A DNA stretch of 64,000 bases from Myxococcota bacterium. Lineage in GTDB: Bacteria > Myxococcota > B64-G9. The position numbers were made by a program, and so were the translations under genes. How positions within the stretch are numbered: the stretch's first letter is position 1; each line of letters starts with the position of its first letter. The stretch lies in contig JAKLGA010000003.1 in the NCBI GenBank assembly GCA_022710975.1, forward strand, positions 62,001 to 126,000. The letters run 5' to 3'. Below the pieces are notes generated by a model, which did no database searches, was not told the DNA's origin, and saw only the letters and a program-made list of their open reading frames with translations. Of this stretch, positions 1 through 64,000 are shown one piece after another.

Positions 1-1507
1 CCACGTCCGTGACCGCGAACGAATCGGCCATCACCTCGGCCACCACCAGATCGCCCGGCTGCAGGCTCACCTTGGACCGCAGGCTGTCGCCCTCCCAGCA
101 GGTGTCCGGGCCCGCGGTCAGGCACTGGCCGCTGGCCGCGCAGCGCGCCTCGCCCTGGCAGGCCCCGCAGCTCCCGCCGCAGCCGTCGTCCCCGCACACC
201 CGGCCCGCGCAGGACGGCGCGCAGGGACAGGACAGGCCGGGATCGCCCAGGGACACGAACTCGCCGGCCACCGCGATCTCGCTCAGGGCCAGCGGCAGGG
301 GTTGGCCATCGCCCACCCGCCACAGCTCGCCCTGCAGGCGCACGGTGAAGCTGGTCCGCACGCAGGCCTCGGCCAGGTTGTCGCCGGGCACCTCGCTCAC
401 CCCGGGCACCACCTCGCCCACGGTGAGGTGCGCGATCCCGGAGTAGGTGCCCTCCTCGTCGTCGGTGAAGCCCGGGCAGAAGGAGTCCGCCACGAACTCC
501 ACCTCCTGGATCTCGAGCCCGCCGCCCAGGAGGTACCTCCCGCCGGCCAGCACCCGCAGGCGGCAGCCCTCGCCCAGGGCCAGGTGGAGGTGCACGCTCG
601 CGATGCAGCCGTCCTCCCAGGGATCCACGTCGCGCTTGTGGCGGACCTCGACCAGGGCCGTGTCGAGCGGCACCGCGGCCACCCCGGTCTCGAACGGCCC
701 GCTCACCGTGGTGGGCAGGCCCTGCCCGCAGGCCACGGACTGGCACTGGCCCGACCCGTCGCAGGCCTCGCCCGCGCCGCAGCCGGGCCCGCACTCCCCG
801 CCGCAGCCATCCGGGCCACACTCCTTGCCGCCGCAGTCCGGCGCGCAGGCGCACTGCCCGTGGACGTCGCAGGCCTCGCCGGCCCCGCAGCCCGGGGCGC
901 AGCTCCCGCCGCACCCGTCCGGGCCGCACTCCCGGCCGGCGCAGTCCGGCGTGCAGGCGACGCACTGGCCGCTGGCGTCGCAGCTCTCGTCAGCCTGGCA
1001 ACCCGGGGCGCAGCTCCCGCCGCACCCGTCCGGCCCGCACTCCCGGCCCAGGCAGTCCGGCGTGCAGGCGACGCACTGCCCGGCCGCGTCGCAGGCCTCG
1101 CCGGCCCCGCAGCCCGGGGCGCAGCTCCCGCCGCACCCGTCCGGCCCGCACTCCCGGCCCGCGCAGTCCGGCGTGCAGGCGACGCACTGCCCGGCCGCGT
1201 CGCAGGCCTCGCCGGCCCCGCAGCCCGGGGCGCAGCTCCCGCCGCACCCGTCCGACCCGCACTCCTTGCCCGCGCAGTCCACCTGGCAGCAGTCGGTCTC
1301 GCAGCTCACGCCGCCCGGATCGCAGCCGCACGGGCAGGTGCCGACCTGCTCCTCCTGCAGCCCGCAGGAGTCGAAGTAGTACGTGAACCCGCCCAGGCAG
1401 GCCACCCGCGCGTGGCTGGAGCATCCGTCGCCATCCCCGCATCCGGACGACAGCCCACCGAGCCCGAGGGTCGCGCACGCGGCCCACAGCAAGATTCGCC
1501 TGGTCAT
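1..1507 (-). CDS. Cys-rich repeat lipoprotein, C-terminus cut off by window edge
   Basis: An open frame starts at ATG 1507 behind a GAGG-type ribosome site and runs off the left edge (about 502 codons seen). The N-terminus is a hydrophobic signal ending in LSSGC, so Cys23 is a plausible but not perfect lipobox cysteine. Residues roughly 70-245 are tandem 37-residue modules built on the core CxPDCAGRECGPDGCGGSC, followed by a less repetitive region and a further copy of the module near the window edge. Such modules are common in secreted proteins of Myxococcota and relatives; the many paired cysteines suggest disulfide-stabilised stalks. No catalytic motif is visible and the function is unknown. 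Confidence is high that this is a gene, low on its role. Confidence 0.85.
   Translation of the reverse strand, partial: MTRRILLWAACATLGLGGLSSGCGDGDGCSSHARVACLGGFTYYFDSCGLQEEQVGTCPCGCDPGGVSCETDCCQVDCAGKECGSDGCGGSCAPGCGAGEACDAAGQCVACTPDCAGRECGPDGCGGSCAPGCGAGEACDAAGQCVACTPDCLGRECGPDGCGGSCAPGCQADESCDASGQCVACTPDCAGRECGPDGCGGSCAPGCGAGEACDVHGQCACAPDCGGKECGPDGCGGECGPGCGAGEACDGSGQCQSVACGQGLPTTVSGPFETGVAAVPLDTALVEVRHKRDVDPWEDGCIASVHLHLALGEGCRLRVLAGGRYLLGGGLEIQEVEFVADSFCPGFTDDEEGTYSGIAHLTVGEVVPGVSEVPGDNLAEACVRTSFTVRLQGELWRVGDGQPLPLALSEIAVAGEFVSLGDPGLSCPCAPSCAGRVCGDDGCGGSCGACQGEARCAASGQCLTAGPDTCWEGDSLRSKVSLQPGDLVVAEVMADSFAVTDV
783..1286 (-). repeat. Tandem coding repeat, 111-bp unit
   Basis: The string CCCGGGG recurs at 891, 1002, 1113 and 1224, giving an exact 111-bp (37-codon) period. 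A more diverged copy starts near 783 with a 108-bp step. The units at 1113 and 1224 are almost identical over their whole length, which points to recent duplication. The repeat encodes the Cys-rich module of the surrounding gene. Confidence 0.9.
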
Positions 1508-1721
1508 GTCCTCACCTCTCCACGGTTCTCGAGCGCCCCTCAGCAGACGGAGGAAGTCTCGCGCCTCCGGCCCTCCAGCACAACCTCCATCAGGCCTTGA
1601 GGCGCCGCCAGGCGCCGCGGGGTCCTTCACCGGCCAGCCACCCGGAAGCCAGGCATCCATGGCGCCCGGTAAGCGGGCCGCGCCGCTGCCTCCCCCGCCC
1701 CCTCCAGGAAACTCTTCAGAA

Positions 1722-4700
1722 TCAGGGCAGCAGCAGGACCTGGAAGAACGGGGCCGACTCGTCATCGCCGGCGGCCTTGGTCTCCTCCTCGGCCTCGACG
1801 AACTTCACCAGCGCGGCGTAGCGCGCGTCGAAGCGGGCGGCGGGGTTCAGCGCCAGGGCCTCCCCGAGGAGCTTCCGGGCCTTGCCCAGGCTGCCGTTCA
1901 CCTTGTGGCACTGGGCCATGGCCAGGAGCGCGCGGAAGCGCTGCTGCCGGTCCTGGGTGAGGGCGAGCGCCTTCTGGAAGCACACCAGGGCCTGGAGCAT
2001 GTCCCCCTGGCCCGCGAAGGCCGTGCCCAGGCCGTACTGACCGGGGTAGTCCTCGCCCTGGCCGTTCGCCTCGGCGAAGATCCGCTGGGCCTCGGGGAAC
2101 AGCCCGCCCTGGAGCAGGGCCTGACCGCGGCCGAGGAGCGCCGCGCGGCCCTCGCCCGCCGGGGCCAGCTTCTCCGCCCGGACGCGCTGGCCGCCCAGCA
2201 CCTCGCCCGCCTGGGCGGCCGCGGCCGCCAGATCGAGGGCGGGCGCCTCGGCCGGGCCCGCGGGCTGGGCCAGCAGCGCGGGCGGGTTCTCCGCCCAGGC
2301 CGCCCGCACCTCGACCAGCGACCCGGGCCTGGGGCGGTACTTGCCCACGTGCGCCTCCGCGCCCGCGGCCCAGGCCGCGGCGAAGGGTTTGGCCTGGCCG
2401 AGGGAGGTCACCTCCACGGGCAGCCACAGCCGCCCGTCCCGGGCGATGGTCTGGCGCGCGTCCCCGGGGAAGGCGGCGCGGTTCTCGACCCGCACGCCCG
2501 TGTCCAGCAGCATGTAGATGTGGCCCGGCACGGGCACGAGCGCGGTCGGCACGTTCAGGTTCTCGAGCAGCGCGCAGTACAGCACCACCAGATCGTCGCA
2601 GTCGCCGCCGCGCTGCAGCAGGGTCTGCCCGGGGAAGAGCACCGAGTCCACCGCCCCCGCCTTCAGCCCGCGGAAGGGGCGGGCCGGATCGGGCTTGTAG
2701 CTCACCCCCAGGCCGCGCAGCGCCTCGTAGGCGTAGAGCGCCGCGAGGTAGTTGCGCAGCGGGTGGGCTTGGCGCGCCTCGCCCGGGTGGGCGGCGGACA
2801 GCTGCCGGTGCACCTCGGCGGCCAGGCGCCCGACGGCCGGATCGCCGCCGTGGATGAAGCTCGCCAGCCGCGCGGGCTCGTCCCAGGCGAAGGCGTTGGC
2901 CTCCATGAGCTGCACGCCGAAGGCCCGCCGGGTCGAGCGATCCACGCCCTCGTAGACGAAGCGCGCCTCCACCACCGCCTGCGCCACGCGCTGGCTCGGG
3001 TTCTGCAGCACGGCCTCGGAGAAGGGCGCCGCCACCTGGACCCACTTCTTCTCGTGCGGGCCGAGGGTCAGGCTGGTGCCGGCGGGCTTCTCGAACAGGT
3101 CCTCGACCTTGAGCTCGAGGTCCACCTGCACCGGCTGGTCCTGCAGGTTCTGCAGCAGCACCTTGCCCAGCCCGTCCTTCTGGTAGCGCAGGTACTGGGC
3201 GGGGAAGACGCGCTCGAACTGGCCGTCCTGGATCTTGAGGATGGTCAGCTCCTTGGTGAACACGGTGAAGCGCAGCTCGGCCGGGGTGGGATCGACGTGG
3301 CCCTCCCGGTCCCGGGCGCGGACCTGCACCCGGTGCACGCCCTCGTCCAGGATGTTCGGGGTGATGAGCACGTTCCGGTCCGACCACGCCGTCCACTCGT
3401 CCTCGTCGAGCTTGTACTGGTACTGGACCGGGCCGTAGTCCCAGGGGTCCTTGGCCACGGCCGAGAGGGTCACCACGTTGGCCGGGATCCGCTGGGTCTC
3501 GCCCCCCAGGAAGCGCCGGGCCCGATCGGGCGGGCTCATGTCGACGTCCGGGTTCGCCAGGCTGAAGGCGCCCGCGGAGACCGAGGCGATGAGGGTGTCG
3601 GGCGGCAGCCTCGTCCGCGCCGGGTCGGTGTCCAGCCGCCGCAGCAGGCTGACCGACATGCCCAGGGAGGGCGCGGCGTCGCCGGCTTCCTCGAACAGCC
3701 GGGCGAACATGTCGAGGCCCAGGGGCGAGGGCAGGGCGATCCACAGCCCGTCCCCGTCCTCGAGCAGCTCCCCGCCGAGCCGCGCAGTCAGCAAGATCTC
3801 GTTGCGCCGCTGGGCGTCCACCAGGTCGAGCACCCGCCAGCGGCCGGCCTCGAGCGCGGCGAGCTGGCCGCTGGCCCACAGGGCCCACACCCGGCCGGCC
3901 CGGTCCTCCCGCGCGGCGTGGACCGCGAACCAGGGGCGCGCGCCGCCCCGCAGGCTCAGGTTCTCGAAGCGCTTGCCGTCCCAGGCCAGCACCCCGTAGG
4001 AGGTGGCCAGGAGCGGCCGGCCCTGGCGGTCGAGCTGCAGGTCGAACACCTTGACCGGGCTCGGGACGAGCGACTCGCCGAGGCCGACCGCCGCCTTGTT
4101 GAAGTGCTGGAAGGGCTCGCCGAAGGAGGTCCAGGAGCCCCGCTGCAGCCGGTGGAGCGGCGGGTCGAGCCTGCTCTCCGCCTGCACCGTGGCCACCCAC
4201 AGGGCGCCATCCGCGGCCACGGCCAGGGCGTGCACCGGAAGGTCCGGGCCGCCCAGCGGCTTCAGGCGCTCGCCCTCCAGGGCGAACACCCCGGCGGAGG
4301 TCCCGGCGAACACCTGGCCGCCCCCGGCCGCCAGGCGCATGGGGGCGGGCGTGGACCCGGGCGGGACGCAGCGGAACTTCCGGCCGTCCCCGATCGACAG
4401 CCCGTGCGGGGAGCCGACCAGCCAGCGGTCGCCCTGCACCAGCAGGTCGGCGGCGTCGTCGCCGCACAGGCCCGCGGCGCGCCCCAGGGTCCTCCACTGC
4501 ATCCCGTCGTACAGGTGCAGCCCGCCCTCTCCGGCGACCGCGACGCGGCCGTCGGCCAGGCGCACCAGCCGGCGCACCGCCCGCAGGGCCATCGGATCCG
4601 AGAAGTTCGCCTGGTGCACGTAGCCGGTGAAGCGCCCCTGGCCGGCCACCGAGCTCGTGGCCCAGCGCCAGGCGTTCGGCAGGGCCGCCAGCGAGGGCTC

Positions 4701-6257
4701 GCGGGAGGGGAAGGAGCCGCCCTGGTCGGTGCGCTCCAGGATCCAGGCGGCCTCCATGGCCACCTGCCAGTCGGGGTCCCGGCCGGCCGCCTCGAGCTGG
4801 CGGTGGTAGCGCTCGCGGGCGAACAGGCCCAGGTAGCGCGCGGCCAGCACGCGGGCGGGCAGGCTGCCCTCCGCCAGCGCCCGGGCCAGGATCGGGGAGG
4901 GATCCTCGCGCTGCTCGAGCAGCAGGGTGAAGGCGTGGTTGACCACGCCGAGCTCGGGGCTCCGCAGGCCGGCCAGCAGGGCCGCGCTCAGCCGGCCGGC
5001 CGGCGCGTCGGACAGCGCCCGGCGCAGCGCGTAGCCGAAGTTGGCGGCGCCCTTCCAGGCCAGGGCCTCCACCAGCCGGACGTCCGTGGGCGGGTCGCCG
5101 AGCGCCAGCAGGGCCTCGGCCAGCTGATCGGTGGGCACGCCCTGGTAGCCGTGCTCGGCGTCGCGGTAGGGCGCGATCCGATCGAGGGCCGCCCGGGCGG
5201 CGGCCTGGCCCCGCAGGCGCACCAGGAACAGGTGCCCGTAGATGGAGGGCCGCAGCTCCGCCTCGCGCGACAGCTCCTCGAGGTAGCGCGCCCCCTCCGG
5301 CGCGCCCAGGCGGGCCAGGGCGAAGGCCAGCGCGGCCTTGTTCTCGTAGGCGGGGCTGGCTGGGTAGGCCTTGACCCCGGCGAAGGCCTGCCGCAGCACG
5401 GGCAGCATGGCGCGGTCGCCGTACTCGGCCAGGGCCACCGCGGCCCAGTACTGGTCGCGGAAGTCGCGCTTCTCGACCATCTCCAGGAGCACCCGCTGCA
5501 GGCGCGGGTCGCGCATGAGGCCGAAGGCCCGGATCGCGTCGTCGTCGATCGAGCCCCGCTTGAGCGCGCGCTCGGCCACGGCCACCAGCTCGGGCAGCGC
5601 CTCGCGACGCCCCTGGAGGGCGCACTCCAGGACCAGCTTGCCGAACCAGCCCATGTACTCCTTGTCGGTGCGCAGGAGCTCGCGCACCCGGGCCATGGCC
5701 TCGGGCCCGCCGATGCGCACCAGCGCGCGCAGACCCGGGTCGTCCTGCCCGTCCGGCCGCCCCTGGCTGTAGGCCAGCAGGGCCGGCAGGCTCTCGGGCC
5801 GCGCGAGCAGCAGCAAGGCCTCCCGCGCCGCCTCCTCGGTCCAGCGATCGCGCCGGGCCGCGGCCTGGGTCAACGCGTCGGCGATGGCGCGGGTGATCTC
5901 CTCGTCCGGGCTGAAGCGCGTCAGCCCGCGGATGGCCGCGGCGCGCATCCGCGAGGCCTGCTCGGTGTCCAGGGTGCCGGGGTCGCGCAGCCTCTCGAGC
6001 AGGGTCGCGCGGGCCCGGGGGTGGCGGGTGGCGGCCAGCGCCTCGAAGGTGTAGGGGTAGAACCGGCCCTTGCCGAGCTCCGCCACCAGCGGCTCGACCG
6101 CCGCCGGTCCGAGGGTCATCAGCATCCGGTCGGGGGTATGACCGGCCAGCATGGCGCGGAAGTCGCTGGACGGCTGGGCCCGGGCCGGCCCGGCCAGGCC
6201 TAGCCCGAGCAGGCCGAGCAACAGCGCGACGCCCAGGGCAGCTCTCCGAAGGGACAT
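1722..6257 (-). CDS. Secreted HEAT-repeat / beta-propeller / transglutaminase-like / TPR protein
   Basis: This is a 1511-aa protein with a cleavable signal (residues 1-27, ending GPARA). The start is set at 6257 by the ribosome site GGGAGGAG just upstream; longer in-frame starts lack the signal. Residues about 40-430 look like HEAT repeats (runs of paired helices, with phrases such as RGLTRFSPDEEI). About 520-820 has propeller-like WDGKRFENL and GDGRKFRCV blades. About 930-1000 resembles the Y_Y_Y Ig-like domain of hybrid sensor kinases (YQYKLDEDEWTAWSDRN). About 1200-1260 has a transglutaminase-type core with GGDCDDL and GHIYM, and TPRs follow to the end. No kinase domain is present, so it looks like a periplasmic scaffold or peptidase-like protein rather than a two-component sensor. 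Role unknown. Confidence 0.85.
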   Translation of the reverse strand: MSLRRAALGVALLLGLLGLGLAGPARAQPSSDFRAMLAGHTPDRMLMTLGPAAVEPLVAELGKGRFYPYTFEALAATRHPRARATLLERLRDPGTLDTEQASRMRAAAIRGLTRFSPDEEITRAIADALTQAAARRDRWTEEAAREALLLLARPESLPALLAYSQGRPDGQDDPGLRALVRIGGPEAMARVRELLRTDKEYMGWFGKLVLECALQGRREALPELVAVAERALKRGSIDDDAIRAFGLMRDPRLQRVLLEMVEKRDFRDQYWAAVALAEYGDRAMLPVLRQAFAGVKAYPASPAYENKAALAFALARLGAPEGARYLEELSREAELRPSIYGHLFLVRLRGQAAARAALDRIAPYRDAEHGYQGVPTDQLAEALLALGDPPTDVRLVEALAWKGAANFGYALRRALSDAPAGRLSAALLAGLRSPELGVVNHAFTLLLEQREDPSPILARALAEGSLPARVLAARYLGLFARERYHRQLEAAGRDPDWQVAMEAAWILERTDQGGSFPSREPSLAALPNAWRWATSSVAGQGRFTGYVHQANFSDPMALRAVRRLVRLADGRVAVAGEGGLHLYDGMQWRTLGRAAGLCGDDAADLLVQGDRWLVGSPHGLSIGDGRKFRCVPPGSTPAPMRLAAGGGQVFAGTSAGVFALEGERLKPLGGPDLPVHALAVAADGALWVATVQAESRLDPPLHRLQRGSWTSFGEPFQHFNKAAVGLGESLVPSPVKVFDLQLDRQGRPLLATSYGVLAWDGKRFENLSLRGGARPWFAVHAAREDRAGRVWALWASGQLAALEAGRWRVLDLVDAQRRNEILLTARLGGELLEDGDGLWIALPSPLGLDMFARLFEEAGDAAPSLGMSVSLLRRLDTDPARTRLPPDTLIASVSAGAFSLANPDVDMSPPDRARRFLGGETQRIPANVVTLSAVAKDPWDYGPVQYQYKLDEDEWTAWSDRNVLITPNILDEGVHRVQVRARDREGHVDPTPAELRFTVFTKELTILKIQDGQFERVFPAQYLRYQKDGLGKVLLQNLQDQPVQVDLELKVEDLFEKPAGTSLTLGPHEKKWVQVAAPFSEAVLQNPSQRVAQAVVEARFVYEGVDRSTRRAFGVQLMEANAFAWDEPARLASFIHGGDPAVGRLAAEVHRQLSAAHPGEARQAHPLRNYLAALYAYEALRGLGVSYKPDPARPFRGLKAGAVDSVLFPGQTLLQRGGDCDDLVVLYCALLENLNVPTALVPVPGHIYMLLDTGVRVENRAAFPGDARQTIARDGRLWLPVEVTSLGQAKPFAAAWAAGAEAHVGKYRPRPGSLVEVRAAWAENPPALLAQPAGPAEAPALDLAAAAAQAGEVLGGQRVRAEKLAPAGEGRAALLGRGQALLQGGLFPEAQRIFAEANGQGEDYPGQYGLGTAFAGQGDMLQALVCFQKALALTQDRQQRFRALLAMAQCHKVNGSLGKARKLLGEALALNPAARFDARYAALVKFVEAEEETKAAGDDESAPFFQVLLLP

Positions 6258-6315
6258 GGCTCCTCCCGCTCCAGCAGACGGAAGAGAACCTACCCTGATT
6301 CGGGGAAATAAAAAA

Positions 6316-6343
6316 CCGCCCCCCGGGAGCTCCCGGGGGGCGG
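6316..6343 (-). terminator. Intrinsic terminator, perfect 28-bp palindrome
   Basis: A perfect inverted repeat (arms CCGCCCCCCGGGAG and its complement) is followed on the minus strand by six T residues (A at 6310-6315 on plus). It lies just past the stop of the beta-propeller lipoprotein gene at 6410 and before the next minus-strand gene. It is therefore positioned to end the upstream transcript and isolate the downstream one. Confidence 0.85.
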
Positions 6344-6409
6344 TCATCGTCCCAGGCTCCGGCTCGAGCCCGTCGCCTGGCTCATCGTCCACGCAGCGCC
6401 CGAGGCGCG

Positions 6410-9400
6410 TCAGGGCCCATCCAGGTTGAACTCGTCGAGATCGAACACGAACATGCCGTACGGACCGCCGGCCACGTACATGTCGTCCCCGCTCACGGTC
6501 AGGTCCTGGTACCAGCCCACGGAGGGGAAGTAGGCCTGGGCGAAGGGCAGGGCCGGGTCGTCCAGGTTGACCACCAGCACCCCGCCGGGCACGGCGAACA
6601 GGGCCCGGCCCTCGCGCGCCTCGCGCAGCGTGCTCCAGGAGTCGACCTGGAGGGCCGAGAGCTGCTCCAGGGAGCCGCCCGCGTCCAGCACGCCCAGGGT
6701 GTCCACCAGGCTGGACCAGTCGAAGTCCGGATCCTGCTGGGCCACCCACCACGCCAGGCGGTGGGTCACCAGCAGGTGGCCGCGGCCGTCCAGCTTGACG
6801 GCGCTCACCTCGCGGTCGCGGAAGCGCACGCGCGCGTCCAGCACCGCCCGGTCGCCGTCGAGGTGCAGCTTGTTCACCGCGGACTCGATCTGCTCGCCGT
6901 GCCAGGAGAAGTCGCGGGTGAAGAGCGCCTCACCCTGCAGGTCGAGCAGCTCGCCCGGCACGTTGATGCCCTGGCCCACCTCCGGGGCGGAGGGGTCGGC
7001 CAGCCCGATGCGCCGGAAGAAGTAACGCGCGTAGCCGTGGTCGTCGCCCGGCACGTCCACCGGGATGCGGTAGCTGACCAGCAGGTCGTCGCCCTTGGCC
7101 AGCAGCCCCACCGCCTCCTCCTCGACCGGCATGCTGAGCTTCGGCCCCATGGCCGGCAGGTCGGCGTCCCGCAGATCGAGCAGCGCGATGTCGAAGTGCG
7201 ACCAGTACCGGTACTGCGGGTAGTCGTAGCAGCTCGTCTCGGTGGGGATGCTGTCGGGCTCGACCGTCTCGCACACCCACTCCTCGTAGCCCGCGTTGTT
7301 CGTCACGCAGCGCTGGATCTCGCCGTAGCACTCCTCCGGCCCGTCGTTCAGCCGCTGGCAGCTGATGTTGCCGTACAGGTAGGTGCACACCGGCTGGCCG
7401 TCCTCGCCCGTGGTGCACTGCTCCTGGTAGCCGCCCACCGGCTGGGTGGTGCAGGAGTGCATGGTGCCGATCTCCTCCTGCTCCCAGACGGTAGCCGGGA
7501 AGGCCAGGGCCTGGCCGACCGCGTAGGTGCTGAGGTTGGCGTAGCCGTAGTAGTAGCCGCAGTCCCAGCAGTCCTCGGCGCCCCACGGCCCGTAGTAGTA
7601 GCCGTAGTAGGGCTGGATCTGGTCCGTGCTGAGCGCGCCGGCCTGGCGCGGGTGGAGCGGATCGGCGAGATCCCAGACCTGGACGTTGGTCTGGGCGAAG
7701 TACTCCTGGGTGCCCTCGCGCTGCAGCCACTGGGTCTCGGTCACCACCGCCAGCTCGCCGAGCTGGTGCACCTGGCCGTTGGGCGGCACGGGCACGCTGG
7801 CCAGCGGCCGGGCCAGATCGGGATCCTCGGCCAGGGAGACGATCTGCAGCTCGTTGCTGGGCATGCTCGCGCCGTCCGCCCACCAGCCGTAGTAGAAGTC
7901 GCGGTCGTTCTTCAGCCGCGCGCCGTACTCCCCGAAGATCAGGAAGCGGGTGTAGTTGGGGGCCAGGTCCAGGCGCCCGAGCTCGGCCGGATCGTCCGGG
8001 TCCGAGGTGTCGAACAGGCTGAGCGACAGGTCGGACAGGTTGGCCGTGGTGCCCTCGGCGATCGGGAAGGAGCGCCTCACCCAGGTGCCGTGCGGCATCA
8101 CCCCGCGCCGGGTCAGGCTGGTTGGGGAGTAGGTGAAGATCTGCACGCCGGAGGTGTAGGTCTGGTCCGTCTGGTTCCAGCCGCTGAAGGGCAGGAGCAC
8201 CAGGCCCGTCTCGAGGCTCCCGTCCGGGCCGGGCACGCTCACCGCGCCGTCGATGACCGAGAAGGCCTTGTCGTCCCAGCGCGCCTCGCTCCAGGAGTTC
8301 GAGGTCTCCACCGGGGCGCGGGCCACCAGCGGGTTCGGGTTCTCGAGATCGGTGATGTCGTACAGGCTGATGGCCATACTCCAGCCGTTCTGGTCGTCCA
8401 CGCCGACCCCCACCAGGCGGCTGTCGCCCAGGACCGGCTTGAAGAAGTCGTTCCAGCCGGACACGATGAACTCGCTCCGCTCGACCGCCTGGCCGCTGGG
8501 ATCGATGGAGAAGGCGTGGAACGGATCGGTGCGGAAGAAGGTCACGAAGAAGGCCCGGTCCGGGAGGAACAGGGTGGCGAACAGCTGCTCGCCGGCCCCG
8601 AAGGTGTCGTGATCCGCGGGCACCGGGTGGTGGATGTCGGTGACGTCGAAGGTCTCCAGGTGGTTGGTGTTGGTGCCGCTCCAGGTGGAGCCGGACACCA
8701 GCCGGAGTACGCTGCCCTCGAGGTCCATGTTGAACTTGGTGGTCAGGTACCCGGCGGCCTGGATGTCCGCGCCCTGGATCATCACCCCGGTGGGATCGGT
8801 GATGTCGATCAGGCTGACGACGCTGTGGTACTCGCTCCAGTCCTCGCTCCAGTCGGTGCGGGCCACCAGCAGCGCGTTCGGGGTGGCCTGGATGTCGGCC
8901 ACGTAGCCGCCCAGATCGATGGTGTCGCGCTCGAGCACCTCCCCGGCCGGGGACAGGGCGAAGGAGCGCACCACGGTGGTGCTGGTCTGGTTCCAGTTGC
9001 TGGCCGCGACGTACAGCGCCGACAGCGAGCCCAGGCGGGTCAGCCGGCTGGTCATGATCCAGCCCGGGACCCGGGCCTGCCCGGTGACGCGCGGCTGGGT
9101 CGGATCCGCGAGGTCCACCGCCACCACCAACCCGCCCTCGTAGGTGTCCACCTGCACGTCCGTGCGGTTGCCGTAGTAGGCCCGGTAGTCGTTCAGCAGC
9201 AGGTACGCGCGGTCCTCGACGGCGTACATCTCGACCGGGTAGCCGGCGATGCGCAGCCGCCCGACGATGCGCGGGGCCGCGGGATCGGCGAAGTCGATCA
9301 CCTGCAGCCCGCGGTAGTTGTTCAGGTTGAGGATCAGGTGGCCGGCGTACAGCCGGTAGATGTCGCCCTCCTCGACCGTCTTCTCGCCGCTGTTGCCGCT

Positions 9401-9610
9401 GCCGTCGTCCTCGGCCGCCCCGGGCTCGGCCCCGAAGTCTCCGCGGTTGCCCTGGCTGTTCTCGGTCGACGCCGAGACGAAGTCCGACTGGCCCTCGACC
9501 GGATCGAGGGGAGCGATCGGATCGCCACCCGAGCAGCCCACGCCCCCGAGGACCAGCAAGCCGACCCCCACAGACGCCAGATAGCCCATGTACCGCGTGT
9601 TCCGCTTCAT
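6410..9610 (-). CDS. Beta-propeller domain lipoprotein (Beta_propel family-like)
   Basis: This is a 1066-aa exported protein with an N-terminal hydrophobic segment ending GGVGC (Cys26, likely lipid-modified), then an acidic linker. The rest consists of repeated blades with phrases such as GLQVIDFADPAAPRIVGRL, VVAVDLADPTQPRVTG and VSLIDITDPTG. This is the LVI-repeat pattern of the secreted beta-propeller family (PF09826-like). A Cys-rich, Tyr-rich insert lies near residues 680-820 (CWDCGYYYGY, CYDYPQYRYW). The start at 9610 has GGGAGGA upstream. It is monocistronic, with the strong terminator at 6316. Probably cell-surface binding or scaffolding; no enzyme motif is seen. Confidence 0.88.
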   Translation of the reverse strand: MKRNTRYMGYLASVGVGLLVLGGVGCSGGDPIAPLDPVEGQSDFVSASTENSQGNRGDFGAEPGAAEDDGSGNSGEKTVEEGDIYRLYAGHLILNLNNYRGLQVIDFADPAAPRIVGRLRIAGYPVEMYAVEDRAYLLLNDYRAYYGNRTDVQVDTYEGGLVVAVDLADPTQPRVTGQARVPGWIMTSRLTRLGSLSALYVAASNWNQTSTTVVRSFALSPAGEVLERDTIDLGGYVADIQATPNALLVARTDWSEDWSEYHSVVSLIDITDPTGVMIQGADIQAAGYLTTKFNMDLEGSVLRLVSGSTWSGTNTNHLETFDVTDIHHPVPADHDTFGAGEQLFATLFLPDRAFFVTFFRTDPFHAFSIDPSGQAVERSEFIVSGWNDFFKPVLGDSRLVGVGVDDQNGWSMAISLYDITDLENPNPLVARAPVETSNSWSEARWDDKAFSVIDGAVSVPGPDGSLETGLVLLPFSGWNQTDQTYTSGVQIFTYSPTSLTRRGVMPHGTWVRRSFPIAEGTTANLSDLSLSLFDTSDPDDPAELGRLDLAPNYTRFLIFGEYGARLKNDRDFYYGWWADGASMPSNELQIVSLAEDPDLARPLASVPVPPNGQVHQLGELAVVTETQWLQREGTQEYFAQTNVQVWDLADPLHPRQAGALSTDQIQPYYGYYYGPWGAEDCWDCGYYYGYANLSTYAVGQALAFPATVWEQEEIGTMHSCTTQPVGGYQEQCTTGEDGQPVCTYLYGNISCQRLNDGPEECYGEIQRCVTNNAGYEEWVCETVEPDSIPTETSCYDYPQYRYWSHFDIALLDLRDADLPAMGPKLSMPVEEEAVGLLAKGDDLLVSYRIPVDVPGDDHGYARYFFRRIGLADPSAPEVGQGINVPGELLDLQGEALFTRDFSWHGEQIESAVNKLHLDGDRAVLDARVRFRDREVSAVKLDGRGHLLVTHRLAWWVAQQDPDFDWSSLVDTLGVLDAGGSLEQLSALQVDSWSTLREAREGRALFAVPGGVLVVNLDDPALPFAQAYFPSVGWYQDLTVSGDDMYVAGGPYGMFVFDLDEFNLDGP

Positions 9611-9639
9611 CGTTCATCCTCCCTGGAGAGAGACCCCGA

Positions 9640-9657
9640 GCCCGCCCGCGGGCGGGC
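9640..9657. other. 18-bp perfect palindrome in the leader of the beta-propeller gene
   Basis: GCCCGCCCGCGGGCGGGC is a perfect palindrome between galactokinase (stop 9783) and the 9610 start. There is no T-run, so a factor-independent terminator is unlikely. It could form a leader hairpin or simply reflect base composition. Confidence 0.3.
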
Positions 9658-9782
9658 CCGCCCGAGTGCAGCAAGTTCAGTGCCAGGCGGGGAGAGCGCC
9701 GAGGGCTCATAGAAATCGAGGGGTTGGGTGGCGGGTCCGGGGGGCCGCGCCGCGCCCGGCCGCCGGATAGTCGCGGCCGGCC

Positions 9783-10958
9783 TCAGAGATCTGAGAACCG
9801 CCGCAGCACCCGAGCGCCCGGGCCGGGCCGGGAGGCGAGCACCTCGGCGCGGCGGCCGAAGCGGCGCTCGTAGGCCGGCAGGACCCGCGCCTCGTAGGCC
9901 GGCACCGCGCCGGCCTCGAGCAGGGTGACGGTGCAGCCGCCGAAGCCGGCGCCGGTCAGGCGCGCGCCCAGCACGCCCTCCGTCTGGCGGGCCTGCTCGA
10001 CCAGGAAGTCCAGCTCCGGGCTGGAGACCTCGTACTGATCGCGCAGGCTGTCGTGCGAGGCGTTCATCAGCCGGCCGAAGGCGGCCAGATCGCCCTGTCC
10101 GAGCGCCTCGGCCGCCTCCAGGGTGCGCTGGTTCTCCTCGGTCACGTGCAGGCAGCGCCGGGCCGCCAGCCGGCCCATGTCGCCCGCCGCCGCGCGCACC
10201 TCGGCCGGGCCGTAGTCCCGGAGCGCGGCGCCGCCCGGCCGCAGGCGCTGCAGCGCGCGGAGCCCGCGCTGGCACTCGTCCCGGCGCTGGTTGTAGGCCG
10301 AGCCGGCCAGCGTGCGCGGGGCGTTGGAGTTGGTGATGAGGAAGCAGAAGCCCCCGAGCGCGAGCGGCACCCGGCGGTGGGTCAGCGAGCGGCAATCGAT
10401 GAGCAGCGCCGCCCCGGCCTGCCCCAGGCGGGAGATGAGCTGGTCCATGATGCCACAGCGCACCCCGATGAACTCGACCTCGGCCCGCTGCGCCAGCCGG
10501 GCCAGCTCCTCGGGCGCGATCACCAGCCCGAAGAGCTCCTGGACAGCCAGCGCGCTGGCCACCTCCAGCGCGGCCGAGGAGGACAGCCCCGAGCCCTGGG
10601 GCACGTCCCCCTCCAGGGTGAGCTCGAGCCCGCCCAGGGCGTGCCCGGCCTGGCTCATCACCCGGACCACGCCGCGGGGGTAGTCCGCCCAGGGGTGGGC
10701 GGGATCGCGCGCGAGCCGGTCCAGCGGCACCTCCAGGCGCGACCCGTAGTCCACCGAGCACAGGCCCAGCACCCGGTCCGGGCGCCGGGAGGCGGCCGCG
10801 CGCACCACGCGCTCGATGGCCATGGGCAGCACGTGGCCCTCGTGGTAGTCGGTGTGCTCGCCGATCAGGTTCACCCGCCCGGGCGCGGCCACCACCAGCT
10901 CCGGCCAGCGGCCGAACTCGGCCAGGTGTCGCCTGGTGATCGGATCAACGCGATCCAT
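9783..10958 (-). CDS. galK: Galactokinase
   Basis: This is a 391-aa GHMP-family kinase of normal galactokinase length. It has the galactokinase signature GRVNLIGEHTDY (about residues 27-38), the ATP-binding glycine/serine loop PQGSGLSSSAAL (about 115-126) and the C-terminal motif LTGAGFGGCTV. It phosphorylates alpha-D-galactose to galactose-1-phosphate in the cytoplasm, the entry step of the Leloir pathway. Its ATG overlaps the end of the preceding gene by 14 nt, behind GAGGTGGAG, so it is co-transcribed with the unknown gene and the GH35-like gene upstream. No galT, galE or galactose transporter is in the window. N-acetylgalactosamine or another sugar is possible as substrate but less likely. 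Confidence 0.93.
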   Translation of the reverse strand: MDRVDPITRRHLAEFGRWPELVVAAPGRVNLIGEHTDYHEGHVLPMAIERVVRAAASRRPDRVLGLCSVDYGSRLEVPLDRLARDPAHPWADYPRGVVRVMSQAGHALGGLELTLEGDVPQGSGLSSSAALEVASALAVQELFGLVIAPEELARLAQRAEVEFIGVRCGIMDQLISRLGQAGAALLIDCRSLTHRRVPLALGGFCFLITNSNAPRTLAGSAYNQRRDECQRGLRALQRLRPGGAALRDYGPAEVRAAAGDMGRLAARRCLHVTEENQRTLEAAEALGQGDLAAFGRLMNASHDSLRDQYEVSSPELDFLVEQARQTEGVLGARLTGAGFGGCTVTLLEAGAVPAYEARVLPAYERRFGRRAEVLASRPGPGARVLRRFSDL

Positions 10959-11658
10959 GCTCCACCTCGTCTTGCGGGCGCAGGCGGCGGCGCGCCCAGA
11001 CCAGCGCCCGCCCGAGCGCGACCGCTCCGGCCACCCGCCAGGGCCAGGGCTCGAGCAGCACGTCTCCGGCCGCCCGCAGGCGGGCCAGCGGATCCGCGCC
11101 CGGCGGCGCCTCCAGCCAGGCGAACAGCGCCTCGCGGGAGCAGAAGCAGGCCGCGTGCACGGGCGCCACCCGCCGGGCGAGCGCGGCCCGGGCCCGGGCC
11201 GCGTCCGTGCGCCAGGCGGAGGCGTCCAGCCCGTCCGCGCCCAGGCAGCGGTCGGTGGTGAGCAGCTCGAGCGACCCGCGTGCCTTGCGCAGGATGAGCG
11301 AGGACCACACCTCGTCCAGATCCTCGTCCACCACGTACAGCGCCAGCGCGGTCCCGTCCGGCCACAGCCGATCGAAGGCCGCCTGCAGCAGGCCGAAGGG
11401 CAGGTGCAGCCACGCGGCCAGGAGCGGGCCGGGCGTGCGGCCCGCGTCGGCCAGGGCCGCGGCCAGCACCTGCCGGGCCTGATCGGCGGGATCCATGTCC
11501 GCCCGCACCCGCGGCGCGGCCGCCGCGAGCGCCCGCGCGAGCCGGTCGGGCTCGCTCCAGATCGTGCGCCCGCCGCCGAACAGCGAGTCGATCAGCCGCG
11601 TCAGCCGCAGCCAGTGCTCCGGGTGGACGTCCACGGCCTCCAGCTCCGGATCGATCAC
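10945..11658 (-). CDS. Hypothetical protein in the galactokinase operon
   Basis: This is a 237-aa soluble protein starting at GTG 11658 within GTGA, where its start overlaps the stop of the upstream GH35-like gene, behind GGAGGT. I do not recognise a family. It is Ala/Arg/Leu-rich and opens with IDPELEAVDVHPEHWLRL. The middle (LALYVVDEDLDEVWSSL, LELLTTDRCLGADG) looks like an alpha/beta fold. There is no signal peptide and no convincing membrane segment. Translational coupling on both sides argues for a role with galactokinase and the barrel protein. Function unknown. Confidence 0.75.
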   Translation of the reverse strand: MIDPELEAVDVHPEHWLRLTRLIDSLFGGGRTIWSEPDRLARALAAAAPRVRADMDPADQARQVLAAALADAGRTPGPLLAAWLHLPFGLLQAAFDRLWPDGTALALYVVDEDLDEVWSSLILRKARGSLELLTTDRCLGADGLDASAWRTDAARARAALARRVAPVHAACFCSREALFAWLEAPPGADPLARLRAAGDVLLEPWPWRVAGAVALGRALVWARRRLRPQDEVEHGSR

Positions 11659-12959
11659 CGGCGCACCTCCAGCGGTCGCAGGCTGAACGGCGCGAGCTCC
11701 AGGTCCCCCTCCGCGCCGCCGAACTCCCTCTGCCGCCACAGATCGAACAGGCGCGCCCCGCCCAGCCGCAGCCGGGCGCGGCGCGGCCCGGGCGCGGGGT
11801 TGGCCAGCCACAGGCAGCCCGGCCCCAGCCCGCCGAGCTCGTCCGGCCTCTGCCCGTCGGGCAGGGCCTGCGGCCCGTGCCAGGCCCAGGCCAGGTCCGG
11901 CCCGCCGGGCACGCCCAGGCCGGACCCCCGGGGGCGCCAGGCCGACAGGCGCTCGAGCAGGCGCAGCGTGCGCCGCACCCAGTCGGCCCGCTCGGCGTCC
12001 AGGGAGAGGTCGGGGCGGACGGGCGCGCCGGTCCAGCCCGGGCGGCCGACCAGGGTCTCCAGGACGAAGCCGTTCATGCCGTGCATCAGCCCCGCCAGCG
12101 CGCAGAAGACCTGATCGTCGAGCCCGCGCGGCCGGCCGAAGATCGGGCAACCCGCGGCGAGCGGCAGGCCCAGCAGGGGCCGGGCGCCGGCTCCCGCGTC
12201 TACGATCCGCGCGGCGCGCGCGGCGATCTGCGCCAGCTCGGGCCGGCCCAGGTCGAGCGGGGCGCCCAGCCCGTCGGCCAGCCCGGCCAGCACCCTCGCG
12301 CTGTCCGGCGGCATCCACGCCGGCAGGCCGTGGAGCACGGGCAGCCCGGGCAGGCGCGAGCGCAGGCAGGCGCCCAGTCGGGCGGCCGCGTCGAGCAGCT
12401 CGCCCGCGGCGGGCGCACCGAAGGGGTCCGCCGCGCCGAGGTCGAGCCCCAGGGCCAGGACCGGCCCGGCCGGATGGGCCTCGCGGGCCAGCGCCTCCGC
12501 GGCGGCGCCGAACCAGCCGAGGAGCGCCGAGAGCAGCGCCGGGCTGCCGAGGGCCGGGACCGGCACGAGCCGCCAGGGCACGGGCAGCCAGCGCGGCCGG
12601 CCGGCGTCGTCACGCGCCTGGCAGGCCGGATCGGCCAGCACCCGCTCCGGGAGCCCCAGCCCCTGCTCGGCGGGGAAGAAGGGGCCGAGCCGCACGGCCG
12701 CCCACAGGCCGTGCGCCCGCACCCGCGCCAGGAAGCGGCCCAGGCCGCGGGCCCCGCCGAGGTCCAGCCGGCCCGGCGAGCGCTCGTGGGTCCGCCACAC
12801 CAGGTCCAGCGCCACCCCGGACAGGCCGAGCTCCCGCGCGCGGTCGAGGGCCATGTCCCAGCGGTCGGGCGGCAGGTGGGTGAAGGGGATCAACCCGCAG
12901 ACGAACCGCCGCGCCTGGCCGTCGAGCTCGAACCCCTCGGGCGTGAAGCGCACGGTCAT
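11655..12959 (-). CDS. GH35-like TIM-barrel protein, probably catalytically degenerate
   Basis: This is a 434-aa protein whose N-terminus matches the family-35 beta-galactosidase opening: a DGQARRFVCG strand, HLPPDRWDMAL where GH35 has the PPEYW region, LVWRTHERSPGRLDL in place of WNLHEP, and VRLGPFFPAEQG in place of RPGPYVCAEW. The segment equivalent to the acid/base motif QVENEYG reads VLALGLDLGAAD, so the catalytic Glu appears absent; no clear nucleophile TEFW motif is seen either. ATG 12959 is chosen over 12983 because GGAGG lies eight bases upstream. It heads an overlapping operon with an unknown gene and galK. It may be a sugar-binding or regulatory pseudoenzyme, or an enzyme with relocated residues. 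Confidence 0.7.
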   Translation of the reverse strand: MTVRFTPEGFELDGQARRFVCGLIPFTHLPPDRWDMALDRARELGLSGVALDLVWRTHERSPGRLDLGGARGLGRFLARVRAHGLWAAVRLGPFFPAEQGLGLPERVLADPACQARDDAGRPRWLPVPWRLVPVPALGSPALLSALLGWFGAAAEALAREAHPAGPVLALGLDLGAADPFGAPAAGELLDAAARLGACLRSRLPGLPVLHGLPAWMPPDSARVLAGLADGLGAPLDLGRPELAQIAARAARIVDAGAGARPLLGLPLAAGCPIFGRPRGLDDQVFCALAGLMHGMNGFVLETLVGRPGWTGAPVRPDLSLDAERADWVRRTLRLLERLSAWRPRGSGLGVPGGPDLAWAWHGPQALPDGQRPDELGGLGPGCLWLANPAPGPRRARLRLGGARLFDLWRQREFGGAEGDLELAPFSLRPLEVRR

Positions 12960-13039
12960 TCCAGGGGCCTCCGAGGGCAGCATGCTACCACGCCGCGCTG
13001 CGTCGTGATAGGAAACGGACCGGCCAGAGCGAGGCGAGC

Positions 13040-14413
13040 ATGGTGGCGCAGCACATCGAGGTGGACGTGGCGGTGGTGGGGGCGGGCAGCGCGGGCGCGG
13101 CCGCGGCCGGCATGCTGGCGGGCACGGGCCGCGCCGTCGCGCTGCTCGAGTCCCGCCCGTTCGCGCGGGCCGGCGCCCGCTGGCAGAACGGGGTGCCGGC
13201 CTGGATGTTCGAGCGCGCCGGGCTCCCGCCCCCGGCGGGGGCCGAGCTCGTCCGCCCGGGTGAGCCCTGGGTCATGCTCGGCCCGTTCGGGCAGGCGCGG
13301 ACCGCGCTGCCCACCTCCATCCTCCAGGTGGACGTGGGCCGGCTGAACGACCGGCTGCTGGCCGAGGCGCGCCGGGCGGGGGCGCGGTGCGTGGAGGGCG
13401 CCGAGCTGGTCGAGGTCGACCTCGGGCCGGACGGGCGGCCGCGCACGGCGGGCTTCGCGCTCGCGCCCTGGCCCGGCGGCCGGCTCGAGGTGCGCGCCCG
13501 CTTGTTCCTCGACGCCACGGGCCGGGCCGGGGCGCTCCGCACCCGCCTGCCCGCCTGGGCCGCGGCCGCGCCGCCTCGCCCGGAAGAAGTGTGCCTGGCC
13601 GCGCAGGAGGTGCGGGCGGTGACCGACGCCGTGGCCGCGCGCGCCTTCCTGGAGCGGCTCGGGCTGGAGCCCGGCGTCGAGGCCTCGCGCCTCGGGCTGG
13701 CGGGCGGTTTCTCGGTGTCCACCGTGCGCGTGGCGCCCGATCTCGGCAGCGTGGCGCTCCTGGCGGGCACGGACGGCCGGGAGGCCGGCGGCCGGGTGCT
13801 GCTCGAGCGGCTGCGCGCGGCCGAGCCCTGGATCGGCCCCCGGCTGCGGGGCGGCGAGGGCGCCATCGATCTGCGCCGGCCGTGCGCCAACCTGGCCGTG
13901 CCCGGGGCGGCGCTGCTCGGCGAGGCCGGGCGGCTGGTCTTCCCGCTGCACGCCTCGGGCACCGGCGCCGGGCTGGTGTCCGCGCGCCTGCTGGCCGAGG
14001 CGCTGGACTCGAGCCCCGATCCGGGCGCGGCGGAGGTCGCCTGGCGCTACCAGGCCACGGTCCAGTGCTCGCTGGGCGGGGTGCACGCGGCCTACGACGT
14101 GCTGCGCAGGCTCATCGCCGCGCTCGCTCCGCCGGAGGTCGAGCGGCTGATCGCCAGCGGGCTGCTGACCCCGGGCCTGGTGACGGCCGGCCTGGAGCAG
14201 CGCCTGCCCGGCCCGGGCGCCCTGGAGCCCTGGCGCCAGGTGCGCGGCCTGCCGCGGCTGCTCGGCTCGCCGGAGCTCGCGCGGGCGCTGGCGACCCGCC
14301 TGCCGCGCATGGCGCTCGCGCTGGCGGTCCACCGCGCCTACCCTGAGCGGCCGGACGAGGCCGCGCTCGGGCGCTGGGCGCGCGCGGAGGCGCGCCTGCT
14401 CGACTGGGACTGA
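13040..14413 (+). CDS. FAD-dependent oxidoreductase (NAD(P)/FAD, GG-reductase/halogenase-like fold)
   Basis: This is a 457-aa flavoprotein with an N-terminal dinucleotide-binding fold (VVGAGSAGAAAAGML, residues about 12-26), a Glu ending strand 2 (LLESRPF) and a second FAD motif around DATGRAGAL. The C-terminal half has the LLGEAGRLVFPLHASGTG stretch typical of geranylgeranyl-reductase, FixC and flavin-halogenase relatives. Substrate cannot be told. It is divergent from the GH35-like operon across an 80-bp gap, is monocistronic, and is followed head-on by a GyrI-like gene 15 bp away. Confidence 0.82.
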   Translation: MVAQHIEVDVAVVGAGSAGAAAAGMLAGTGRAVALLESRPFARAGARWQNGVPAWMFERAGLPPPAGAELVRPGEPWVMLGPFGQARTALPTSILQVDVGRLNDRLLAEARRAGARCVEGAELVEVDLGPDGRPRTAGFALAPWPGGRLEVRARLFLDATGRAGALRTRLPAWAAAAPPRPEEVCLAAQEVRAVTDAVAARAFLERLGLEPGVEASRLGLAGGFSVSTVRVAPDLGSVALLAGTDGREAGGRVLLERLRAAEPWIGPRLRGGEGAIDLRRPCANLAVPGAALLGEAGRLVFPLHASGTGAGLVSARLLAEALDSSPDPGAAEVAWRYQATVQCSLGGVHAAYDVLRRLIAALAPPEVERLIASGLLTPGLVTAGLEQRLPGPGALEPWRQVRGLPRLLGSPELARALATRLPRMALALAVHRAYPERPDEAALGRWARAEARLLDWD

Positions 14414-14427
14414 GGCGGCCGGGCGCG

Positions 14428-15018
14428 TCAGGCCGGGCAGACCGGGCGCCGGAGGATGGTGCGCAGCGCCGGCTCGGCCACCTTGCGGGGATCGTCCAGG
14501 TACAGCTCGTGGTGCAGGCCGCACAGGCGCAGCCCCCGGGCGGCGGCCAGGTTCTCCAGCTTGGCGAGGCTCGGGCCCTCCGCCGCGTACGGGCCCACGT
14601 GCAGGACCTCGACCACCTGGCCCTCGTCCAGCACCTGCAGCTTGACCTTGGCCGTGTCGGTGGTCTGCCCCTTGCGGCGGAGCTGGAGCACGGCCGCCTC
14701 CACGTCCGCGCGGGTCACGTGCGCGGGCACGGGCGTGACCAGCCGCCAGCTCCACTGCTCCGGCGGCAGCGGGCGGAAGTCCTCGGATTGCCGCCGCCCC
14801 CAGTAGAAGGCCTCCAGCCCGCCGAGTTGGAAGCCCCTGTCCTGGAAGCGGCAGCCCATCTGGACGGCGTAGCCCACCCCGAACAGGGCCTGGAGCCGCG
14901 CCAGGTAGCCCTTGGCGCCCGGCCGGCCCGTGCCCAGGATGGCCAGGTAGGTGATCGGGCCCGGGCTCCACAGCCTGGGCTCGGCGCAGGTGGGCGTGGC
15001 GTACTCGCGGTGGTCCAT
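14428..15018 (-). CDS. GyrI-like small-molecule-binding domain protein
   Basis: This is a 196-aa cytoplasmic protein matching the stand-alone GyrI-like family: an N-terminal DHREYATPTCAEPRLW strand, the conserved Trp-rich middle (YWGRRQ, WSWRLV) and the LHVGPYAAEGPSLAKLENLA motif that lines the ligand pocket. Such proteins bind or hydrolyse small hydrophobic compounds. There is no DNA-binding domain, unlike SoxR/BmrR-type regulators. The start at 15018 has AGGGGAG upstream. It is transcribed away from the phoB-like gene. Confidence 0.8.
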   Translation of the reverse strand: MDHREYATPTCAEPRLWSPGPITYLAILGTGRPGAKGYLARLQALFGVGYAVQMGCRFQDRGFQLGGLEAFYWGRRQSEDFRPLPPEQWSWRLVTPVPAHVTRADVEAAVLQLRRKGQTTDTAKVKLQVLDEGQVVEVLHVGPYAAEGPSLAKLENLAAARGLRLCGLHHELYLDDPRKVAEPALRTILRRPVCPA

Positions 15019-15161
15019 GCGGCTCCCCTCTCCCCGCCCGCATCCTAGCGCGGCGCGGGCGAAAGGAAAACACCCCGCGCTGTCCCCTGGATCTCCCGGG
15101 CGCGGCGCGCTAGGCTCGGGCCGACGCGCGCGCCAGGCGCCAGCAGCCCGGGAGGCAAGGC

Positions 15162-15872
15162 ATGTCCAAGCGGATCCTGATCGTGGAGGACGAGCGGGAT
15201 CTGGTCGCCACCCTGGAGTACAACCTGAAGCGCGAGGGCTTCCAGACCCAGGCGGCCGCCAACGGCGCGCAGGCCTGGGCCGCCCTGGAGCGCGCGCCGC
15301 TGCCGGATCTGGTGCTGCTCGACCTGATGCTCCCGGACGTGCCCGGCACCGAGATCTGCCGCCGCATCCGCGGCGAGGAGCGCACCCGCGCGCTGCCGGT
15401 GATCATGGTCACCGCCAAGGGCGAGGAGATCGACCGGGTGGTGGGCTTCGAGCTGGGGGCCGACGACTACGTGTCCAAGCCCTTCTCGGTGCGGGAGCTG
15501 CTGCTCCGCATCCGGGCCGTGCTGCGGCGCGCGGAGCCGCCCGGGGGCCAGGCCAGCGCGCCGGCCGAGGTGGTCTTCGGCGTGCTGCGCATCGACGCCC
15601 CCGGCCACCGGCTGTGGGTGGAAGGCGTCCCGCTGAAGCTCACCGCGCTCGAGTTCCGCCTGCTCACCACGCTGCTCCAGCGCAAGGGCCGCGCGCAGAG
15701 CCGGGAGGTGCTGCTGTCCGACGTGTGGGGCATCGACGGCGACGTGACCACGCGCACCGTGGACACCCACGTGAAGCGCCTGCGCGAGAAGCTGGGGGCC
15801 GCGGGCGACTACATCGAGACGCTGCGAGGAGTGGGCTACCGCTTCCGCGACCGACCCGAAGGTGACGGGTGA
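15162..15872 (+). CDS. phoB: PhoB-type OmpR-family response regulator
   Basis: This is a 236-aa protein: a receiver domain (residues 1-120) with acidic pocket E9-D10, phospho-acceptor Asp54 in LLDLMLPD and the conserved Lys106 in YVSKPFS, then a winged-helix DNA-binding domain (about 135-230) ending VRGVGYRF-like. It is phosphorylated by the overlapping histidine kinase gene and activates promoters, presumably of phosphate-starvation genes because phoU follows. A GGGAGG ribosome site lies at about 15150. A weak -10-like TAGGCT lies near 15110. The phosphate assignment rests on the phoU linkage; no Pst transporter is nearby. Confidence 0.88.
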   Translation: MSKRILIVEDERDLVATLEYNLKREGFQTQAAANGAQAWAALERAPLPDLVLLDLMLPDVPGTEICRRIRGEERTRALPVIMVTAKGEEIDRVVGFELGADDYVSKPFSVRELLLRIRAVLRRAEPPGGQASAPAEVVFGVLRIDAPGHRLWVEGVPLKLTALEFRLLTTLLQRKGRAQSREVLLSDVWGIDGDVTTRTVDTHVKRLREKLGAAGDYIETLRGVGYRFRDRPEGDG

Positions 15873-16956
15873 GCCCCGTGCCTGCCCGCGACGCCCCCCC
15901 GGCCCCCCCCCCGGCCCCCCCGCAGCCCTCCACCACCGCCGCCCAGGAGGAGGAGCGCCGGCGCTTCCAGGCCGTGCTGGCCAGCATGGCCGAGGGGGTG
16001 CTGCTGCTCGACGGCGAGCGCCGCGTGACGCTGGTCAACCCGGCCGCCTCGCGCCTGCTGGGGTTGCCGGCCCAGCCCCTCGGCCGGCGCCTCCTGGAGG
16101 TCAGCCGCCTGCCCGCCCTGCACGAGCTGGTCGAGCGCGCGCGGGCCGGCGAGGCCTGCGAGGCGGAGCTGGACGCGGGGCCGCAGCGGCGCCTGCGGGC
16201 CCGGGCCACCCCGCTCGAGGGCTCCCACGAGGTGAGCGTGGTGGTGCACGACGTGACCGAGCTCCGCCGCCTGGAGGCCATCCGCAAGGACTTCGTGGCC
16301 AACGTGTCCCACGAGCTGCGCACCCCGATCAGCGTCATCCGGGCCAACGCCGAGACGCTCCTGGAGGGCGCGCTCGAGGACGCCGGGCTGGCGCGCGGCT
16401 TCGTCGAGGCGCTGCTGCGCAACGCCGAGCGGCTGTCCGCGCTGATCTCGGATCTGCTGGACATCTCGCGCATCGAGTCGGGCTCGCACAAGCTCGAGCG
16501 CCGGCCCCTGGCCCTGGCGCAGGCCGTGCGCCAGGTGCTGGACAACATGGCCCAGGCGGCCGCCGCCCGCGGGCAGACGCTGAGCAGCCAGGTCCCGGAG
16601 GCGCTCTGGGCGCTGGGGGACGAGAAGGCGCTCGGCCAGGTGTTGACGAACCTGCTCGACAACGCCACCAAGTACACGCCGGACGGCGGCCACATCCAGG
16701 TGCGCGCCGCGTGCCAGGCCGGGCAGGTGCGCCTGGAGGTGGTCGACGACGGCCCGGGCATCGAGCCCCAGCACCGCGCCCGCGTCTTCGAGCGGTTCTA
16801 CCGGGTGGACCAGGGCCGCTCCCGCGCCATGGGCGGCACGGGCCTGGGGCTGTCCATCGTCAAGAACCTGATCGAGGCCCTGGGCGGCCAGGTGGGGATC
16901 GAGCCGAACCAGCCGGCCGGCTCCATCTTCTGGGTCACCCTGCCGGAGGCGCCGCC

Positions 16957-16960
<4 letters not shown>
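15869..16960 (+). CDS. phoR: PhoR-like cytoplasmic sensor histidine kinase
   Basis: This is a 363-aa kinase starting at GTG 15869 inside GTGA, overlapping the regulator's stop. A Pro/Ala-rich N-terminus precedes a PAS domain (about 32-130), the HisKA dimerisation domain with phosphorylated His148 in NVSHELRTP, and an HATPase domain with N, G1 (DDGPGI) and G2 (GTGLGLSIVKNL) boxes. No transmembrane segment is visible, unlike E. coli PhoR, so the signal must be cytoplasmic or come through PhoU. The first codons run through long C tracts (see separate entry). Confidence 0.87.
15894..15921 (+). repeat. Poly-C tracts in the 5' end of the phoR-like gene
   Basis: Runs of 7, 10 and 7 C residues (15894-15900, 15903-15912, 15915-15921), separated by GG, encode a Pro/Ala stretch right after the kinase start. 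Tracts of this length are prone to slipped-strand changes that would shift the frame of the kinase. Confidence 0.7.
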
Positions 16961-17625
<665 letters not shown>

Positions 17626-17644
17626 GCCGGCCGGCCCGGTCGCG

Positions 17645-17653
17645 TGCTACAAT
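17645..17653 (+). promoter_or_regulatory. Extended -10 promoter element TGCTACAAT
   Basis: TGCTACAAT (TGn plus TACAAT) lies 27 bp before the lipoprotein start at 17680 and upstream of its GGGAGGT ribosome site. No -35 box is evident, as expected for an extended -10 promoter. The same 9-mer stands before the gene at 22252. Confidence 0.55.
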
Positions 17654-17679
17654 CAGCCCGCCTGCAAGGGAGGTCTCCC

Positions 17680-18843
17680 ATGCGCACAGCGCCCGCTCTT
17701 CGGTGGATCCTGGTGCTCGCCTGCGCCGGCCTCCTGGCCGCGTGCCAGGGCGACATCCAGGGTGAGGACGACGCGGGCCAGGACGGCCAGACCCAGGACG
17801 ACGGCCAGGACGGCGCCCAGGGTGTGGACGACGGGTCCCTGCCCGAAGACGACGGGTCCCCGCCCGAAGACGACGGCGCCCAGGCAGAGGACGACGGCGG
17901 CGTCGGCGACGACGAGGGCGGCGGGAACGATCCCGGCCCGGGCCAGGGACACTACTTCCCACCCGGCGCGATCTGGACCCAGGACGTGTACGACGCGCCC
18001 GCGGCCGCGGACTCGGACGCCATCATCCAGTGCCTGCGGGACGCGGGCGGCTGGGGCAACGAGGACGTGTTCCAGATCGACTTCTCCATCGAGGTGCTGC
18101 GGGACGACGGCAGCGCGCCCATGCGCGACTTCATCCCCACGGGGGACTTCTACTCGCCCGACTGCGACCAGGTCCCCATGCCCGTGCCCGCGGGCGGCGC
18201 GCTCGAGGGCGAGCAGGGCTACGAGTGCACCAGCGACGGGGACTGCCACCTGATCGTGGTCCGCGGGACGGACCTGTACGAGATGTGGCGGGCGAACATC
18301 TCGGGCGGCGACTTCTACGGCGGCTGCCTGGCCGTCTGGGACCTCACCCGGATCTACGGCCCGACCGGCCGCGGGGCGCAGTGCACCAGCGCGGACGCGG
18401 CCGGCTTCCCCATCGCGCCGCTCCTGTTCAGCGCGGACGAGCTGGCCGCGGGCGAGATCGCCCACGCCATCCGCTTCATCCTGCCGAACGATCGCGTGAA
18501 GCAGCGCACCTACGTGCCGCCGGCCACCCACGGGACCAACACCAGCGGCGGAACCGCCTGCCCGCCCTACGGGGTGCACTTCCGCCTGCGCCGGGACTTC
18601 CCCCTGGAGACGCTGCCCAACGAGGGCGCGCGGGTGGTGGCCCGGGCGCTCCAGCGCTACGGCATGTTCCACGCGGACGGCGGCAACATCGCGCTGACCG
18701 CCCAGAGCGATCGCTTCACCACCGCCAAGTGGGCCGATCACCTCGAGCCGCGGGACCTCTCCGCCATCCAGGTCGAGGACTTCGAGGTGATCGATCACGG
18801 CGGGCAGGTGCCCGTGACCTACGACTGCGTGCGCAACCCCTGA
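17680..18843 (+). CDS. Secreted lipoprotein with acidic linker, unknown domain
   Basis: This is a 387-aa protein with a lipoprotein signal (lipobox LAAC, Cys22), then a 60-residue acidic low-complexity linker with repeated PEDDGS units. The globular domain is about 300 aa with phrases FSIEVLRDDGS, RGTDLYEMWRANI, AHAIRFILPNDRVKQ, YVPPATHGT and ALQRYGMFHADGGN. This layout is shared by secreted proteins I recall from actinobacteria and Myxococcota, without a defined activity. ATG 17680 is chosen over an upstream GTG because GGGAGGT and the signal peptide fit. It ends three bases from the convergent kinase gene. Confidence 0.8.
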   Translation: MRTAPALRWILVLACAGLLAACQGDIQGEDDAGQDGQTQDDGQDGAQGVDDGSLPEDDGSPPEDDGAQAEDDGGVGDDEGGGNDPGPGQGHYFPPGAIWTQDVYDAPAAADSDAIIQCLRDAGGWGNEDVFQIDFSIEVLRDDGSAPMRDFIPTGDFYSPDCDQVPMPVPAGGALEGEQGYECTSDGDCHLIVVRGTDLYEMWRANISGGDFYGGCLAVWDLTRIYGPTGRGAQCTSADAAGFPIAPLLFSADELAAGEIAHAIRFILPNDRVKQRTYVPPATHGTNTSGGTACPPYGVHFRLRRDFPLETLPNEGARVVARALQRYGMFHADGGNIALTAQSDRFTTAKWADHLEPRDLSAIQVEDFEVIDHGGQVPVTYDCVRNP

Positions 18844-18846
18844 GGC

Positions 18847-21800
18847 TCACCGCCCGGCCGCCCAGCGCTCGAGCGCCGCGGCCGCGGCCGCGCCCGTCCC
18901 CCCGCGGGTCCAGCGGTCGAGGGCCTCGAGGAGCGGGGCCTGGCGCCGTCGCTCCGCGGCGGGCCGCCGCTCGAGGTTCATCCGCAGCGGCACGAAGGAC
19001 CAGGTCATCATGCTGATGCGGCCCAGCGGACGCGCCTGGCGGGCCGCCTCCAGGGCCCGCTCCCGGGCCGCCTGGCGATCGCCCCGCCCGTCCTCGGCCA
19101 GGGCCTGGAAGGCGAGCATGGCCACCCGCCGGGGGGGATCCCCGGCCACCTCCAGCGCCCGCCGGGCGGCCTCCAGCGCCTCCGGGAAGCGCCCGGCCGC
19201 CAGGCACTCCTCCGCCAGCTCGGCCGCCACGGCCGCGTTGCCCGGATCCCGCCCGAGCCTGCGCTGCTGGATGTCGGCGGCCTCTGGCACCCGGCCGCTG
19301 CGGAACCGGCACTGCGCCAGCCTGGCCAGGCCCGAGTCGCCCTCCGGCTCGGCGATCGCGGCGCGCTCGGCCAGCCGGCAGCCCTCCTGGAGGTCCGCCA
19401 GCGCCGCCTGGGAGGCGCCGTCCAGCCAGGCCTGATCGGCGCGGCTGAACAGGGCGTCGGCCAGGTCCAGGGACTTCTCCAGGTGGGTGGGATCCGCGCT
19501 GGCCACCCGCCGCAGGATCTCGACCCGCCGGGACAGGAAGGCCCGCGCCGCCTCCGGCTTGCCCAGGGCGAGCTCGAGGACGTAGAGCTTGTGGTAGGTC
19601 GAGGACAGATCGCCCTGCCGGTCGTCGTCGCCCGGATCCGCGGCCACCATGCGCTCGGCGAGCTCGCGCTCCTGCTCCGCCAGCAGGCGCGCCCGGTCGA
19701 GCTCACCCGCGGCCAGCTCGCCCTGGCCCAGCATGTGCAGGTTGGCCGCCAGGCCGTACTGCCAGGTGAGGTTGGCGGGATCGGCCAGGAGCAGCCTGCG
19801 GGACATGTCGATGCAGCGCTGGAACAGCTCCCGCACCCGCGGCAGATCGCCGTCCGTGAGCGCCAGCCGGCCGAGCTGGTGGACGGCGATCATCAAGGAC
19901 TGCTGCCGCCCGGCGTCGTTCGGCGCGGCCTGGGCGAGGCGCTCGCAGATGGCGCGATCCTCCTCGAACAGCCGGCGGGCGTCGGCCGTGCGCCCCTCGG
20001 CCACGGCCTGGCGCGCCAGCCGATCGAGGGCCGCGGCCCGGTAGTCCAGCAGCTCCTCGTCCTGCGGGCTCGCCGCGAGCTCCCGGTCGCAGGCCGCCAG
20101 GTTCTCCTCGAAGTGCCGCCGGGCGTCGGCCAGGTGGCCGTCGCTCTTGTCCAGGTCCCCCAGGCGCTCGTGGATCCCGAAGCGGGCCCGGAACAGCCCG
20201 CGGGCCTGGTCCCCCGCGGCCCCCTCCGCCCGGGCCTCGCGCACCACCGCCTCGGCCCGCGTGTAGAGCCGCCGCGCGGCCACCAGGTCGCCGCCCTCCT
20301 TCTCCAGCTCCCCCAGGCGCAGCAGGTTCCGCTCGAGCTCGAGGCGCCGCTCGAGCTCCAGCGGCCCGAGCTCGCCCAGTCCCTCCAGGCTGGCGACCAG
20401 CCCGAGGTACTCCCGCCGGGCCTCGTCGCGCTTGCCGAAGGCTCGCGCCACGTCGCCGAGCTTGCGCCGGGCGATGGCGAGATCCAGCCGCTCGCGCGGA
20501 TCGCCCGTCTGCCCCTCCACCTGCTCGGCCAGGTAGCGCGCGGTGGGCTCGAGCACGGCCTGCAGCGCGGGCGTGGAGCCGGCCAGGGGCTCGATCTTGT
20601 CGAACAGGTCGTGCACCAGCAGGTTGGCGAAGTGCATGGCCGCGGCCCGCTGGGTGCGGGCCTGATCGCGCTCGGCGACCACGCGGGAGTAGGAGTAGCC
20701 GGCCAGCCCGAGCAGCAGGCACAGGCCGACCCCGGCCGTGGCCAGGGCCACCCGGTGGCGGCGGGCGAAGCGGCGCACGAGCTCGCCCAGGCGGTAGGCG
20801 TGGGCCCGCACCCGGCCGCCGGTCATGTAGGCCGACACGTCCTCGGCCAGCTCGCGGGCGTTCTGGTAGCGCTCGGCCTGGGGGCGCCGCAGGGCGCGCT
20901 CGGCGATCGCGGCCAGCTCGGCCGGGGCCCCCGGGCAGGCCTCGCGCACCGGTCGGACCGGGTCGCGCATGACCTTGCCGATGATCTCGTAGGGCGACTC
21001 GCCGGTGAACGGCGGCCGGCCGGTCAGCAGCTCGTACAGCATGGCGCCCAGCCCCCACACGTCCGAGCGCTCGTCGATGGCCTCCAGGCGACCCTCGGCC
21101 TGCTCCGGGCTCATGTAGGCCGGGGTGCCGAGCGCCGAGCCGGCCAGGGTGCTGGCCTGCGAGCCCTGCTGCCAGTGGCGCACCTGGCGGGAGAGGTCCT
21201 CGCGGCGCACGTCCTCGGCCTCGGCGCGGGGCTTGGCCAGCCCCCAGTCGAGCACCACGGTCTCGCCGAACTCACCCACCATGACGTTGTCCGGCTTGAG
21301 ATCGCGGTGGATCACCCCCTGGGCGTGGGCGTAGGCCACCGCGTTGCACACGTCCCAGAAGGCGCCGAGCAGCCGCAGGCGGGCGTCGGGCTCCCCGGCC
21401 GCCGCCAGGCTCGCGGCCAGGCTGCGGCCGCGCACCAGGCGCATGGTGTAGTAGAGCTGGCCGTCCGCGCGGCGCCCCAGCTCGTGGACCGGCACGATGT
21501 TGGGGTGCTCGAGCCCACCGGTGACGCGCGCCTCGCGCAGGAAGCGGGCCACGGAGGGGCCGGTGGTCCGCGCGACCTCGGCCGCGCTGCCGCTCAGGCT
21601 GGCCGGGGCGGTGAGCATCTCCTTGCAGGCCACCTCCCGGCCCAGGTGGCGATCGAACACCCGGAGCACCCGGGCCTGCCCGCCCCGGCCCTGCTCGCCG
21701 CGCGGCTCGTAGCGCCCCTGGCTCTCCGCGGTCACCTCGGCCGAGGGATCGAGCACCGCGGCCGGGGGCGCCTGCGCGGCCACCTGCAGGTGGCCGTCGG

Positions 21801-22119
21801 GCTCGAGCACGATCGAGCCCTGGAAGGTCTGTCGCAGCAGGTGCTCCCCGCCGAGGGTGCGCACGGCGGCCGCGGCCTCGCCGTCGTGCTGCGCCAGCGC
21901 CTCCTTGAGCAGCCCCTCGAGCAACTCCGCCTGACGGGGCTGCAGCACCCCCTGCGCGCGCAGCCGCTCCACCATCCCGCCCTTGCGCTCCGCGGCCCAG
22001 GCCGAGGCCGCGGACAGCACCTGGGCCGGCGTGGCCAGCCCGAGCTGCACCGCCAGCACCCCGGCCAGGAGCTGCCCGTCTCCAGTCCCCGCGTCCCTCG
22101 CCTGTCCACCCTCACCCAT
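18847..22119 (-). CDS. Membrane Ser/Thr protein kinase with TPR sensor region
   Basis: This is a 1090-aa protein. A helical leader (1-130) precedes a PknB-type kinase domain (about 135-440) with the catalytic loop HRDLKPDN near residue 275, a DWG in place of DFG, and TPAYMSPEQAEG in the activation segment. A single transmembrane helix (about 455-475, VALATAGVGLCLLLGLAGY) is followed by TPR-like helical repeats rich in RARxLxExxxAxxxRLA to the C-terminus. This is the common myxobacterial kinase layout; the TPR part probably binds a protein ligand outside. DWG variants are common in this group and are expected to be active. Confidence 0.9.
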   Translation of the reverse strand: MGEGGQARDAGTGDGQLLAGVLAVQLGLATPAQVLSAASAWAAERKGGMVERLRAQGVLQPRQAELLEGLLKEALAQHDGEAAAAVRTLGGEHLLRQTFQGSIVLEPDGHLQVAAQAPPAAVLDPSAEVTAESQGRYEPRGEQGRGGQARVLRVFDRHLGREVACKEMLTAPASLSGSAAEVARTTGPSVARFLREARVTGGLEHPNIVPVHELGRRADGQLYYTMRLVRGRSLAASLAAAGEPDARLRLLGAFWDVCNAVAYAHAQGVIHRDLKPDNVMVGEFGETVVLDWGLAKPRAEAEDVRREDLSRQVRHWQQGSQASTLAGSALGTPAYMSPEQAEGRLEAIDERSDVWGLGAMLYELLTGRPPFTGESPYEIIGKVMRDPVRPVREACPGAPAELAAIAERALRRPQAERYQNARELAEDVSAYMTGGRVRAHAYRLGELVRRFARRHRVALATAGVGLCLLLGLAGYSYSRVVAERDQARTQRAAAMHFANLLVHDLFDKIEPLAGSTPALQAVLEPTARYLAEQVEGQTGDPRERLDLAIARRKLGDVARAFGKRDEARREYLGLVASLEGLGELGPLELERRLELERNLLRLGELEKEGGDLVAARRLYTRAEAVVREARAEGAAGDQARGLFRARFGIHERLGDLDKSDGHLADARRHFEENLAACDRELAASPQDEELLDYRAAALDRLARQAVAEGRTADARRLFEEDRAICERLAQAAPNDAGRQQSLMIAVHQLGRLALTDGDLPRVRELFQRCIDMSRRLLLADPANLTWQYGLAANLHMLGQGELAAGELDRARLLAEQERELAERMVAADPGDDDRQGDLSSTYHKLYVLELALGKPEAARAFLSRRVEILRRVASADPTHLEKSLDLADALFSRADQAWLDGASQAALADLQEGCRLAERAAIAEPEGDSGLARLAQCRFRSGRVPEAADIQQRRLGRDPGNAAVAAELAEECLAAGRFPEALEAARRALEVAGDPPRRVAMLAFQALAEDGRGDRQAARERALEAARQARPLGRISMMTWSFVPLRMNLERRPAAERRRQAPLLEALDRWTRGGTGAAAAAALERWAAGR

Positions 22120-22204
22120 GTGGCACCTCGCTCGGGACCCATCATCCCCACTCCTCCCGTCTCCCGCAAGCCGGCGCTCGCGAATCCAGGGTCCCTGGTC
22201 GTCA

Positions 22205-22213
22205 TGCTACAAT
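22205..22213 (+). promoter_or_regulatory. Extended -10 promoter element TGCTACAAT
   Basis: This is the same 9-mer as at 17645, here 39 bp before ATG 22252 and upstream of GGAGGA at 22241-22246. It lies in the 132-bp gap divergent from the Ser/Thr kinase gene. Confidence 0.55.
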
Positions 22214-22251
22214 GCCGCCTCATCCGATCCGGCTCACACGGGAGGAAGCCC

Positions 22252-24192
22252 ATGAGAATGCTCGCCTGCGCCCTTCTCCTCGGATCTGTGTCCGCGCTCG
22301 CGCCGTCCACCGCCCTGGCCCAGTCGGCCGAGGACGTGCTCGCCATGTGCAAGCGCGACGCGAACAACACGCTCCGCCGCATGAAGGCGGACGTTCAGAG
22401 CGGCATCGGCTCGCTGCGCACCCTGGAGGCCACCTGCATCCAGGGTCCCAAGGCCGAGCAGATCAAGGGGCTCGCTGGCTACGAAGAGGTGCAGAGGCTC
22501 TACCAGGAGGCCAAGGCCCTGCTGCAGGGCGCCGAGTCCAGGGCCGCCGCGGACGAGGGCGCGGCCCGCGATTCGGCCCTGGCCGCAGGGCCCGGCGGGG
22601 ACGCGGGCGCGATCCGGGCCCGCTGGAACGCGCGCCCGGCCCGCTGCCAGGACGCGGCCGAGTGGGACAGGGCGGCCGGAGCCGCCCCGGGCAAGCCCGG
22701 CGGCACCGCGCGCATCGCCGGGCTGGAGGACGAGGGCACCGCCAGGATTCACCCGCGGGTGTTCGCCGGCCTGGACTCCTCGGGCCGCTGGCCGAGCGAC
22801 TTCCGCCCGGACGATCACCTGGCGCGCATCGTGTGCGGCAAGGGCGTGGAGGGCATCGATCCCTTCTTCAACCCGGACCGCGATGTGGCCGGGCGGCAGT
22901 TCCTGGAGAACGACCCGCGCGCGGCCCTGGCCGAGGCCCTGCAGTCCGGCTCGGCCGACGAAACCCGGCGGGTGCTCTACCGCGCGGCGCTCGCCCACGA
23001 GTGCTTCCAGGCCACGGCCTGGGACGTGAAGAAGGACTACGAGGCCTACCTGTTCTGCGCCGACAGCGCGGGCGCACCTCCCACGGAGGCCGAGCTGGAC
23101 AAGGCCCTGGCCGCGGTCTTCCCCGGCCGCGACCACGAGCGGGACAACCTGCGCTTCCTGCTCGGCCGCGCGAGCCAGGCCCGGCGGGAGGTGGACGGCG
23201 CCTTCCAGAAGATGGAGGCCAGGTACCCGCGCATGAAGGCGGTCTACCGGGACTCGGCCCTGGCCGCACGCCAGCGTTGGGAGGAGCGCCGCAAGCGCTA
23301 CGTGGCGGCCTACCGCGTGCTCGACCCGCTCACCGCACGCCTGCTGGACGATCCGGACAGCGCGCCGCCCGCGGGCTGCGAGGCCGAGCTGCTGAAGCTC
23401 CGCGGCATGCTGGCCGAGGAGGTCGCCCCGCGCGACGCGGCCGGGGTGCGCGCCCTGCGCGTCGAGCACCCGCTCGGCTACCAGATCACCGAGGCCCTGG
23501 CCTACTGCCACCTGGGGCACGGCCGGCTCGCCAAGGCCAAGCAGGAGGCCGATGCGCTCCGGGGCCTGAACCGCCGGCTCACCCTGGCCGAGGAGCTGTT
23601 CTACGCGCGCCTGGACGCGCTCGACGCGCTGGCTCGCGAGCTCAAGACCGAGGAGAAGATCCTCGCGGCCGTGCCCAGCTACCGGCCCCACGGCGTGGGC
23701 AGCCCGCTGCCGGGCTCGCTCCAGCGCAAGCCCTTGTTCTACGAGGCGATCGACCGCCAGGGCAGCTTCGAGACCCTGGGCGAGTCGGCCCAGAAACCGG
23801 CCGTGGTGGCCGAGAAGAAGGCCGGGGCGGACGGGGTGCAGCTCGTCTTCAAGAAGTACACCTACATCCACAAGTACCGGGACACCCAGTGCAAGGAGAC
23901 CGACAAGGTGGAGCGCTACGAGGTTCGCAGCGAGGCGAACGGCGCCACCAGCGTCAAGCCGATCTACCACATGAACTGCTGGCCGGTGGGGCCGGTCAAG
24001 TCCGAGCCGATCACCCACCAGGAGAAGCCGGCCCTGCTGCCGCGGGAGGACGCCGAGGGCGTGAAGCCCGGCCAGCAAGTGATCGTGCTGGTGAACACCC
24101 GGTCCAGGGGCGACTCCGCGCTGGTGGACTGCTGGGATCCCAAGGCCGGCCGCGAGCAGGCGGCCGTGGTCCAGGGAGTCCGGGTGCGCTAG
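22252..24192 (+). CDS. Secreted protein of unknown function
   Basis: This is a 646-aa protein with a Sec signal peptide (residues 1-23, ending TALAQ) and no lipobox. The start is fixed by GGAGGA five bases upstream. The mature protein is mainly helical and charged, with a few cysteines. The C-terminal 150 residues are strand-rich (LVFKKYTYIHKYRDTQC, VERYEVRSEANG, QVIVLVN). I recognise no family or catalytic motif. It meets the VWA-protein gene head-on with one base between stop codons. Confidence 0.78.
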   Translation: MRMLACALLLGSVSALAPSTALAQSAEDVLAMCKRDANNTLRRMKADVQSGIGSLRTLEATCIQGPKAEQIKGLAGYEEVQRLYQEAKALLQGAESRAAADEGAARDSALAAGPGGDAGAIRARWNARPARCQDAAEWDRAAGAAPGKPGGTARIAGLEDEGTARIHPRVFAGLDSSGRWPSDFRPDDHLARIVCGKGVEGIDPFFNPDRDVAGRQFLENDPRAALAEALQSGSADETRRVLYRAALAHECFQATAWDVKKDYEAYLFCADSAGAPPTEAELDKALAAVFPGRDHERDNLRFLLGRASQARREVDGAFQKMEARYPRMKAVYRDSALAARQRWEERRKRYVAAYRVLDPLTARLLDDPDSAPPAGCEAELLKLRGMLAEEVAPRDAAGVRALRVEHPLGYQITEALAYCHLGHGRLAKAKQEADALRGLNRRLTLAEELFYARLDALDALARELKTEEKILAAVPSYRPHGVGSPLPGSLQRKPLFYEAIDRQGSFETLGESAQKPAVVAEKKAGADGVQLVFKKYTYIHKYRDTQCKETDKVERYEVRSEANGATSVKPIYHMNCWPVGPVKSEPITHQEKPALLPREDAEGVKPGQQVIVLVNTRSRGDSALVDCWDPKAGREQAAVVQGVRVR

Positions 24193-24193
24193 C

Positions 24194-26188
24194 TCAGCGG
24201 ATGAGCTTGGCCGCCCGGTCGATGAGCTCCATCAGCTCGATCTCCTCGGGGCTCTCGCGGGACAGGGACGCCTGGGCCAGCTCCCGGGCCTTCTGCATGG
24301 TCCAGCTCTCGCGGAAGGGGCTGCGGCGCAGGTTCTCGGCCAGGGCCGCGGCGGCCACCGCGCGCTTGGTGTCGGCCGTGGTCTGGGCGAAGCTCTCGCG
24401 GGTCATGCCGCCGTCGATGGCGAACTCGCGCTCGTCGGCCCGGTCGCCGTCCGGGGCCTTCCAGCGCACCCGGGCGATGGCCCAGGCGGTGCGCGGGTTG
24501 GTCACCTCCACCTCGTAGATCGCGGTCACGGTGTGGCCGGCGCCGATCTCGCCCGCGTCCACCTTGTCGTTGCGGAAGTCGCGGTCGGCGATGTCGCGGT
24601 TCTCGTATCCCACCAGGCGGTACTTCTTGACCGCCTTGGGCGGGAACTCGACCTGGATCTTCACGTCCTTGGCGATCACCTGGAGGGTGCCGGCGAGCTT
24701 CTCGCCGAACACCCGCTTGGCTTCGGAGAAGCTGTCGATGTAGAAGTAGTTGCCGTTGCCCTTGTTGGCGAGCTGCTCCATCTTGTGATCCTTGTAGTTG
24801 CCGCGCCCGAAGCCGATGGTGGACAGCGTCACCCCGCGCTGGGCGTACCAGGAAATCGAGGTGAGCATGTCGCCGTGGGAGGTGCGGCCCACGTTGGCGT
24901 CGCCGTCGGACAGCACGATCACCCGGTTCTCGTGCCCCTGCTTGAAGTTGTCCCAGGCCTGGCGGTAGGCCAGCTCGAGCCCCGTGCCCATGGCGGTGGA
25001 GCCGCCGGCGCTGAGCGACTCGATGGCCTCGTGGATGCGGGCGCGGTGGGCCATGTCCGTGGGCCGGAGCACCTCGCGCACCGAGCCGGCGTAGGTGCAC
25101 AGCGCCACCGTGTCGTGGTCCTGGAGCTGATCCACCAGGAAGCGCAGGGAGCGCTTGACCAGCCCGAGCTTGTCGGCCGACTGCATGGAGCCCGAGGTGT
25201 CCACCAGGAAGGTCAGGTGGAGTGGCTTGCGCACGCCGGCCTTGGCCTCCATGCCCTTCATACCCACCCGCAGCAGCGTGAGGTTCTTCTCGAAGGGCGA
25301 CGGAGCCGCCTCGAGGTCCACACGGAAGGGAATGTCGGTCGGGGCGGGGTAGTCGTAGCGGAAGTAGTTCACGAACTCCTCGACCCGCACGGCCGCGGTG
25401 GGCGGCAGGCCGCCCTCGCGGAGCTTCCGCCGCACGATGGTGTAGGAGCCCGTGTCCACGTCCACGGCGAAGGTGGACAGGGAGTCCTTCTCTGCGTCCG
25501 TCCACTGGTTGAGCCCCGGGTCGACGTACTGCTCGGTGTTGGCGCCGCGGTCGCGGTCCTCACCGGCGCGGGCCAGGCGCATGGGGCCAGCCGACGAGCT
25601 CGAGCCCACCGCGCCGCCCAGCAACCCACCGCCCCCGGAGGCGATCTTGGCCTTGGCCGGGGGGGCCGAGGGGCGAGGCGCGTACTCGGGCTCGGCGGCC
25701 GCGACCGGGGCGACCGACGCGGGTCGGGCCGCGGGCGCTCCGCCGGCTGCCCGGCCCGAGGCGTCGTCGCCCCTGGAGGCCACCTCGCTCCGCTTCTCCT
25801 CAACCACGGCGTCCATCGGCTTGGCCGTCTTGTCCGCGGCGGGCTGGCCGGCCGGCGCGGCCGGCCGGAGGGAGACGACGAGCTTCAGGGTCTGGCCCGC
25901 GGCCAGGGACAGGCTGCGGCGCTCGGTGGCGAAGCCGGCCTTGGAGACGGTGAGCGCGTAGGTCCCAGCCGGCAGGTCGGCCAGGCTGAAGACGCCCTGG
26001 GCGTCGGTCGCGGTGACCCGCGCCGCCGGCCCGGCCGCGGCCACGGCCGCGCCCTGGACCGGGGCGCCGTTCGCCAGCACCTTGCCCTCGATCGCCCCGC
26101 CCTGCGCGGCCAGGGTGTCGCTCGAGAGAGCGAGCCCGAGCAACCACAACGCAACCCCACCCCGGATCCATGACTTGCCGATGTGCAT
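24194..26188 (-). CDS. VWA-domain protein with N-terminal carboxypeptidase-regulatory-like domain
   Basis: This is a 664-aa exported protein: signal peptide (1-25), a CarboxypepD_reg-type beta-sandwich (about 27-95, IEGKVLANGAPVQGA to ALTVSKAGF), a low-complexity Pro/Ala linker, then the conserved block EKDSLSTFAVDVDTGSYT that precedes the VWA domain in bacterial YfbK-like proteins. The VWA domain carries the MIDAS motif DTSGSM near residue 330 with downstream SDGDANVG. The C-terminal region has a DUF3520-like VTAIYEVEV segment. ATG 26188 has GGAGG seven bases upstream. Probably periplasmic or surface, metal-dependent protein binding. Confidence 0.87.
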   Translation of the reverse strand: MHIGKSWIRGGVALWLLGLALSSDTLAAQGGAIEGKVLANGAPVQGAAVAAAGPAARVTATDAQGVFSLADLPAGTYALTVSKAGFATERRSLSLAAGQTLKLVVSLRPAAPAGQPAADKTAKPMDAVVEEKRSEVASRGDDASGRAAGGAPAARPASVAPVAAAEPEYAPRPSAPPAKAKIASGGGGLLGGAVGSSSSAGPMRLARAGEDRDRGANTEQYVDPGLNQWTDAEKDSLSTFAVDVDTGSYTIVRRKLREGGLPPTAAVRVEEFVNYFRYDYPAPTDIPFRVDLEAAPSPFEKNLTLLRVGMKGMEAKAGVRKPLHLTFLVDTSGSMQSADKLGLVKRSLRFLVDQLQDHDTVALCTYAGSVREVLRPTDMAHRARIHEAIESLSAGGSTAMGTGLELAYRQAWDNFKQGHENRVIVLSDGDANVGRTSHGDMLTSISWYAQRGVTLSTIGFGRGNYKDHKMEQLANKGNGNYFYIDSFSEAKRVFGEKLAGTLQVIAKDVKIQVEFPPKAVKKYRLVGYENRDIADRDFRNDKVDAGEIGAGHTVTAIYEVEVTNPRTAWAIARVRWKAPDGDRADEREFAIDGGMTRESFAQTTADTKRAVAAAALAENLRRSPFRESWTMQKARELAQASLSRESPEEIELMELIDRAAKLIR

Positions 26189-26266
26189 GCGGAGCCTCCT
26201 CAGGAAATGACGCGGGCGATTCTCCGGACTGCTGACGGACAGGCCCCGGGAAGGATCTTCCCTCCC

Positions 26267-26350
26267 AGGTGCCAGCCACTTTCTAGCACTTTTTGACGCG
26301 CAATTGACGCGCGTCAAAAGCGCGTCAATTTCAAAACATCAAGGGGTTAC
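26267..26350 (+). repeat. REP-like dispersed repeat, copy 1
   Basis: It contains AGGTGCCAGCCACTTT and a strong hairpin, TTGACGCGC then GCGCGTCAA around a 7-nt loop, next to an extra TTGACGCGC half. It lies between the start of the VWA gene and the stop of the small gene at 26361. It belongs to a family of four in the window, all in the same orientation. Confidence 0.8.
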
Positions 26351-26360
26351 AGGATGCGCA

Positions 26361-26741
26361 TCATTCGCAGACCTGGTGCCCGACCTGGACGGAGGCGATC
26401 CAGCCCTGGTAACGCGCCGGGACGCGCACCCCCTCGGCGTAGGTCGCCCGCACCGTCCTGTCCGCGGCGCTGGCCGCCACCCGGCGCTCGACGAACCGCC
26501 CGCGGAACACCCGGGCGAGCTCCGCCGGGCCGAGCCGCACGGTCAGGAGCTCCCCGTCCAGGTCCGGGACCAGCCCGTCCGCCGCAAGCATCCTCACCAG
26601 CCCGGCCAGCCGCTCCGGCGTCGGTCGCACCACCTCGACCACCAGGCAGTGGGAGTCCACCGCGGGCTCGGCCCGGAGCCCGGCCCCGAGCCCGACCACC
26701 ATTTGCATGCCGAGCGACAGCGCCGCGAGCGCAAATCCCAT
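26361..26741 (-). CDS. Small secreted hypothetical protein
   Basis: This is a 126-aa protein with a signal peptide (1-24, ending GLRA). ATG 26741 has GGAGG five bases upstream; another start ten codons earlier is possible. The mature part (VVRPTPERLAGLVRML, LGPAELARVFRGRFVERRV, GVRVPARYQGWIASVQV) has alternating helix and strand and faintly resembles inhibitor-like propeptides of secreted peptidases, but this is only an impression. Two cysteines lie near the ends of the mature chain. Function unknown. Confidence 0.6.
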   Translation of the reverse strand: MGFALAALSLGMQMVVGLGAGLRAEPAVDSHCLVVEVVRPTPERLAGLVRMLAADGLVPDLDGELLTVRLGPAELARVFRGRFVERRVAASAADRTVRATYAEGVRVPARYQGWIASVQVGHQVCE

Positions 26742-26855
26742 GGCGGCCTCCGGAGCGGTCCTGGCCACCATACTCCAACCGGCCCGGGCCTCCAAGCCAG
26801 GCCGGTGTAGCAACTCGGTCGCGTGATCCGTATGCTGGCGGCCAGGAGGTCGAGC

Positions 26856-27860
26856 ATGCACATCCAGGCGCCAGCCGAAGAATCGATCCTGCGCGGGAAG
26901 TACGCCGGCCCCGGGGTCGGCTCCCTGCTGTTCGGGGGCATCGGGCTGCTGTGCGCCGCCGCCGCGGTGAAGTTCTGGTTCTTCGACGACGCGCGGGACG
27001 TGGCGCCCTACCCGGCCCTCTCCGCCCTGGTGCTGCTCCTCTTCCCGCTGCTCGCCTGGCTCCTGGCCGGCCGCTTCGAGGTGACCCTCCACGGGATCTC
27101 AGGCAAGCGCCGGGTGAGCAAGCCCTGGGAGCTCCCCTGGGACCGGGTGGCCGGGCTGTCGCTACACCAGCAGCCCGGGACGCGCCCAGACGGCCTGGCC
27201 GCGGCGGCGAGCCTCCCGGGCGTCGAGCTGCCGCCCCCGCGCTTCGACCGCCTCGAGCTACTCGGGCCGGACGGGAAGAAGCTCCTGTCCCTGCCCGACC
27301 CGCGCCCGATCGGCGCGCCGGGCCTGGTCTGGCTGCTGCTGCAGCTGCGCGGCCGGGCGCCGGACGAGGTGCTGCTCGGGCTCGGCCAGGACACCCGCGG
27401 CCTGCGCCTGGCCCCGGAGATCCACGCCGACGTGGAGCGGCAGATCCTCGAGGGGGACAAGCCCGCCTTCCACGACCGCGGGCTGGTGATCAGCCTGGCG
27501 GACGACCTGCACGTGTACCAGCCGCTCACCACCACCGGGAAGATCCCCGGGCTGGGGAGCGTGCTCGTCGACCTGGTCTCGCCCATCTCCTTCCACACCA
27601 CCCTGAAGTTCGGCGACGCGCCGCCCCCGGGGGCCCTGCCGCTCGTGGCCTTCGCCCAGGCCGCGGTGCAGTCCCGCCTCCCGGGCGAGCAGAAGGCCGC
27701 GCGGCTCGGCGCGCTGGCCGGCGAGCTGGGCGGGATGGTGTTCCGGGACCGGATCGACGAGCACGGCTGCCTGCGGGGCGAGATCGGCGGCCGCCAGGCC
27801 AGGGTCCAGGCCCGGAAGCCCGCCGGTCCACCTTGCCCTGCCCGTGGGGCCAGGTGTTAA
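26856..27860 (+). CDS. Membrane protein of unknown function
   Basis: This is a 334-aa protein with two transmembrane helices close together (about 22-42 and 53-72) and a cytoplasmic remainder. The segment after the helices (FEVTLHGISGKRRVSKPWELPWDRVAGLSL) resembles the strand layout of bacterial PH domains, but this is weak. ATG 26856 follows AGGAGGT, which settles the start; a -10-like TATGCT lies at about 26831. No enzyme motif is seen. Confidence 0.72.
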   Translation: MHIQAPAEESILRGKYAGPGVGSLLFGGIGLLCAAAAVKFWFFDDARDVAPYPALSALVLLLFPLLAWLLAGRFEVTLHGISGKRRVSKPWELPWDRVAGLSLHQQPGTRPDGLAAAASLPGVELPPPRFDRLELLGPDGKKLLSLPDPRPIGAPGLVWLLLQLRGRAPDEVLLGLGQDTRGLRLAPEIHADVERQILEGDKPAFHDRGLVISLADDLHVYQPLTTTGKIPGLGSVLVDLVSPISFHTTLKFGDAPPPGALPLVAFAQAAVQSRLPGEQKAARLGALAGELGGMVFRDRIDEHGCLRGEIGGRQARVQARKPAGPPCPARGARC

Positions 27861-27905
27861 TCGGCCAGGAGGCCCGAGCCCGGGCCCGCCGAGAGGAGCC
27901 GTCCC

Positions 27906-29663
27906 TTGAGGAAAACCATCCCCGTCCCCGCGGCCGTCCTGTTGCTGTCCTCGCTGCTCTTCGCCTGGCTGCCCGGCTGCTCCGGCGGCGGCGGGCCGGA
28001 CGACGCGGGCCAGGACGGCGAGGAGGCGGACGCGGCGGATGGGGTCGACGGCGCCGACGGCAGCGACGGCGCCCCCTACGACTTCTCCCAGGTGGCGGCC
28101 ACCTGGGTCCCCTGCCCGTTCTACGAGGGCACCGCCGCGCTGGACGCCGAGTGCGCGACCGTCTCCCTGCCGCGCCACTGGGACAGCCCTGGGGACGGCG
28201 CGCGCTTCCAGGTCTACGCGAAGCGCCGGCTCGGGATCGGGGCCACGGCCCAGCTCTGGTTCCTGCACGGGGGCCCTGGCGGCTCCGGGGTGATCGGCCT
28301 GCCCGGGCTCATGGCGGACCTCCAGGACGGCATGCCCCGGCTGGACGTGTACACGCTCGACGCCCGCGGCACGGGTTACTCCGAGTTCCTGCGCTGCCCC
28401 GACCAGGAGGACCCTGCCGGCCCGGGCGGGGAGAGCATCACCGACGCCGAGCTGGACGCTTGCATGCAGTACCTCGACGCCACCCACGGCGAGGATCTGG
28501 CGCTGTTCGGCACCACGGCCGCGGCCATCGATCTCGCGGCGCTCATCCACGCCACGCGCGAGCAGGGCAAGCGGGTGTTCATCTGGGGCGGCTCCGGGGG
28601 CACCTTCTGGGCCCAGCGCTTCCTGCAGCTCTTCCCGGCCGGCGCGGACGGGGTGATCCTCGAGGGCATCGCCCCGGCGGACGAGAGCCTGGTGTTCCAG
28701 GACGAGTACGTCGAGAAGAACGGCCGCGAGGTGCTCGCCCACTGCCGCGCGGACGCAGCCTGCTCGGCCCGCCTGCCGGATCCCGAGGGCACCCTGCAGG
28801 CGCTCTACACGAAGCTCGAGAACGGCCACTGCGCGGCGCTGCAGGTAGGGCCGGAGACCGTCAAGTACTTCCTGTGGCAGCTGCTCTACTACCAGCCGCA
28901 CCTCGCCACGGTTCCGGCCTTCATCTACCGGCTGGATCGCTGCTCGGCCGTGGACCAGCAGGCCATCGTCCACTTCTACAACGCGCTCTTCCAGCCCTCG
29001 CCCGCGCAGGAGATGAGCATGCTGGTGTTCTACAACGAGGTGTTCTCCGAGCTGTGGGAGCACTTCAGCTTCGCCGACAACGCCGCGCTGGTGGCCTACC
29101 TGGACGGGGTGCACGCGGGCACCTACATCAGCCCGGACGCCGGCCACGGGCGCAACGCGCTCTTCCTGCGCTGGCCCCGCTACCACGACGCGCTCGACGA
29201 CACCTGGGCGGTGACGGACGTGCCCCTGCTCATGCTGCAGGGGGAGATCGACCCGGCCACGCCCTACGACTACGCCCTGGAGATGGTCGAACACTTCGCC
29301 GGGCCCCACCAGACCTTCGTGAGCTTCCCCCACGCGGCCCACAACGCGGTGAGCGGCAGCCCGCTCTCGATCGACCCCGCCTCGCCGACCTGCGGCAAGC
29401 TGCTGTGGCTGGACTTCATGCGGGACCCCGCGGCGGATCTCGACCTGGGCTGCGTGGCCGACGTCCTGCCCATCGACTTCGAGGGCCGGACCTACGGCGC
29501 CTACTTCTTCGGCACCACCGACTACTGGAGCGAGACCTCGGCCAAGGGTGCGCGCGCGACCCTGCCCCCGGCGCTCCGGCCCGCGGCCGCGGCGCTGGCC
29601 GCCCGGCTCCGCCAGGCCCTGCCCGAGCTCGCCCGCCGGGTGGACTCCGGGCGGGGCGATTAA
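27906..29663 (+). CDS. Alpha/beta-hydrolase lipoprotein (TAP/S33 peptidase-like)
   Basis: This 585-aa protein starts at TTG 27906 behind GAGAGGAG. The signal ends PGC (Cys25, lipobox), then comes an acidic DAGQDG linker. The hydrolase has the oxyanion motif HGGPGGSG, nucleophile Ser230 in WGGSGGT, acid Asp449 in QGEIDPATP and His479 in AAHNAV. Together with a cap domain and paired cysteines this resembles secreted tripeptidyl/proline aminopeptidases of the S33 family. It probably cleaves peptides or esters at the cell surface. Its TAA stop overlaps the convergent protease gene's stop by 4 bp. Confidence 0.87.
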   Translation: MRKTIPVPAAVLLLSSLLFAWLPGCSGGGGPDDAGQDGEEADAADGVDGADGSDGAPYDFSQVAATWVPCPFYEGTAALDAECATVSLPRHWDSPGDGARFQVYAKRRLGIGATAQLWFLHGGPGGSGVIGLPGLMADLQDGMPRLDVYTLDARGTGYSEFLRCPDQEDPAGPGGESITDAELDACMQYLDATHGEDLALFGTTAAAIDLAALIHATREQGKRVFIWGGSGGTFWAQRFLQLFPAGADGVILEGIAPADESLVFQDEYVEKNGREVLAHCRADAACSARLPDPEGTLQALYTKLENGHCAALQVGPETVKYFLWQLLYYQPHLATVPAFIYRLDRCSAVDQQAIVHFYNALFQPSPAQEMSMLVFYNEVFSELWEHFSFADNAALVAYLDGVHAGTYISPDAGHGRNALFLRWPRYHDALDDTWAVTDVPLLMLQGEIDPATPYDYALEMVEHFAGPHQTFVSFPHAAHNAVSGSPLSIDPASPTCGKLLWLDFMRDPAADLDLGCVADVLPIDFEGRTYGAYFFGTTDYWSETSAKGARATLPPALRPAAAALAARLRQALPELARRVDSGRGD

Positions 29664-31270
29664 CGGTAGGCGGGACCCGGGGGCAGGCCACCCTGGCCGG
29701 CGCTGTACCCCGGCAACGGGCCACGGCTGCGGTAGCCGGACCACTTCGGGAAATGCACGGGCGTGTCCGCCGGCTCGCCGTCCTCGACCTCCAGCACGGC
29801 CTCCGCGGACGCGGCCTCCCCGGAGCAGTGATCCACGCGCAGCTTCAGGCTGCCCGCGTAGAGGTCCTGGGCGGCATGGCGCTCCACGAGCCAGGCCAGC
29901 CGCAGGTCGTCCCCGGCGCGGGCGAGGGATTGCCTGAGCGCGTCCTCGAGCTTGAACCACTGCTCCACGGTCCCCTCGGCGATGCACAGGGCGCGTCCCG
30001 CTCCTCGGCTCATCACGCGCAGCTCCCGGCGCCGGGGCTCCCCGGACCAGCGCTCCACCACCACCCCCTGCAGGTGGTCCGGCCCGGTTGCCTCGGCGAA
30101 GACCAGCGAGGGCCTGGCGAACCTGGAGCGGAACGCCTCGAGCTCGCGCCGGTCCTCGTCCAGGCAGCGCTCCAGGATGGCGCGCCAGCGCGCCCGCGCA
30201 TCCTCCGCTGGCGGGGCCGTCCGCAGGTGCGGCTCCAGGTACTCGATCGGCAGGGCCAGGCCGATCCCGTCCCCGCCGAGTACTTTCAGCGTGATGATGC
30301 CGACCGCGCGCCCGCGCCGGTCCACCAGGGGTCCGCCGCTGTTGCCCGGGTTCACGTTGCCGTCGACCTGCAGGTAGGCGTTCCCCATGAGGTTGCGGCC
30401 GACGAAGCTGACCTTGCCCTCGTGCACCGTGGCGGTCAGCCCGCGGGGGCTGCCCACGAACACCACCGGTTCTCCCACGGCGAGCGCCGTGGAATCGCCC
30501 AGCTCGAGCGGCGTGGCCCCGGCCCCGGAGACCTCGAGCAGGGCGAGATCCGGCCTGGGTTCCCAGACCACGGTGCGGCCGGCGAGGGTGCGGCCGTCCG
30601 CCAGCTTCACCTGCACCTGCTGATCCAGACCACAGGCCACATGGGCGTTGGTGGCGAGCCGGTCGGGTTCCACGAAGAAGGCTGTGCCCAGGCGTCCTTG
30701 ACAGCTCACCTCGGCCACCGCGCCCCGGATCTGCATGGCGAGCTGGTCCGTGCTGAGCGCCGCGGGTTGGGCCGCGACCGCGGCGGGCGGGGGCTCCGCG
30801 GGCGGCGCGGAATCGGTCGGCGCGGGCACTCCCGGGTCTGGCGGTTCGCCCCCGGTGGCCGGGGCCTCCCCACGCGGCCAGAGCGCGAACCCCAGGGCCA
30901 GCGCCAGGAGGGCAGCCCCGGCGAGGGCAAGCACCAGGGCTCTCGAGCTCCGCTCGGGCGAAGGGCGCACCGCACCGCTGCCATCGTGCCGCGCCAGCAC
31001 CTCCAAGGCCTGGCCGGCGATCCTCCGCCCCAGCCGCCGGGCCAGCACGGAGCCGACCGGTCCAGCCAGCGCCTGCTTCAGCGTGACCAGGGTGTGGCCT
31101 GGCAACGGCAGGGCCGCGAGCTCCTTGGCGGCCAGGTAGCGCGCGCGCTCGTCCCCGCCGAAGCTCTGCAGCAGCAGGTCGACGAGCAGGCTCGAGCCGC
31201 AGCGCGAGCAGAAGGTGTCCGAGTCGCTGCGCTGGCTACAGCGCGGGCAGGTGTCCAGGCTGGAAGGCAT
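29660..31270 (-). CDS. Membrane-anchored trypsin-like serine protease with zinc ribbon
   Basis: This is a 536-aa protein. An N-terminal zinc ribbon (CPRCSQRSDSDTFCSRCG) and a helical region precede one transmembrane helix (about 110-130) and a Pro-rich linker. The S1C-like protease domain has a complete triad: His210 (TNAHVA), Asp241 (RPDLALLE) and Ser311 (NPGNSGGPL). No PDZ domain follows; the last 200 residues are of unknown fold. The topology puts the ribbon in the cytoplasm and the protease in the periplasm. ATG 31270 is preferred over 31291 because GGGGGGAG lies directly upstream. Confidence 0.87.
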   Translation of the reverse strand: MPSSLDTCPRCSQRSDSDTFCSRCGSSLLVDLLLQSFGGDERARYLAAKELAALPLPGHTLVTLKQALAGPVGSVLARRLGRRIAGQALEVLARHDGSGAVRPSPERSSRALVLALAGAALLALALGFALWPRGEAPATGGEPPDPGVPAPTDSAPPAEPPPAAVAAQPAALSTDQLAMQIRGAVAEVSCQGRLGTAFFVEPDRLATNAHVACGLDQQVQVKLADGRTLAGRTVVWEPRPDLALLEVSGAGATPLELGDSTALAVGEPVVFVGSPRGLTATVHEGKVSFVGRNLMGNAYLQVDGNVNPGNSGGPLVDRRGRAVGIITLKVLGGDGIGLALPIEYLEPHLRTAPPAEDARARWRAILERCLDEDRRELEAFRSRFARPSLVFAEATGPDHLQGVVVERWSGEPRRRELRVMSRGAGRALCIAEGTVEQWFKLEDALRQSLARAGDDLRLAWLVERHAAQDLYAGSLKLRVDHCSGEAASAEAVLEVEDGEPADTPVHFPKWSGYRSRGPLPGYSAGQGGLPPGPAYR

Positions 31271-31291
31271 GCTCCCCCCTTCGACCCCCAA

Positions 31292-31297
31292 GATATA
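31292..31297 (-). promoter_or_regulatory. Possible -10 box TATATC for the protease gene
   Basis: On the minus strand TATATC lies 21 bp upstream of the ATG at 31270, followed by GGGGGGAG. It is a good match to a sigma-70 -10 box in an otherwise GC-rich gap; no clear -35 is seen. Confidence 0.4.
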
Positions 31298-31323
31298 CCG
31301 GCAGACACCGCCGAGCGCCAGGG

Positions 31324-31329
31324 TATACT
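31324..31329 (+). promoter_or_regulatory. -10 box TATACT, likely leaderless start
   Basis: TATACT ends six bases before ATG 31336. Transcription would begin at or next to the A of the start codon, and no Shine-Dalgarno sequence fits in between, so the mRNA is probably leaderless. Confidence 0.5.
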
Positions 31330-31335
31330 CCCTCC

Positions 31336-32049
31336 ATGACCGACGAGCGCTGGATCCGCAGGGACGGCAGGCGCGAGCTGCGCCACTCGACCAGCCACTG
31401 CATGGGCGACTCGGAGTTCTCCTTCAGCCTCCACGAGCTGCCCTCGGGCCGCTGCCTGTACGAGATCGGGGGCGACGGGAACCCGGGGGTGCTGCCCGGG
31501 CGCTCGGGCCGGATGTTCTACGTGCAGCAGGGCGGGCTCGAGATCCGCTCCACCGAGACGGGTGAGCTCTTCGTCCCGGGCCTGAAGGGCTGCGGCAGCT
31601 TCGCGCCCGATCCGCAGGATGTCCGCCTGCTGGCCGAGGTGGCCACCGGTGGCTGGCCGCCGGCGTACCGCATGCGGGTGTACGAGGTGGCCACCGGGCG
31701 TGCGCTCCACGAGCACCCCGGAGCCTTCGGGGCCTTCTCCCCGGACGGCCGGCTGCTCACCACCTTGGATCAGGACAAACGCGTCCGGGTGTTCGAGTCA
31801 GAGAGCGGCAGGGAGCAGTGGGCCTCCGCGCCGCAGCACGCGCGGGCGACCTACGCGTTCTTCAGCCGGGACGGGAGCCAGGTGCTGGTGGCCGATGGCT
31901 GGGATCACCCGGCGAAGGAGGACCAGGACGTCCGGGCCATGTTCCGCTTTTTCGACGCCGCGACCGGCGGGCCTGTGGCCACCCCGGCGCTCCCGCCGCC
32001 GCCGGCGCTGCGGGGCATCACCCAGATCTGCCACCGCTGGCCTCCCTGA
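31336..32049 (+). CDS. WD40/propeller-like protein, possibly truncated
   Basis: This is a 237-aa soluble protein with no signal. It shows partial propeller-like strands (LLAEVATGGW, MRVYEVATGRALHE, FGAFSPDGRLLTT, VRVFESESGREQW, YAFFSRDGSQVLVADGW). That is about three to four blades, fewer than a closed propeller needs. The stop codon lies in CCTCCCTGA directly against a REP-like repeat, and the same CCTCCCTGA borders another copy at 42431, so insertion of the repeat may have shortened the gene. Function unknown. Confidence 0.68.
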   Translation: MTDERWIRRDGRRELRHSTSHCMGDSEFSFSLHELPSGRCLYEIGGDGNPGVLPGRSGRMFYVQQGGLEIRSTETGELFVPGLKGCGSFAPDPQDVRLLAEVATGGWPPAYRMRVYEVATGRALHEHPGAFGAFSPDGRLLTTLDQDKRVRVFESESGREQWASAPQHARATYAFFSRDGSQVLVADGWDHPAKEDQDVRAMFRFFDAATGGPVATPALPPPPALRGITQICHRWPP

Positions 32050-32135
32050 AAAAGTGCCAGCCACTTTCGAGCAACTATCGAGCAATTTTTGACGCGCGTA
32101 AAAAGTGCGTCAACTGTTGTGTTTCAACGAGTTGG
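32041..32135 (+). repeat. REP-like dispersed repeat, copy 2
   Basis: It contains CCTCCCTGA, then the hairpin AAAGTG-CCAGC-CACTTT, an AT-richer stretch, TTTTTGACGCGCG, GTGCGTCAAC and a GTTTCAACGAGTTGG tail. It fills the gap between two convergent genes and supplies the stop codon of the left one. Confidence 0.82.
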
Positions 32136-32174
32136 ACGGGCCTTCCCGCAAGACCTCCGTCCCCGCTCGAGTTG

Positions 32175-33826
<1,652 letters not shown>

Positions 33827-33830
<4 letters not shown>

Positions 33831-34510
33831 CCGGCCTGCTCCGGCAGGTGCCCCAGGAAGATGGTGTGGTGCCGGCCGCCCTTCTTCAGCCGGGCCCGGA
33901 CCTGGCGCGCCTCCGCTTGGAAGCCGCAGTGCCGCAGCCGAGCCTCGAACTTGGCGTCGCCCCAGGCCGACCACACCGCCAGCACCCCCCCGGGCTTCAA
34001 CGCGGACCGGGCCAGCTCCACCCCGGCGTTGTCGTACAGCCTGGCGTTGGTGGACTGGGCGCAGGCGCGCGGTCCGTTGTCCACATCGAGCAGCACCGCG
34101 TCGAACTGGCCGGCGCTCCGCCGCAGGCACTCCACCACGTCCCCGACCTCCACGCGCACCCGCCGATCGTCAAGCGGCCGGCCGGCCAGCGGCCCGAGCG
34201 GGCCGCGGTTCCAGTCCACGACCGCCGGCATGAGCTCGGCCACCACGACCGTCGCCTCCGCAGGGAGCTGATCGAGCGCGGCGCGCAGGGTGAACCCCAT
34301 GCCCAACCCGCCCACCAGCACGCACGGATCCTCGCGCCGGGCCGCCCGCGCGCAGGCCAGTCGGGCCATCTCTTCCTCCGATCCATGCATGCGGCTCAAC
34401 ATGAGATCCTTGCCGTCGGCCTGGATGAGGTACTCCTGGCCGCGCCGCATGAGGGTCATGGCGCTGCCGTCGGGCGTGCTCACCTGGGCCAGCAGCTCCC
34501 AGCTCTGCAT
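33827..34510 (-). CDS. Spermidine-synthase-like methyltransferase-fold protein
   Basis: This is a 227-aa protein with a Rossmann core: LVGGLGMGFTLRAAL (glycine loop), VVVAELMPAVVDWN (acidic end of strand 2), and FDAVLLDVDNGP (strand 4), as in spermidine synthases and relatives (spermine/spermidine synthase domain, PF01564-like). The N-terminal tetramerisation strand region is short, so the true substrate is uncertain; many such bacterial proteins are not polyamine enzymes. ATG 34510 has GGAGG six bases upstream. It is coupled to the ABC-F gene by ATGA. Confidence 0.82.
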
Positions 34511-34530
34511 GCGGACCTCCACACACCAGG

Positions 34531-34596
34531 AAAGGTGCCAGCCACCTTATGCCGCGCGTCATGAGCTGCGTCAATTCTTGTCTTTCAAAGAGTTGC
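34531..34596 (+). repeat. REP-like dispersed repeat, copy 3
   Basis: It contains the hairpin AAGGTG-CCAGC-CACCTT, in which both arms differ from copy 2 by a matching G/C change. It continues with GCCGCGCGTCA, CTGCGTCAATTCTTG and TTTCAAAGAGTTGC. It lies in the divergent gap between the methyltransferase-like gene and the phosphoesterase gene. Confidence 0.78.
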
Positions 34597-34638
34597 GAGG
34601 GGCCCGGATCCGGCTTGCCTCGCGCGCGCGCCTGACGC

Positions 34639-34644
34639 TACCCT
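34639..34644 (+). promoter_or_regulatory. Possible -10 box TACCCT, leaderless start
   Basis: TACCCT ends five bases before ATG 34650 and there is no ribosome site. The spacing matches a transcript starting at the initiation codon. Weak on its own. Confidence 0.3.
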
Positions 34645-34649
34645 GGCGC

Positions 34650-36287
34650 ATGCGCTGGATGTCGCGGATGGTCGCCATGGTCCTCCTGTCTGCTGGCTGC
34701 GGAGGTGGGGATGGGCCTCCGGTCCTGCCCCTCACGGCAACGCCCGGTACCACCCTCCAGGCGATCTGGGAGCCGCTCGCGCCGCCCCCCGGGACCCTGG
34801 CGGACATGGACTCGGGCGCGCTCACCCTCCACGACCACGCGGCCTTCGCCGCGGCCGGGCTCGGGGTGCGGCTGGGCCCGGGCCTTCCCTGGCAGGAGCG
34901 CCGCGAGCTGGCGCCCGACTTCGCGCCCGGCGCCCCGGGCGCCCGCCGGAGCCTGGCCTACCTGTGGCAGGCGGCCGATCCCCAGGTGATCGACGAGGAG
35001 TCCCCCATCCGGCTGGAGGCCTTCGACATCCTCTACCGCCCGAACGGCCACCTCTCGCCCCAGGTCTGGGACGCCCACGTTCAGACCGCCCGCCGGCTGA
35101 GCCGGAGGAGCGGCCGGCCCTTCGACTTCGCGCTCCTGGCGGGCGACCTCACCGACGGGGCCCAGCGGAACGAGCTCGCCTGGACCCTCGGCGTCCTGGC
35201 GGGCGGGGACGTCGACCCGGACTCGGGACGCGACGACGATCCCGTGCCCGGAGCCGGCAACGACTTCAACGACCCCTTCCACGCCCCGGGCCTGGGCCGG
35301 CCCTGGTACCCCGCCCTCGGCAACCACGACGCGAACTACAACGGCGGCTTCGACCGCGTCACCGAGGGGCTGCGTGCGGCCGCCGCCGGCGGTGAGATCT
35401 ACGACTTCCCCCTGTTCCCCAACGGGTTCTGCGATGGGGCCGACCCCGACGCGGCGCTTGTCACCGAGGGCCGCACCCCGCCCGATCCGGACCGCATCCC
35501 GCTGCGCCGGGCCGAGGTGCTGGCGGCCCTCCAGGACGCGCCTGGCTCCCCGCCGGGCCACGGGCTCAGCCCGGCCGACGCAGCCGCGGGCCGCGGCTAC
35601 TACAGCGCCCATCCGCTCGGGGACCGTCCGCTCCGGCTCCTGGTGCTCGATACCCTCAACGATCTGCCGGAGCAGATCGGCGAGGGCAGCCAGGGCTGGT
35701 GCGACGAAGCACAGTTCGCCTGGCTGGAGAACGAGCTGGACGCGGCCCGCGCGGCCGGCGAGCTCGTGCTGGTGCTCAGCCACCACCGGCCCGAGGACTT
35801 CGCCGAGCGCAGCCCGGTCTCCGGGGCCACGCTGGCCGAGGCGCTGGCCGCGCGCGCGGAGGTGGTGCTGCACCTGACTGGGCACGGGCACGCGGACGTG
35901 GCCCGCCTGGTCCAGCCAGCCTCCGGGACCGGTGGCCACTGGCAGCTCATGGCGGCCTCGCCGGTCGACTTCCCCCAGCAGAGCCGGATCGTCGAGCTGG
36001 TGGACGAGGGGAACGGCTTCCTGTCGATCTACGTGACCAACCTGGACCACGACGCGCCCGAGGGCAGCCTGGCCCACCGGGCGCGCGAGCTGGCCGCGGC
36101 CAAGCTGTACTTCACCCAGGCGGCCGGCGGTCAGGACGTGGCCGACTTCTGGGCGGCGGAGCTCCAGAACCAGAACCTGCTGCTCCGGCTGCGCTTGCCG
36201 GAGCCGGTCCGGGCGAGCCTGGCCCGCTTCGACTGGCCGGCGCGCGTCGAGTCCGAGGAGACCCTGGCGGCGCTGTCCGGCCCCTGA
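34650..36287 (+). CDS. Calcineurin-like metallophosphoesterase lipoprotein
   Basis: This is a 545-aa exported protein with a short signal and lipobox LSAGC (Cys17). The metallophosphoesterase core carries the metal ligands in order: GDLTDG, GNHDANYNGG, LSHHRPEDF and GHGHADVARL. It is expected to bind two metal ions and hydrolyse a phosphate mono- or diester at the cell surface; the substrate is unknown. The protein is longer than the bare domain because of insertions between motifs GDLTDG and GNHD and a 100-residue C-terminal extension. No Shine-Dalgarno site is seen at ATG 34650. Confidence 0.87.
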   Translation: MRWMSRMVAMVLLSAGCGGGDGPPVLPLTATPGTTLQAIWEPLAPPPGTLADMDSGALTLHDHAAFAAAGLGVRLGPGLPWQERRELAPDFAPGAPGARRSLAYLWQAADPQVIDEESPIRLEAFDILYRPNGHLSPQVWDAHVQTARRLSRRSGRPFDFALLAGDLTDGAQRNELAWTLGVLAGGDVDPDSGRDDDPVPGAGNDFNDPFHAPGLGRPWYPALGNHDANYNGGFDRVTEGLRAAAAGGEIYDFPLFPNGFCDGADPDAALVTEGRTPPDPDRIPLRRAEVLAALQDAPGSPPGHGLSPADAAAGRGYYSAHPLGDRPLRLLVLDTLNDLPEQIGEGSQGWCDEAQFAWLENELDAARAAGELVLVLSHHRPEDFAERSPVSGATLAEALAARAEVVLHLTGHGHADVARLVQPASGTGGHWQLMAASPVDFPQQSRIVELVDEGNGFLSIYVTNLDHDAPEGSLAHRARELAAAKLYFTQAAGGQDVADFWAAELQNQNLLLRLRLPEPVRASLARFDWPARVESEETLAALSGP

Positions 36288-36317
36288 TCCCCTCTTCTGC
36301 GCCGGCCCGCCGTGGAC

Positions 36318-36323
36318 TATCCT
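36318..36323 (+). promoter_or_regulatory. Possible -10 box TATCCT, leaderless start
   Basis: TATCCT ends seven bases before ATG 36331 and no ribosome site intervenes. This fits a leaderless transcript. Confidence 0.3.
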
Positions 36324-36330
36324 CGGGCCC

Positions 36331-38361
36331 ATGGACACCACGACGCGGCCCGGACTCCGCCCCCTCACGCTGACGGTCAGCCTGCTCGGCCTCGCGCTCG
36401 TAGGCGCGGGAGCCTGGCTCGGCCTGCCGGCCTGGCTCTCCCGCGTGAACGAAGCGTCCACGCCCGCCCTGTTCGGCCTCGCGCTGCGCTCGGAGCAGTG
36501 GCTGCTGGCCGCCGGCGCGCTCTGGCTGGGAGCGCTGCTGCTGGCCCTGGGCCGGCGAGGCGGCCTGGGCGCGCTGGTCGCCTGGTCCGGTGCGGTCGCC
36601 TCGCTGGCCAAGCCCTGGCTGCTCCCCTTCCGCGCGCTCGAGGACTTCGAACCACTCGCCGACACGGACCCCAGCCATGCGCTCTTCTGGTGGAGCGCAC
36701 TCGCGTTCCTGCCGCTCGCGCTCGGCTGCGCGCTCGCCTCCCGGGCGGTGCGAGGCCACATCAAGGCCGGCGGGGCGCCCCGGCGTGCGGGCCTGGGCTT
36801 CGCTCTCGCGTTTCCTCTCGTGGCGGTCGCCGGACCGCTCTACGCGTGCACTCTCGCCCAGGAGGATGTCTTCCGTCCGGTCCTGGTGTTCGCCGTCCCG
36901 GCCGCGCTGGCCCTGGCGGTCGCGGCCTGGCGCCGGAGACCCACGGGCTGGGCCATCGCCACGCTCGGACTCCTGGCCGCGGCCCTCTTGCTGCTCAAGC
37001 CGGCGCTGGTCCCGAGCGCCGACGCGTACGGTGACAGCGACTACGCCGAGGGGGGCGCGCACGGGGCCTGGATCATGGCCGGCCTGCTCCTGCTGGGCGC
37101 GCTGATCGTGGGGCTCAGCCGGATCCTCGGCCTGGGCTTCCTGCTCGGCCGGCGCCGCGGCGGCGCGCCCAGGCTGCGGGCCGGCGAACGCATCATCGAG
37201 CTCCAATGGCGCTGCTCGAGCTGCGGGGCGGACAACCTGGGCCGGTACCTCCGCTGCCCATCCTGCGGCAGCCCCAAGGAGGCCGACGAGCGGCACGCCC
37301 TGCCCGCGGACACCCGCCAGGCGGAGAGCGTGACCGATCCGGCCCTGCTGGCCAAGGCCCTGGCGGCGCCGAACTGGCGCTGCGCGTCCTGCGGCAGCGA
37401 CCAGCGCGCGGCCGACGGCCGCTGCCAGAGCTGCGGCGCGCCTGCCGAAGGTGCACCACCCGCGACGGCCGCCAACCGGCCGGCGTTGACCTTCCCGGCC
37501 GTGCTGCCCGGCGCGGCGGTGCTCGGGCTCTGCATGGCGCTGGGTCTGGCGCCCGGCCTCGCGGCCGAGCGGCTGCGGGAGGCGCCGGTGCGCGCCACCG
37601 TGGTCGCGGCCCACTGGAGGGCCATCGCCACGCCCGAGCACCGCGAGTTGGTGGCCCGCGAGGGCTTCGCCTCGGCCCAGACGGCCAGCGCCCTGGAGGT
37701 GAAGAAGGCCGGCCAGCGGCCGCACCACACCGAGACGGTGTGCGCGGAGACGGGCATGGAAACCTACACCGAGGAGGTGCGGGTGGGCACCCGCACCGAG
37801 CACTACACCGAGGAGGAAGAGTGCGGCGAGACCTGCACCGGCGGCTCGGGCCGGAGCTGCCACGAGGAGTGCGAGGACACGGGCACGGGTTTCGCCCGCT
37901 GCCGCGAGGTGTGCAGCGGCCAGGACCAGGTGTGCCGGCCCAGGTACTGCAAGCGCACCCGCACCCGCGAGATCCCGGTGACCCGGAGCGAGGAGCGCAC
38001 CCGCAGCGTGTGCAAGCGCCACGCGCAGATCGAGCGCCAGGCCGACTGGTTCACCTGGAAGGAGTGGACCTGGCAGCCGGAGCAGCCGCTCGTCGCGGAG
38101 GGCGAGGGCGTGCCGATCCGCTGGCCCGAGATGCCCGCGCCGGCTGGAGATCCTGACCGCTGGCGCCTCGCACGACGGGTGGAGCTCCGGGTCGAGCTGC
38201 GCGGCGAGGAGGGCCAGTCGTTCGTGTACCAGCCCGAGGACGCTGCGATCTTCGCCAGGCTCCCGCTGGGCGCCGAGGTCGACATGGCCCCGCCCGGGCG
38301 CGATCCCCTGGGACGCGCGCAGCCGGCCATGGTGCCCGTCCTGCCGCCCGCGCCGCCGTGA
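36331..38361 (+). CDS. Polytopic membrane protein with two RanBP2-type zinc ribbons and Cys-rich domain
   Basis: This is a 676-aa protein. Residues 1-275 hold about seven hydrophobic helices. Next come two zinc ribbons of RanBP2 type, WRCSSCGADN...CPSCGSPK (about 290-313) and WRCASCGSDQ...CQSCGAP (about 349-370). Another membrane helix follows (about 390-412). A Cys- and Glu-rich domain (about 465-560) contains motifs CGETC, CHEEC, CREVC, CRPRYC and CKRTRTREIP, and then a WFTWKEWTWQPE segment. The ribbons suggest binding of RNA, ubiquitin-like or other proteins on the cytoplasmic side; the second Cys-rich part would be outside if the helix count is right. Family unknown. Confidence 0.78.
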   Translation: MDTTTRPGLRPLTLTVSLLGLALVGAGAWLGLPAWLSRVNEASTPALFGLALRSEQWLLAAGALWLGALLLALGRRGGLGALVAWSGAVASLAKPWLLPFRALEDFEPLADTDPSHALFWWSALAFLPLALGCALASRAVRGHIKAGGAPRRAGLGFALAFPLVAVAGPLYACTLAQEDVFRPVLVFAVPAALALAVAAWRRRPTGWAIATLGLLAAALLLLKPALVPSADAYGDSDYAEGGAHGAWIMAGLLLLGALIVGLSRILGLGFLLGRRRGGAPRLRAGERIIELQWRCSSCGADNLGRYLRCPSCGSPKEADERHALPADTRQAESVTDPALLAKALAAPNWRCASCGSDQRAADGRCQSCGAPAEGAPPATAANRPALTFPAVLPGAAVLGLCMALGLAPGLAAERLREAPVRATVVAAHWRAIATPEHRELVAREGFASAQTASALEVKKAGQRPHHTETVCAETGMETYTEEVRVGTRTEHYTEEEECGETCTGGSGRSCHEECEDTGTGFARCREVCSGQDQVCRPRYCKRTRTREIPVTRSEERTRSVCKRHAQIERQADWFTWKEWTWQPEQPLVAEGEGVPIRWPEMPAPAGDPDRWRLARRVELRVELRGEEGQSFVYQPEDAAIFARLPLGAEVDMAPPGRDPLGRAQPAMVPVLPPAPP

Positions 38362-38395
38362 GGTAGATGCCCGTGGATCGAGGGCCGAGGAAGCC

Positions 38396-39505
38396 TCAGC
38401 GGGGGGTCTGGGTGAGCTGGGTGGCCACCTTGCCCATGCTCTCGAGCAGGTCCTCCGCCTCGCAACCCGTGGGGATCGTGGCGCCGGCGACCGCGGTCTC
38501 GGTCTTCAGGTCGTACAGCTTGGCCACCAGCGAGCACTTGGTGCCCACCTTCAGCAGCTGGACGAACAGCGTCTTCTGGGCAGACACGGCCTTGCCCAGC
38601 TCGATCTGGCAGGCGGCGTCGTAGCATACCTTGTAGCTCTTGGTCTTCTCGTCCACCAGCCGGCCGCGGAGCTGCTCGCGCGGCACCACGGAGTACCGGC
38701 CGGTGGCAGTCATGGCCGTGGACAGGAAATCGGTGAGCTGCACCAGGACATCGTCGGTGAGCTGCTTGCTGGAGTCCTGGAGGTCGAAGACCGCCAGCAC
38801 CTCCTGGCGGGCGGGCGCGGCAGGCTCGGCGGGCACAGCCGGGCGGGCCAGCCGGTCGCGCGCCTTCTGGGCTTGCTGCTCGGCGCCGAGCGCGGCCGCG
38901 CTCAGCTCGGTGATGATGTCCTCGACGTTGAACTTCAGAGCCGCGGATAGGTTCTGCCCGTCCAAGCACACGCCCGTCGCGCCGCCGGGCGGCACGACCC
39001 TCTTCCACACCTCCTTGCCGGCTGGATCCTCGAGCACCCAGGTGAGCCCGAATTCGCAGCTTCCCATGCCGACGGGGAAGGACCAGGCCATGCCCAGGAG
39101 CGGCGGCAACAGCAGTCCACCGACGACCGCCAAGGCGATGCCACCGCGGGCCTGCCTGAAGTTCGACACGAGCACCTGGACGCGCAGGCGGTAGTCCCCT
39201 TCGTGCCGCTCCGCGGTGCAGCGGGCGAACGCGCCGCGGTGGCAGAAGTAGCCTGCCAGGGCCTCGCGGAGGGACCCGGCGAAGTTCTCGAGGATCGGGG
39301 TGAAGTCATGCTCGTCGTCCTGGTCGAGCACTTCGGGCCGATCGAAGAAGACCTGGATCGGAGCAAGAGAGATTGTCGCCGTCTCTGGAATCTTGTACGC
39401 GGTCTGCTTGTCCAGCGGGACGACCTTCCCGTCGAAGGTGGCGCAGCCGACGACCAGCACCATCCAACCCGTGAGCATCCAGAGACGAACCACCGCAGGT
39501 GCCAT
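38396..39505 (-). CDS. Lipoprotein with TolB/FlgO-like C-terminal domain
   Basis: This is a 369-aa protein with lipobox VVGC (Cys21). The N-terminal half has a hydrophobic hairpin (GGIALAVVGGLLLPPLLGMAW). The C-terminal half (about 225-365) starts VLAVFDLQDSSKQL and continues LSTAMTATGRYSVVPREQL, CYDAACQIELGKAV and KLYDLKTETAVA. This is the pattern of the TolB-amino-terminal/CsgG/FlgO-like domains common in myxobacterial lipoproteins, which assemble in the outer membrane or sense envelope state. ATG 39505 has GGAGGT five bases upstream. Confidence 0.8.
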   Translation of the reverse strand: MAPAVVRLWMLTGWMVLVVGCATFDGKVVPLDKQTAYKIPETATISLAPIQVFFDRPEVLDQDDEHDFTPILENFAGSLREALAGYFCHRGAFARCTAERHEGDYRLRVQVLVSNFRQARGGIALAVVGGLLLPPLLGMAWSFPVGMGSCEFGLTWVLEDPAGKEVWKRVVPPGGATGVCLDGQNLSAALKFNVEDIITELSAAALGAEQQAQKARDRLARPAVPAEPAAPARQEVLAVFDLQDSSKQLTDDVLVQLTDFLSTAMTATGRYSVVPREQLRGRLVDEKTKSYKVCYDAACQIELGKAVSAQKTLFVQLLKVGTKCSLVAKLYDLKTETAVAGATIPTGCEAEDLLESMGKVATQLTQTPR

Positions 39506-39551
39506 GCAGGACCTCCACCTGATGCGCGATCGTCCCGCCCAGCCCGCAACC

Positions 39552-39557
39552 TGTCAA
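39552..39557 (-). promoter_or_regulatory. Perfect -35 box TTGACA for the 39505 lipoprotein gene
   Basis: On the minus strand TTGACA is followed 17 bp later by GACGAT, a weak -10, which is 23 bp before the ATG. A plus-strand TTGACG lies back to back at 39567-39572, followed 17 bp later by CACAAC, a weak -10 for the gene at 39623. Confidence 0.4.
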
Positions 39558-39622
39558 GGTGCGGCTTTGACGCCCGCGCGGGAATCGTGCACAACTGGAG
39601 CGAAGAACGGGAGGTCCGGCCC

Positions 39623-40921
39623 ATGCGCGCGCTCTGTCTGACCCTGCTCCTGGCCGCGCTGCTCGCCCCGGGTTGCAGCGACGAGTCCCCGAAGTACTAC
39701 ACCGAGGCCTCGCGCGAGGAGCGCGACGGGGTGCACGTGCTGAAACTCGTGGGCACGCCCTTCGAGATGGGGCTGCAGCACGGCGAGCTGATGGCGCCCG
39801 AGCTGGCCGAAGGGGTGGCCTTCGTGGAGCAGGACTCGCTCTTCTCTCTGTTCCTGCCGCTGGCGCGCTCCCAGGGGCTCATCGAGGACGCCCTGGCCCA
39901 GTCCTACCCGGACGTGCTGGACGAGTGCGAGGGCATGGCCGAGGCCGCCCGCCGGGCCGGGGTGCCCGGCTGGACGCTGGAGACCTGCATCGCGCTGGCC
40001 TACGGCGACGTGATCCTGGCGTTCGTCCAGGATCTCGTCAGCCCGGGCTGCACCCAGTTCATGGCCGCCGGGCCCGCCAGCATCGGCGGGCGGCTGGTCC
40101 ACGGACGCAACATGGACTGGGACCGGCTGAGCTACCTGATCGACCACCCGACGGTGATCGTGCGCCAGCCGACCGGCGAGATCCCCTTCCTCACGGTGGG
40201 GTTCCCCGGCTGCGTGGCGCCCTACAACGGGCTGAACGCGGCCGGCATCGCCATCGCCTCCAACGACAACTCGGCCGATCCGGCCCAAGATCCCAACCAG
40301 CGCGGCCGCCGCGGCCACACCCAGATGATCCACCAGGCGCTCGCCGGCTGCGATTCGCTGGAGGCGGTCGAGGCGTTCCTGCGCGGCGAGCCCCACTCCC
40401 GGGCCACCATCCTCGGGGTGAGCGACGGCGCGCAGCGCACCGCGGCCGTCTTCGAGCTGTCCCCCAGCCACCTGGCCGTGCGGCGCATGGACGCGGACGG
40501 GCTGGTGTACGCCACCAACCACTTCCTCGATCCGGCCATGGACCCGCTGGACACAAATCCGAAGGACCCCACCGCCTCCACCGCCTGCCGGCTCCGGCGG
40601 CTCGAGGAGCTGCTGCCGCCCGACGGTCGCGAGAGCCTGCACGGCCAGCTCGACCCCGCCCGGGCGACCGAGGTGCTCGGGGACCGCTACGGCCCGTGCA
40701 CCGGCGAGACCGCGCCCGAGGACGCCTTCGACACGAACTCGAGCATCGGCACCAATGGCGCCATCTGGTCCATGGTGTTCCTGCCCGAGGAACGCACCGT
40801 GTACTTCGCCGGCGGCGAGCCGCCCGTGCCCCTGCGCCCCTACGTGGGCTTCGATCTCGACGACCTGCTCACCGGCGAGGACGGCACCCCCGACCCGCCC
40901 GCGCCGCCCGCGCTCGAGTGA
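39623..40921 (+). CDS. C45-family (acyl-CoA:6-APA acyltransferase-like) Ntn-hydrolase lipoprotein
   Basis: This is a 432-aa exported protein with lipobox LAPGC (Cys18). The body matches the AAT/phospholipase-B-like Ntn hydrolase family: GTPFEMGLQHGEL near the start, Cys143 in SPGCTQFMA as the predicted N-terminal nucleophile after self-cleavage, HGRNMDWD, and NAAGIAIASNDNS. The mature catalytic chain would begin at Cys143. Family members cleave amide bonds of acyl-amino acids, peptides or beta-lactam side chains; the substrate here is unknown. ATG 39623 follows GGGAGGT. Confidence 0.83.
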   Translation: MRALCLTLLLAALLAPGCSDESPKYYTEASREERDGVHVLKLVGTPFEMGLQHGELMAPELAEGVAFVEQDSLFSLFLPLARSQGLIEDALAQSYPDVLDECEGMAEAARRAGVPGWTLETCIALAYGDVILAFVQDLVSPGCTQFMAAGPASIGGRLVHGRNMDWDRLSYLIDHPTVIVRQPTGEIPFLTVGFPGCVAPYNGLNAAGIAIASNDNSADPAQDPNQRGRRGHTQMIHQALAGCDSLEAVEAFLRGEPHSRATILGVSDGAQRTAAVFELSPSHLAVRRMDADGLVYATNHFLDPAMDPLDTNPKDPTASTACRLRRLEELLPPDGRESLHGQLDPARATEVLGDRYGPCTGETAPEDAFDTNSSIGTNGAIWSMVFLPEERTVYFAGGEPPVPLRPYVGFDLDDLLTGEDGTPDPPAPPALE

Positions 40922-40964
40922 GCCCGCCAGAAGGACTCCTCTCTTCTCCGGCCGCCGCGCTGGT

Positions 40965-40970
40965 GATACT
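40965..40970 (+). promoter_or_regulatory. Possible -10 box GATACT
   Basis: GATACT lies 35 bp before ATG 41006, with the ribosome site GGGGGGAGGA in between. The gap of 84 bp after the preceding gene suggests a separate promoter. Confidence 0.35.
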
Positions 40971-41005
40971 CTCGTCTTGGTCCGGGGGGAGGAAGAGCAG
41001 AGAGC

Positions 41006-42439
41006 ATGCGCGCGTACGCGGGGATGTGCCTCGGCCTGGCGCTGATCGCCGGGCTGGGGCTGGGCTGCGCGAAGAAGGCCCGACCACCTCGGGCGGTCCA
41101 GCCGCGGGTCGACATCCAGGAGAAGGACGTCCGGGAAATCCTGACGAACATCGGGCGCTTCCGCGGGTGGCAGGCGGACACGGTCCCGACTGCGGCCATG
41201 CTGTCGCCGGACGAGTTCACCACGGCCTTCAACCGGAACTTGCGGAGTACCTGCAAGGAGGCCCGCAAGCGCCTCGAAGATCGTCAGATCGATCCCGCCT
41301 CCAGGGACTTGCCGGAGGACTGCGATGCGCTCGAGGTGGAGCGGCCAGAGAAGTACGAGATCCTCGCGGCCGGCTTCTATGACGATGACGCCGACGCCGT
41401 GTGGCTCCTGGATATCGCCTGCCTGATCGAGAGCTGGGGCCAGGATGTCGATCAGGCGGCCTGGCGGGAGGGGCGACTGAGCACCCTGGCCCACGAACTC
41501 TTCCACCACGTGCAGTACCAGCAGCACGGAACGGTCCTGAACGAAGCCAGGGCGCTCGATCCGGACGAGCATCGCGCGATCATGGCCCTCCAGGAGGGAG
41601 ACGCCAACGTGGTCGGGGTCATCCACGCGGCCCAGGCTTTGGGCTACGACTGGGGATTCCGGCTGCAGAAGATGCTGCACCAATCCCAGACCAGCTCGGA
41701 TCAGGGGAACTCGTACTCCGGCGTCAGCCCGCCCTGGGTCGGCGGCGGCCAGAACTACGAGGAAGCGCTCGCGTTCGGCTCCTACACGGCCGGCATGGCC
41801 TTCGTGGTCGAGCTCTACTACCGCGGCGGCTTCGCCACGGTCGATCGGGCCTACCGGCACCTGCCCCGATCCACCGAGCAGATCCTCCACCCGGACAAGT
41901 ACCTGGCAGGAGAGCTGCCCGTGGAGGTGCCTGCGCACGTCCTGCCGGCCGGGCTGGAAACCAGGAGGAGCGCCCGGGATGGCGAGCTCTACCTACGCGC
42001 GGTGCTGTCGACCTGCACTGGCTGGCTGCGCGCCTGCGAGATGGCCACGGGCTGGGCCGGCGATCGGTGGACGTGGATCCGCGAGGGCGGGAAGACCAGG
42101 GCCCTGGTCTGGACCCAGGTGTGGGACCGGGAAGACGATGCACGGAAGTTCTTCCAGCCCCCCAGGGCCGAGGATCGGTGCCTCGGAGAAGCCCTTTCCC
42201 AGTTCCTGCTGGAGACGATCGATGAAGAGGAGAAGGGCGAGGAGAAGGACCTGAAGGAAGAGAAGCCCGCTCCGTCAGCGCAGGCTGGAGAGTCTCCGCC
42301 GCCGACCGTAGTCGCCAGGATGCAAGGACGCAAGACCGGCTACGTGGTGGGGCTCCCGCCCGAGCAGGCCGAGCCCATCCTGGAGGCCTTCTTCGCCGCG
42401 CCCATCGTGGACCCGCCCCCCGCCCCCCCACCTCCCTGA
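41006..42439 (+). CDS. HExxH zinc metallopeptidase-like lipoprotein
   Basis: This is a 477-aa protein with lipobox LGLGC (Cys21). The zinc motif is HELFHHVQ at His163-His167, and EGDANVVG about 30 residues later supplies a plausible third ligand Glu. Mid-protein Tyr/Gly-rich segments (ALAFGSYTAGMAF, YYRGGFATVDRAYRHLP) resemble those of DUF4157-like or gluzincin-type peptidases. The C-terminus is charged, then Pro-rich, ending PPPAPPPP against repeat copy 4. It is likely a surface or periplasmic peptidase; family assignment is tentative. Confidence 0.8.
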   Translation: MRAYAGMCLGLALIAGLGLGCAKKARPPRAVQPRVDIQEKDVREILTNIGRFRGWQADTVPTAAMLSPDEFTTAFNRNLRSTCKEARKRLEDRQIDPASRDLPEDCDALEVERPEKYEILAAGFYDDDADAVWLLDIACLIESWGQDVDQAAWREGRLSTLAHELFHHVQYQQHGTVLNEARALDPDEHRAIMALQEGDANVVGVIHAAQALGYDWGFRLQKMLHQSQTSSDQGNSYSGVSPPWVGGGQNYEEALAFGSYTAGMAFVVELYYRGGFATVDRAYRHLPRSTEQILHPDKYLAGELPVEVPAHVLPAGLETRRSARDGELYLRAVLSTCTGWLRACEMATGWAGDRWTWIREGGKTRALVWTQVWDREDDARKFFQPPRAEDRCLGEALSQFLLETIDEEEKGEEKDLKEEKPAPSAQAGESPPPTVVARMQGRKTGYVVGLPPEQAEPILEAFFAAPIVDPPPAPPPP

Positions 42440-42503
42440 GAAGGTGCCAGGCTCTTTTTGACGCGCGTCATTTTTGCGTCAATTCAATGATTCCGGCGGG
42501 TTG
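42431..42503 (+). repeat. REP-like dispersed repeat, copy 4
   Basis: It contains CCTCCCTGA, AAGGTGCCAGGCTCTT, TTTTTGACGCGCGTCA, TTTGCGTCAATTC and a diverged tail. It separates two convergent genes, supplies the stop codon of the left gene and encodes the last residues and stop of the RelA-like gene on the other strand. Confidence 0.78.
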
Positions 42504-44089
42504 CTCTCCGCGTCGGCCTGGGGTTCCGCCGCGCCTCGGCCGACCAGGCGCCCGGCCAGCCGCGCCAGGCGCGTCCACGCCCGGCTCCACGGCCCGCCCG
42601 GCGGCGGCGTGGCCTCGGTCTGCGCCAGCTTGTACTGCCAGTGCGCGGCCCGGCCGAGCTCGGCCCGGCGGTGCATCTCGAAGGTGCGCACCTGAACCTC
42701 GATCGGTTGCCCATCCGCGGCCCGCACGCCCGTGTGCAGGCTCTGGTAGCCGTTGGCCTTCGGCTCGGCGATGTAGTCCTTGAAGCGCAGCGGCTCCGGC
42801 TGGAAGGCGGCGTGCACCGCGGCCAGCGCCCGGTAGCAGTCCCCGGTCGAGGGCACCAGCACCCGGAAGCCGAACACGTCCGGGATGCCCTCCAGGGGGA
42901 GGCCCGTGGACTGCATCTTGCGGTACACCCCGGCCGCGTGCTTGACCCGCCCGAGCACCTCGGCGCCCGCGACGCCCGCGAGCGCGCTCCGCAGGCGCTT
43001 CTCCTGCGCCGCCAGCCAGGCCTCCCGCCCCTCGCTGCGGGCGCTCAGGAACGCGCGCACCCGGCGGAACAGCTCGGGCTCGAGCACCCGCAGCGCGGCG
43101 TCGTCCAGGCGGGCGCGCAGCTCCATCTCGCCCAGCCGCTCGGCCTCGGCCACGTCCCGGGTCCAGATCTCGCCAGCCAGCCGGTGGGCCTCGAGGCTCC
43201 CGGGCTCGCTCGCCTCCAGGGCCTTCAGTCGCTCCTGCAGGAACCGGCGCACCAGCTCGCGCCGCAGGCCGTGCTCCGGCCCTGGCCCGGGTCGGGGCGC
43301 CTCGACGGGTGACGGGCTGGCGACCTCCGTCCCGCCCCGGCGCTCGGCCTCCATCAGCCGGCGGACCGTGTCCTCGAGCTCCCGGCCGAGGTCCTGCAGC
43401 TGGCTGGCCAGCGCGCGCCACTCCGGCGCCCGGCCGCCCTCGGCGATGCGCTCGAGCCCCCCGTAGTGCCCGCGGCCGGCCAGGCGCGCGGCCCGCAGCA
43501 GCCCGCGCAGGGGCCGGGTGACCAGGAAGTGCTCGGCCACCAGCAGCGAGGCCAGGATGCTGGCCACCACCAGGGCCAGGTTGACACCGAAGAAGCGCCA
43601 GCGGCGGGCGACCGCGGCGGCGAAACGGGCGTCGTCCTGCCAGGCCGCCAGCGTGCCGTTCCCGCCGACCAGCAATGGGCTGTAGACCGGCAGCTGGGTG
43701 TGCATACGCACGCGCGGGCGCTCGGCCTCGTACCAGGGCAAGCCCGGCCCGACCACCAGCCCGGCGCCGTCGCGCAGCTCGAGCTGCAGGTCGGTGAAGC
43801 CCTCCTGCAGGCTGGCCTGGCGGAAGTCGTCCAGCAGCGCGCGCACCTGGGCCCGATCGCGGGCCTCCTCCAGGTTGGTCACCAGCGGCTCCAGCAGGCC
43901 CTTGAGGAAGGCCTCGCGGTCCTCGAGCTCGCGGGCGATCTCCCAGCGCTGCTGCAGGTAGCTCACGCTGCCCAGCACGAGGGTCACCACCAGCGCGGTC
44001 CACAGGCTCATGCGCAGGCCGAGGCCGATCTGGTCGGCGAGCCGGGGCCGCGCGTCCGGGTCGTGGCGGGGTGGCATGCCGGGGATCAA
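42479..44089 (-). CDS. Membrane-anchored RelA/SpoT-type (p)ppGpp synthetase with extracytoplasmic sensor
   Basis: This is a 536-aa protein starting at TTG 44089, where TTGA overlaps the acyltransferase stop and GGAGGAGGG lies upstream; ATG 44077 is an alternative. Transmembrane helices at about 27-45 and 165-187 flank a roughly 120-residue extracytoplasmic sensor, then a HAMP-like linker and coiled coil (about 188-375). Residues about 375-505 are a RelA_SpoT synthetase domain: GRVKHAAGVYRKMQ, DVFGFRVLV, RFKDYIAEPKANGYQSLHT (Tyr448 stacks guanine in the family) and PIEVQVRTFEMH (catalytic Glu464). There is no HD hydrolase, TGS or ACT domain. It would make (p)ppGpp or a related pyrophosphorylated nucleotide in response to an envelope signal. 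It is the last gene of the polyene-like operon. Confidence 0.85.
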   Translation of the reverse strand: MIPGMPPRHDPDARPRLADQIGLGLRMSLWTALVVTLVLGSVSYLQQRWEIARELEDREAFLKGLLEPLVTNLEEARDRAQVRALLDDFRQASLQEGFTDLQLELRDGAGLVVGPGLPWYEAERPRVRMHTQLPVYSPLLVGGNGTLAAWQDDARFAAAVARRWRFFGVNLALVVASILASLLVAEHFLVTRPLRGLLRAARLAGRGHYGGLERIAEGGRAPEWRALASQLQDLGRELEDTVRRLMEAERRGGTEVASPSPVEAPRPGPGPEHGLRRELVRRFLQERLKALEASEPGSLEAHRLAGEIWTRDVAEAERLGEMELRARLDDAALRVLEPELFRRVRAFLSARSEGREAWLAAQEKRLRSALAGVAGAEVLGRVKHAAGVYRKMQSTGLPLEGIPDVFGFRVLVPSTGDCYRALAAVHAAFQPEPLRFKDYIAEPKANGYQSLHTGVRAADGQPIEVQVRTFEMHRRAELGRAAHWQYKLAQTEATPPPGGPWSRAWTRLARLAGRLVGRGAAEPQADAESNPPESLN

Positions 44090-45030
44090 CCGCCCTCCTC
44101 CGGAGCCCCTTCCCGGAGAGGAGGCTCTGCGCTGGGCTCGGGCCACGGCTCCCCCAGGAACGGCTCGAAGTGGAACCAGTGGCTGGGGTAGCGCCGGGCC
44201 ACCTCGGCCAGCCGGTCGGCGTACTCCTGGGCCGAGCGCTCCACGGCCGCCCAGCGATCGGCCCGCCCGTTGGCCACGATCCGCCGGGGCGGGAAGGCCA
44301 CCAGGTGGTAGCGCCCGCGCCCCAGCCGCAGGCCGAAGAAGGTCACCACGGGCACGCCGGCGGCCAAGGCGAACAGGTGCGGGCCCGCGGGCAGCCGCAC
44401 CCTGCGTCCGAGAAAGCGCACCTCGACCACGCGCTGCCCCAGACCCCACAGGCGATCGCCCGCCATGCTGACCAGCCCGCCCGCCCGCATGAAGCGCAGC
44501 CCCTCCAGCGTGCCGAGCGCCGCCCCGGTCCCGTCCGTGGCCCCCTCCTCCGCCACCACCAGCTCGAGCCCCTCGGCCGCCAGGGCGGCCTTCTGCTGGC
44601 GCTCGACCTGCTCCCGTTCGCGCGCGCCCATGAACAGCATGAGCCGGAGCGCCTTCTTGCGCAGCAGCAGCGCAGCCACCTCCCAGCTGCCCAGGTGCGA
44701 CATGAGCAGCACCGCGCCGCGCCCCGGGCCGGCGGACTCCAGGAGGTGCTGGAAGCCCTCCTCGCTGGACTCGGCCGGGTCGCCCCGCGCCAGCCGCAGG
44801 CGATCGGCGAACAGGCCGGCGAAGCGCTGGAACTGCCGCCAGGTGAGCCCCCAGGCGCGCAGCCGCCCCTGGCCGGGGAACAGGGCCCGGTAGAACCGCA
44901 GGCTCTCCCGGCGCCGGGCCGGCCGGAAGAGGAAGTAGCCGGCGGCCACCCACCAGGCGAAGAAGGCCACGATCCACGGGCCGAGGACGCGCGCGGCGGC
45001 CGTCAGCAGCCGGTAGATGGCCCCGCTCAC
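44086..45030 (-). CDS. LpxL/HtrB-type lysophospholipid acyltransferase
   Basis: This is a 314-aa membrane-associated acyltransferase with an N-terminal helix (about 18-36) and the HxxxxE catalytic motif in SHLGSWEVA near residue 113. Later blocks ATDGTGAALGTLEGLRFMRAGG and VTFFGLRLGRGRYHL also match the lipid A acyltransferase family. In aryl-polyene loci such an enzyme attaches the polyene acyl chain to a lipid or glycerol carrier at the inner membrane. GTG 45030 overlaps the upstream stop in GTGA and its own stop overlaps the RelA-like start in TTGA. Confidence 0.87.
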   Translation of the reverse strand: MSGAIYRLLTAAARVLGPWIVAFFAWWVAAGYFLFRPARRRESLRFYRALFPGQGRLRAWGLTWRQFQRFAGLFADRLRLARGDPAESSEEGFQHLLESAGPGRGAVLLMSHLGSWEVAALLLRKKALRLMLFMGAREREQVERQQKAALAAEGLELVVAEEGATDGTGAALGTLEGLRFMRAGGLVSMAGDRLWGLGQRVVEVRFLGRRVRLPAGPHLFALAAGVPVVTFFGLRLGRGRYHLVAFPPRRIVANGRADRWAAVERSAQEYADRLAEVARRYPSHWFHFEPFLGEPWPEPSAEPPLREGAPEEGG

Positions 45031-48000
45031 GCCGCACCGCCCCGGGGCGCTGCGGCCTCGGCCACGAACCAGGTCTCCTCACGACCCGGCGCGCTCCGCT
45101 CCTCGAGCGTCACCCGCAGCCCGGCCCGCTCGAGCGCCGCGCCGAGCTCGGCCGCAGAACGGAAGTGGGGCCGGCGCCGCCCGAGGCGGAGCCGCACCGT
45201 CTCCAGGGCCCGCTCCCAGGCGAAGCGGCCCTGGCCGGGCACGGTCACCCGCAGCACCACCCGCCCGCCCGGCGCGAGCCGCGCCTGCACCCCGGCCAGC
45301 GTCTCGTCCAGGGCCCCGTCCTCCAGGTGGTGGAGCATGTCCAGCAGCAGCACCGCGTCGTAGGGACCCGGGGCGGAAGACAGCCCGGGCGCGGCGGCGC
45401 ACACCACCTCGCCCCGCTCCCCGACCACCAGCCCCGCCACGCGCGCCCGCTCCGGATCGGGCTCCAGGCCCGTCAGCCGCAGCCCCGGCCGGCAGGCCAG
45501 CAGGAAGGCGGCCGGCACGCCCAGCCCGCAGCCCACGTCCAGCACCCGCCCGGCCGGCCCGACCAGCGCGTCCAGCCTGGCGAACAGCGGATCGAACGCC
45601 AGCTTGAAGCGGGCGAAGAAGCGCGGGTGGGGCTCGAGCCAGCGGTAGCGCGCGCGGACCAGCGCCAGGTGGGCGCGGCTGCCCGCCGGCAGCGCCTGGC
45701 CGGGGAAGGGCCGCCGCCGGAGCAGCCGGGCGAGCAGCGGCGGCAGCAGCACGAAGGTCCCCAGGAGCGCCCCGGCCATGCCCAGCGAGGTGGTGATGCC
45801 CGCGCTGCGCGGCACGGCGTGCTCCGAGGGCACCATCGACAGCATGCCCACCAGGGTCGAGCCGCCGGCCAGCAGCACCATGACCCGGATCGGCCCGAGC
45901 GACGGGTGGTGCTCGTCGAGCGCGCGCTGCGCGCCCTTCAGGTAGAAGACCGCGTAGTCCACCCCCACCCCCAGCACCACCGCGAGCAGCAAAAGCCCGG
46001 GGATGTCGAGCGGGCGGCCGAGCAGCCGCAGCGTCCCCAGCGTGGCGGCGAAGGTGAACAGCGTCGGCAGCAGGGCCACCAGGCAGAGCAGCCCGTCGGC
46101 CAGCACCAGGAGGACCAGCAGGCTGATGGCCGCGCCCATCAGCCACAGCATCTTCAGGTACGCCTCCCCGATGCGCGCGGACAGCCGGCGGGTGAACAGC
46201 CCGGCGTCGAACACGGCGGCGCCCCGGGCGATGAGCGCGCCGGCGAAGACCTCGGCCTGGTAGCCCGCGGCCGGCTGCGCCTGCCCGGCCCACACCCAGC
46301 CGCCCCCGGCGGCGCGCTCCACCCCCAGCAGCGGGGCCACCGCCGGGGACAGCGCGGGCGGCGCCGCCCCGTCCACGGGCGCCTCGAGGGCGGCCAGGAA
46401 GGGCGCGAAAGCGTCCGGGGCGAAGCCCAGCTCGGCCTCGGCCCCGGCCAGGGCCTCCGCCAGCGCGGCCCGCCGGGCCGGGGTGAAGAAGTCCCGCCAG
46501 GCCTGGCGCTGGGCGCGCGCGCGCGCCGTGCCCGGCAACAGCTCGCCCGGGGTCAGGCCGCCCCGCACCCGGCCCGCGGCGCGCTCCGCCGCCAGCCCCT
46601 CGGCCAGCCCGTCCGTCGCCGCCCGCAGCGCCTCCAGCTCGGGCGCCTCGGCCAGCAGGTGGACGCTCGCGCCCAGGTCGCCCCAGGCCGCCTTGACCCG
46701 GCCCTCGGCCGCGAGGGTCTCCGGCCGCACCGTGTTCATGGCCGCGAGGTTCGCGTCCACCCGGGGCAACCCGCCGAGCAGCAGCCCCGCCCCGGCGAGC
46801 AGCAGCAGGCCGAAGGCCAGGAAACCGCGGCCGGTGGTCGCGCGAGCGAGCCAGCGCTCGACCGGCAGGAGGCTCCCGCGACGCGCCGGCCCGAGCCGGG
46901 GGAACAGCAGCGGGAAGACCAGGTGCACGAACAGGAAGGAGAACAGGGCGCCCAGGGAGGCGAACAGGCCCATCTGGGCCAGCATCTCGAAGCCGCTGAG
47001 GCCGAGCGCCAGGAAGGCGCCCACGGTGGTCAGCATGGCCGACAGGCTGGGCGCCCACAGCTCCCGGGCCACGGCCCGGCCGGAGGTCTCGTGGTGACGG
47101 TCGAGGTGCAGCAGGAAGGCCACGCTGCAGTCGACGGTGATGGAGATGAGCGCCCCGCCGAAGCCCAGCGCCAGAGCCGAGATGGACGGCCGCAGGAAGG
47201 AGTAGGCGAGCAGCGCCAGCGAGGCGCCGGCCACCGAGGGCAGCAGGCCCAGCAGCCCGAGCAGCGGCCGCGGGAAGCACAGCAGCAGCAGCAGCGCGAT
47301 GCCCAGGGTCGCCAGGCCCACGCCGCGCTCGGTGTCGTGGCGCACGATGCGCTCGTTGTCCAGCGCCGCGCGGAAAGAGCCCACGGCGTCGAGCTCCACC
47401 GCCGGGCCCGGCCCCAGGGCCTCGGCCAGCTCGCCCGGCAGGCGCTCGAGCCGCTCGGCGATGCGCCGCGCCAGCTCGGTGTCGGACCCGCGGCCGGCCG
47501 GCTCGGCCAGCACCAGCGCGTGCCTCCCCTCGACGTCCAGCAGCGCGCCCCCCTGCAGCCGCGCCCCGGCCGCCGGGCGGGCCGCGGCCAGGCGGGCCAG
47601 CACCAGCTCCCGCAGCCGGAGCGGATCGCGTGCCAGGAGCTCGGCCTGGCCCAGCCCGGACAGCTCGGACAGCTCCTCCAGCGCGCCGCCCAGGGCCGCG
47701 CGCACCGCCTGCGGCTCGAGCCGCGGCGCCACCTCGGCCAGGAGCTCGGCCCGGTCGAACAGGGCGGGCAGGTTCCGCGAGACCTCGTCCAGCAGCTCCG
47801 GGTAGGCCCCGGCCGCCTGCCCGAGCCCCACCCGGGTGAAGAGCCCGCTCTGCCCCAGGCGCTCCTCGACCAGCCGGGCGGCCTGGACCAGCCGCGCGGG
47901 GGCGGCCGGGGCCGCGCCGGCCGCGAGGTGCAGATCGAGCACCACCCGGTCGAGGGCCGGGTGGCGATCCACCACCCGCGCGGCCGCCTCGAGCACGGGA

Positions 48001-48137
48001 TCCTCGCCCGGCAGCGAGCGGGACAGATCCGTGTCCACCCGCAGGCGCCCGAGCCCCGCCCAGAAGGCGGCCGGCACGGCCACCGCCACCGCCAGGGCCA
48101 CCAGCGCCCGGCGCAGGCCCTCGCCCCGCGGCCTCAT
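45027..48137 (-). CDS. MMPL/RND exporter fused to a SAM-dependent methyltransferase
   Basis: This is a 1036-aa protein. Residues 1-800 are an MMPL-type RND exporter: a first helix, a large periplasmic loop, a cluster of six helices (LATLGIALLLLLCFPRPLL onward) with GGALISITVDCSVAFLLHL, then a second loop and a second helix cluster with GVGVDYAVFYLKGAQ. Residues about 830-1036 are a class I methyltransferase with motif I VLDVGCGLGVPAAFL (about 865-880), acidic LEPDP and LLLDMLHHLEDG. Exporter and methyltransferase are separate neighbours in known aryl-polyene loci; here they share one chain with no stop or frameshift between. Likely moves the finished or lipid-bound product across the inner membrane. 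ATG 48137 overlaps GT2's stop (ATGA). Confidence 0.88.
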   Translation of the reverse strand: MRPRGEGLRRALVALAVAVAVPAAFWAGLGRLRVDTDLSRSLPGEDPVLEAAARVVDRHPALDRVVLDLHLAAGAAPAAPARLVQAARLVEERLGQSGLFTRVGLGQAAGAYPELLDEVSRNLPALFDRAELLAEVAPRLEPQAVRAALGGALEELSELSGLGQAELLARDPLRLRELVLARLAAARPAAGARLQGGALLDVEGRHALVLAEPAGRGSDTELARRIAERLERLPGELAEALGPGPAVELDAVGSFRAALDNERIVRHDTERGVGLATLGIALLLLLCFPRPLLGLLGLLPSVAGASLALLAYSFLRPSISALALGFGGALISITVDCSVAFLLHLDRHHETSGRAVARELWAPSLSAMLTTVGAFLALGLSGFEMLAQMGLFASLGALFSFLFVHLVFPLLFPRLGPARRGSLLPVERWLARATTGRGFLAFGLLLLAGAGLLLGGLPRVDANLAAMNTVRPETLAAEGRVKAAWGDLGASVHLLAEAPELEALRAATDGLAEGLAAERAAGRVRGGLTPGELLPGTARARAQRQAWRDFFTPARRAALAEALAGAEAELGFAPDAFAPFLAALEAPVDGAAPPALSPAVAPLLGVERAAGGGWVWAGQAQPAAGYQAEVFAGALIARGAAVFDAGLFTRRLSARIGEAYLKMLWLMGAAISLLVLLVLADGLLCLVALLPTLFTFAATLGTLRLLGRPLDIPGLLLLAVVLGVGVDYAVFYLKGAQRALDEHHPSLGPIRVMVLLAGGSTLVGMLSMVPSEHAVPRSAGITTSLGMAGALLGTFVLLPPLLARLLRRRPFPGQALPAGSRAHLALVRARYRWLEPHPRFFARFKLAFDPLFARLDALVGPAGRVLDVGCGLGVPAAFLLACRPGLRLTGLEPDPERARVAGLVVGERGEVVCAAAPGLSSAPGPYDAVLLLDMLHHLEDGALDETLAGVQARLAPGGRVVLRVTVPGQGRFAWERALETVRLRLGRRRPHFRSAAELGAALERAGLRVTLEERSAPGREETWFVAEAAAPRGGAA

Positions 48138-48901
48138 CCGTCCCCCGCAGGGCGCGCCGCCGGGGGGGGCGCGGGCAGCCAGCGGGCGCGCCGCGCGCGC
48201 GGCACGAACAGGCGGGTGAAGATGAGGCGCATGAAGGTGCCCGCGTTGCGCCAGAAGTCGGTCCAGGGGCGGAAGTGGGACACGCGCCCGCCGGGCGGGG
48301 AGTACACCACGCCCACCTCGTGCTCCTCCACGGGCAGGCCCTTCCAGCGGGCCAGGACCACGATCTCCACCTCCCACTGGAAGCGCCGGGCGCGGGAGCC
48401 GAGCCGCAGGACCTCGGGCAGCGGGTACAGGCGGTAGCCACTCTGGGTGTCCGCGAGCGGCGGCCCGCCCGAGGCCCACACCCAGAAGTTGGAGAACTTG
48501 CGCCCGAAGCGGCTGGTCCAGGGGACGCTCTCGCCGGTCATGCCGCGCCGGCGGCCCACCAGGATCCGGCGCGGGCCCGCGGCCGCGGCCCGCATCAACC
48601 CCGCCGCGTCGGCCGGATCGTGCTGCCCGTCGGCGTCCAGGCACACGGCGTAGTCGGCCACGCCGACGGCCGCCGCCAGGCCGGTCCGCAGGGCCGCGCC
48701 CTTGCCGAGGTTGCGCGCGTGCCTGAGCACCGTCACGCCCGCCAGGGAGTCCACCACCGCGCGGGACTCGGCGCCCGAGCCGTCGTCCACCACGAACACG
48801 GGCAGCCCGTAGGCGCGCGCACCCGCCACCACGCCGGGCAGGCTGCGCGGGTGGTCGAACACCGGGATGACGAAGGCGAAGCGGGGGGCGGCGGCGGCCA
48901 T
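48134..48901 (-). CDS. Family 2 glycosyltransferase
   Basis: This is a 255-aa GT-A fold enzyme: FAFVIPVFDHPRSL opening, VVDDGSGAES nucleotide site, ARNLGKGAALRTGL, the DxD motif in CLDADGQHDP, DTQSGYRLYP and the RFQWEVEIVVLARW acceptor helix. These features place it with dolichyl-phosphate-mannose-synthase-like GT2 enzymes encoded in aryl-polyene clusters. There is no membrane anchor beyond a possible C-terminal amphipathic helix. ATG 48901 follows GGGGGGAGGAG. It is followed by the MMPL fusion with ATGA overlap. Confidence 0.88.
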   Translation of the reverse strand: MAAAAPRFAFVIPVFDHPRSLPGVVAGARAYGLPVFVVDDGSGAESRAVVDSLAGVTVLRHARNLGKGAALRTGLAAAVGVADYAVCLDADGQHDPADAAGLMRAAAAGPRRILVGRRRGMTGESVPWTSRFGRKFSNFWVWASGGPPLADTQSGYRLYPLPEVLRLGSRARRFQWEVEIVVLARWKGLPVEEHEVGVVYSPPGGRVSHFRPWTDFWRNAGTFMRLIFTRLFVPRARRARWLPAPPPAARPAGDG

Positions 48902-48915
48902 CGGCTCCTCCCCCC

Positions 48916-50649
48916 TCAGCGGGTCGGGCGCGCCCGCAGGGGCAGCCAGGCCACGCCCCAGGTGCCCGGGCCGGTGTGCGAGCCGGTGGTGAGCGACAGG
49001 GGCTGCGGGAACAGCTCGCAGCCGGGCAGCGCCGCGCGGAGCTCCGGGAGGAGCTCACCCTCCACCCAGGCCTGGTTGTCGGTGTACTCGACCATGATCC
49101 ACAGCGGCCCGTCGGCCTGGGCCGCGGCCAGGAGCCGCTCCCGGGCGAAGCGCCGCTGATCCTCGCGCGCGCGCAGCACGGCCAGCTTGCGCGCGCCGTC
49201 GGGCCGCGGGCTGACCACCGGCTTCATGTGCAGCAGGTCGCCGAAGAAGGCCGAGGTGCGCCCCAGCCGCCCACCGGCGGCCAGGAACTTGAGCTGGTCG
49301 AGGAACAGGAGCTCCTCGGCCTTGTCCACGGCCCAGCGCGCGTGCTCCTCCACCGACTCGGGGGAGTCGCCGGCCGCCGCCCGCCGGCCGGTGGACAGCA
49401 CGGCCAGCCCCAGCCGGCCCGAGGCCGAGCCCGAGTCGAGCACGCGCATGCGGCCCTCGGGGTCCGCCTCGCGCCGCCAGTCGCGGGCCACCTGGAAGTT
49501 GCCGGTGAACACCGAGCCCACACACACGTACAGCACCCGCGGGTGCAGCCCGAGCGCCTTCTGGTAGCACAGGTGGCGCTCGCGCAGGGAGGCCTGGGAG
49601 GTGCTCACCCGCTCCCCGCGGCGCATGGCGGCGTACAGCTCCTCCTGGCGCACGTGCGTCTCGGGCAGCGCCCGCCGGCCGAGCAGCACGTAGGAGTCGA
49701 GCAGGCCCAGCCCCAGCGCGCGGGCGTCCGCCCGGGTGACCGAGCCGGCCGCGTCGCACAGGACGTGCACGCGCGGGCCGGCGGCCGCGGGCCGCGCGAA
49801 GCCGTCGGCCTGGACCGACATGTCGTCGCTGTCGAAGTGCACGAGCGCCCCCAGGCCGGCCAGGCGCGCCCGGGTGGCCTCGCGGTCGTCGGTGTGCAGG
49901 TGCAGCTTGAGGTAGCCGCCCTGGGAGATGGCCACCACCGACTCGCCCAGCTCCCCGGCCCGCGCGGCCAGCCCGTCCGCGTCGTCGGCCCGGAGCACCG
50001 CGTCCACGCAGAAGCCGGCCTCGCGCTCGCCGGCGAAGCCCTCCGACAGCCGCAGCCCCTCGTGGAAACGCGCGGTCACCGGGCGGCCACCCTCGGCCCG
50101 GCCCGCCAGCGCGTGGAAGAAGCCGTCGAAGAAGATGAACATGCCCAGCGCGCCCGCGTCGACCACGCCGGCCGCGCGCAGCTTGGGCAGGGTCTCGCGC
50201 GTCGCGCGCACCGCCGCCTCCAGCCGATCGAGGACCGGCCCCAGCAGCGCCTCGTCCTCCGCGGCCGGGGCGGCCGCCAGCGCCTCGTCCAGCGCGTCGA
50301 ACAGGCTGAGCATGGTCCCCGCGCGGGGCTCTGCCACCGCCTGCCAGGCCAGCGCGCGCCCGCGCCGGGCCGCGGCCCCGAGCTCGCCGCGCCCGAGGGA
50401 GTCCTCCAGCCAGCCGGAGAAGAAGCGCGCGGCGATGTTGCCCGAGTTGCCCCGCGCGGACATCAGCAAGTCCTCGCGCAGCGCCGGGGTGGCCGCGTCG
50501 AGCCGCCGGAGCGGCAGCAGGCTGATCAGCAGATTCCGGCCGGTGTCCCCGTCGGCCACGGGGAACACGTTGATCTCGTCCAGGAGATCCGCCCAGGCGG
50601 CCAGGCGTTCGCTGCCGGCCGCCAGGGCCGCGCGCACCTCGGCGTGCAT
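48916..50649 (-). CDS. Fatty acid kinase fusion: FakA (DhaL-type kinase) plus DegV/FakB
   Basis: This is a 577-aa protein. Residues 1-190 are a DhaL (DAK2) kinase domain with the metal and ATP motifs NVFPVADGDTGRN and SARGNSGN. Residues about 195-275 match the middle domain of FakA (AISQGGYLKLHLHTDD). Residues about 290-577 are a DegV/FakB fatty-acid-binding domain with VSTSQAS, LGRTSAFFGDLLHMKPVV and the GSHTGPGTWG end. In Firmicutes FakA phosphorylates fatty acids bound to separate FakB; here both share a chain, so it probably makes acyl-phosphates. ATG 50649 has GGGAGGG seven bases upstream. It sits between the lyase and the glycosyltransferase, 17 and 14 bp away. Confidence 0.88.
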   Translation of the reverse strand: MHAEVRAALAAGSERLAAWADLLDEINVFPVADGDTGRNLLISLLPLRRLDAATPALREDLLMSARGNSGNIAARFFSGWLEDSLGRGELGAAARRGRALAWQAVAEPRAGTMLSLFDALDEALAAAPAAEDEALLGPVLDRLEAAVRATRETLPKLRAAGVVDAGALGMFIFFDGFFHALAGRAEGGRPVTARFHEGLRLSEGFAGEREAGFCVDAVLRADDADGLAARAGELGESVVAISQGGYLKLHLHTDDREATRARLAGLGALVHFDSDDMSVQADGFARPAAAGPRVHVLCDAAGSVTRADARALGLGLLDSYVLLGRRALPETHVRQEELYAAMRRGERVSTSQASLRERHLCYQKALGLHPRVLYVCVGSVFTGNFQVARDWRREADPEGRMRVLDSGSASGRLGLAVLSTGRRAAAGDSPESVEEHARWAVDKAEELLFLDQLKFLAAGGRLGRTSAFFGDLLHMKPVVSPRPDGARKLAVLRAREDQRRFARERLLAAAQADGPLWIMVEYTDNQAWVEGELLPELRAALPGCELFPQPLSLTTGSHTGPGTWGVAWLPLRARPTR

Positions 50650-50666
50650 GCGCTCACCCTCCCCCG

Positions 50667-52220
50667 TCAGCCGGCCTCGACTCCGGTGCGCACATCGCCC
50701 GCCAGGATGTCCGCGGCCAGCCGCGCGAGCTCCGCGTCCAGGGGGCGATCGGCCGTCAGGGCCGGCGAGCGCAGGCGCACGGCCGCCAGCGCCTCGGCCA
50801 GGCGCGGCCGGGCCGCGAGCCCACCGCGCAGCTCGGCCGCCTGGCACGCGCCGAGCAGCTGGCAGGCCGCCACCCCGGCCGCCAGGCGGGCGACGCCGAG
50901 CGCGTCCCGGGCGGCGATCGTGCCCATGCTGACCTTGTCCTGGTTGTGGGACTCGGTGGAACGCGAGAAGGAGGCGGCCGGCATGGTCCCGCGCAGCGCC
51001 TCGGCGGTCAGCGCCGAGGCGGTGATCTGCACCGCCTTCAGCCCGTGGTGGGCCGGGCCGACCTCCCTGGGCACCAGGTTGGCCGGCAGGCCGCGGCTGA
51101 AGCGCGCGTCGACCAGCAGCGCGAGCTGGCGATCGGCCAGATCCGCGGCCGAGGCCAGGGCGGCCTTGAGCGCATCCATGGCGAAGGCCACGTGCCCGCC
51201 GTAGAAGTTGCCGCCGGTCAGCACCTCGCCGCTGTCCGGATCGAGCAGCGGGTTGTCGCTCACCCCGTTGGCCTCCACCTCGATCCAGGCGTGCACCCAG
51301 GCGAGGGCGTCGGCCAGGACGCCCAGCACGTGCGGGCTGCAGCGGCAGGAGTAGGGATCCTGCAGGCTCTCGGGCCGGTTGCTCTCCTCGACCGGGCCGC
51401 GCGCCTCGAGCAGCGCCCGGAGCCGGGCGGCCACCTCGGCCTGGCCCGGGTGGGGCTTGGCCGCGAACAGGCCCGGGTGGAAGTGGCGGGCGTGGCCGGC
51501 CAGCGCGTGCACCGCCAGCGCGGTGCCGGCGGTGAAGGCCTGGAGCAGCGCCTCCGCCTGCCGCACGGCCAGCACGGCCAGGCCGGTCATGACCGAGGTG
51601 CCGTTGACCAGCGCCAGCGGCTCCTTGGGCTGCAGCCGGTAGGGCGCCAGCCCCTCCGCCGCCAGGGCCTCGGCCGCGGGCACCCGCCGCCCCCGGTGGA
51701 AGGCCTCGCGCTCGCCCTGCAGGCAGGCGGCCAGGTAGGACAGCGGGGTGAGATCGCCCGAGGCGCCCACCGAGCCCTGGCAGGGGATGACCGGGGTGAT
51801 CCCGTGGTTGAGCAGCGCCACCAGCGCGTCCAGCAGCTCGCCGCTCACCCCCGAGAACCCCCGGGCCAGGCTGAGCAGCCGGCACAGCACCACCGCGCGG
51901 GCCTCCTCCACTCCCAGCGGCTCGCCCAGGCCCGCCCCGTGGTAGCGCACCAGGTTCTGCCCCAGGGCCTCGGTCCGCTCGGCGTCGAGCTGGTTACCGC
52001 AGGACTGGCCGTAACCGGTGGTCACCCCGTAGACCGGCTCGCCCCGGGCGATGGCCGCCTGGAGGGTGGCCCGGGAGCGCTCCAGGCGCGCGCGGAAGGC
52101 CGGGGCCGCGCTCAACTCCACCCGCGCTCCGCGCCGCGCCACGTCGTCGATTTGTCGAACGGAAACAGGCCCGTCGCCCACGGTGAGCGCCGGCGGGGGG
52201 GTTGGCTTGGGCAGGACCAC
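50667..52220 (-). CDS. MIO-type aromatic amino acid ammonia-lyase (HAL/TAL family)
   Basis: This is a 517-aa protein of normal family length. The MIO prosthetic group forms from Ala153-Ser154-Gly155 in GSVGASGDLTPLSY. The catalytic Tyr region reads PVYGVTTGYG; the substrate-selectivity pair is Tyr93-His94 in LVRYHGAG; QDPYSCRCSPHV and NPLLDP are also conserved. It deaminates His, Tyr or Phe to the acrylate. In flexirubin and related loci, the tyrosine-specific form supplies 4-coumarate as starter; the linkage here favours that role but specificity cannot be read with certainty. GTG 52220 follows GGAGGTGGAG. Confidence 0.88.
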   Translation of the reverse strand: MVLPKPTPPPALTVGDGPVSVRQIDDVARRGARVELSAAPAFRARLERSRATLQAAIARGEPVYGVTTGYGQSCGNQLDAERTEALGQNLVRYHGAGLGEPLGVEEARAVVLCRLLSLARGFSGVSGELLDALVALLNHGITPVIPCQGSVGASGDLTPLSYLAACLQGEREAFHRGRRVPAAEALAAEGLAPYRLQPKEPLALVNGTSVMTGLAVLAVRQAEALLQAFTAGTALAVHALAGHARHFHPGLFAAKPHPGQAEVAARLRALLEARGPVEESNRPESLQDPYSCRCSPHVLGVLADALAWVHAWIEVEANGVSDNPLLDPDSGEVLTGGNFYGGHVAFAMDALKAALASAADLADRQLALLVDARFSRGLPANLVPREVGPAHHGLKAVQITASALTAEALRGTMPAASFSRSTESHNQDKVSMGTIAARDALGVARLAAGVAACQLLGACQAAELRGGLAARPRLAEALAAVRLRSPALTADRPLDAELARLAADILAGDVRTGVEAG

Positions 52221-52306
52221 GGCTCCACCTCCAAGGTGGCGATCCTGTCCACCGGGGGGGGAGAAGTCAAGCGGAGCGGTGCGCGCGGGCGGGAGGGCGA
52301 CCGGGC

Positions 52307-53500
52307 TCAGGCGCTCGCGCTGGGCGGGCGCAGAGCCTCCACCCCGCTGAGCAGCAGGCTGACCAGATCGCCCTGGCGGCTGGTCTGGGTCTTGGCGAAC
52401 ACCCGCTTGAGGTGGGTGCGGGCCGTGTTGGTGGTCACCCCGAGCCGCTTGGCGGACTCCTCCAGGCTCAGCCCGGAGACCAGCAGGGAGGCCAGCCGGG
52501 ACTCCGCCCGGGTCAGGCCGTAGAGCTGCTGCAGGGCCTCCTCGGTGGCGGCCGGGCGGTGGTCCGGATCGCGCACGAACACGGCCGCGAGCACGCGCGG
52601 ATCCTCGAGGGCCTGGCGCTCCAGGCGCAGCGGCGTCACCAGCAGGGCCAGGGCGCGGCCGCCGGAGCTGCTGGTCACGTTCAGCGTCCCGCCGCAGCCC
52701 GTGGCCGAGGCCCCGCAGCGGGAGGCCTCCGCGATCAGCCGGCCGAGCTCGGCCTGGGCCTCGGCCTCGGCCGCGCGCAGCAGGCCGTCCGCCCCGAGCT
52801 GCAGCCCTTCGTGCCGCCCGAGCAGCTCGGTCGCCGAGCGGTTGACCGCGATGGCCTTGCCCAGGGCGTCCACCAGGATCACCCCGATGGGCAGGTGATC
52901 GATGGAGTTCTCCAACGCCACCGACAGGTTCAGGGCCCCGGCCAGCAGGCGGTACAGCTCCATGGCCCGACGCAGGTGCGGGGCCAGGGCCTGGAACAGG
53001 GCCACGTCCTCGTCGTCGTAGTCGCCGGCCGCCGGGCTGCGGACCATGGTCAGGTTGAGCACCCAGGAGCCGCGCACCTCGAACACCATGTTCATGAAGT
53101 CGTAGAAGCCGCGCGGGGCCAGGAACTCGCGGTAGAAGGCGGAGGCCTCGAAGTCCGGAGCGGCCACCACCATGCGCCGGGTGACCACGACCCCTTCGGT
53201 CACGAAGCGATCGCGGTTCGAGTTGACCAGCGTGCGGGCCGAGGGGTGCAGCCGGGCGTAGTCGATCTGGACGTCGGCGTGCATGGGCGAGCCGAACACG
53301 ACCTCGCCTTCGCCCGAGTCGTAGTTCGCCCGGCGCACCACGGCGCCCTCGCTCCGGGTCAACGCCCGCAGCTTCTCCAGCACGGGACCCCAGTTGGCGG
53401 TGCCCTCGGCCACCGTGTAGAGGGCCTGGATCAGCTCGAGCACCTGAGCTTGCGAGTACCTGGCCACGCCGGACACCTCAGCCCCCACCATGGGCTCCAT
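52307..53500 (-). CDS. LuxR-family transcriptional regulator, likely cluster regulator
   Basis: This is a 397-aa protein whose last 65 residues are a LuxR helix-turn-helix (LTRAESRLASLLVSGLSLEESAKRLGVTTNTARTHLKRVF). The N-terminal 200 residues are GAF-like (LIQALYTVAEGTANWGPVLEKL, DDEDVALFQALAPHL), with a PAS-like segment (about 200-265, NSIDHLPIGVILVDALG). This is the layout of the TIGR-type LuxR regulators without autoinducer domain. ATG 53500 is preferred; 53491 and 53536 are possible, as no start has a clear ribosome site. It is embedded among the biosynthetic genes, in the same direction. Confidence 0.82.
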   Translation of the reverse strand: MEPMVGAEVSGVARYSQAQVLELIQALYTVAEGTANWGPVLEKLRALTRSEGAVVRRANYDSGEGEVVFGSPMHADVQIDYARLHPSARTLVNSNRDRFVTEGVVVTRRMVVAAPDFEASAFYREFLAPRGFYDFMNMVFEVRGSWVLNLTMVRSPAAGDYDDEDVALFQALAPHLRRAMELYRLLAGALNLSVALENSIDHLPIGVILVDALGKAIAVNRSATELLGRHEGLQLGADGLLRAAEAEAQAELGRLIAEASRCGASATGCGGTLNVTSSSGGRALALLVTPLRLERQALEDPRVLAAVFVRDPDHRPAATEEALQQLYGLTRAESRLASLLVSGLSLEESAKRLGVTTNTARTHLKRVFAKTQTSRQGDLVSLLLSGVEALRPPSASA

Positions 53501-53564
53501 TCCAAGCGGACGGAAAAAGTCACCCCCATGAAACACGAATCGGGGGCGGAGTTCAAGTGCGGAA

Positions 53565-55085
53565 TCACACGCCCGGTCCGCGGCCTCCGGCGGAGCCCGG
53601 CGGGCCGGGTTTGCGCGCCACCAGCTCCAGCATCAGCCCGCCGAAGCCGGGCAGCCCGGGGACCCTCAACCCGAAGGCGTCGAGCCGCTCGAGCTCCAGG
53701 CCGGCGGCCCGCGCCGCGCGGCCGAGCTGGCCCCGGCCCCGGGCGTGCAGCCACACCCCCTGGCGCATGGCGTTGCCGAGCTGGGTGAACAGGCGAGGCA
53801 GCGAGCGCTGGGCCGTGGTCAGGTGCAGCCGGCCGCCCGGGCCGAGCAGCCCGGCCAGGCGGGCCAGGGCGGCCTGGAGATCAGGCAGGTACTCGAGCGC
53901 CGAGTAGGCCGCGACCAGATCGAAGGGGCCCGCGAGCTCCGCGCCGTGGAGGCCGGCGCACAGGGTGGTGAGGCGGCCCGCGCCCGCCGCGCGGGCCTTC
54001 GCCTCGAGCTCGGCCAGCATGGCGGGCGACGGATCCAGCGCCACCACCTCGCGCGCCCGGCGCAGGAGCTCCAGGGTGAAGCGGCCGGTGCCCGCGCCCA
54101 CCTCGAGCACCCGCGCCTGGCCCGTGGGCAGCAGCCCCGGCAGGCGGGCGAGCACCGCCGCCCGCTCGGCGCGGCGCAGCCCCCGCTGCCCGCGGGCCGC
54201 CTGCTCGGCGTCGTAGCTCGGGGCCAGCGCGTCGTAGAAGCGCCGCACCGGGCCCGCGCCCGCGGCGGCCAGCGGCTCGTGCACCGGCCGGCCCAGCACC
54301 TCGGACAGCGCGGCCACCCGCAACCCGCGCGCCGCCAGGCCGTCGAGCAGCCGCTCCACCTCCGCCAGCCAGAGCTCCAGCCCGCGCCCACCGGGCGGCG
54401 CCCGGTCGTGCAGCGCCAGCACGTCGCCCGGCCGCACCCCGGCCAGCAGCCTGGCGGAGAGCCCCCGCAGCCGGCGGTTGCCGAAGTCGAGCGCCCGCCG
54501 GCTGGCGACCGCGCAGGCGAGGTCGGCCTCGAGCAGCACGCGCCACAGGCGCGGATTGACCACCCAGGCCGGCGGCCGGAAGAGCGCCGGGCGCACCCCC
54601 AGGGGCGCGAGCGCCGCCTGGCAGCCCTGGAGGGAGCGGCCGAGGCGCGCCCGGCCGCGCAGCATGAGCAGGGGGTCGTGCTCGTCGCTGTGGTTGCCGA
54701 GCTCGTGCCCGCCGTCCAGCAGGGCGCGCGCGAGCGCGGGGTGGGCCCGCACCCGCGCGCCCACCACGAAGAAGGCCGCCCGCGCCCCGCGCCGGGCGAG
54801 CAGCTCGAGCAGCCGCGGCGTGGTGAGCGGATCGGGGCCGTCGTCGAAGGTGAGCGCCACCGCGTCCGGGCTGTGCCCGCGGTCCAGGACCGGCAGCAGC
54901 AGCCGCCAGCGGGGGAAGAAGGGCGCCAGGCCGGAGAGCAGCAGCAGCAGCCCCAGCGGCAGGGCCGCCGTCCAGGCCGGCGCCAGCCACCCGAGCAGGG
55001 CCGCGGCCTGGAGCAGCCCCAGGCCGAGCAGGTCGAGCGGCGCGAGCGGGCACAGGCGCGGCCCGTCCCCCCGCGCCGGGCTCAC
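53565..55085 (-). CDS. NodB polysaccharide deacetylase fused to SAM methyltransferase
   Basis: This is a 506-aa protein with two N-terminal hydrophobic stretches (about 7-55). A NodB domain follows, with ALTFDDGPD near residue 80, the metal-binding GHELGNHSDEHD near 132, and RPPAWVVNP. A class I methyltransferase occupies residues about 270-500 (VLEVGAGTGRFTLELL, VALDPSPAMLAEL, FDLVAAYSALEYLPDLQ). GTG 55085 gives a GTGA overlap with the radical-SAM gene; ATG 55103 would overlap by 22 bp. Such a deacetylase could act on a sugar attached to the product. The combination in one chain is unusual. Confidence 0.83.
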   Translation of the reverse strand: MSPARGDGPRLCPLAPLDLLGLGLLQAAALLGWLAPAWTAALPLGLLLLLSGLAPFFPRWRLLLPVLDRGHSPDAVALTFDDGPDPLTTPRLLELLARRGARAAFFVVGARVRAHPALARALLDGGHELGNHSDEHDPLLMLRGRARLGRSLQGCQAALAPLGVRPALFRPPAWVVNPRLWRVLLEADLACAVASRRALDFGNRRLRGLSARLLAGVRPGDVLALHDRAPPGGRGLELWLAEVERLLDGLAARGLRVAALSEVLGRPVHEPLAAAGAGPVRRFYDALAPSYDAEQAARGQRGLRRAERAAVLARLPGLLPTGQARVLEVGAGTGRFTLELLRRAREVVALDPSPAMLAELEAKARAAGAGRLTTLCAGLHGAELAGPFDLVAAYSALEYLPDLQAALARLAGLLGPGGRLHLTTAQRSLPRLFTQLGNAMRQGVWLHARGRGQLGRAARAAGLELERLDAFGLRVPGLPGFGGLMLELVARKPGPPGSAGGRGPGV

Positions 55086-56455
55086 AGGAGCAGCTTGTCC
55101 CATTGCGGCCCCACCCGACCGCGGCGGTGCATGCGCGCCAGCATGGTCTGGAAACGCTCGCCGCCCGAGCCGACCACCCAGTGGAGGCGGCCCGCGGCCC
55201 GAGCCTGGACGCGGGCGATGATGTCCGCGCTCGGCGGGCCGGCGCGGTAGTAGGTCGGCTCGAGCAGCTCGTCCTCGGGCCGGATCTGCCCCTCCTGTTG
55301 GGCCAGGCGCCACAGGCCGGTGCCGGGGTAGATGCGCACGCCGCAGAAGAAGAACATCGCCGCCCGCTCGAGCTGCTCGGCCGCCTCCAGCGCCGCCCCG
55401 AGGGTGGCCTCGGTCTCCCCGGGGCCGCCCAGCATGAAGTAGTGGGCCACGGGTAGTCCCGCCGCGCGGGCCGCGCGGTGGGCGGCGAACACGTCCGCCG
55501 CCCGGAAGCTCTTGTGGTAGCGGGCCAGCACCGCGTCGCTCAGGTGATCGGTGCCGAACTCGACGTGCGCCAGGCCGCAGGCCCGCAGGTGCGCGTAGAA
55601 CCCGTCCGGGGGGGCCAGGGGCGCGAAGAAGGCGCCCCAGGGCAGGCTCAGCCCGGCCGCGCGCATGGCCTCGGCCACCGCCAGGCTGTGGGCCGGGTCG
55701 GCGTTGAACACCGAGTCTGCCAGGAACAGGTAGCGCGCCCCGGCGTCCTGCAGGGCCCGGGCGGCGCGGCCGACCTCCTCGGGCGGGAAGGCGCGCAGCC
55801 GGCCGCCCTCGATCAGCGGGTAGGTGCAGTAGGCGCAGTGGAAGGGGCAGCCGCGCTGGGTCTGGAGGTTCAGCATGCCGCCCCGCGCGAGGTACGGCCC
55901 GCACTCCTCGGGCGTCCGCGGCAGGCGGCGGGGGTGACCCCCGGCCCAGGGCGGCGGCCGGTGGAAGGGGCGCCCGGGCAGCACCACCCCGGGCAGGGCG
56001 GCCAGCGCGTCCGCGCCCGCGCCTGCCTCCAGGGCCTGCAGCACGGCGCCGAAGCGCTCCCCCTCGCCGGCCAGCCCCAGGTCGGCCGCGCCGAGCGCGA
56101 GCAGCCGCTCGGGGAAGAGCGTGTAGCCAGCCCCGCCCAGCACCACCCACGGCCCGCCCGCCTCGCGCGGGCCGGCGGCCGCGCGCACGGCGGCGACCGC
56201 GCGCCGGCAGTCGTCGACGAACGAGCGCGCCGCGCTCACGTCGGTGTTGTCCACGTTGCGCAGCGACAGCCCGACCACCTGCGGGTCGAAGCCGCGCACG
56301 GCCGCGCCCAGGCCGTCCTCCCCGGGCTGCTCCAGGAGGTCCAGCAGGCGCACCTCGTGGCGAGGGTCGAGCGCGCCGGCCACGTGGTCCAGGCCGAGCG
56401 GGTAGACCGGGAAGGGCTCGGCCAGCCGGTTCAGCGAGGCCAGCAGGACCCGCAT
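55082..56455 (-). CDS. B12-binding-domain radical SAM enzyme
   Basis: This is a 457-aa protein: an N-terminal cobalamin-binding-like Rossmann domain (about 1-140, ending LVLGGAGYTLFPERLL-like) followed by a radical SAM barrel with the cluster motif CPFHCAYC near residue 203 (CxxxCxxC) and the GGE-like segment LGGPGETEATL. The canonical DxHxxG cobalamin ligand is not obvious. Members commonly methylate unreactive carbons or rearrange lipids; related proteins are encoded beside fatty-acid-synthase genes in lipid clusters such as those for ladderanes. Likely tailors the polyketide or lipid chain. ATG 56455 is 10 bp after the KS-CLF stop. Confidence 0.85.
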   Translation of the reverse strand: MRVLLASLNRLAEPFPVYPLGLDHVAGALDPRHEVRLLDLLEQPGEDGLGAAVRGFDPQVVGLSLRNVDNTDVSAARSFVDDCRRAVAAVRAAAGPREAGGPWVVLGGAGYTLFPERLLALGAADLGLAGEGERFGAVLQALEAGAGADALAALPGVVLPGRPFHRPPPWAGGHPRRLPRTPEECGPYLARGGMLNLQTQRGCPFHCAYCTYPLIEGGRLRAFPPEEVGRAARALQDAGARYLFLADSVFNADPAHSLAVAEAMRAAGLSLPWGAFFAPLAPPDGFYAHLRACGLAHVEFGTDHLSDAVLARYHKSFRAADVFAAHRAARAAGLPVAHYFMLGGPGETEATLGAALEAAEQLERAAMFFFCGVRIYPGTGLWRLAQQEGQIRPEDELLEPTYYRAGPPSADIIARVQARAAGRLHWVVGSGGERFQTMLARMHRRGRVGPQWDKLLL

Positions 56456-56465
56456 GGCCGCCCCC

Positions 56466-58730
56466 TCATGGGCTGAAGTCCACCGCGGTCAGGTGGGCGC
56501 CCAGCCCCACCAGCAGCACCCCGCGGCCGCCGAGGGCGACCGGGCCGCGGCCCGCGCCGAGCCCCGCCGGCAGCTCGCCCCCGGCCACCAGCCGGGCGGC
56601 CAGCACGGCCGCGACCGCGCTCGCGGAGGCGAATTCGCCCAGCAGCGGGCGCACATCGACCACCGGCCCGGGGAAGGCCGCCGCCTGGACGAACGCGCGC
56701 CAGCGCTCGCCGCCCTGGCGGTGGCCCGCCGGCAGATCGACCAGCAGCGCGCCGTAACGCTCGCCGAGCGCCGCGGGGCCGCCCAGCTCCGCGACCAGGG
56801 CGGCCAGCCCGGCCGCCACGTCCTCGGGCCGCTCGGGCGCGAGCCGGCAGGCCCGCAGGCGGACGCTCGGGCCCGCCTGGCCCGGGGCGCAATCGGCCTC
56901 CGGGCGCAGCCACAGCGCGCCGCCGCCGTCGGCCGGTTCGCCCCCGCAGGGGTCGAACAGCGGGCTCAGCACCGGGTGGTGCTCGTCTGCGCCCAGCACC
57001 AGGAGCTCCCGGGCGCGCGGGGTCTCGCGCTCCTCGACGTCCAGCGCCAGGAGCTCGGCCATCAGCAGGGCCGCCTCGAAGGAGCTGTCCCCCACGCTGG
57101 CGGTCAGGTTGGCCCCGCGCGCGCCGAGCCGCATGGCGAGCTGCCCGGCCGGGGCGTTGTGCACCGAGCCGACGAAGTCGATCGGGCTGGCCAGCCGCTG
57201 CGGATCGGAGAACAGCTCGTGCAGGAAGTCGTGCGTCTCCGACAGCGGGCCGAAGCCGGTGCCGAAGAAGATCCGCCTGGGCCCGGCCTCCGCGTCGGGG
57301 CACAGCGCCTGGCCGAGCGCGAGCACGAGGCGCGGCAGGCGCTTCTGGCGCCGGCAGACGCGCGGCGGCAGCTCGCGCACCACGTCCGCGTCGGGCAGCA
57401 GGCCGGCGCAGCGCTGCCCGCCCGCGAAGCGCTCCCAGGTCTCCCGGGTGTGCCCGGCGCCGGTCAGGCAGGCGCTGCCCACCACCCGCAGGCAGGCCGT
57501 GGGCCCGGGCGGGGCCTTCAGCCGGCCGCCGGGCCCGCTCAGGTGGACCGCCTGGCCGGCCGTGTTGCGCACCGCCCCGAGCACCAGGGCCGCGTTGTTG
57601 CCGCCGAAGCCGAAGGAGTTGGACATCACCGCGTGCAGCTCGGCCCGGCGCGGCTCGCGGAGCGGCGTGAGGCCCAGCTCGGGATCCGGCTCCGTGAGCC
57701 CGACGTTGGCGGGCAGCAGATCGCGGGTGAGCGCCGCCAGGCACACCACCGCCTCGACCGCCCCGGCGGCCGCCAGGGGGTGGCCGAACACGCCCTTGGT
57801 CGAGGACACGGGCGGCAGCCGGTCGTCGAACAGGTCGCGCACCGCCAGGGCCTCGGCCGCGTCGTTGTCGCGGGTGCCGGTGCCGTGCAGGTTCACGTAG
57901 TCGATGCGCCGCGGGCCGAGCCCGGCGTCGGACAGCGCGGCCTGCATGGCCAGGAACGCCCCGAGCCCCTCGGGGTGCGGGGCGGTCGGGTGGTGCGCGT
58001 CGCAGGACAGGCCGCCGCCCAGCAGCTCGGCGATCACCCCCGGGTGGGGCGTCTCGGCCGCGTGCAGCAGCAGCATGGCGGCGCCCTCGGACACGCTCAT
58101 GCCAGCCCGCTCGCGGTCGAGCGGCCGGGTACCGCGCGGATCGACCAGCTTCAGCAGGCTGAAGCCGAAGTAGGTCAGGCGGCAGAGCGCGTCGGCGCCG
58201 CCCGCCAGCACCCGCTGGCAGCGCCCCGCGCGGATCAGCTCGAGCGCCACCTTGAGGGCCACGCCGGCCGAGGAGCAGGCCGTCGAGACCGTGAGCGCGG
58301 GCCCGCGGCAGCCCACGGCCCGCGCCACCCGCTCGGCCACCGTGCCGCTGCCGTGCAGCCGGTAGCGCTGCGGGTCCTTCACCCCGGCCAGCAGCAGCTC
58401 CTCGGACAGCGGCATGCCGCCCGTGGTCACCCCGAGCACGACCGCGTCCGGCGGCAGCTCCGCCCCGGCCATGGCCTGCTCGGCGGCGGCCAGCGCCAGG
58501 CGGTGGGTGCGAGGCCAGTCGGCGGGTCCGGGCAGGGGCAGCTCCCGGGGCACCTGCCCGGCCGGGCGGGGCCCGCCCACGCCGGGCTCGAACAGCCACA
58601 GCGGCTCGAGCGGGCGGTGCTCCACGCTGCTCTCGAGCAGCGCGCGCACCTGGGCGTCGAGGCCCACGCCCGCCGGGGTGACCACGCCCAGGCCGGTGAT
58701 GAAGGCCCGGATGGAGGGGCCGCGGCTCAA
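56466..58730 (-). CDS. Fused ketosynthase and chain-length factor (KS-CLF)
   Basis: This is a 754-aa protein of two thiolase folds. Residues 1-395 are an active-looking FabF-type ketosynthase with the complete triad: Cys152 in STACSSAG, His282 in HGTGTRDND and His317 in FGHPLAAAG. Residues about 410-754 resemble the truncated chain-length-factor family of aryl-polyene synthases; the nucleophile position reads VGDSSFEA with Asp548 in place of Cys, so it cannot condense. In E. coli the equivalent pair ApeO-ApeC is a heterodimer of separate chains. TTG 58730 overlaps the ACP stop in TTGA. Confidence 0.87.
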   Translation of the reverse strand: MSRGPSIRAFITGLGVVTPAGVGLDAQVRALLESSVEHRPLEPLWLFEPGVGGPRPAGQVPRELPLPGPADWPRTHRLALAAAEQAMAGAELPPDAVVLGVTTGGMPLSEELLLAGVKDPQRYRLHGSGTVAERVARAVGCRGPALTVSTACSSAGVALKVALELIRAGRCQRVLAGGADALCRLTYFGFSLLKLVDPRGTRPLDRERAGMSVSEGAAMLLLHAAETPHPGVIAELLGGGLSCDAHHPTAPHPEGLGAFLAMQAALSDAGLGPRRIDYVNLHGTGTRDNDAAEALAVRDLFDDRLPPVSSTKGVFGHPLAAAGAVEAVVCLAALTRDLLPANVGLTEPDPELGLTPLREPRRAELHAVMSNSFGFGGNNAALVLGAVRNTAGQAVHLSGPGGRLKAPPGPTACLRVVGSACLTGAGHTRETWERFAGGQRCAGLLPDADVVRELPPRVCRRQKRLPRLVLALGQALCPDAEAGPRRIFFGTGFGPLSETHDFLHELFSDPQRLASPIDFVGSVHNAPAGQLAMRLGARGANLTASVGDSSFEAALLMAELLALDVEERETPRARELLVLGADEHHPVLSPLFDPCGGEPADGGGALWLRPEADCAPGQAGPSVRLRACRLAPERPEDVAAGLAALVAELGGPAALGERYGALLVDLPAGHRQGGERWRAFVQAAAFPGPVVDVRPLLGEFASASAVAAVLAARLVAGGELPAGLGAGRGPVALGGRGVLLVGLGAHLTAVDFSP

Positions 58731-58999
58731 CCCGGGGCCCCCGACGACCTGCGGTTCTCGGCGATGTAGTCGGCCAGGGAGGCGACCGAGGTCATCACCC
58801 TGCGGCCGAGCTCCTTGTTGTCGATGCGGATTCCGTAGTCCTTCTCGAGCATGACCACCAGCTCGAGCACGTCGATGGAGTCGAGCCCCAGCCCCTCGCC
58901 GAACAGGGGAGCGTCGTCCGGGATGCTGTCCGGATCCACGTCCCGGAGGTCCAGCGTCTCCACGATCCTGCGCTTCAGTTCCGCTCGCAGCTCGTCCAT
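58727..58999 (-). CDS. Acyl carrier protein
   Basis: This is a 90-aa, four-helix acidic protein with the phosphopantetheine site at Ser41 in LGLDSIDVLELVV. It opens MDELRAELKRRIVETL. Size and motif are typical for a type II ACP. It carries the growing chain between KS-CLF, ketoreductase and dehydratase. It is the first gene of the minus-strand operon, with TTGA coupling to KS-CLF. No second ACP is seen in the window, while many aryl-polyene loci have two. Confidence 0.92.
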   Translation of the reverse strand: MDELRAELKRRIVETLDLRDVDPDSIPDDAPLFGEGLGLDSIDVLELVVMLEKDYGIRIDNKELGRRVMTSVASLADYIAENRRSSGAPG

Positions 59000-59061
59000 C
59001 TGCCCGACCTCGTGAAGGTTCCGGCCCGGAGCCCGGCTACTCTCGCAGGGAAGGATCGGCG

Positions 59062-59067
59062 AGTCAA
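59062..59067 (-). promoter_or_regulatory. Possible -35 box TTGACT for the ACP operon
   Basis: On the minus strand TTGACT is followed 17 bp later by GAGAGT, a poor -10. It lies 63 bp upstream of the ACP start in the divergent gap. If the -10 is truly weak, activation by the cluster's LuxR protein would be needed. Confidence 0.35.
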
Positions 59068-59091
59068 GGCCGGGCGCAGCCCATCCTTGAC
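59063..59091. promoter_or_regulatory. Inverted repeat in the ACP/FabZ divergent promoter region
   Basis: GTCAAGG (59063-59069) and CCTTGAC (59085-59091) are perfect 7-bp complements 15 bp apart, centred in the 167-bp gap between the two divergent halves of the locus. They overlap both candidate -35 boxes. This is either an operator or just two back-to-back -35 elements. Confidence 0.45.
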
Positions 59092-59092
59092 A
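59087..59092 (+). promoter_or_regulatory. Perfect -35 box TTGACA for the FabZ-FabG operon
   Basis: TTGACA is followed 17 bp later by AGAAAC, a weak -10, about 52 bp before GTG 59167. Confidence 0.4.
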
Positions 59093-59166
59093 CCCGGCCG
59101 GGCCGCGGAAGAAACTCCGAGCTCCCGTCGTCCAAGCACAACGGCGGACGGCGAGGAGGACCCCGC

Positions 59167-59631
59167 GTGACCGTGAGCGCTCCCGAGGACGCCTCCATCG
59201 AAGGGCTGATCCCCCACCGCGGCCGCATGCGGCTGGTCGAGCGGCTGCTCTCGGTCACCGGGGACCGGGCCCGCATCGGCACCCGGGTGGGCGCGGACTG
59301 GCCGCTGTGCGGCCCGCAGGGCGTCCCGGCGATGGTGCTGGTGGAGGCCGTGGCCCAGGCGGCCGGCCTGTTGATGGGCCGGCGCAAGAGCCAGGAGCGC
59401 ATGGGCGGCCGGGGCTGGCTGGTGGGCGTCAAGTCGGCCAGCCTGGCCCGGGGCGCGATCCCGGTGGGCACGGCGCTGGAGATCGAGGTGGAGATCCTGC
59501 ACGAGGTGGACGTGTACGTCGTCTTCCGCGGCCGGGCCCGGGCCGGGGAGCACACCCTGGCGGAGGTCGAGATCCAGACCTTCCAGCCCGCGGAGATGGC
59601 CGCCTACATGGGCGAGGAGCGCGACACATGA
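59167..59631 (+). CDS. FabZ-like hotdog dehydratase
   Basis: This is a 154-aa single hotdog-fold protein with catalytic His17 in LIPHRGRMRLVERL and Glu60 in MVLVEAVAQAAG, the pair expected for 3-hydroxyacyl-ACP dehydratases of the FabZ and aryl-polyene type. It removes water from the 3-hydroxyacyl-ACP to give each conjugated double bond. GTG 59167 follows GAGGAGGA. FabG overlaps its stop in ATGA. Confidence 0.88.
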   Translation: MTVSAPEDASIEGLIPHRGRMRLVERLLSVTGDRARIGTRVGADWPLCGPQGVPAMVLVEAVAQAAGLLMGRRKSQERMGGRGWLVGVKSASLARGAIPVGTALEIEVEILHEVDVYVVFRGRARAGEHTLAEVEIQTFQPAEMAAYMGEERDT

Positions 59632-60377
59632 GCGACGTCAAGGGCACCCCCGACGGCCGTCCGCTGGCGGTGGTCACCGGCGGCAGCCGGGGCATCGGCC
59701 GGGCCACCTGCGTGGAGCTCGCCCGGGTCGGGTACTTCGTGGTGGTGAACTACAAGAGGCGTGAGGACGAGGCCGAGGCCACCCTGGAGTCCATGCGGGC
59801 CCTGGGCGCGCAGGGCGAGATCCTCGGCCTGGACGTGGGCGACCGGGCCGCGGCCTTCGCCAAGCTGGAGGCGCTCCAGGATCGGCTCGGGCCGGTGGCG
59901 GTGCTGGTCAACAACGCCGGCGTGACCGCGGACGGGCTGTTCCCCATGATGAGCGGGGACGCCTGGGACAAGGTCATGCGCACCACGCTGGACGGCTTCT
60001 TCAACGTCACCCGGCCGCTGCTCAAGGGCATGATGAAGCGCCGCCAGGGCAGCATCGTCAACGTGGCCTCGGTCTCGGCCCTGGTGGGCAACCGGGGCCA
60101 GGTGAACTACTCGGCGGCCAAGGCCGGCCTGGTGGGCGCGACCCGCTCGCTGGCGGCCGAGGTGGCCCGCCTGGGCATCCGGGTCAACGCCGTGGCGCCC
60201 GGGCTGATCGAGACCGACATGACCGCCAAGGTGCCGCGCGACCAGCTCAAGCAGCTCATCCCCATGAACCGCGTCGGGGCGCCGGAAGAGGTGGCCCGGG
60301 TGATCCGCTTCCTGTGCTCGGATGACGCCTCGTACGTGACCGGGCAGGTCCTCGGGGTGACCGGGGGCATGGTCTGA
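59628..60377 (+). CDS. fabG: 3-oxoacyl-ACP reductase, FabG-type
   Basis: This is a 249-aa classical short-chain dehydrogenase with cofactor motif TGGSRGIG (18-25), NNAG (95-98), and the catalytic Ser148, Tyr161 and Lys165 in NYSAAKAG. The ALGIR/APGLIETDM tail fits FabG. It reduces the beta-keto group of the ACP-bound chain with NADPH. ATG 59628 overlaps the dehydratase stop. It is likely dedicated to this locus rather than housekeeping fatty acid synthesis. Confidence 0.92.
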   Translation: MSDVKGTPDGRPLAVVTGGSRGIGRATCVELARVGYFVVVNYKRREDEAEATLESMRALGAQGEILGLDVGDRAAAFAKLEALQDRLGPVAVLVNNAGVTADGLFPMMSGDAWDKVMRTTLDGFFNVTRPLLKGMMKRRQGSIVNVASVSALVGNRGQVNYSAAKAGLVGATRSLAAEVARLGIRVNAVAPGLIETDMTAKVPRDQLKQLIPMNRVGAPEEVARVIRFLCSDDASYVTGQVLGVTGGMV

Positions 60378-60388
60378 GGAGGCGAGCG

Positions 60389-61039
60389 GTGCGCCGGATG
60401 CTCCACCTGCTCGCCGGCCTGCTGCTGCTGCTGGGCGCGCTGCCGGCGGCGGGCGCGGGCTGGACCGCGAGCCTGGACGAGGTGCGCCGGGCGAGCGCCC
60501 GGGTCAAGAGCGTCCAGGCGCGCTTCGTGCAGACCAAGGCCATGCGCCTGCTCACCAAGCCGCTGCGCTCGGAGGGGGTGTTCGCCTTCCAGGCGCCTGG
60601 CTCGGTGCGCTGGGAGTACGCCCTGCCGCTCAGGAGCGTGCTGCTGCTGTCCGGGGACCGCCTGCAGCGCTTCGCCTGGCGGGACGGGACCTGGCAGGCG
60701 GACGCGGCCGAGCGGCTGGAGGCCATGCGGGTGGTGGTCGAGGAGATGCAGGCCTGGCTGACCGGCCGCTTCGCCGACAGCCGGGCCTTCGCCCCGGAGC
60801 TGGTGCCGGCCCGGGCGGACGGCCCGGCGCGGGTGGTGCTCACCCCGCGCGAGCCGGGCCTGCGGAAGATCCTGCAGCGGGTCGAGCTGCGCCTGGGGGA
60901 GCGGCCCGGGCTGATCGAGCGCATCGAGATCGTCGAGGGGCCCGAGGCCACGACGACCATCGAGTTCCTGGACATCCGCCTGGACGAGCCCGTGCCCGCG
61001 GCCCGTTTCCAGCAGCCCGGCGAGGGTCCCGCGCCGTGA
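60389..61039 (+). CDS. LolA-like outer-membrane lipoprotein carrier
   Basis: This is a 216-aa periplasmic protein with a signal peptide (1-23, ending PAAGA). The open beta-barrel pattern (VQARFVQTKAMRLLTKPL, SEGVFAFQAPGSVRWEY, PLRSVLLLSGDRL) matches LolA and the LolA-like proteins of aryl-polyene loci. It would shuttle a lipid-linked product from the MMPL exporter to the outer membrane. GTG 60389 follows GAGGAGGCGAG. A downstream lipoprotein gene is GTGA-coupled. Confidence 0.85.
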   Translation: MRRMLHLLAGLLLLLGALPAAGAGWTASLDEVRRASARVKSVQARFVQTKAMRLLTKPLRSEGVFAFQAPGSVRWEYALPLRSVLLLSGDRLQRFAWRDGTWQADAAERLEAMRVVVEEMQAWLTGRFADSRAFAPELVPARADGPARVVLTPREPGLRKILQRVELRLGERPGLIERIEIVEGPEATTTIEFLDIRLDEPVPAARFQQPGEGPAP

Positions 61040-61770
61040 GCCGCCCGCTCGTCCTGGCCCTGGCCCTCGCCCCCGGCCTGCTCGCGCCCGCCTGCGCCCA
61101 CCTGCCCGAGCTCTACGAGTTGCCCGAGGCCCCCACGGCGGCCGGGCTCCAGCAGCGCTGCCACGAGGTGGGTCCGGCGGCCGCCTTCCGCGCGGTGCAC
61201 GCCATCGAGGCCCGCCTGCCGCTCGGCCAGGCGAGCGCCATGCTCGGGGTGAGCGCGGCGGACCCGCTGCGGGGGAGGCTGCGCGCGGCGCTGGTCAGCG
61301 CCGAGGGGCTGACGCTGTTCGAGGGGCTGCGCGGGGACGGAGGCCGGATCCGGGTCCTGCGCGCCGTGCCCCCGCTCGACGGGCCGGACTTCGGCCCCAT
61401 GCTGCTCGACGACGTGGCGCTGCTGCTGCTCGCCCCGCGCGGGCCGACCCTGCGCATGGGCCGCATGCGGTCGGGCGAGGGGGTCTGCCGCGCCCCGGTC
61501 CGCTCGGCGGTCTGGCCCGGCGGCGTCCTGGACGTGCTGCCCGAGGCCACGGACGGCGGGGCGGCGCTCAGGCTGTACGACGGGGACGAGTCCCTGCGGC
61601 GCGAGGTCCACCTGTCGGGCCGCACGCCGGCCGGGCTCTACCAGCGCATGCGCCTCGAGGCCTTCGGGCCGGGCGGCTACTCCCTGGAGCTCACCTTGCT
61701 GGAGAGCGAGCCCATGGACCCGGACGATCCCCTGTTCGAGGCGAACGAGCCCCCGGAGGAGCGACCATGA
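61036..61770 (+). CDS. Lipoprotein, possible outer-membrane acceptor (DUF3261-like)
   Basis: This is a 244-aa protein with lipobox LAPAC (Cys20). It is strand-rich with repeated hydrophobic ladders (LRAALVSAEGLTLFEGL, GPMLLDDVALLLLAP, GGYSLELTLLESE), the layout of LolB- or LppX-like lipid-binding lipoproteins. Aryl-polyene loci usually hold such a lipoprotein next to the LolA-like gene, and I infer a role as receiver at the outer membrane. GTG 61036 overlaps the LolA-like stop, and its own stop overlaps the next start in ATGA. Confidence 0.72.
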   Translation: MSRPLVLALALAPGLLAPACAHLPELYELPEAPTAAGLQQRCHEVGPAAAFRAVHAIEARLPLGQASAMLGVSAADPLRGRLRAALVSAEGLTLFEGLRGDGGRIRVLRAVPPLDGPDFGPMLLDDVALLLLAPRGPTLRMGRMRSGEGVCRAPVRSAVWPGGVLDVLPEATDGGAALRLYDGDESLRREVHLSGRTPAGLYQRMRLEAFGPGGYSLELTLLESEPMDPDDPLFEANEPPEERP

Positions 61771-62768
61771 GGATGCGAGGCTGGTTCGGCGTGGGGTTCG
61801 CCTGCCTCGCCCTGGCGGCCTGCGGTGGAGGGGGGGCGGACCCCGGGGATGGGGGCCAGGACGCCGCGGACGGCGCGGGCGAGGACGGCGGCGCCGACGT
61901 GGATCCCGGCCAGGCCTTCCGCCTCGTCCTGCCCGAGGGCGCGCGCCTGTGCCCGGGCTTCACGGAGGGCCGCGACCACCTCCAGGAGTACGCGCTGCTC
62001 AGCCAGATCGAGCTCCGCCCCGGAGCGCTGACCCTGCCCCGGGAGGCCGGTCGGTTCCAGGTGGCGAACCCCGTGACCCGGGTCGAGCTGCGCACGGCGG
62101 CCGAGCTGCTCGACTCCCCGCCCGCCGAGGTCGAGGCCGAGGCCAGCGTGTACGACCCGGGCGGCGACTGGGAGACGTGGAGCTACCTGGTGCAGGTGCC
62201 GCTCACCCGGGCCCAGGGCACGGCCGAGCTCGCCCTCCAGGTCGACGTCTCGCGCGTGGACGGCGCCTTCCCGGCGGACATCACCGTGGGCGCCGAGCCC
62301 GCCGGCGCGAGCGTGTCCGCCGTGCTCCTCCTCGACGGCGGGTACGAGCCGCTGACGGACGAGGTGCACTACGGCCCCTGCGAGCTGGCCGGGCCCCCCG
62401 TGCGCACGGTCCAGGCGACCTCCGCCGCGGGCACGCGGGTGGAGCTCGAGCTGCGCTCGGGGGGGTGGGGCGGGGCCTGCAGCATGGTCGGCGAGACCGC
62501 CTGCTACTTCCTCACCCGGGCGGCCTACGCGCGCGGCGCCTACCAGGAGGAGATCACCGACCGCTGGCAGCTCGTGTACAACGGCTCCCACCACAACTGG
62601 GCCGATCGCTACCTGCTGCTGCTCGCGCCGCCGGACGGCGCCAGCGCCGCCCTGCTGATCCTGTCGCCGGACTTCTTCACCCAGCAGGGCGCGGCCCTGG
62701 TGCACCTGGACGCGGGCCTGCAGGAGATCTCGCGGGAGGAGCTGACCACCTGGCAGCAGGGCCCCTGA
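61767..62768 (+). CDS. Lipoprotein of unknown function with acidic linker
   Basis: This is a 333-aa protein with lipobox LAAC (Cys19), then a Gly/Asp-rich linker with GQDAADGAGEDGGADV. The mature domain is beta-rich (VTRVELRTAAELL, AELALQVDVSRVDG, GTRVELELRSGGWGG) with a few cysteines, and contains a YNGSHHNWADRYLLLLAPP segment. No known family. It is coupled to the preceding lipoprotein by ATGA, so it belongs to the plus-strand arm of the locus, but the acidic linker resembles the lipoproteins at 17680 and 27906. Confidence 0.75.
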   Translation: MRMRGWFGVGFACLALAACGGGGADPGDGGQDAADGAGEDGGADVDPGQAFRLVLPEGARLCPGFTEGRDHLQEYALLSQIELRPGALTLPREAGRFQVANPVTRVELRTAAELLDSPPAEVEAEASVYDPGGDWETWSYLVQVPLTRAQGTAELALQVDVSRVDGAFPADITVGAEPAGASVSAVLLLDGGYEPLTDEVHYGPCELAGPPVRTVQATSAAGTRVELELRSGGWGGACSMVGETACYFLTRAAYARGAYQEEITDRWQLVYNGSHHNWADRYLLLLAPPDGASAALLILSPDFFTQQGAALVHLDAGLQEISREELTTWQQGP

Positions 62769-62781
62769 GCGGTGGCCCGCG

Positions 62782-63156
62782 CTAGGGCGCGAGCAGGGCG
62801 TCGACCTCGGCCCGGGTGAGCTCGCTCCAGTCGGGCCGGACGAAGCGCGCCCCGTCCCGCTGGAAGCTCACCCGGTAGAAGCTCTCGGCGTAGCTCTCGA
62901 GCTTGGAGCCGGTCTCCGGGCTGTGCTCGACGAACACCAGCTTGTCCGGGTCGAGCCCGCGCTCGGCCGTGAGCCGGGTGGCCAGCTCCGCGCAGAAGTT
63001 GGTCACCGAGGTGCCCGGGTTCTGGTCGAACAGCTCGGTCACCACCAGCACCTGCCGGTCCGGGCGGCGGACGAGCTTCAGCCCGCACAGGCTCGGCACC
63101 TCCCACAGGCCCGGGAAGTGGTACACCTCGTCCACGTACGCGAGGTCGGTCCTCAT
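62782..63156 (-). CDS. Small hypothetical protein coupled to a radical-SAM gene
   Basis: This is a 124-aa soluble protein of alpha/beta character: DEVYHFPGLWEVPSLCG, RQVLVVTELFDQNPGTSVTNF, DKLVFVEHSPETGSKLESY, YRVSFQRDGARFVRPDW. ATG 63156 overlaps the radical-SAM stop in ATGA, which suggests a partner or chaperone for that enzyme. Family unknown. It converges with the 61767 lipoprotein, 13 bp between stops. Confidence 0.72.
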   Translation of the reverse strand: MRTDLAYVDEVYHFPGLWEVPSLCGLKLVRRPDRQVLVVTELFDQNPGTSVTNFCAELATRLTAERGLDPDKLVFVEHSPETGSKLESYAESFYRVSFQRDGARFVRPDWSELTRAEVDALLAP

Positions 63157-64000
63157 ACCCCGCGCTCCTCGTCCGTGAGCTCGCGGCCGAAGCTCTGGCG
63201 CACCAGATCGCGCCGGCGGCCCCTGTAGGTGCCGAGCGCCCGCTCGCGCGCCACCGCGCGCTGCAGCAGTTTCATCATCTTCATGCTCTGCGGCTCGTCC
63301 CGGTAGAAGGTCTCCCAGGCCAGGTGGTAGAGCTCCTGCAGCCGGGCCGGGCTCATGTGCTTGGGCTGGAAGACCACCTCGCCGGCCGTGTAGCGATCCC
63401 AGTCGTCGCTCAGGATGCGCTTCTGCTTGCGCAGATCGTCCCGGCACTTGGTGTGCGGGAAGGGGGTCAGCACGGTGAACTCGGCCAGATCCAGATCGAT
63501 CTCCAGCAGGAAGTCGATCAGCCGGCGGATGGAGTCCTCGGTCTGATCGTCCAGGCCGAGCAGGACGGTGCCCTCCACGGCGATGCCGTGGTCGTGGTAG
63601 CGCTTGACCCGCTGCCTGATGAAGTCGGAGGTGTCGAACACCGCCTGGTAGACGTACCAGGCCCCGGCCTGGGCGGCCAGCGCCAGGACCTCGTCGTCGT
63701 CCTCGATGGTGTGGCTGCACCAGGTCTTCTTGAACGGGATCATGGTACGGAACAGCTCCTTCTCCCACTCCTTGTCCTGGGCGAGGGAGTTGTCCACCAC
63801 GAACAGCCGCCCGTTGGGGATGGCGGCCAGCTCCTCGGCCACCCGCGCCATGGGCCGCGGGCGGAAGCTGCGCCCGCCCAGGTAGGCCACCGCGCACGGG
63901 TAGCACTTGAAGCGGCAGCCGCGCGAGGCGTGGAAGAGATCCACCATGCGCACGCCCTTGTGGTGGTACAGCTCGTCCCGGAGGATCGACCGCCGGGCCG
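63153..64000 (-). CDS. Radical SAM enzyme (B12-type subgroup), 5' end outside window
   Basis: At least 282 codons are visible and the frame stays open to the right edge; the internal GTG at 63953 is not the true start. The cluster motif is CRFKCYPC (CxxxCxxC) in SRGCRFKCYPCAVAY near 63897-63925, followed by FVVDNSLAQD, EGTVLLGLDDQTEDSIRRL and FTVLTPFPHTKCRDDL. This resembles the catalytic half of B12-binding radical SAM proteins. The N-terminal part, including any cobalamin domain, is not visible. It is a second tailoring candidate for the nearby lipid locus. Confidence 0.83.
   Translation of the reverse strand, partial: ARRSILRDELYHHKGVRMVDLFHASRGCRFKCYPCAVAYLGGRSFRPRPMARVAEELAAIPNGRLFVVDNSLAQDKEWEKELFRTMIPFKKTWCSHTIEDDDEVLALAAQAGAWYVYQAVFDTSDFIRQRVKRYHDHGIAVEGTVLLGLDDQTEDSIRRLIDFLLEIDLDLAEFTVLTPFPHTKCRDDLRKQKRILSDDWDRYTAGEVVFQPKHMSPARLQELYHLAWETFYRDEPQSMKMMKLLQRAVARERALGTYRGRRRDLVRQSFGRELTDEERGV

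Follow-up and report, generated by a model that had tools for sequence, protein, structure and literature searches.

The window, a 64,000-nucleotide stretch of a Myxococcota contig (JAKLGA010000003.1, positions 62,001 to 126,000), encodes a protein, here called TM-RSH, that carries a RelA/SpoT-type synthetase behind a receptor-like membrane input half. From its sequence and predicted structure we consider it probable, at about two chances in three, that TM-RSH is a membrane receptor enzyme making (p)ppGpp in the cytosol. The reading frame is uninterrupted over 536 codons (42479-44089, minus strand; Table 1). Its TTG start overlaps the TGA stop of an acyltransferase gene at 44086-44088, the TTGA overlap described by an earlier note on this DNA, and an ATG at 44077, 12 nucleotides downstream of the TTG, is an equally good start. 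No Rfam RNA element was found within positions 36000-60000 of the window, and a promoter and terminator scan near the gene gave no match.

Table 1. Coordinates of TM-RSH, its parts and the neighbouring operon in the window.
Feature	Positions	Strand	Basis or remark
TM-RSH, whole gene (membrane receptor-like RelA/SpoT synthetase)	42479..44089	-	536 codons from TTG; alternative ATG 44077
Transmembrane helix 1, ~residues 21-44, N-terminus inside	43958..44029	-	Hydropathy; AF2 helix from residue 14
Extracytoplasmic domain, residues 45-165, two helices followed by three strands	43595..43957	-	AF2; VIA-align Z 7.0-9.2
Transmembrane helix 2, ~residues 166-188	43526..43594	-	Hydropathy
HAMP-like segment, residues 189-247, pattern RPLR...G...GAWEMRWLA.RF..L	43349..43525	-	Family alignment; profile match
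Variable Pro/Gly/Ala/Ser-rich linker, residues 251-279	43253..43339	-	Length comparison; AF2 pLDDT
Helices equivalent to long-Rel central bundle, residues 280-370, motif RLG..LK.RLEDAA.R.LEP	42980..43252	-	Sequence and structure match
RelA_SpoT synthetase domain, residues 371-489	42623..42979	-	Pfam, NCBIfam, PDB, structure alignment, conservation
Short C-terminal tail, residues 490-536, basic amphipathic stretch	42482..42622	-	Translation; Pfam
Aryl-polyene-like operon (neighbour, not part of the system)	44086..58999	-	Upstream of TM-RSH

The output half is of the long-Rel type by both sequence and model, not that of a small alarmone synthetase (SAS) or a toxic one (toxSAS). RelA_SpoT is the sole Pfam match in TM-RSH (residues 380-489, E=1e-34, 119.6 bits against a cut-off of 27), and it also matches all seven aligned family sequences (set A2). 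The NCBIfam model TIGR00691 (spoT_relA) matches at 8.6e-56 and the SAS model YjbM at 6.1e-7, while PDB sequences of long RSHs match at 1e-37 and those of SAS at 5e-5. The full-length AlphaFold2 model has a mean pLDDT of 71, with values mostly of 80-90 in the synthetase. Its residues ~271-481 align to residues 136-350 of S. aureus Rel with Z 18.5, whereas SAS, CapRel and an exported SAS align to the model with Z 8-11 (SAS 8.6-11.4). The structural match begins at about Rel residue 128-140, where the hydrolase domain ends. Pfam finds no HD hydrolase domain in TM-RSH, whose residues 1-270 are taken up by membrane helices, sensor, HAMP-like segment and linker, and no TGS, helical, ZFD or ACT domain after the synthetase, the protein ending ~50 residues later. 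By these sequence and model comparisons TM-RSH retains the central helical bundle of Rel together with its synthetase, and lacks the HD domain and the ribosome-sensing C-terminal half. In several members, though not in the L024 group, part of the tail that follows the synthetase is basic and amphipathic (net charge up to +10) and may perhaps bind the membrane surface.

At 435-438 TM-RSH has RFKD, as found in bifunctional Rel, where RelA has EFDD. The motifs claimed from the sequence at first reading (RFKDYIAEPK, Tyr448, Glu464) lie intact at those residues, and the remaining catalytic residues are present too: R381, K383, K391, D404, R409, K444, H452, Q466 and R468. Among them are the R/K of RxKH, the Mg2+ Asp, the acceptor Tyr and the Glu/Gln/Arg of ExQxR. 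In every alignment row covering the region R381, K383, K391, D404, R409, R435, D438, K444, Y448, H452, E464, Q466 and R468 are invariant, and the sole exception among the catalytic positions examined is a change of K437 to R in one member (L033). As we read the motifs, these positions appear to correspond to residues lining the donor and acceptor sites in FaRel2 (R64, K66, K74, D90, R95, Y128, E145 and Q147; PMC11782079). The Rel-type sequence also suggests that the product would be (p)ppGpp.

Hydropathy gives exactly two hydrophobic helices and no third, as the earlier note had proposed for the region around its extracytoplasmic loop, and the same two, with no other, in every family member containing that region. 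With two membrane helices and no more, N-terminus and synthetase are predicted to face one side of the membrane, although the charge bias around the helices is weak. Modelled alone with ten sequences, the input half reaches a mean pLDDT of 79 and runs from a long helix with TM1 through a second helix, three strands and a long helix with TM2 to HAMP-like helices. The ~120-residue extracytoplasmic domain is predicted to be a folded alpha/beta domain (pLDDT 82-95 except for one loop). In structure the input half comes closest to the N-terminal half of WalK, a histidine kinase (Z 9.2 with 4.3 A over 197 residues; Foldseek 7e-5). Sensor domains of McpU, CusS and CitA follow at Z 7-8 (CusS 7.8, with 3.0 A over 106 residues; CitA 7.0), on a par with unrelated ribosomal chains, and several unrelated chains score 7 to 7.7. 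Z values of this size are too low for helical matches to be relied upon. The model hints, weakly, at a likeness to the PDC/Cache-like sensors of CusS, WalK and CitA.

The HAMP-like linker named at first reading has some support from position and pattern: the family profile aligns in register with TM2 and HAMP of Tsr at E=0.012 and with the NarQ HAMP at E=0.13, and no other part of the input half is as well conserved as this segment. On the other side, the Pfam HAMP model matches neither TM-RSH nor the family sequences, which leaves the assignment weakly supported. We read the input half as a PDC/Cache-type receptor module in reduced form whose HAMP has diverged, a reading in which the position of the parts is convincing and the individual scores are not.

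In histidine kinases HAMP is usually continuous with the output helix. In every measurable TM-RSH member the HAMP helix is instead followed by a Pro/Gly/Ala/Ser-rich linker of 29-43 residues that varies in length and sequence, with pLDDT under 50 over most of its length in the AlphaFold2 model, and simple continuous-helix kinase signalling is therefore not expected. The earlier description of the protein as a histidine kinase with its output swapped is thus right as a parts list, in that a sensor input with a synthetase output is conserved across the family, and probably wrong for the mechanics, since the linker is variable and Rel's own bundle is retained. With so flexible a linker, HAMP and synthetase are unlikely to be tightly coupled in mechanical terms; control by dimer proximity or by a released inhibitory contact would be expected rather than a rigid helix.

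The architecture recurs outside the window. When 84,980 species genomes were scanned with eight-residue peptide patterns from residues 280-510, a method that misses divergent members, six loci were found, all in acidobacterial metagenome-assembled genomes (MAGs) and 49-52% identical. All five full-length loci have the same order from TM1 to synthetase; the sixth (L025) is truncated by a contig edge and begins at TM2. Profile searches found relatives in 5/396 sampled Acidobacteriota genomes, in 12/149 genomes of the acidobacterial class of the first match and in 1/41 of another class. The search for like architectures that the earlier note had called for thus brought the total to 13 acidobacterial relatives, all from MAGs, with an identical architecture in every one complete enough to judge. 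Because the whole arrangement is found again at 38-45% identity in independent genomes, it is not a product of chance. Profile scores split cleanly: no member falls below 484 bits and no ordinary Rel exceeds 206 bits. Across the family the mean pairwise identity falls from 0.63 for the synthetase and 0.61 for the HAMP-like segment, through 0.47 for the pre-synthetase helices and 0.40 for the extracytoplasmic domain, to 0.29 for the linker.

In a tree of the synthetase region with 35 long RSHs (33 from both phyla plus E. coli RelA and SpoT), the TM-RSH family forms one clade (100/100), with the window member branching within its unresolved base. The window's genome also encodes a full-length Rel of 725 residues with HD motifs intact by eye; it is ~41% identical to TM-RSH over the shared part and groups with the Rel of the host's family. 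Likewise, all six acidobacterial genomes tested have a second, Rel-type match. One acidobacterial protein in the tree (L040, from G396), a long RSH resembling RelA, has EFDDYI and an HD motif that appears to be degraded, and it groups with E. coli RelA (99/96). TM-RSH itself is the only member among 195 genomes of the window's own phylum, which is best explained by transfer or wide loss. Contamination of the contig was considered as its source and rejected: the contig also encodes a response regulator that shares 64-70% identity with its best matches in four members of the host's family and at most 52% with acidobacterial genomes. Scans of viral contigs, one with the host's ordinary Rel as query, gave no confirmed relative, and phage and plasmid records held no place covering at least 80% of the query, the matches examined there looking like ordinary RSHs.

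Upstream of TM-RSH lies an operon with genes for an ACP, ketosynthases, a B12-radical SAM protein, an aromatic amino-acid lyase, a Dak2-DegV protein, a GT2, an MMPL-methyltransferase and a lipid A-type acyltransferase. Within it, the reading frame at 45027-48137 (minus strand) appears to fuse an MMPL-type exporter to a C-terminal methyltransferase and has near full-length matches in four family relatives. The protein at 48916-about 50700 (minus strand) joins Dak2 (FakA-like) and DegV (FakB-like) domains, which suggests a fused fatty acid kinase supplying a polyene or lipid pathway. The palindrome (T)TTGACGCGCGTCA(A) occurs at three places in the window (26303-26318, 32088-32103 and 42457-42470) where chance predicts none; the copy at 42457 sits where two convergent genes end 39 bp apart, at 42439 and 42479, and the exact 14-mer has six sites in the whole genome against none for the control. 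It is possibly a dispersed repeat or a two-way terminator.

The earlier note had suggested that TM-RSH could serve this operon, and a regulator supplying (p)ppGpp locally to the adjacent aryl-polyene-like pathway would fit both the overlap with the acyltransferase gene and a similar codon composition. Comparison does not support that suggestion. Four members of the host's family (G002, G003, G006 and G007) have orthologues of parts of the operon and none has the TM-RSH gene; in G006, G003 and G002, where downstream sequence exists, other genes follow the acyltransferase. In G003 the following gene is a partial homologue of 38396-39505, which in the window lies beyond TM-RSH. Because the relatives' operons continue with other genes, TM-RSH seems to have been inserted where the operon ends. 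The neighbours of the acidobacterial members also differ, varying by genome among dapA-like, Kdp, Ser/Thr kinase and type VI secretion (T6SS) genes (one or few loci each, named by eye). We therefore rejected a polyene-pathway role as the general function of TM-RSH and hold this reading very improbable. Two loci (L024, L026) lie near VgrG/DUF2169-like T6SS genes and in L029 the gene overlaps that of a Ser/Thr kinase, observations made by eye and not family-wide. No neighbour is common to the ten loci inspected, and the neighbourhoods give no hint of the signal.

Three other readings concern the enzyme itself. Membrane helices and HAMP might only anchor and dimerise a constitutive synthetase that feeds a local or basal (p)ppGpp pool and senses no ligand; the flexible, variable linker would suit such a tether, as would an extracytoplasmic identity (0.40) below that of HAMP-like segment and synthetase. 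We nonetheless think it rather unlikely, given the confidently predicted alpha/beta fold outside the membrane and a HAMP-like segment strongly kept across phyla that a mere anchor would not need. A membrane-bound toxSAS-like pyrophosphokinase, released on phage attack or envelope damage and modifying adenosine nucleotides or tRNA CCA ends, would be in keeping with the sparse distribution of the family and with a match of the synthetase part to the PADLOC phage-defence candidate PDC-S33 (4e-13), and in toxSAS the same catalytic residues do serve ATP or tRNA acceptors (PMC11782079). Yet the synthetase is long-Rel-like in sequence and predicted structure, down to its RFKD motif, and toxSAS are small and come with dedicated antitoxins or immunity proteins (PMC11782079), whereas TM-RSH has no constant antitoxin-like partner gene across the ten loci inspected, and Pfam finds no fused antitoxin-like domain in it or its relatives. 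Toxic relatives acting on ATP or tRNA, raised at first reading, thus become less likely, and we regard this identity for TM-RSH as decidedly doubtful. That the synthetase has decayed and its domain now only senses nucleotides is hardly credible, with catalytic residues kept over 12-14 sequences while linker and tail drift.

The receptor-enzyme reading, which we prefer, would work as follows. The extracytoplasmic PDC/Cache-like domain would sense a cue from the envelope or from outside, TM2 and a dimer of the HAMP-like segment would relay the change inward, and the cytosolic synthetase would move pyrophosphate from ATP onto GDP or GTP. Across the flexible linker, control could act through dimer proximity or release of an inhibitory contact, and the separate long Rel of the host would remove the (p)ppGpp. 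Such a protein would have arisen from a long bifunctional Rel in which a sensor replaced the N-terminal hydrolase at the edge of the central bundle and the C-terminal half was lost, membrane control taking the place of control by ribosome and hydrolase. As far as the accessible text of one study describes them, the hydrolase and synthetase of Rel work in opposed HD-on and SYNTH-on states (PMC13376610); we infer that, with the bundle placed between them, a new N-terminal input there could use the same route. It is a tentative proposal, somewhat short of an even chance, that these proteins are one-component stringent-response receptors in which an outside ligand directly switches the cytosolic synthetase, without ribosome or histidine kinase, through a sensor at the site of the Rel hydrolase and the same allosteric route in the central bundle.

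The known triggers of (p)ppGpp synthesis are starved ribosomes acting on long RSHs, proteins that bind long RSHs, and transcription of SAS genes. If the receptor reading is true, sensor and synthetase in one polypeptide would link the envelope directly to the stringent response, and some bacteria may trigger the (p)ppGpp alarm directly from outside the cell. TM-RSH would also offer a natural experiment on how the hydrolase controls the Rel synthetase, since another input stands in its place at that joint. With few and diverse members, the family lends itself to quick testing of activity and ligand.

We rate TM-RSH as a new architecture within the known RSH superfamily. In the literature searched, a scope outside which most subscription journals fall, we found no description of an RSH of the membrane receptor type, and a classification into 30 RSH subgroups recognises, in its accessible text, only long RSHs, SAS and SAH (PMC3153485). 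With the long RSHs (Rel, RelA and SpoT) TM-RSH shares the synthetase, the central helical bundle and the RFKD of bifunctional Rel, but it lacks the hydrolase and the TGS/helical/ZFD/ACT half, has a two-helix, HAMP-like input and forms the separate clade (100/100). Like the SAS (RelP, RelQ/YjbM and RelV), it has a synthetase of the same fold (Z 8.6-11.4) without hydrolase; SAS are described, in the same accessible text, as a SYNTH domain only (PMC3153485), whereas TM-RSH is far closer to long Rel and adds a ~250-residue membrane input half and a Rel-type central bundle. The pyrophosphokinase fold and catalytic residues are common to toxSAS, CapRel, Tas1 and the exported alarmone synthetases (PMC11782079; PMC12691689), from which TM-RSH differs in having no constant antitoxin or immunity neighbour, no secretion domain and two membrane helices that would return the enzyme to the cytosol. 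With WalK, CusS, CitA, NarQ, Tsr and the HAMP-GGDEF receptor cyclases it shares an input of membrane helix, small extracytoplasmic alpha/beta domain, membrane helix and HAMP-like segment; in place of their DHp/HATPase, GGDEF or MCP domains, it carries an alarmone synthetase as its output, joined through a flexible linker.

Follow-up and report, generated by a model that had tools for sequence, protein, structure and literature searches.

In the aryl-polyene systems studied so far, the ketosynthase (KS) and the chain-length factor (CLF) are separate proteins that form a heterodimer (PMC8358021), as the original prediction for the protein described here had stated. In AbApeC, the CLF of Acinetobacter, most of the second thiolase half is missing, and a conserved arginine pair, Arg30-Arg31, is thought to receive the acyl carrier protein (ACP) (PMC8358021). 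Kuste3605 and Kuste3606 are likewise encoded by two genes in Kuenenia (PMC4790861, Table 2), and the gene lists published for Kuenenia stuttgartiensis and Desulfotalea psychrophila include a deacetylase, a methyltransferase, radical SAM proteins, a CoA-ligase and FabF paralogues (PMC2649909, PMC4790861). A KS and a CLF in one chain are already a known architecture, of which PfaC from a PUFA synthase is a solved example. KS-CLF heterodimers are awkward to engineer, as their subunits need to be matched and co-expressed.

The locus analyzed here lies in a 64,000-nucleotide stretch of Myxococcota DNA, which we call the window. It contains a minus-strand frame of 754 codons that runs from TTG to its stop codon without interruption and encodes both activities in one polypeptide.

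56466..58730, minus strand: fused KS-CLF protein of 754 aa, with a TTG start that overlaps the ACP stop
57564..58730, minus strand: KS domain, residues 1-389, with Cys152, His282, Lys312, His317 and gate Phe375
~57492..57563, minus strand: linker, residues ~390-413, with low model confidence at 391-408
56469..57491, minus strand: CLF domain, residues 414-754, PF13723-type, with Asp548 in place of the cysteine and Glu699 at the His317 position

By its sequence, the first half is a complete FabF/ApeO-like ketosynthase that continues in frame into a CLF domain. Pfam matches cover residues 8-386 for the KS models PF00109 (E 5.8e-30) and PF02801 (E 1.7e-28), with a complete ketosynthase at 11-345, and residues 450-564 for the CLF-type model PF13723 (E 1.9e-9; 37.9 bits, cut-off 25). 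Pfam reports no further domains within the 754 aa. The top NCBIfam match for the KS half is PRK09185, followed by FabF, both below cut-off. Rival frames of 771 aa and 722 aa occupy the same GC-rich stretch, where long frames commonly arise by chance; the length of the frame is therefore no proof of fusion by itself, and we accept the fusion on the basis of homology in both halves together with conservation. A four-base overlap, TTGA, with the stop codon of the ACP gene supports the TTG start at 58730.

The ACP gene lies upstream of the fused gene. The genes from the radical SAM protein to the acyltransferase follow downstream, and those from the dehydratase to the lipoprotein are divergent.

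58727..58999, minus strand: acyl carrier protein (PF00550; NCBIfam PRK09184 above cut-off)
55082..56455, minus strand: B12-binding radical SAM protein (TIGR04072, rSAM_ladder_B12)
53565..55085, minus strand: NodB-like polysaccharide deacetylase fused to a methyltransferase
52307..53491, minus strand: possible LuxR-type regulator (GerE below cut-off)
50667..52121, minus strand: aromatic amino acid ammonia-lyase, a possible supply of an aryl starter
48916..50649, minus strand: DAK2-DegV fusion, a FakA/FakB-like fatty-acid kinase in one chain
48134..48901, minus strand: family 2 glycosyltransferase
45027..48137, minus strand: RND/MMPL-type exporter fused to a C-terminal methyltransferase
44086..45030, minus strand: LpxL-type lipid acyltransferase (PF03279)
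59167..59631, plus strand: FabZ-like hotdog dehydratase (DH), below the NCBIfam cut-off
59628..60377, plus strand: FabG-like ketoreductase (KR)
60389..61039, plus strand: LolA-like carrier
61036..61770, plus strand: predicted lipoprotein of no family, conserved beside LolA in relatives

PRK09184 and PRK09185 are models that we take to be associated with aryl-polyene clusters. The radical SAM protein of the window scores 331.6 bits against TIGR04072, below the cut-off of 360, which is passed by ten out of ten orthologues encoded beside the fusion. A RelA/SpoT synthetase-domain protein at 42479-44089 adjoins the cluster. The DAK2-DegV fusion stands beside KS-CLF in 13 of the 57 loci recovered by the search described below, and the full-length MMPL-methyltransferase form is also found in relative G002.

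A second part of the cluster is located 13.6 kb beyond the window.

C23:139602-148716 (L022:7602-16716): second part, with an AMP-ligase, a thioesterase, two intact KS, two radical SAM proteins and another ACP
C23:141674-143188 (L022:9674-11188): PS-DH and ACPS fusion (polyketide-dehydratase-like and 4'-phosphopantetheinyl transferase), conserved in relatives
C23:143684-148716: radical SAM pair with additional ACPs and FabF paralogues, retained alongside the fusion in relatives

In relatives G002 and G006 the two parts are interleaved in a single cluster, which shows that they form one unit. The most conserved members are the radical SAM pair of the second part, with median identities of 75% and 67% across phyla. 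The ACP, KR, DH, LolA, lipoprotein and radical SAM genes are also conserved around the fusion in relatives.

The protein is likely to be a single-chain elongating ketosynthase, in which an intact KS and a CLF without catalytic residues build a polyene on the ACP of the upstream gene. The KS-CLF would condense malonyl units onto the chain on this ACP, with the wall of the CLF setting chain length. Since the cluster has a KR and a DH and the region examined shows no enoyl reductase, the product would be a polyene, which the radical SAM and methyltransferase enzymes would then modify. Attachment to a lipid or sugar and export to the envelope may involve the products of the MMPL, LolA, acyltransferase and glycosyltransferase genes. 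The ammonia-lyase may provide an aromatic starter in the lineage of the window; its gene is present in only 1 of the 57 other loci, so that an aryl starter is not general. The fusion would fix a 1:1 stoichiometry and keep the KS from forming pairs with the cluster's other FabF-like proteins. One point against this explanation is that the cluster also has, beyond the window, a second KS pair that is catalytically intact, so that the main elongating KS could be either.

The radical SAM genes, apparently of ladderane type, indicate that this is not a plain aryl-polyene cluster. From its gene content, the setting appears to be an aryl-polyene-like cluster with ladderane-type radical SAM enzymes, resembling those proposed for ladderane and aryl-polyene lipids, and it holds gene kinds that match the clusters compared in PMC2649909. 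A more far-reaching idea, which we consider unlikely, is that Myxococcota, Desulfobacterota and Spirochaetota make a widespread family of lipids that has escaped recognition, with the one-chain KS-CLF as its committed polyene synthase and ladderane-type radical SAM enzymes to rearrange the polyenes. If true, the fused enzyme would serve as a tractable model for the ladderane pathway of anammox bacteria.

It is improbable that the chain made by the protein belongs to a ladderane-like polycyclic lipid and not to an aryl polyene, even though several observations point that way. The cluster has a B12 radical SAM gene of apparent ladderane type in addition to the two highly conserved radical SAM genes of its second part, and its AMP-ligase, deacetylase and methyltransferase match Kuenenia genes (PMC2649909, PMC4790861). 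The closest PDB relatives by sequence are two chains of entry 9s5h: the KS half matches chain B best (E 1e-57) and the CLF half chain C (E 5.7e-16). Eight residues have been published for Kuste3606 (Val, Asn, Tyr, Gly, Lys, Glu, Gln and Arg), and chain C has every one of them, from which we infer that 9s5h holds either the Kuste3605-Kuste3606 pair or a close orthologue from anammox bacteria. However, the KS tree does not support the orthology to Kuste3605/3606 that these matches suggest. 9s5h_B groups with L016, whereas the neighbours of the fusion are unfused Myxococcota KS (L007 and L008; 96/91) and aryl-polyene-type KS. The ammonia-lyase and the APE-type ACP in the window also argue against a ladderane-like product, as does D. 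psychrophila, which has such clusters yet contains no ladderanes and has unusual polyunsaturated hydrocarbons instead (PMC2649909).

The residues expected of an active KS paired with an inactive partner are conserved across 46 orthologues of 31-55% identity. Cys152, His282, Lys312, His317 and gate Phe375 are invariant (46/46), so the complete KS of the original prediction, recognized by Cys152, His282 and His317, was correctly identified. The same is true of its claim that the second fold lacks the cysteine and has Asp548 in its place: none of the 46 sequences has a Cys at this nucleophile position, which is Asp in 37, Glu in two, Asn in two and another residue in five. A smaller alignment of eight sequences (A1), in which Asp548 appeared unconserved, was overturned by this larger one. 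At position 699 of the CLF, the equivalent of His317, 36 of the 46 have Glu. Arg460-Arg461 of the CLF are invariant and correspond to the ApeC arginines implicated in ACP binding, which we count in favour of the KS-CLF assignment. The same conserved arginines, together with the acidic residue (Asp or Glu) at the nucleophile position in 39 of the 46, could also be expected if the second domain acted mainly in ACP docking, or in priming as a malonyl-ACP decarboxylase, and not as a chain-length wall. We give this little probability, as fold and position match those of CLFs, and the loss of the KS histidine positions argues against decarboxylation.

The AlphaFold2 model of the whole chain, calculated with the 46 sequences, has a pLDDT of 92.4 and a pTM of 0.95, compared to a pLDDT of 38.7 for a prediction without alignment. 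Values below 50 are restricted to residues 1-3 and most of 391-408, and secondary structure reaches the C terminus of the ~340-aa CLF domain. Both domains are packed together in this monomer model, and a fusion does fix the 1:1 stoichiometry that the original prediction had proposed. That prediction had also suggested a comparison of such a model with the ApeO-ApeC heterodimer; the closest structure is the KS-CLF didomain of PfaC (6riw), the top Foldseek match, with a TM score of 0.79 normalised to the query and both domains covered. 9s5h is absent among the Foldseek matches listed. According to the model, KS and CLF of the same chain most likely pack against each other in the manner of a KS-CLF heterodimer, giving a one-chain pseudo-dimer.

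Alternatively, the KS of one fused chain might pair with the CLF of a second chain in a domain-swapped dimer, or the linker might be cut after translation. Both are physically possible, since the linker is disordered in the model at 391-408. It measures 17-31 residues (~18) in most relatives, with outliers up to 75, and its sequence is not conserved. The model is a single-chain prediction, and a domain-swapped form is outside its reach. Nevertheless, the high pTM with both domains docked in a single chain and the full-length superposition on 6riw make either arrangement a poor prospect compared to the intact pseudo-dimer.

Relatives of the fused protein were sought with the CLF half alone (alignment A2) in one genome per species of 84,980 species, a query that could equally recover unfused CLFs sharing its most conserved motif. 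Among the 57 loci obtained, all 50 full-length relatives carry KS and CLF in one frame. Six of the other seven run into a contig end; they are either fused as far as their sequence goes or too short for a call. The seventh, L081, is partial. The hosts, which include anaerobes and soil bacteria, belong to Desulfobacterota, Spirochaetota and Myxococcota. Most are metagenome assemblies, and four are isolates: Desulfatitalea alkaliphila, Desulfobacter vibrioformis, Desulfofustis glycolicus and Desulfogranum japonicum. Scans of whole genomes gave the same picture. A full-length, high-scoring CLF match was present in 8 of 195 Myxococcota genomes, always in a fused frame, and a full-length match in 15 of 297 Desulfobacterota genomes, all 15 of them fused, in frames of 721-865 aa. 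Weaker matches to the N-terminal half of the CLF fell mostly in shorter frames, which are ordinary CLFs or FabFs encoded on their own. Within the family to which the window belongs, five of the eight other genomes have the fusion. To judge from these sequences, fusion is the rule for a family spanning three phyla and not an oddity of one genome.

The linker (~57492-57563) falls inside 57450-57620, a region that had been flagged earlier for a possible assembly join. The same fusion in 50 of 50 full-length relatives, isolates included, indicates that it is genuine and for practical purposes excludes such a join. A sequencing or assembly error that erased a stop and a start between two adjacent genes is extremely improbable: the closest unfused relatives (G015/L029 and G032) do have adjacent KS and CLF genes with a four-base overlap, where one frameshift could mimic a fusion, and the fused relatives are mostly metagenome assemblies, but the linker is continuous in all of the independent full-length relatives, and the AlphaFold model forms one compact particle.

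In the KS tree, the core family of fusions forms one clade (100/100). Two further Myxococcota fusions, L093 and L094 (f15), group with an unfused gene, and a tree constrained to place them in the core is worse by 13 log-likelihood units (p-AU 0.046). For the phylum of the window, one common origin of all fusions is thus marginally rejected, and a second fusion event is likely, though with only marginal support from the tree. The CLF tree is too weak to decide between single and repeated origins. In the nearest unfused pair (G015), the four-base overlap between the KS and CLF genes means that one frameshift would yield a fusion. On the contig of L076, the minus-strand frame L004:1465-3948 joins ACP, KS and CLF in 796 aa with no stop in between; this may be a local frameshift. 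An in-frame ACP would agree with the suggestion of the original prediction that the fusion may bring the ACP to a single complex, and in the window the ACP gene overlaps the fusion gene.

Single-chain KS-CLF proteins also occur outside the core family, among them proteins encoded on plasmids of Streptomyces, Priestia, Lachnospira and Serratia.

L125:5653-8007 and L127:5644-8028: single-chain KS-CLF in plasmid records, annotated only as beta-ketoacyl-ACP synthase family protein
NC_014025.1:28361-30532: single-chain KS-CLF on a plasmid of Priestia megaterium QM B1551, with the same annotation only
NC_012780.1:228217-230433: single-chain KS-CLF on a plasmid of Lachnospira eligens, with the same annotation only
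L126:5998-7890: KS with a short CLF, 630 aa, on a Serratia proteamaculans plasmid, with an overlapping ACP gene upstream and deoxysugar genes nearby
L033:6203-8170, minus strand: divergent Myxococcota KS-CLF fusion of 655 aa

L033 and the plasmid-borne proteins are more distant than the core, and the KS of the Streptomyces, Serratia and L033 fusions branch elsewhere in the tree. The Streptomyces and Serratia proteins are probably products of separate fusion events. KS-CLF fusion is thus recurrent.

A natural one-chain KS-CLF of ~720-750 aa, present in three phyla and predicted with high confidence, offers a simple handle for expression, structure determination and chain-length engineering. As a marker, the fusion points cleanly to a widespread ladderane-like cluster in culturable anaerobes, and the four isolates are culturable hosts in which the product could be identified. 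To our knowledge, anammox bacteria have never been obtained in pure culture. We found no KS-CLF fusion described for aryl-polyene or ladderane clusters in the open literature, a search that left out most subscription papers and all preprints.

Overall, the original prediction stands in that the fusion is genuine, the KS intact and the CLF without its nucleophile; the fusion is not unprecedented, however, given PfaC and the Streptomyces, Priestia, Lachnospira and Serratia proteins. These four share with the window protein a KS and a CLF-like domain in one annotated gene within type II-like clusters, and the three genes read encode 630-794 aa, but their identity to it is only ~30-37%. PfaC has KS and CLF in one chain in the same relative arrangement. 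In contrast to the stand-alone window protein, it is part of a type I megasynthase, and its sequence identity is 16%.

The ApeO-ApeC pair (6QSP, 7F28) resembles the fused protein in its FabF-like KS and PF13723-type CLF, in the conserved Arg-Arg pair of the CLF, and in an environment with a dedicated ACP of the PRK09184 kind, KR, DH and envelope-lipid export genes. It consists of two proteins where the window encodes a single chain, and ApeC is half-size, whereas the window CLF apparently keeps both thiolase halves, so that its pocket may differ. The Kuste3605-Kuste3606 pair, as seen through 9s5h, also includes an inactive second subunit, in which Glu occupies the His317 position, and belongs to a ladderane-candidate FASII cluster. 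It is encoded by two genes, and its KS is not the sister of the fusion in the tree.
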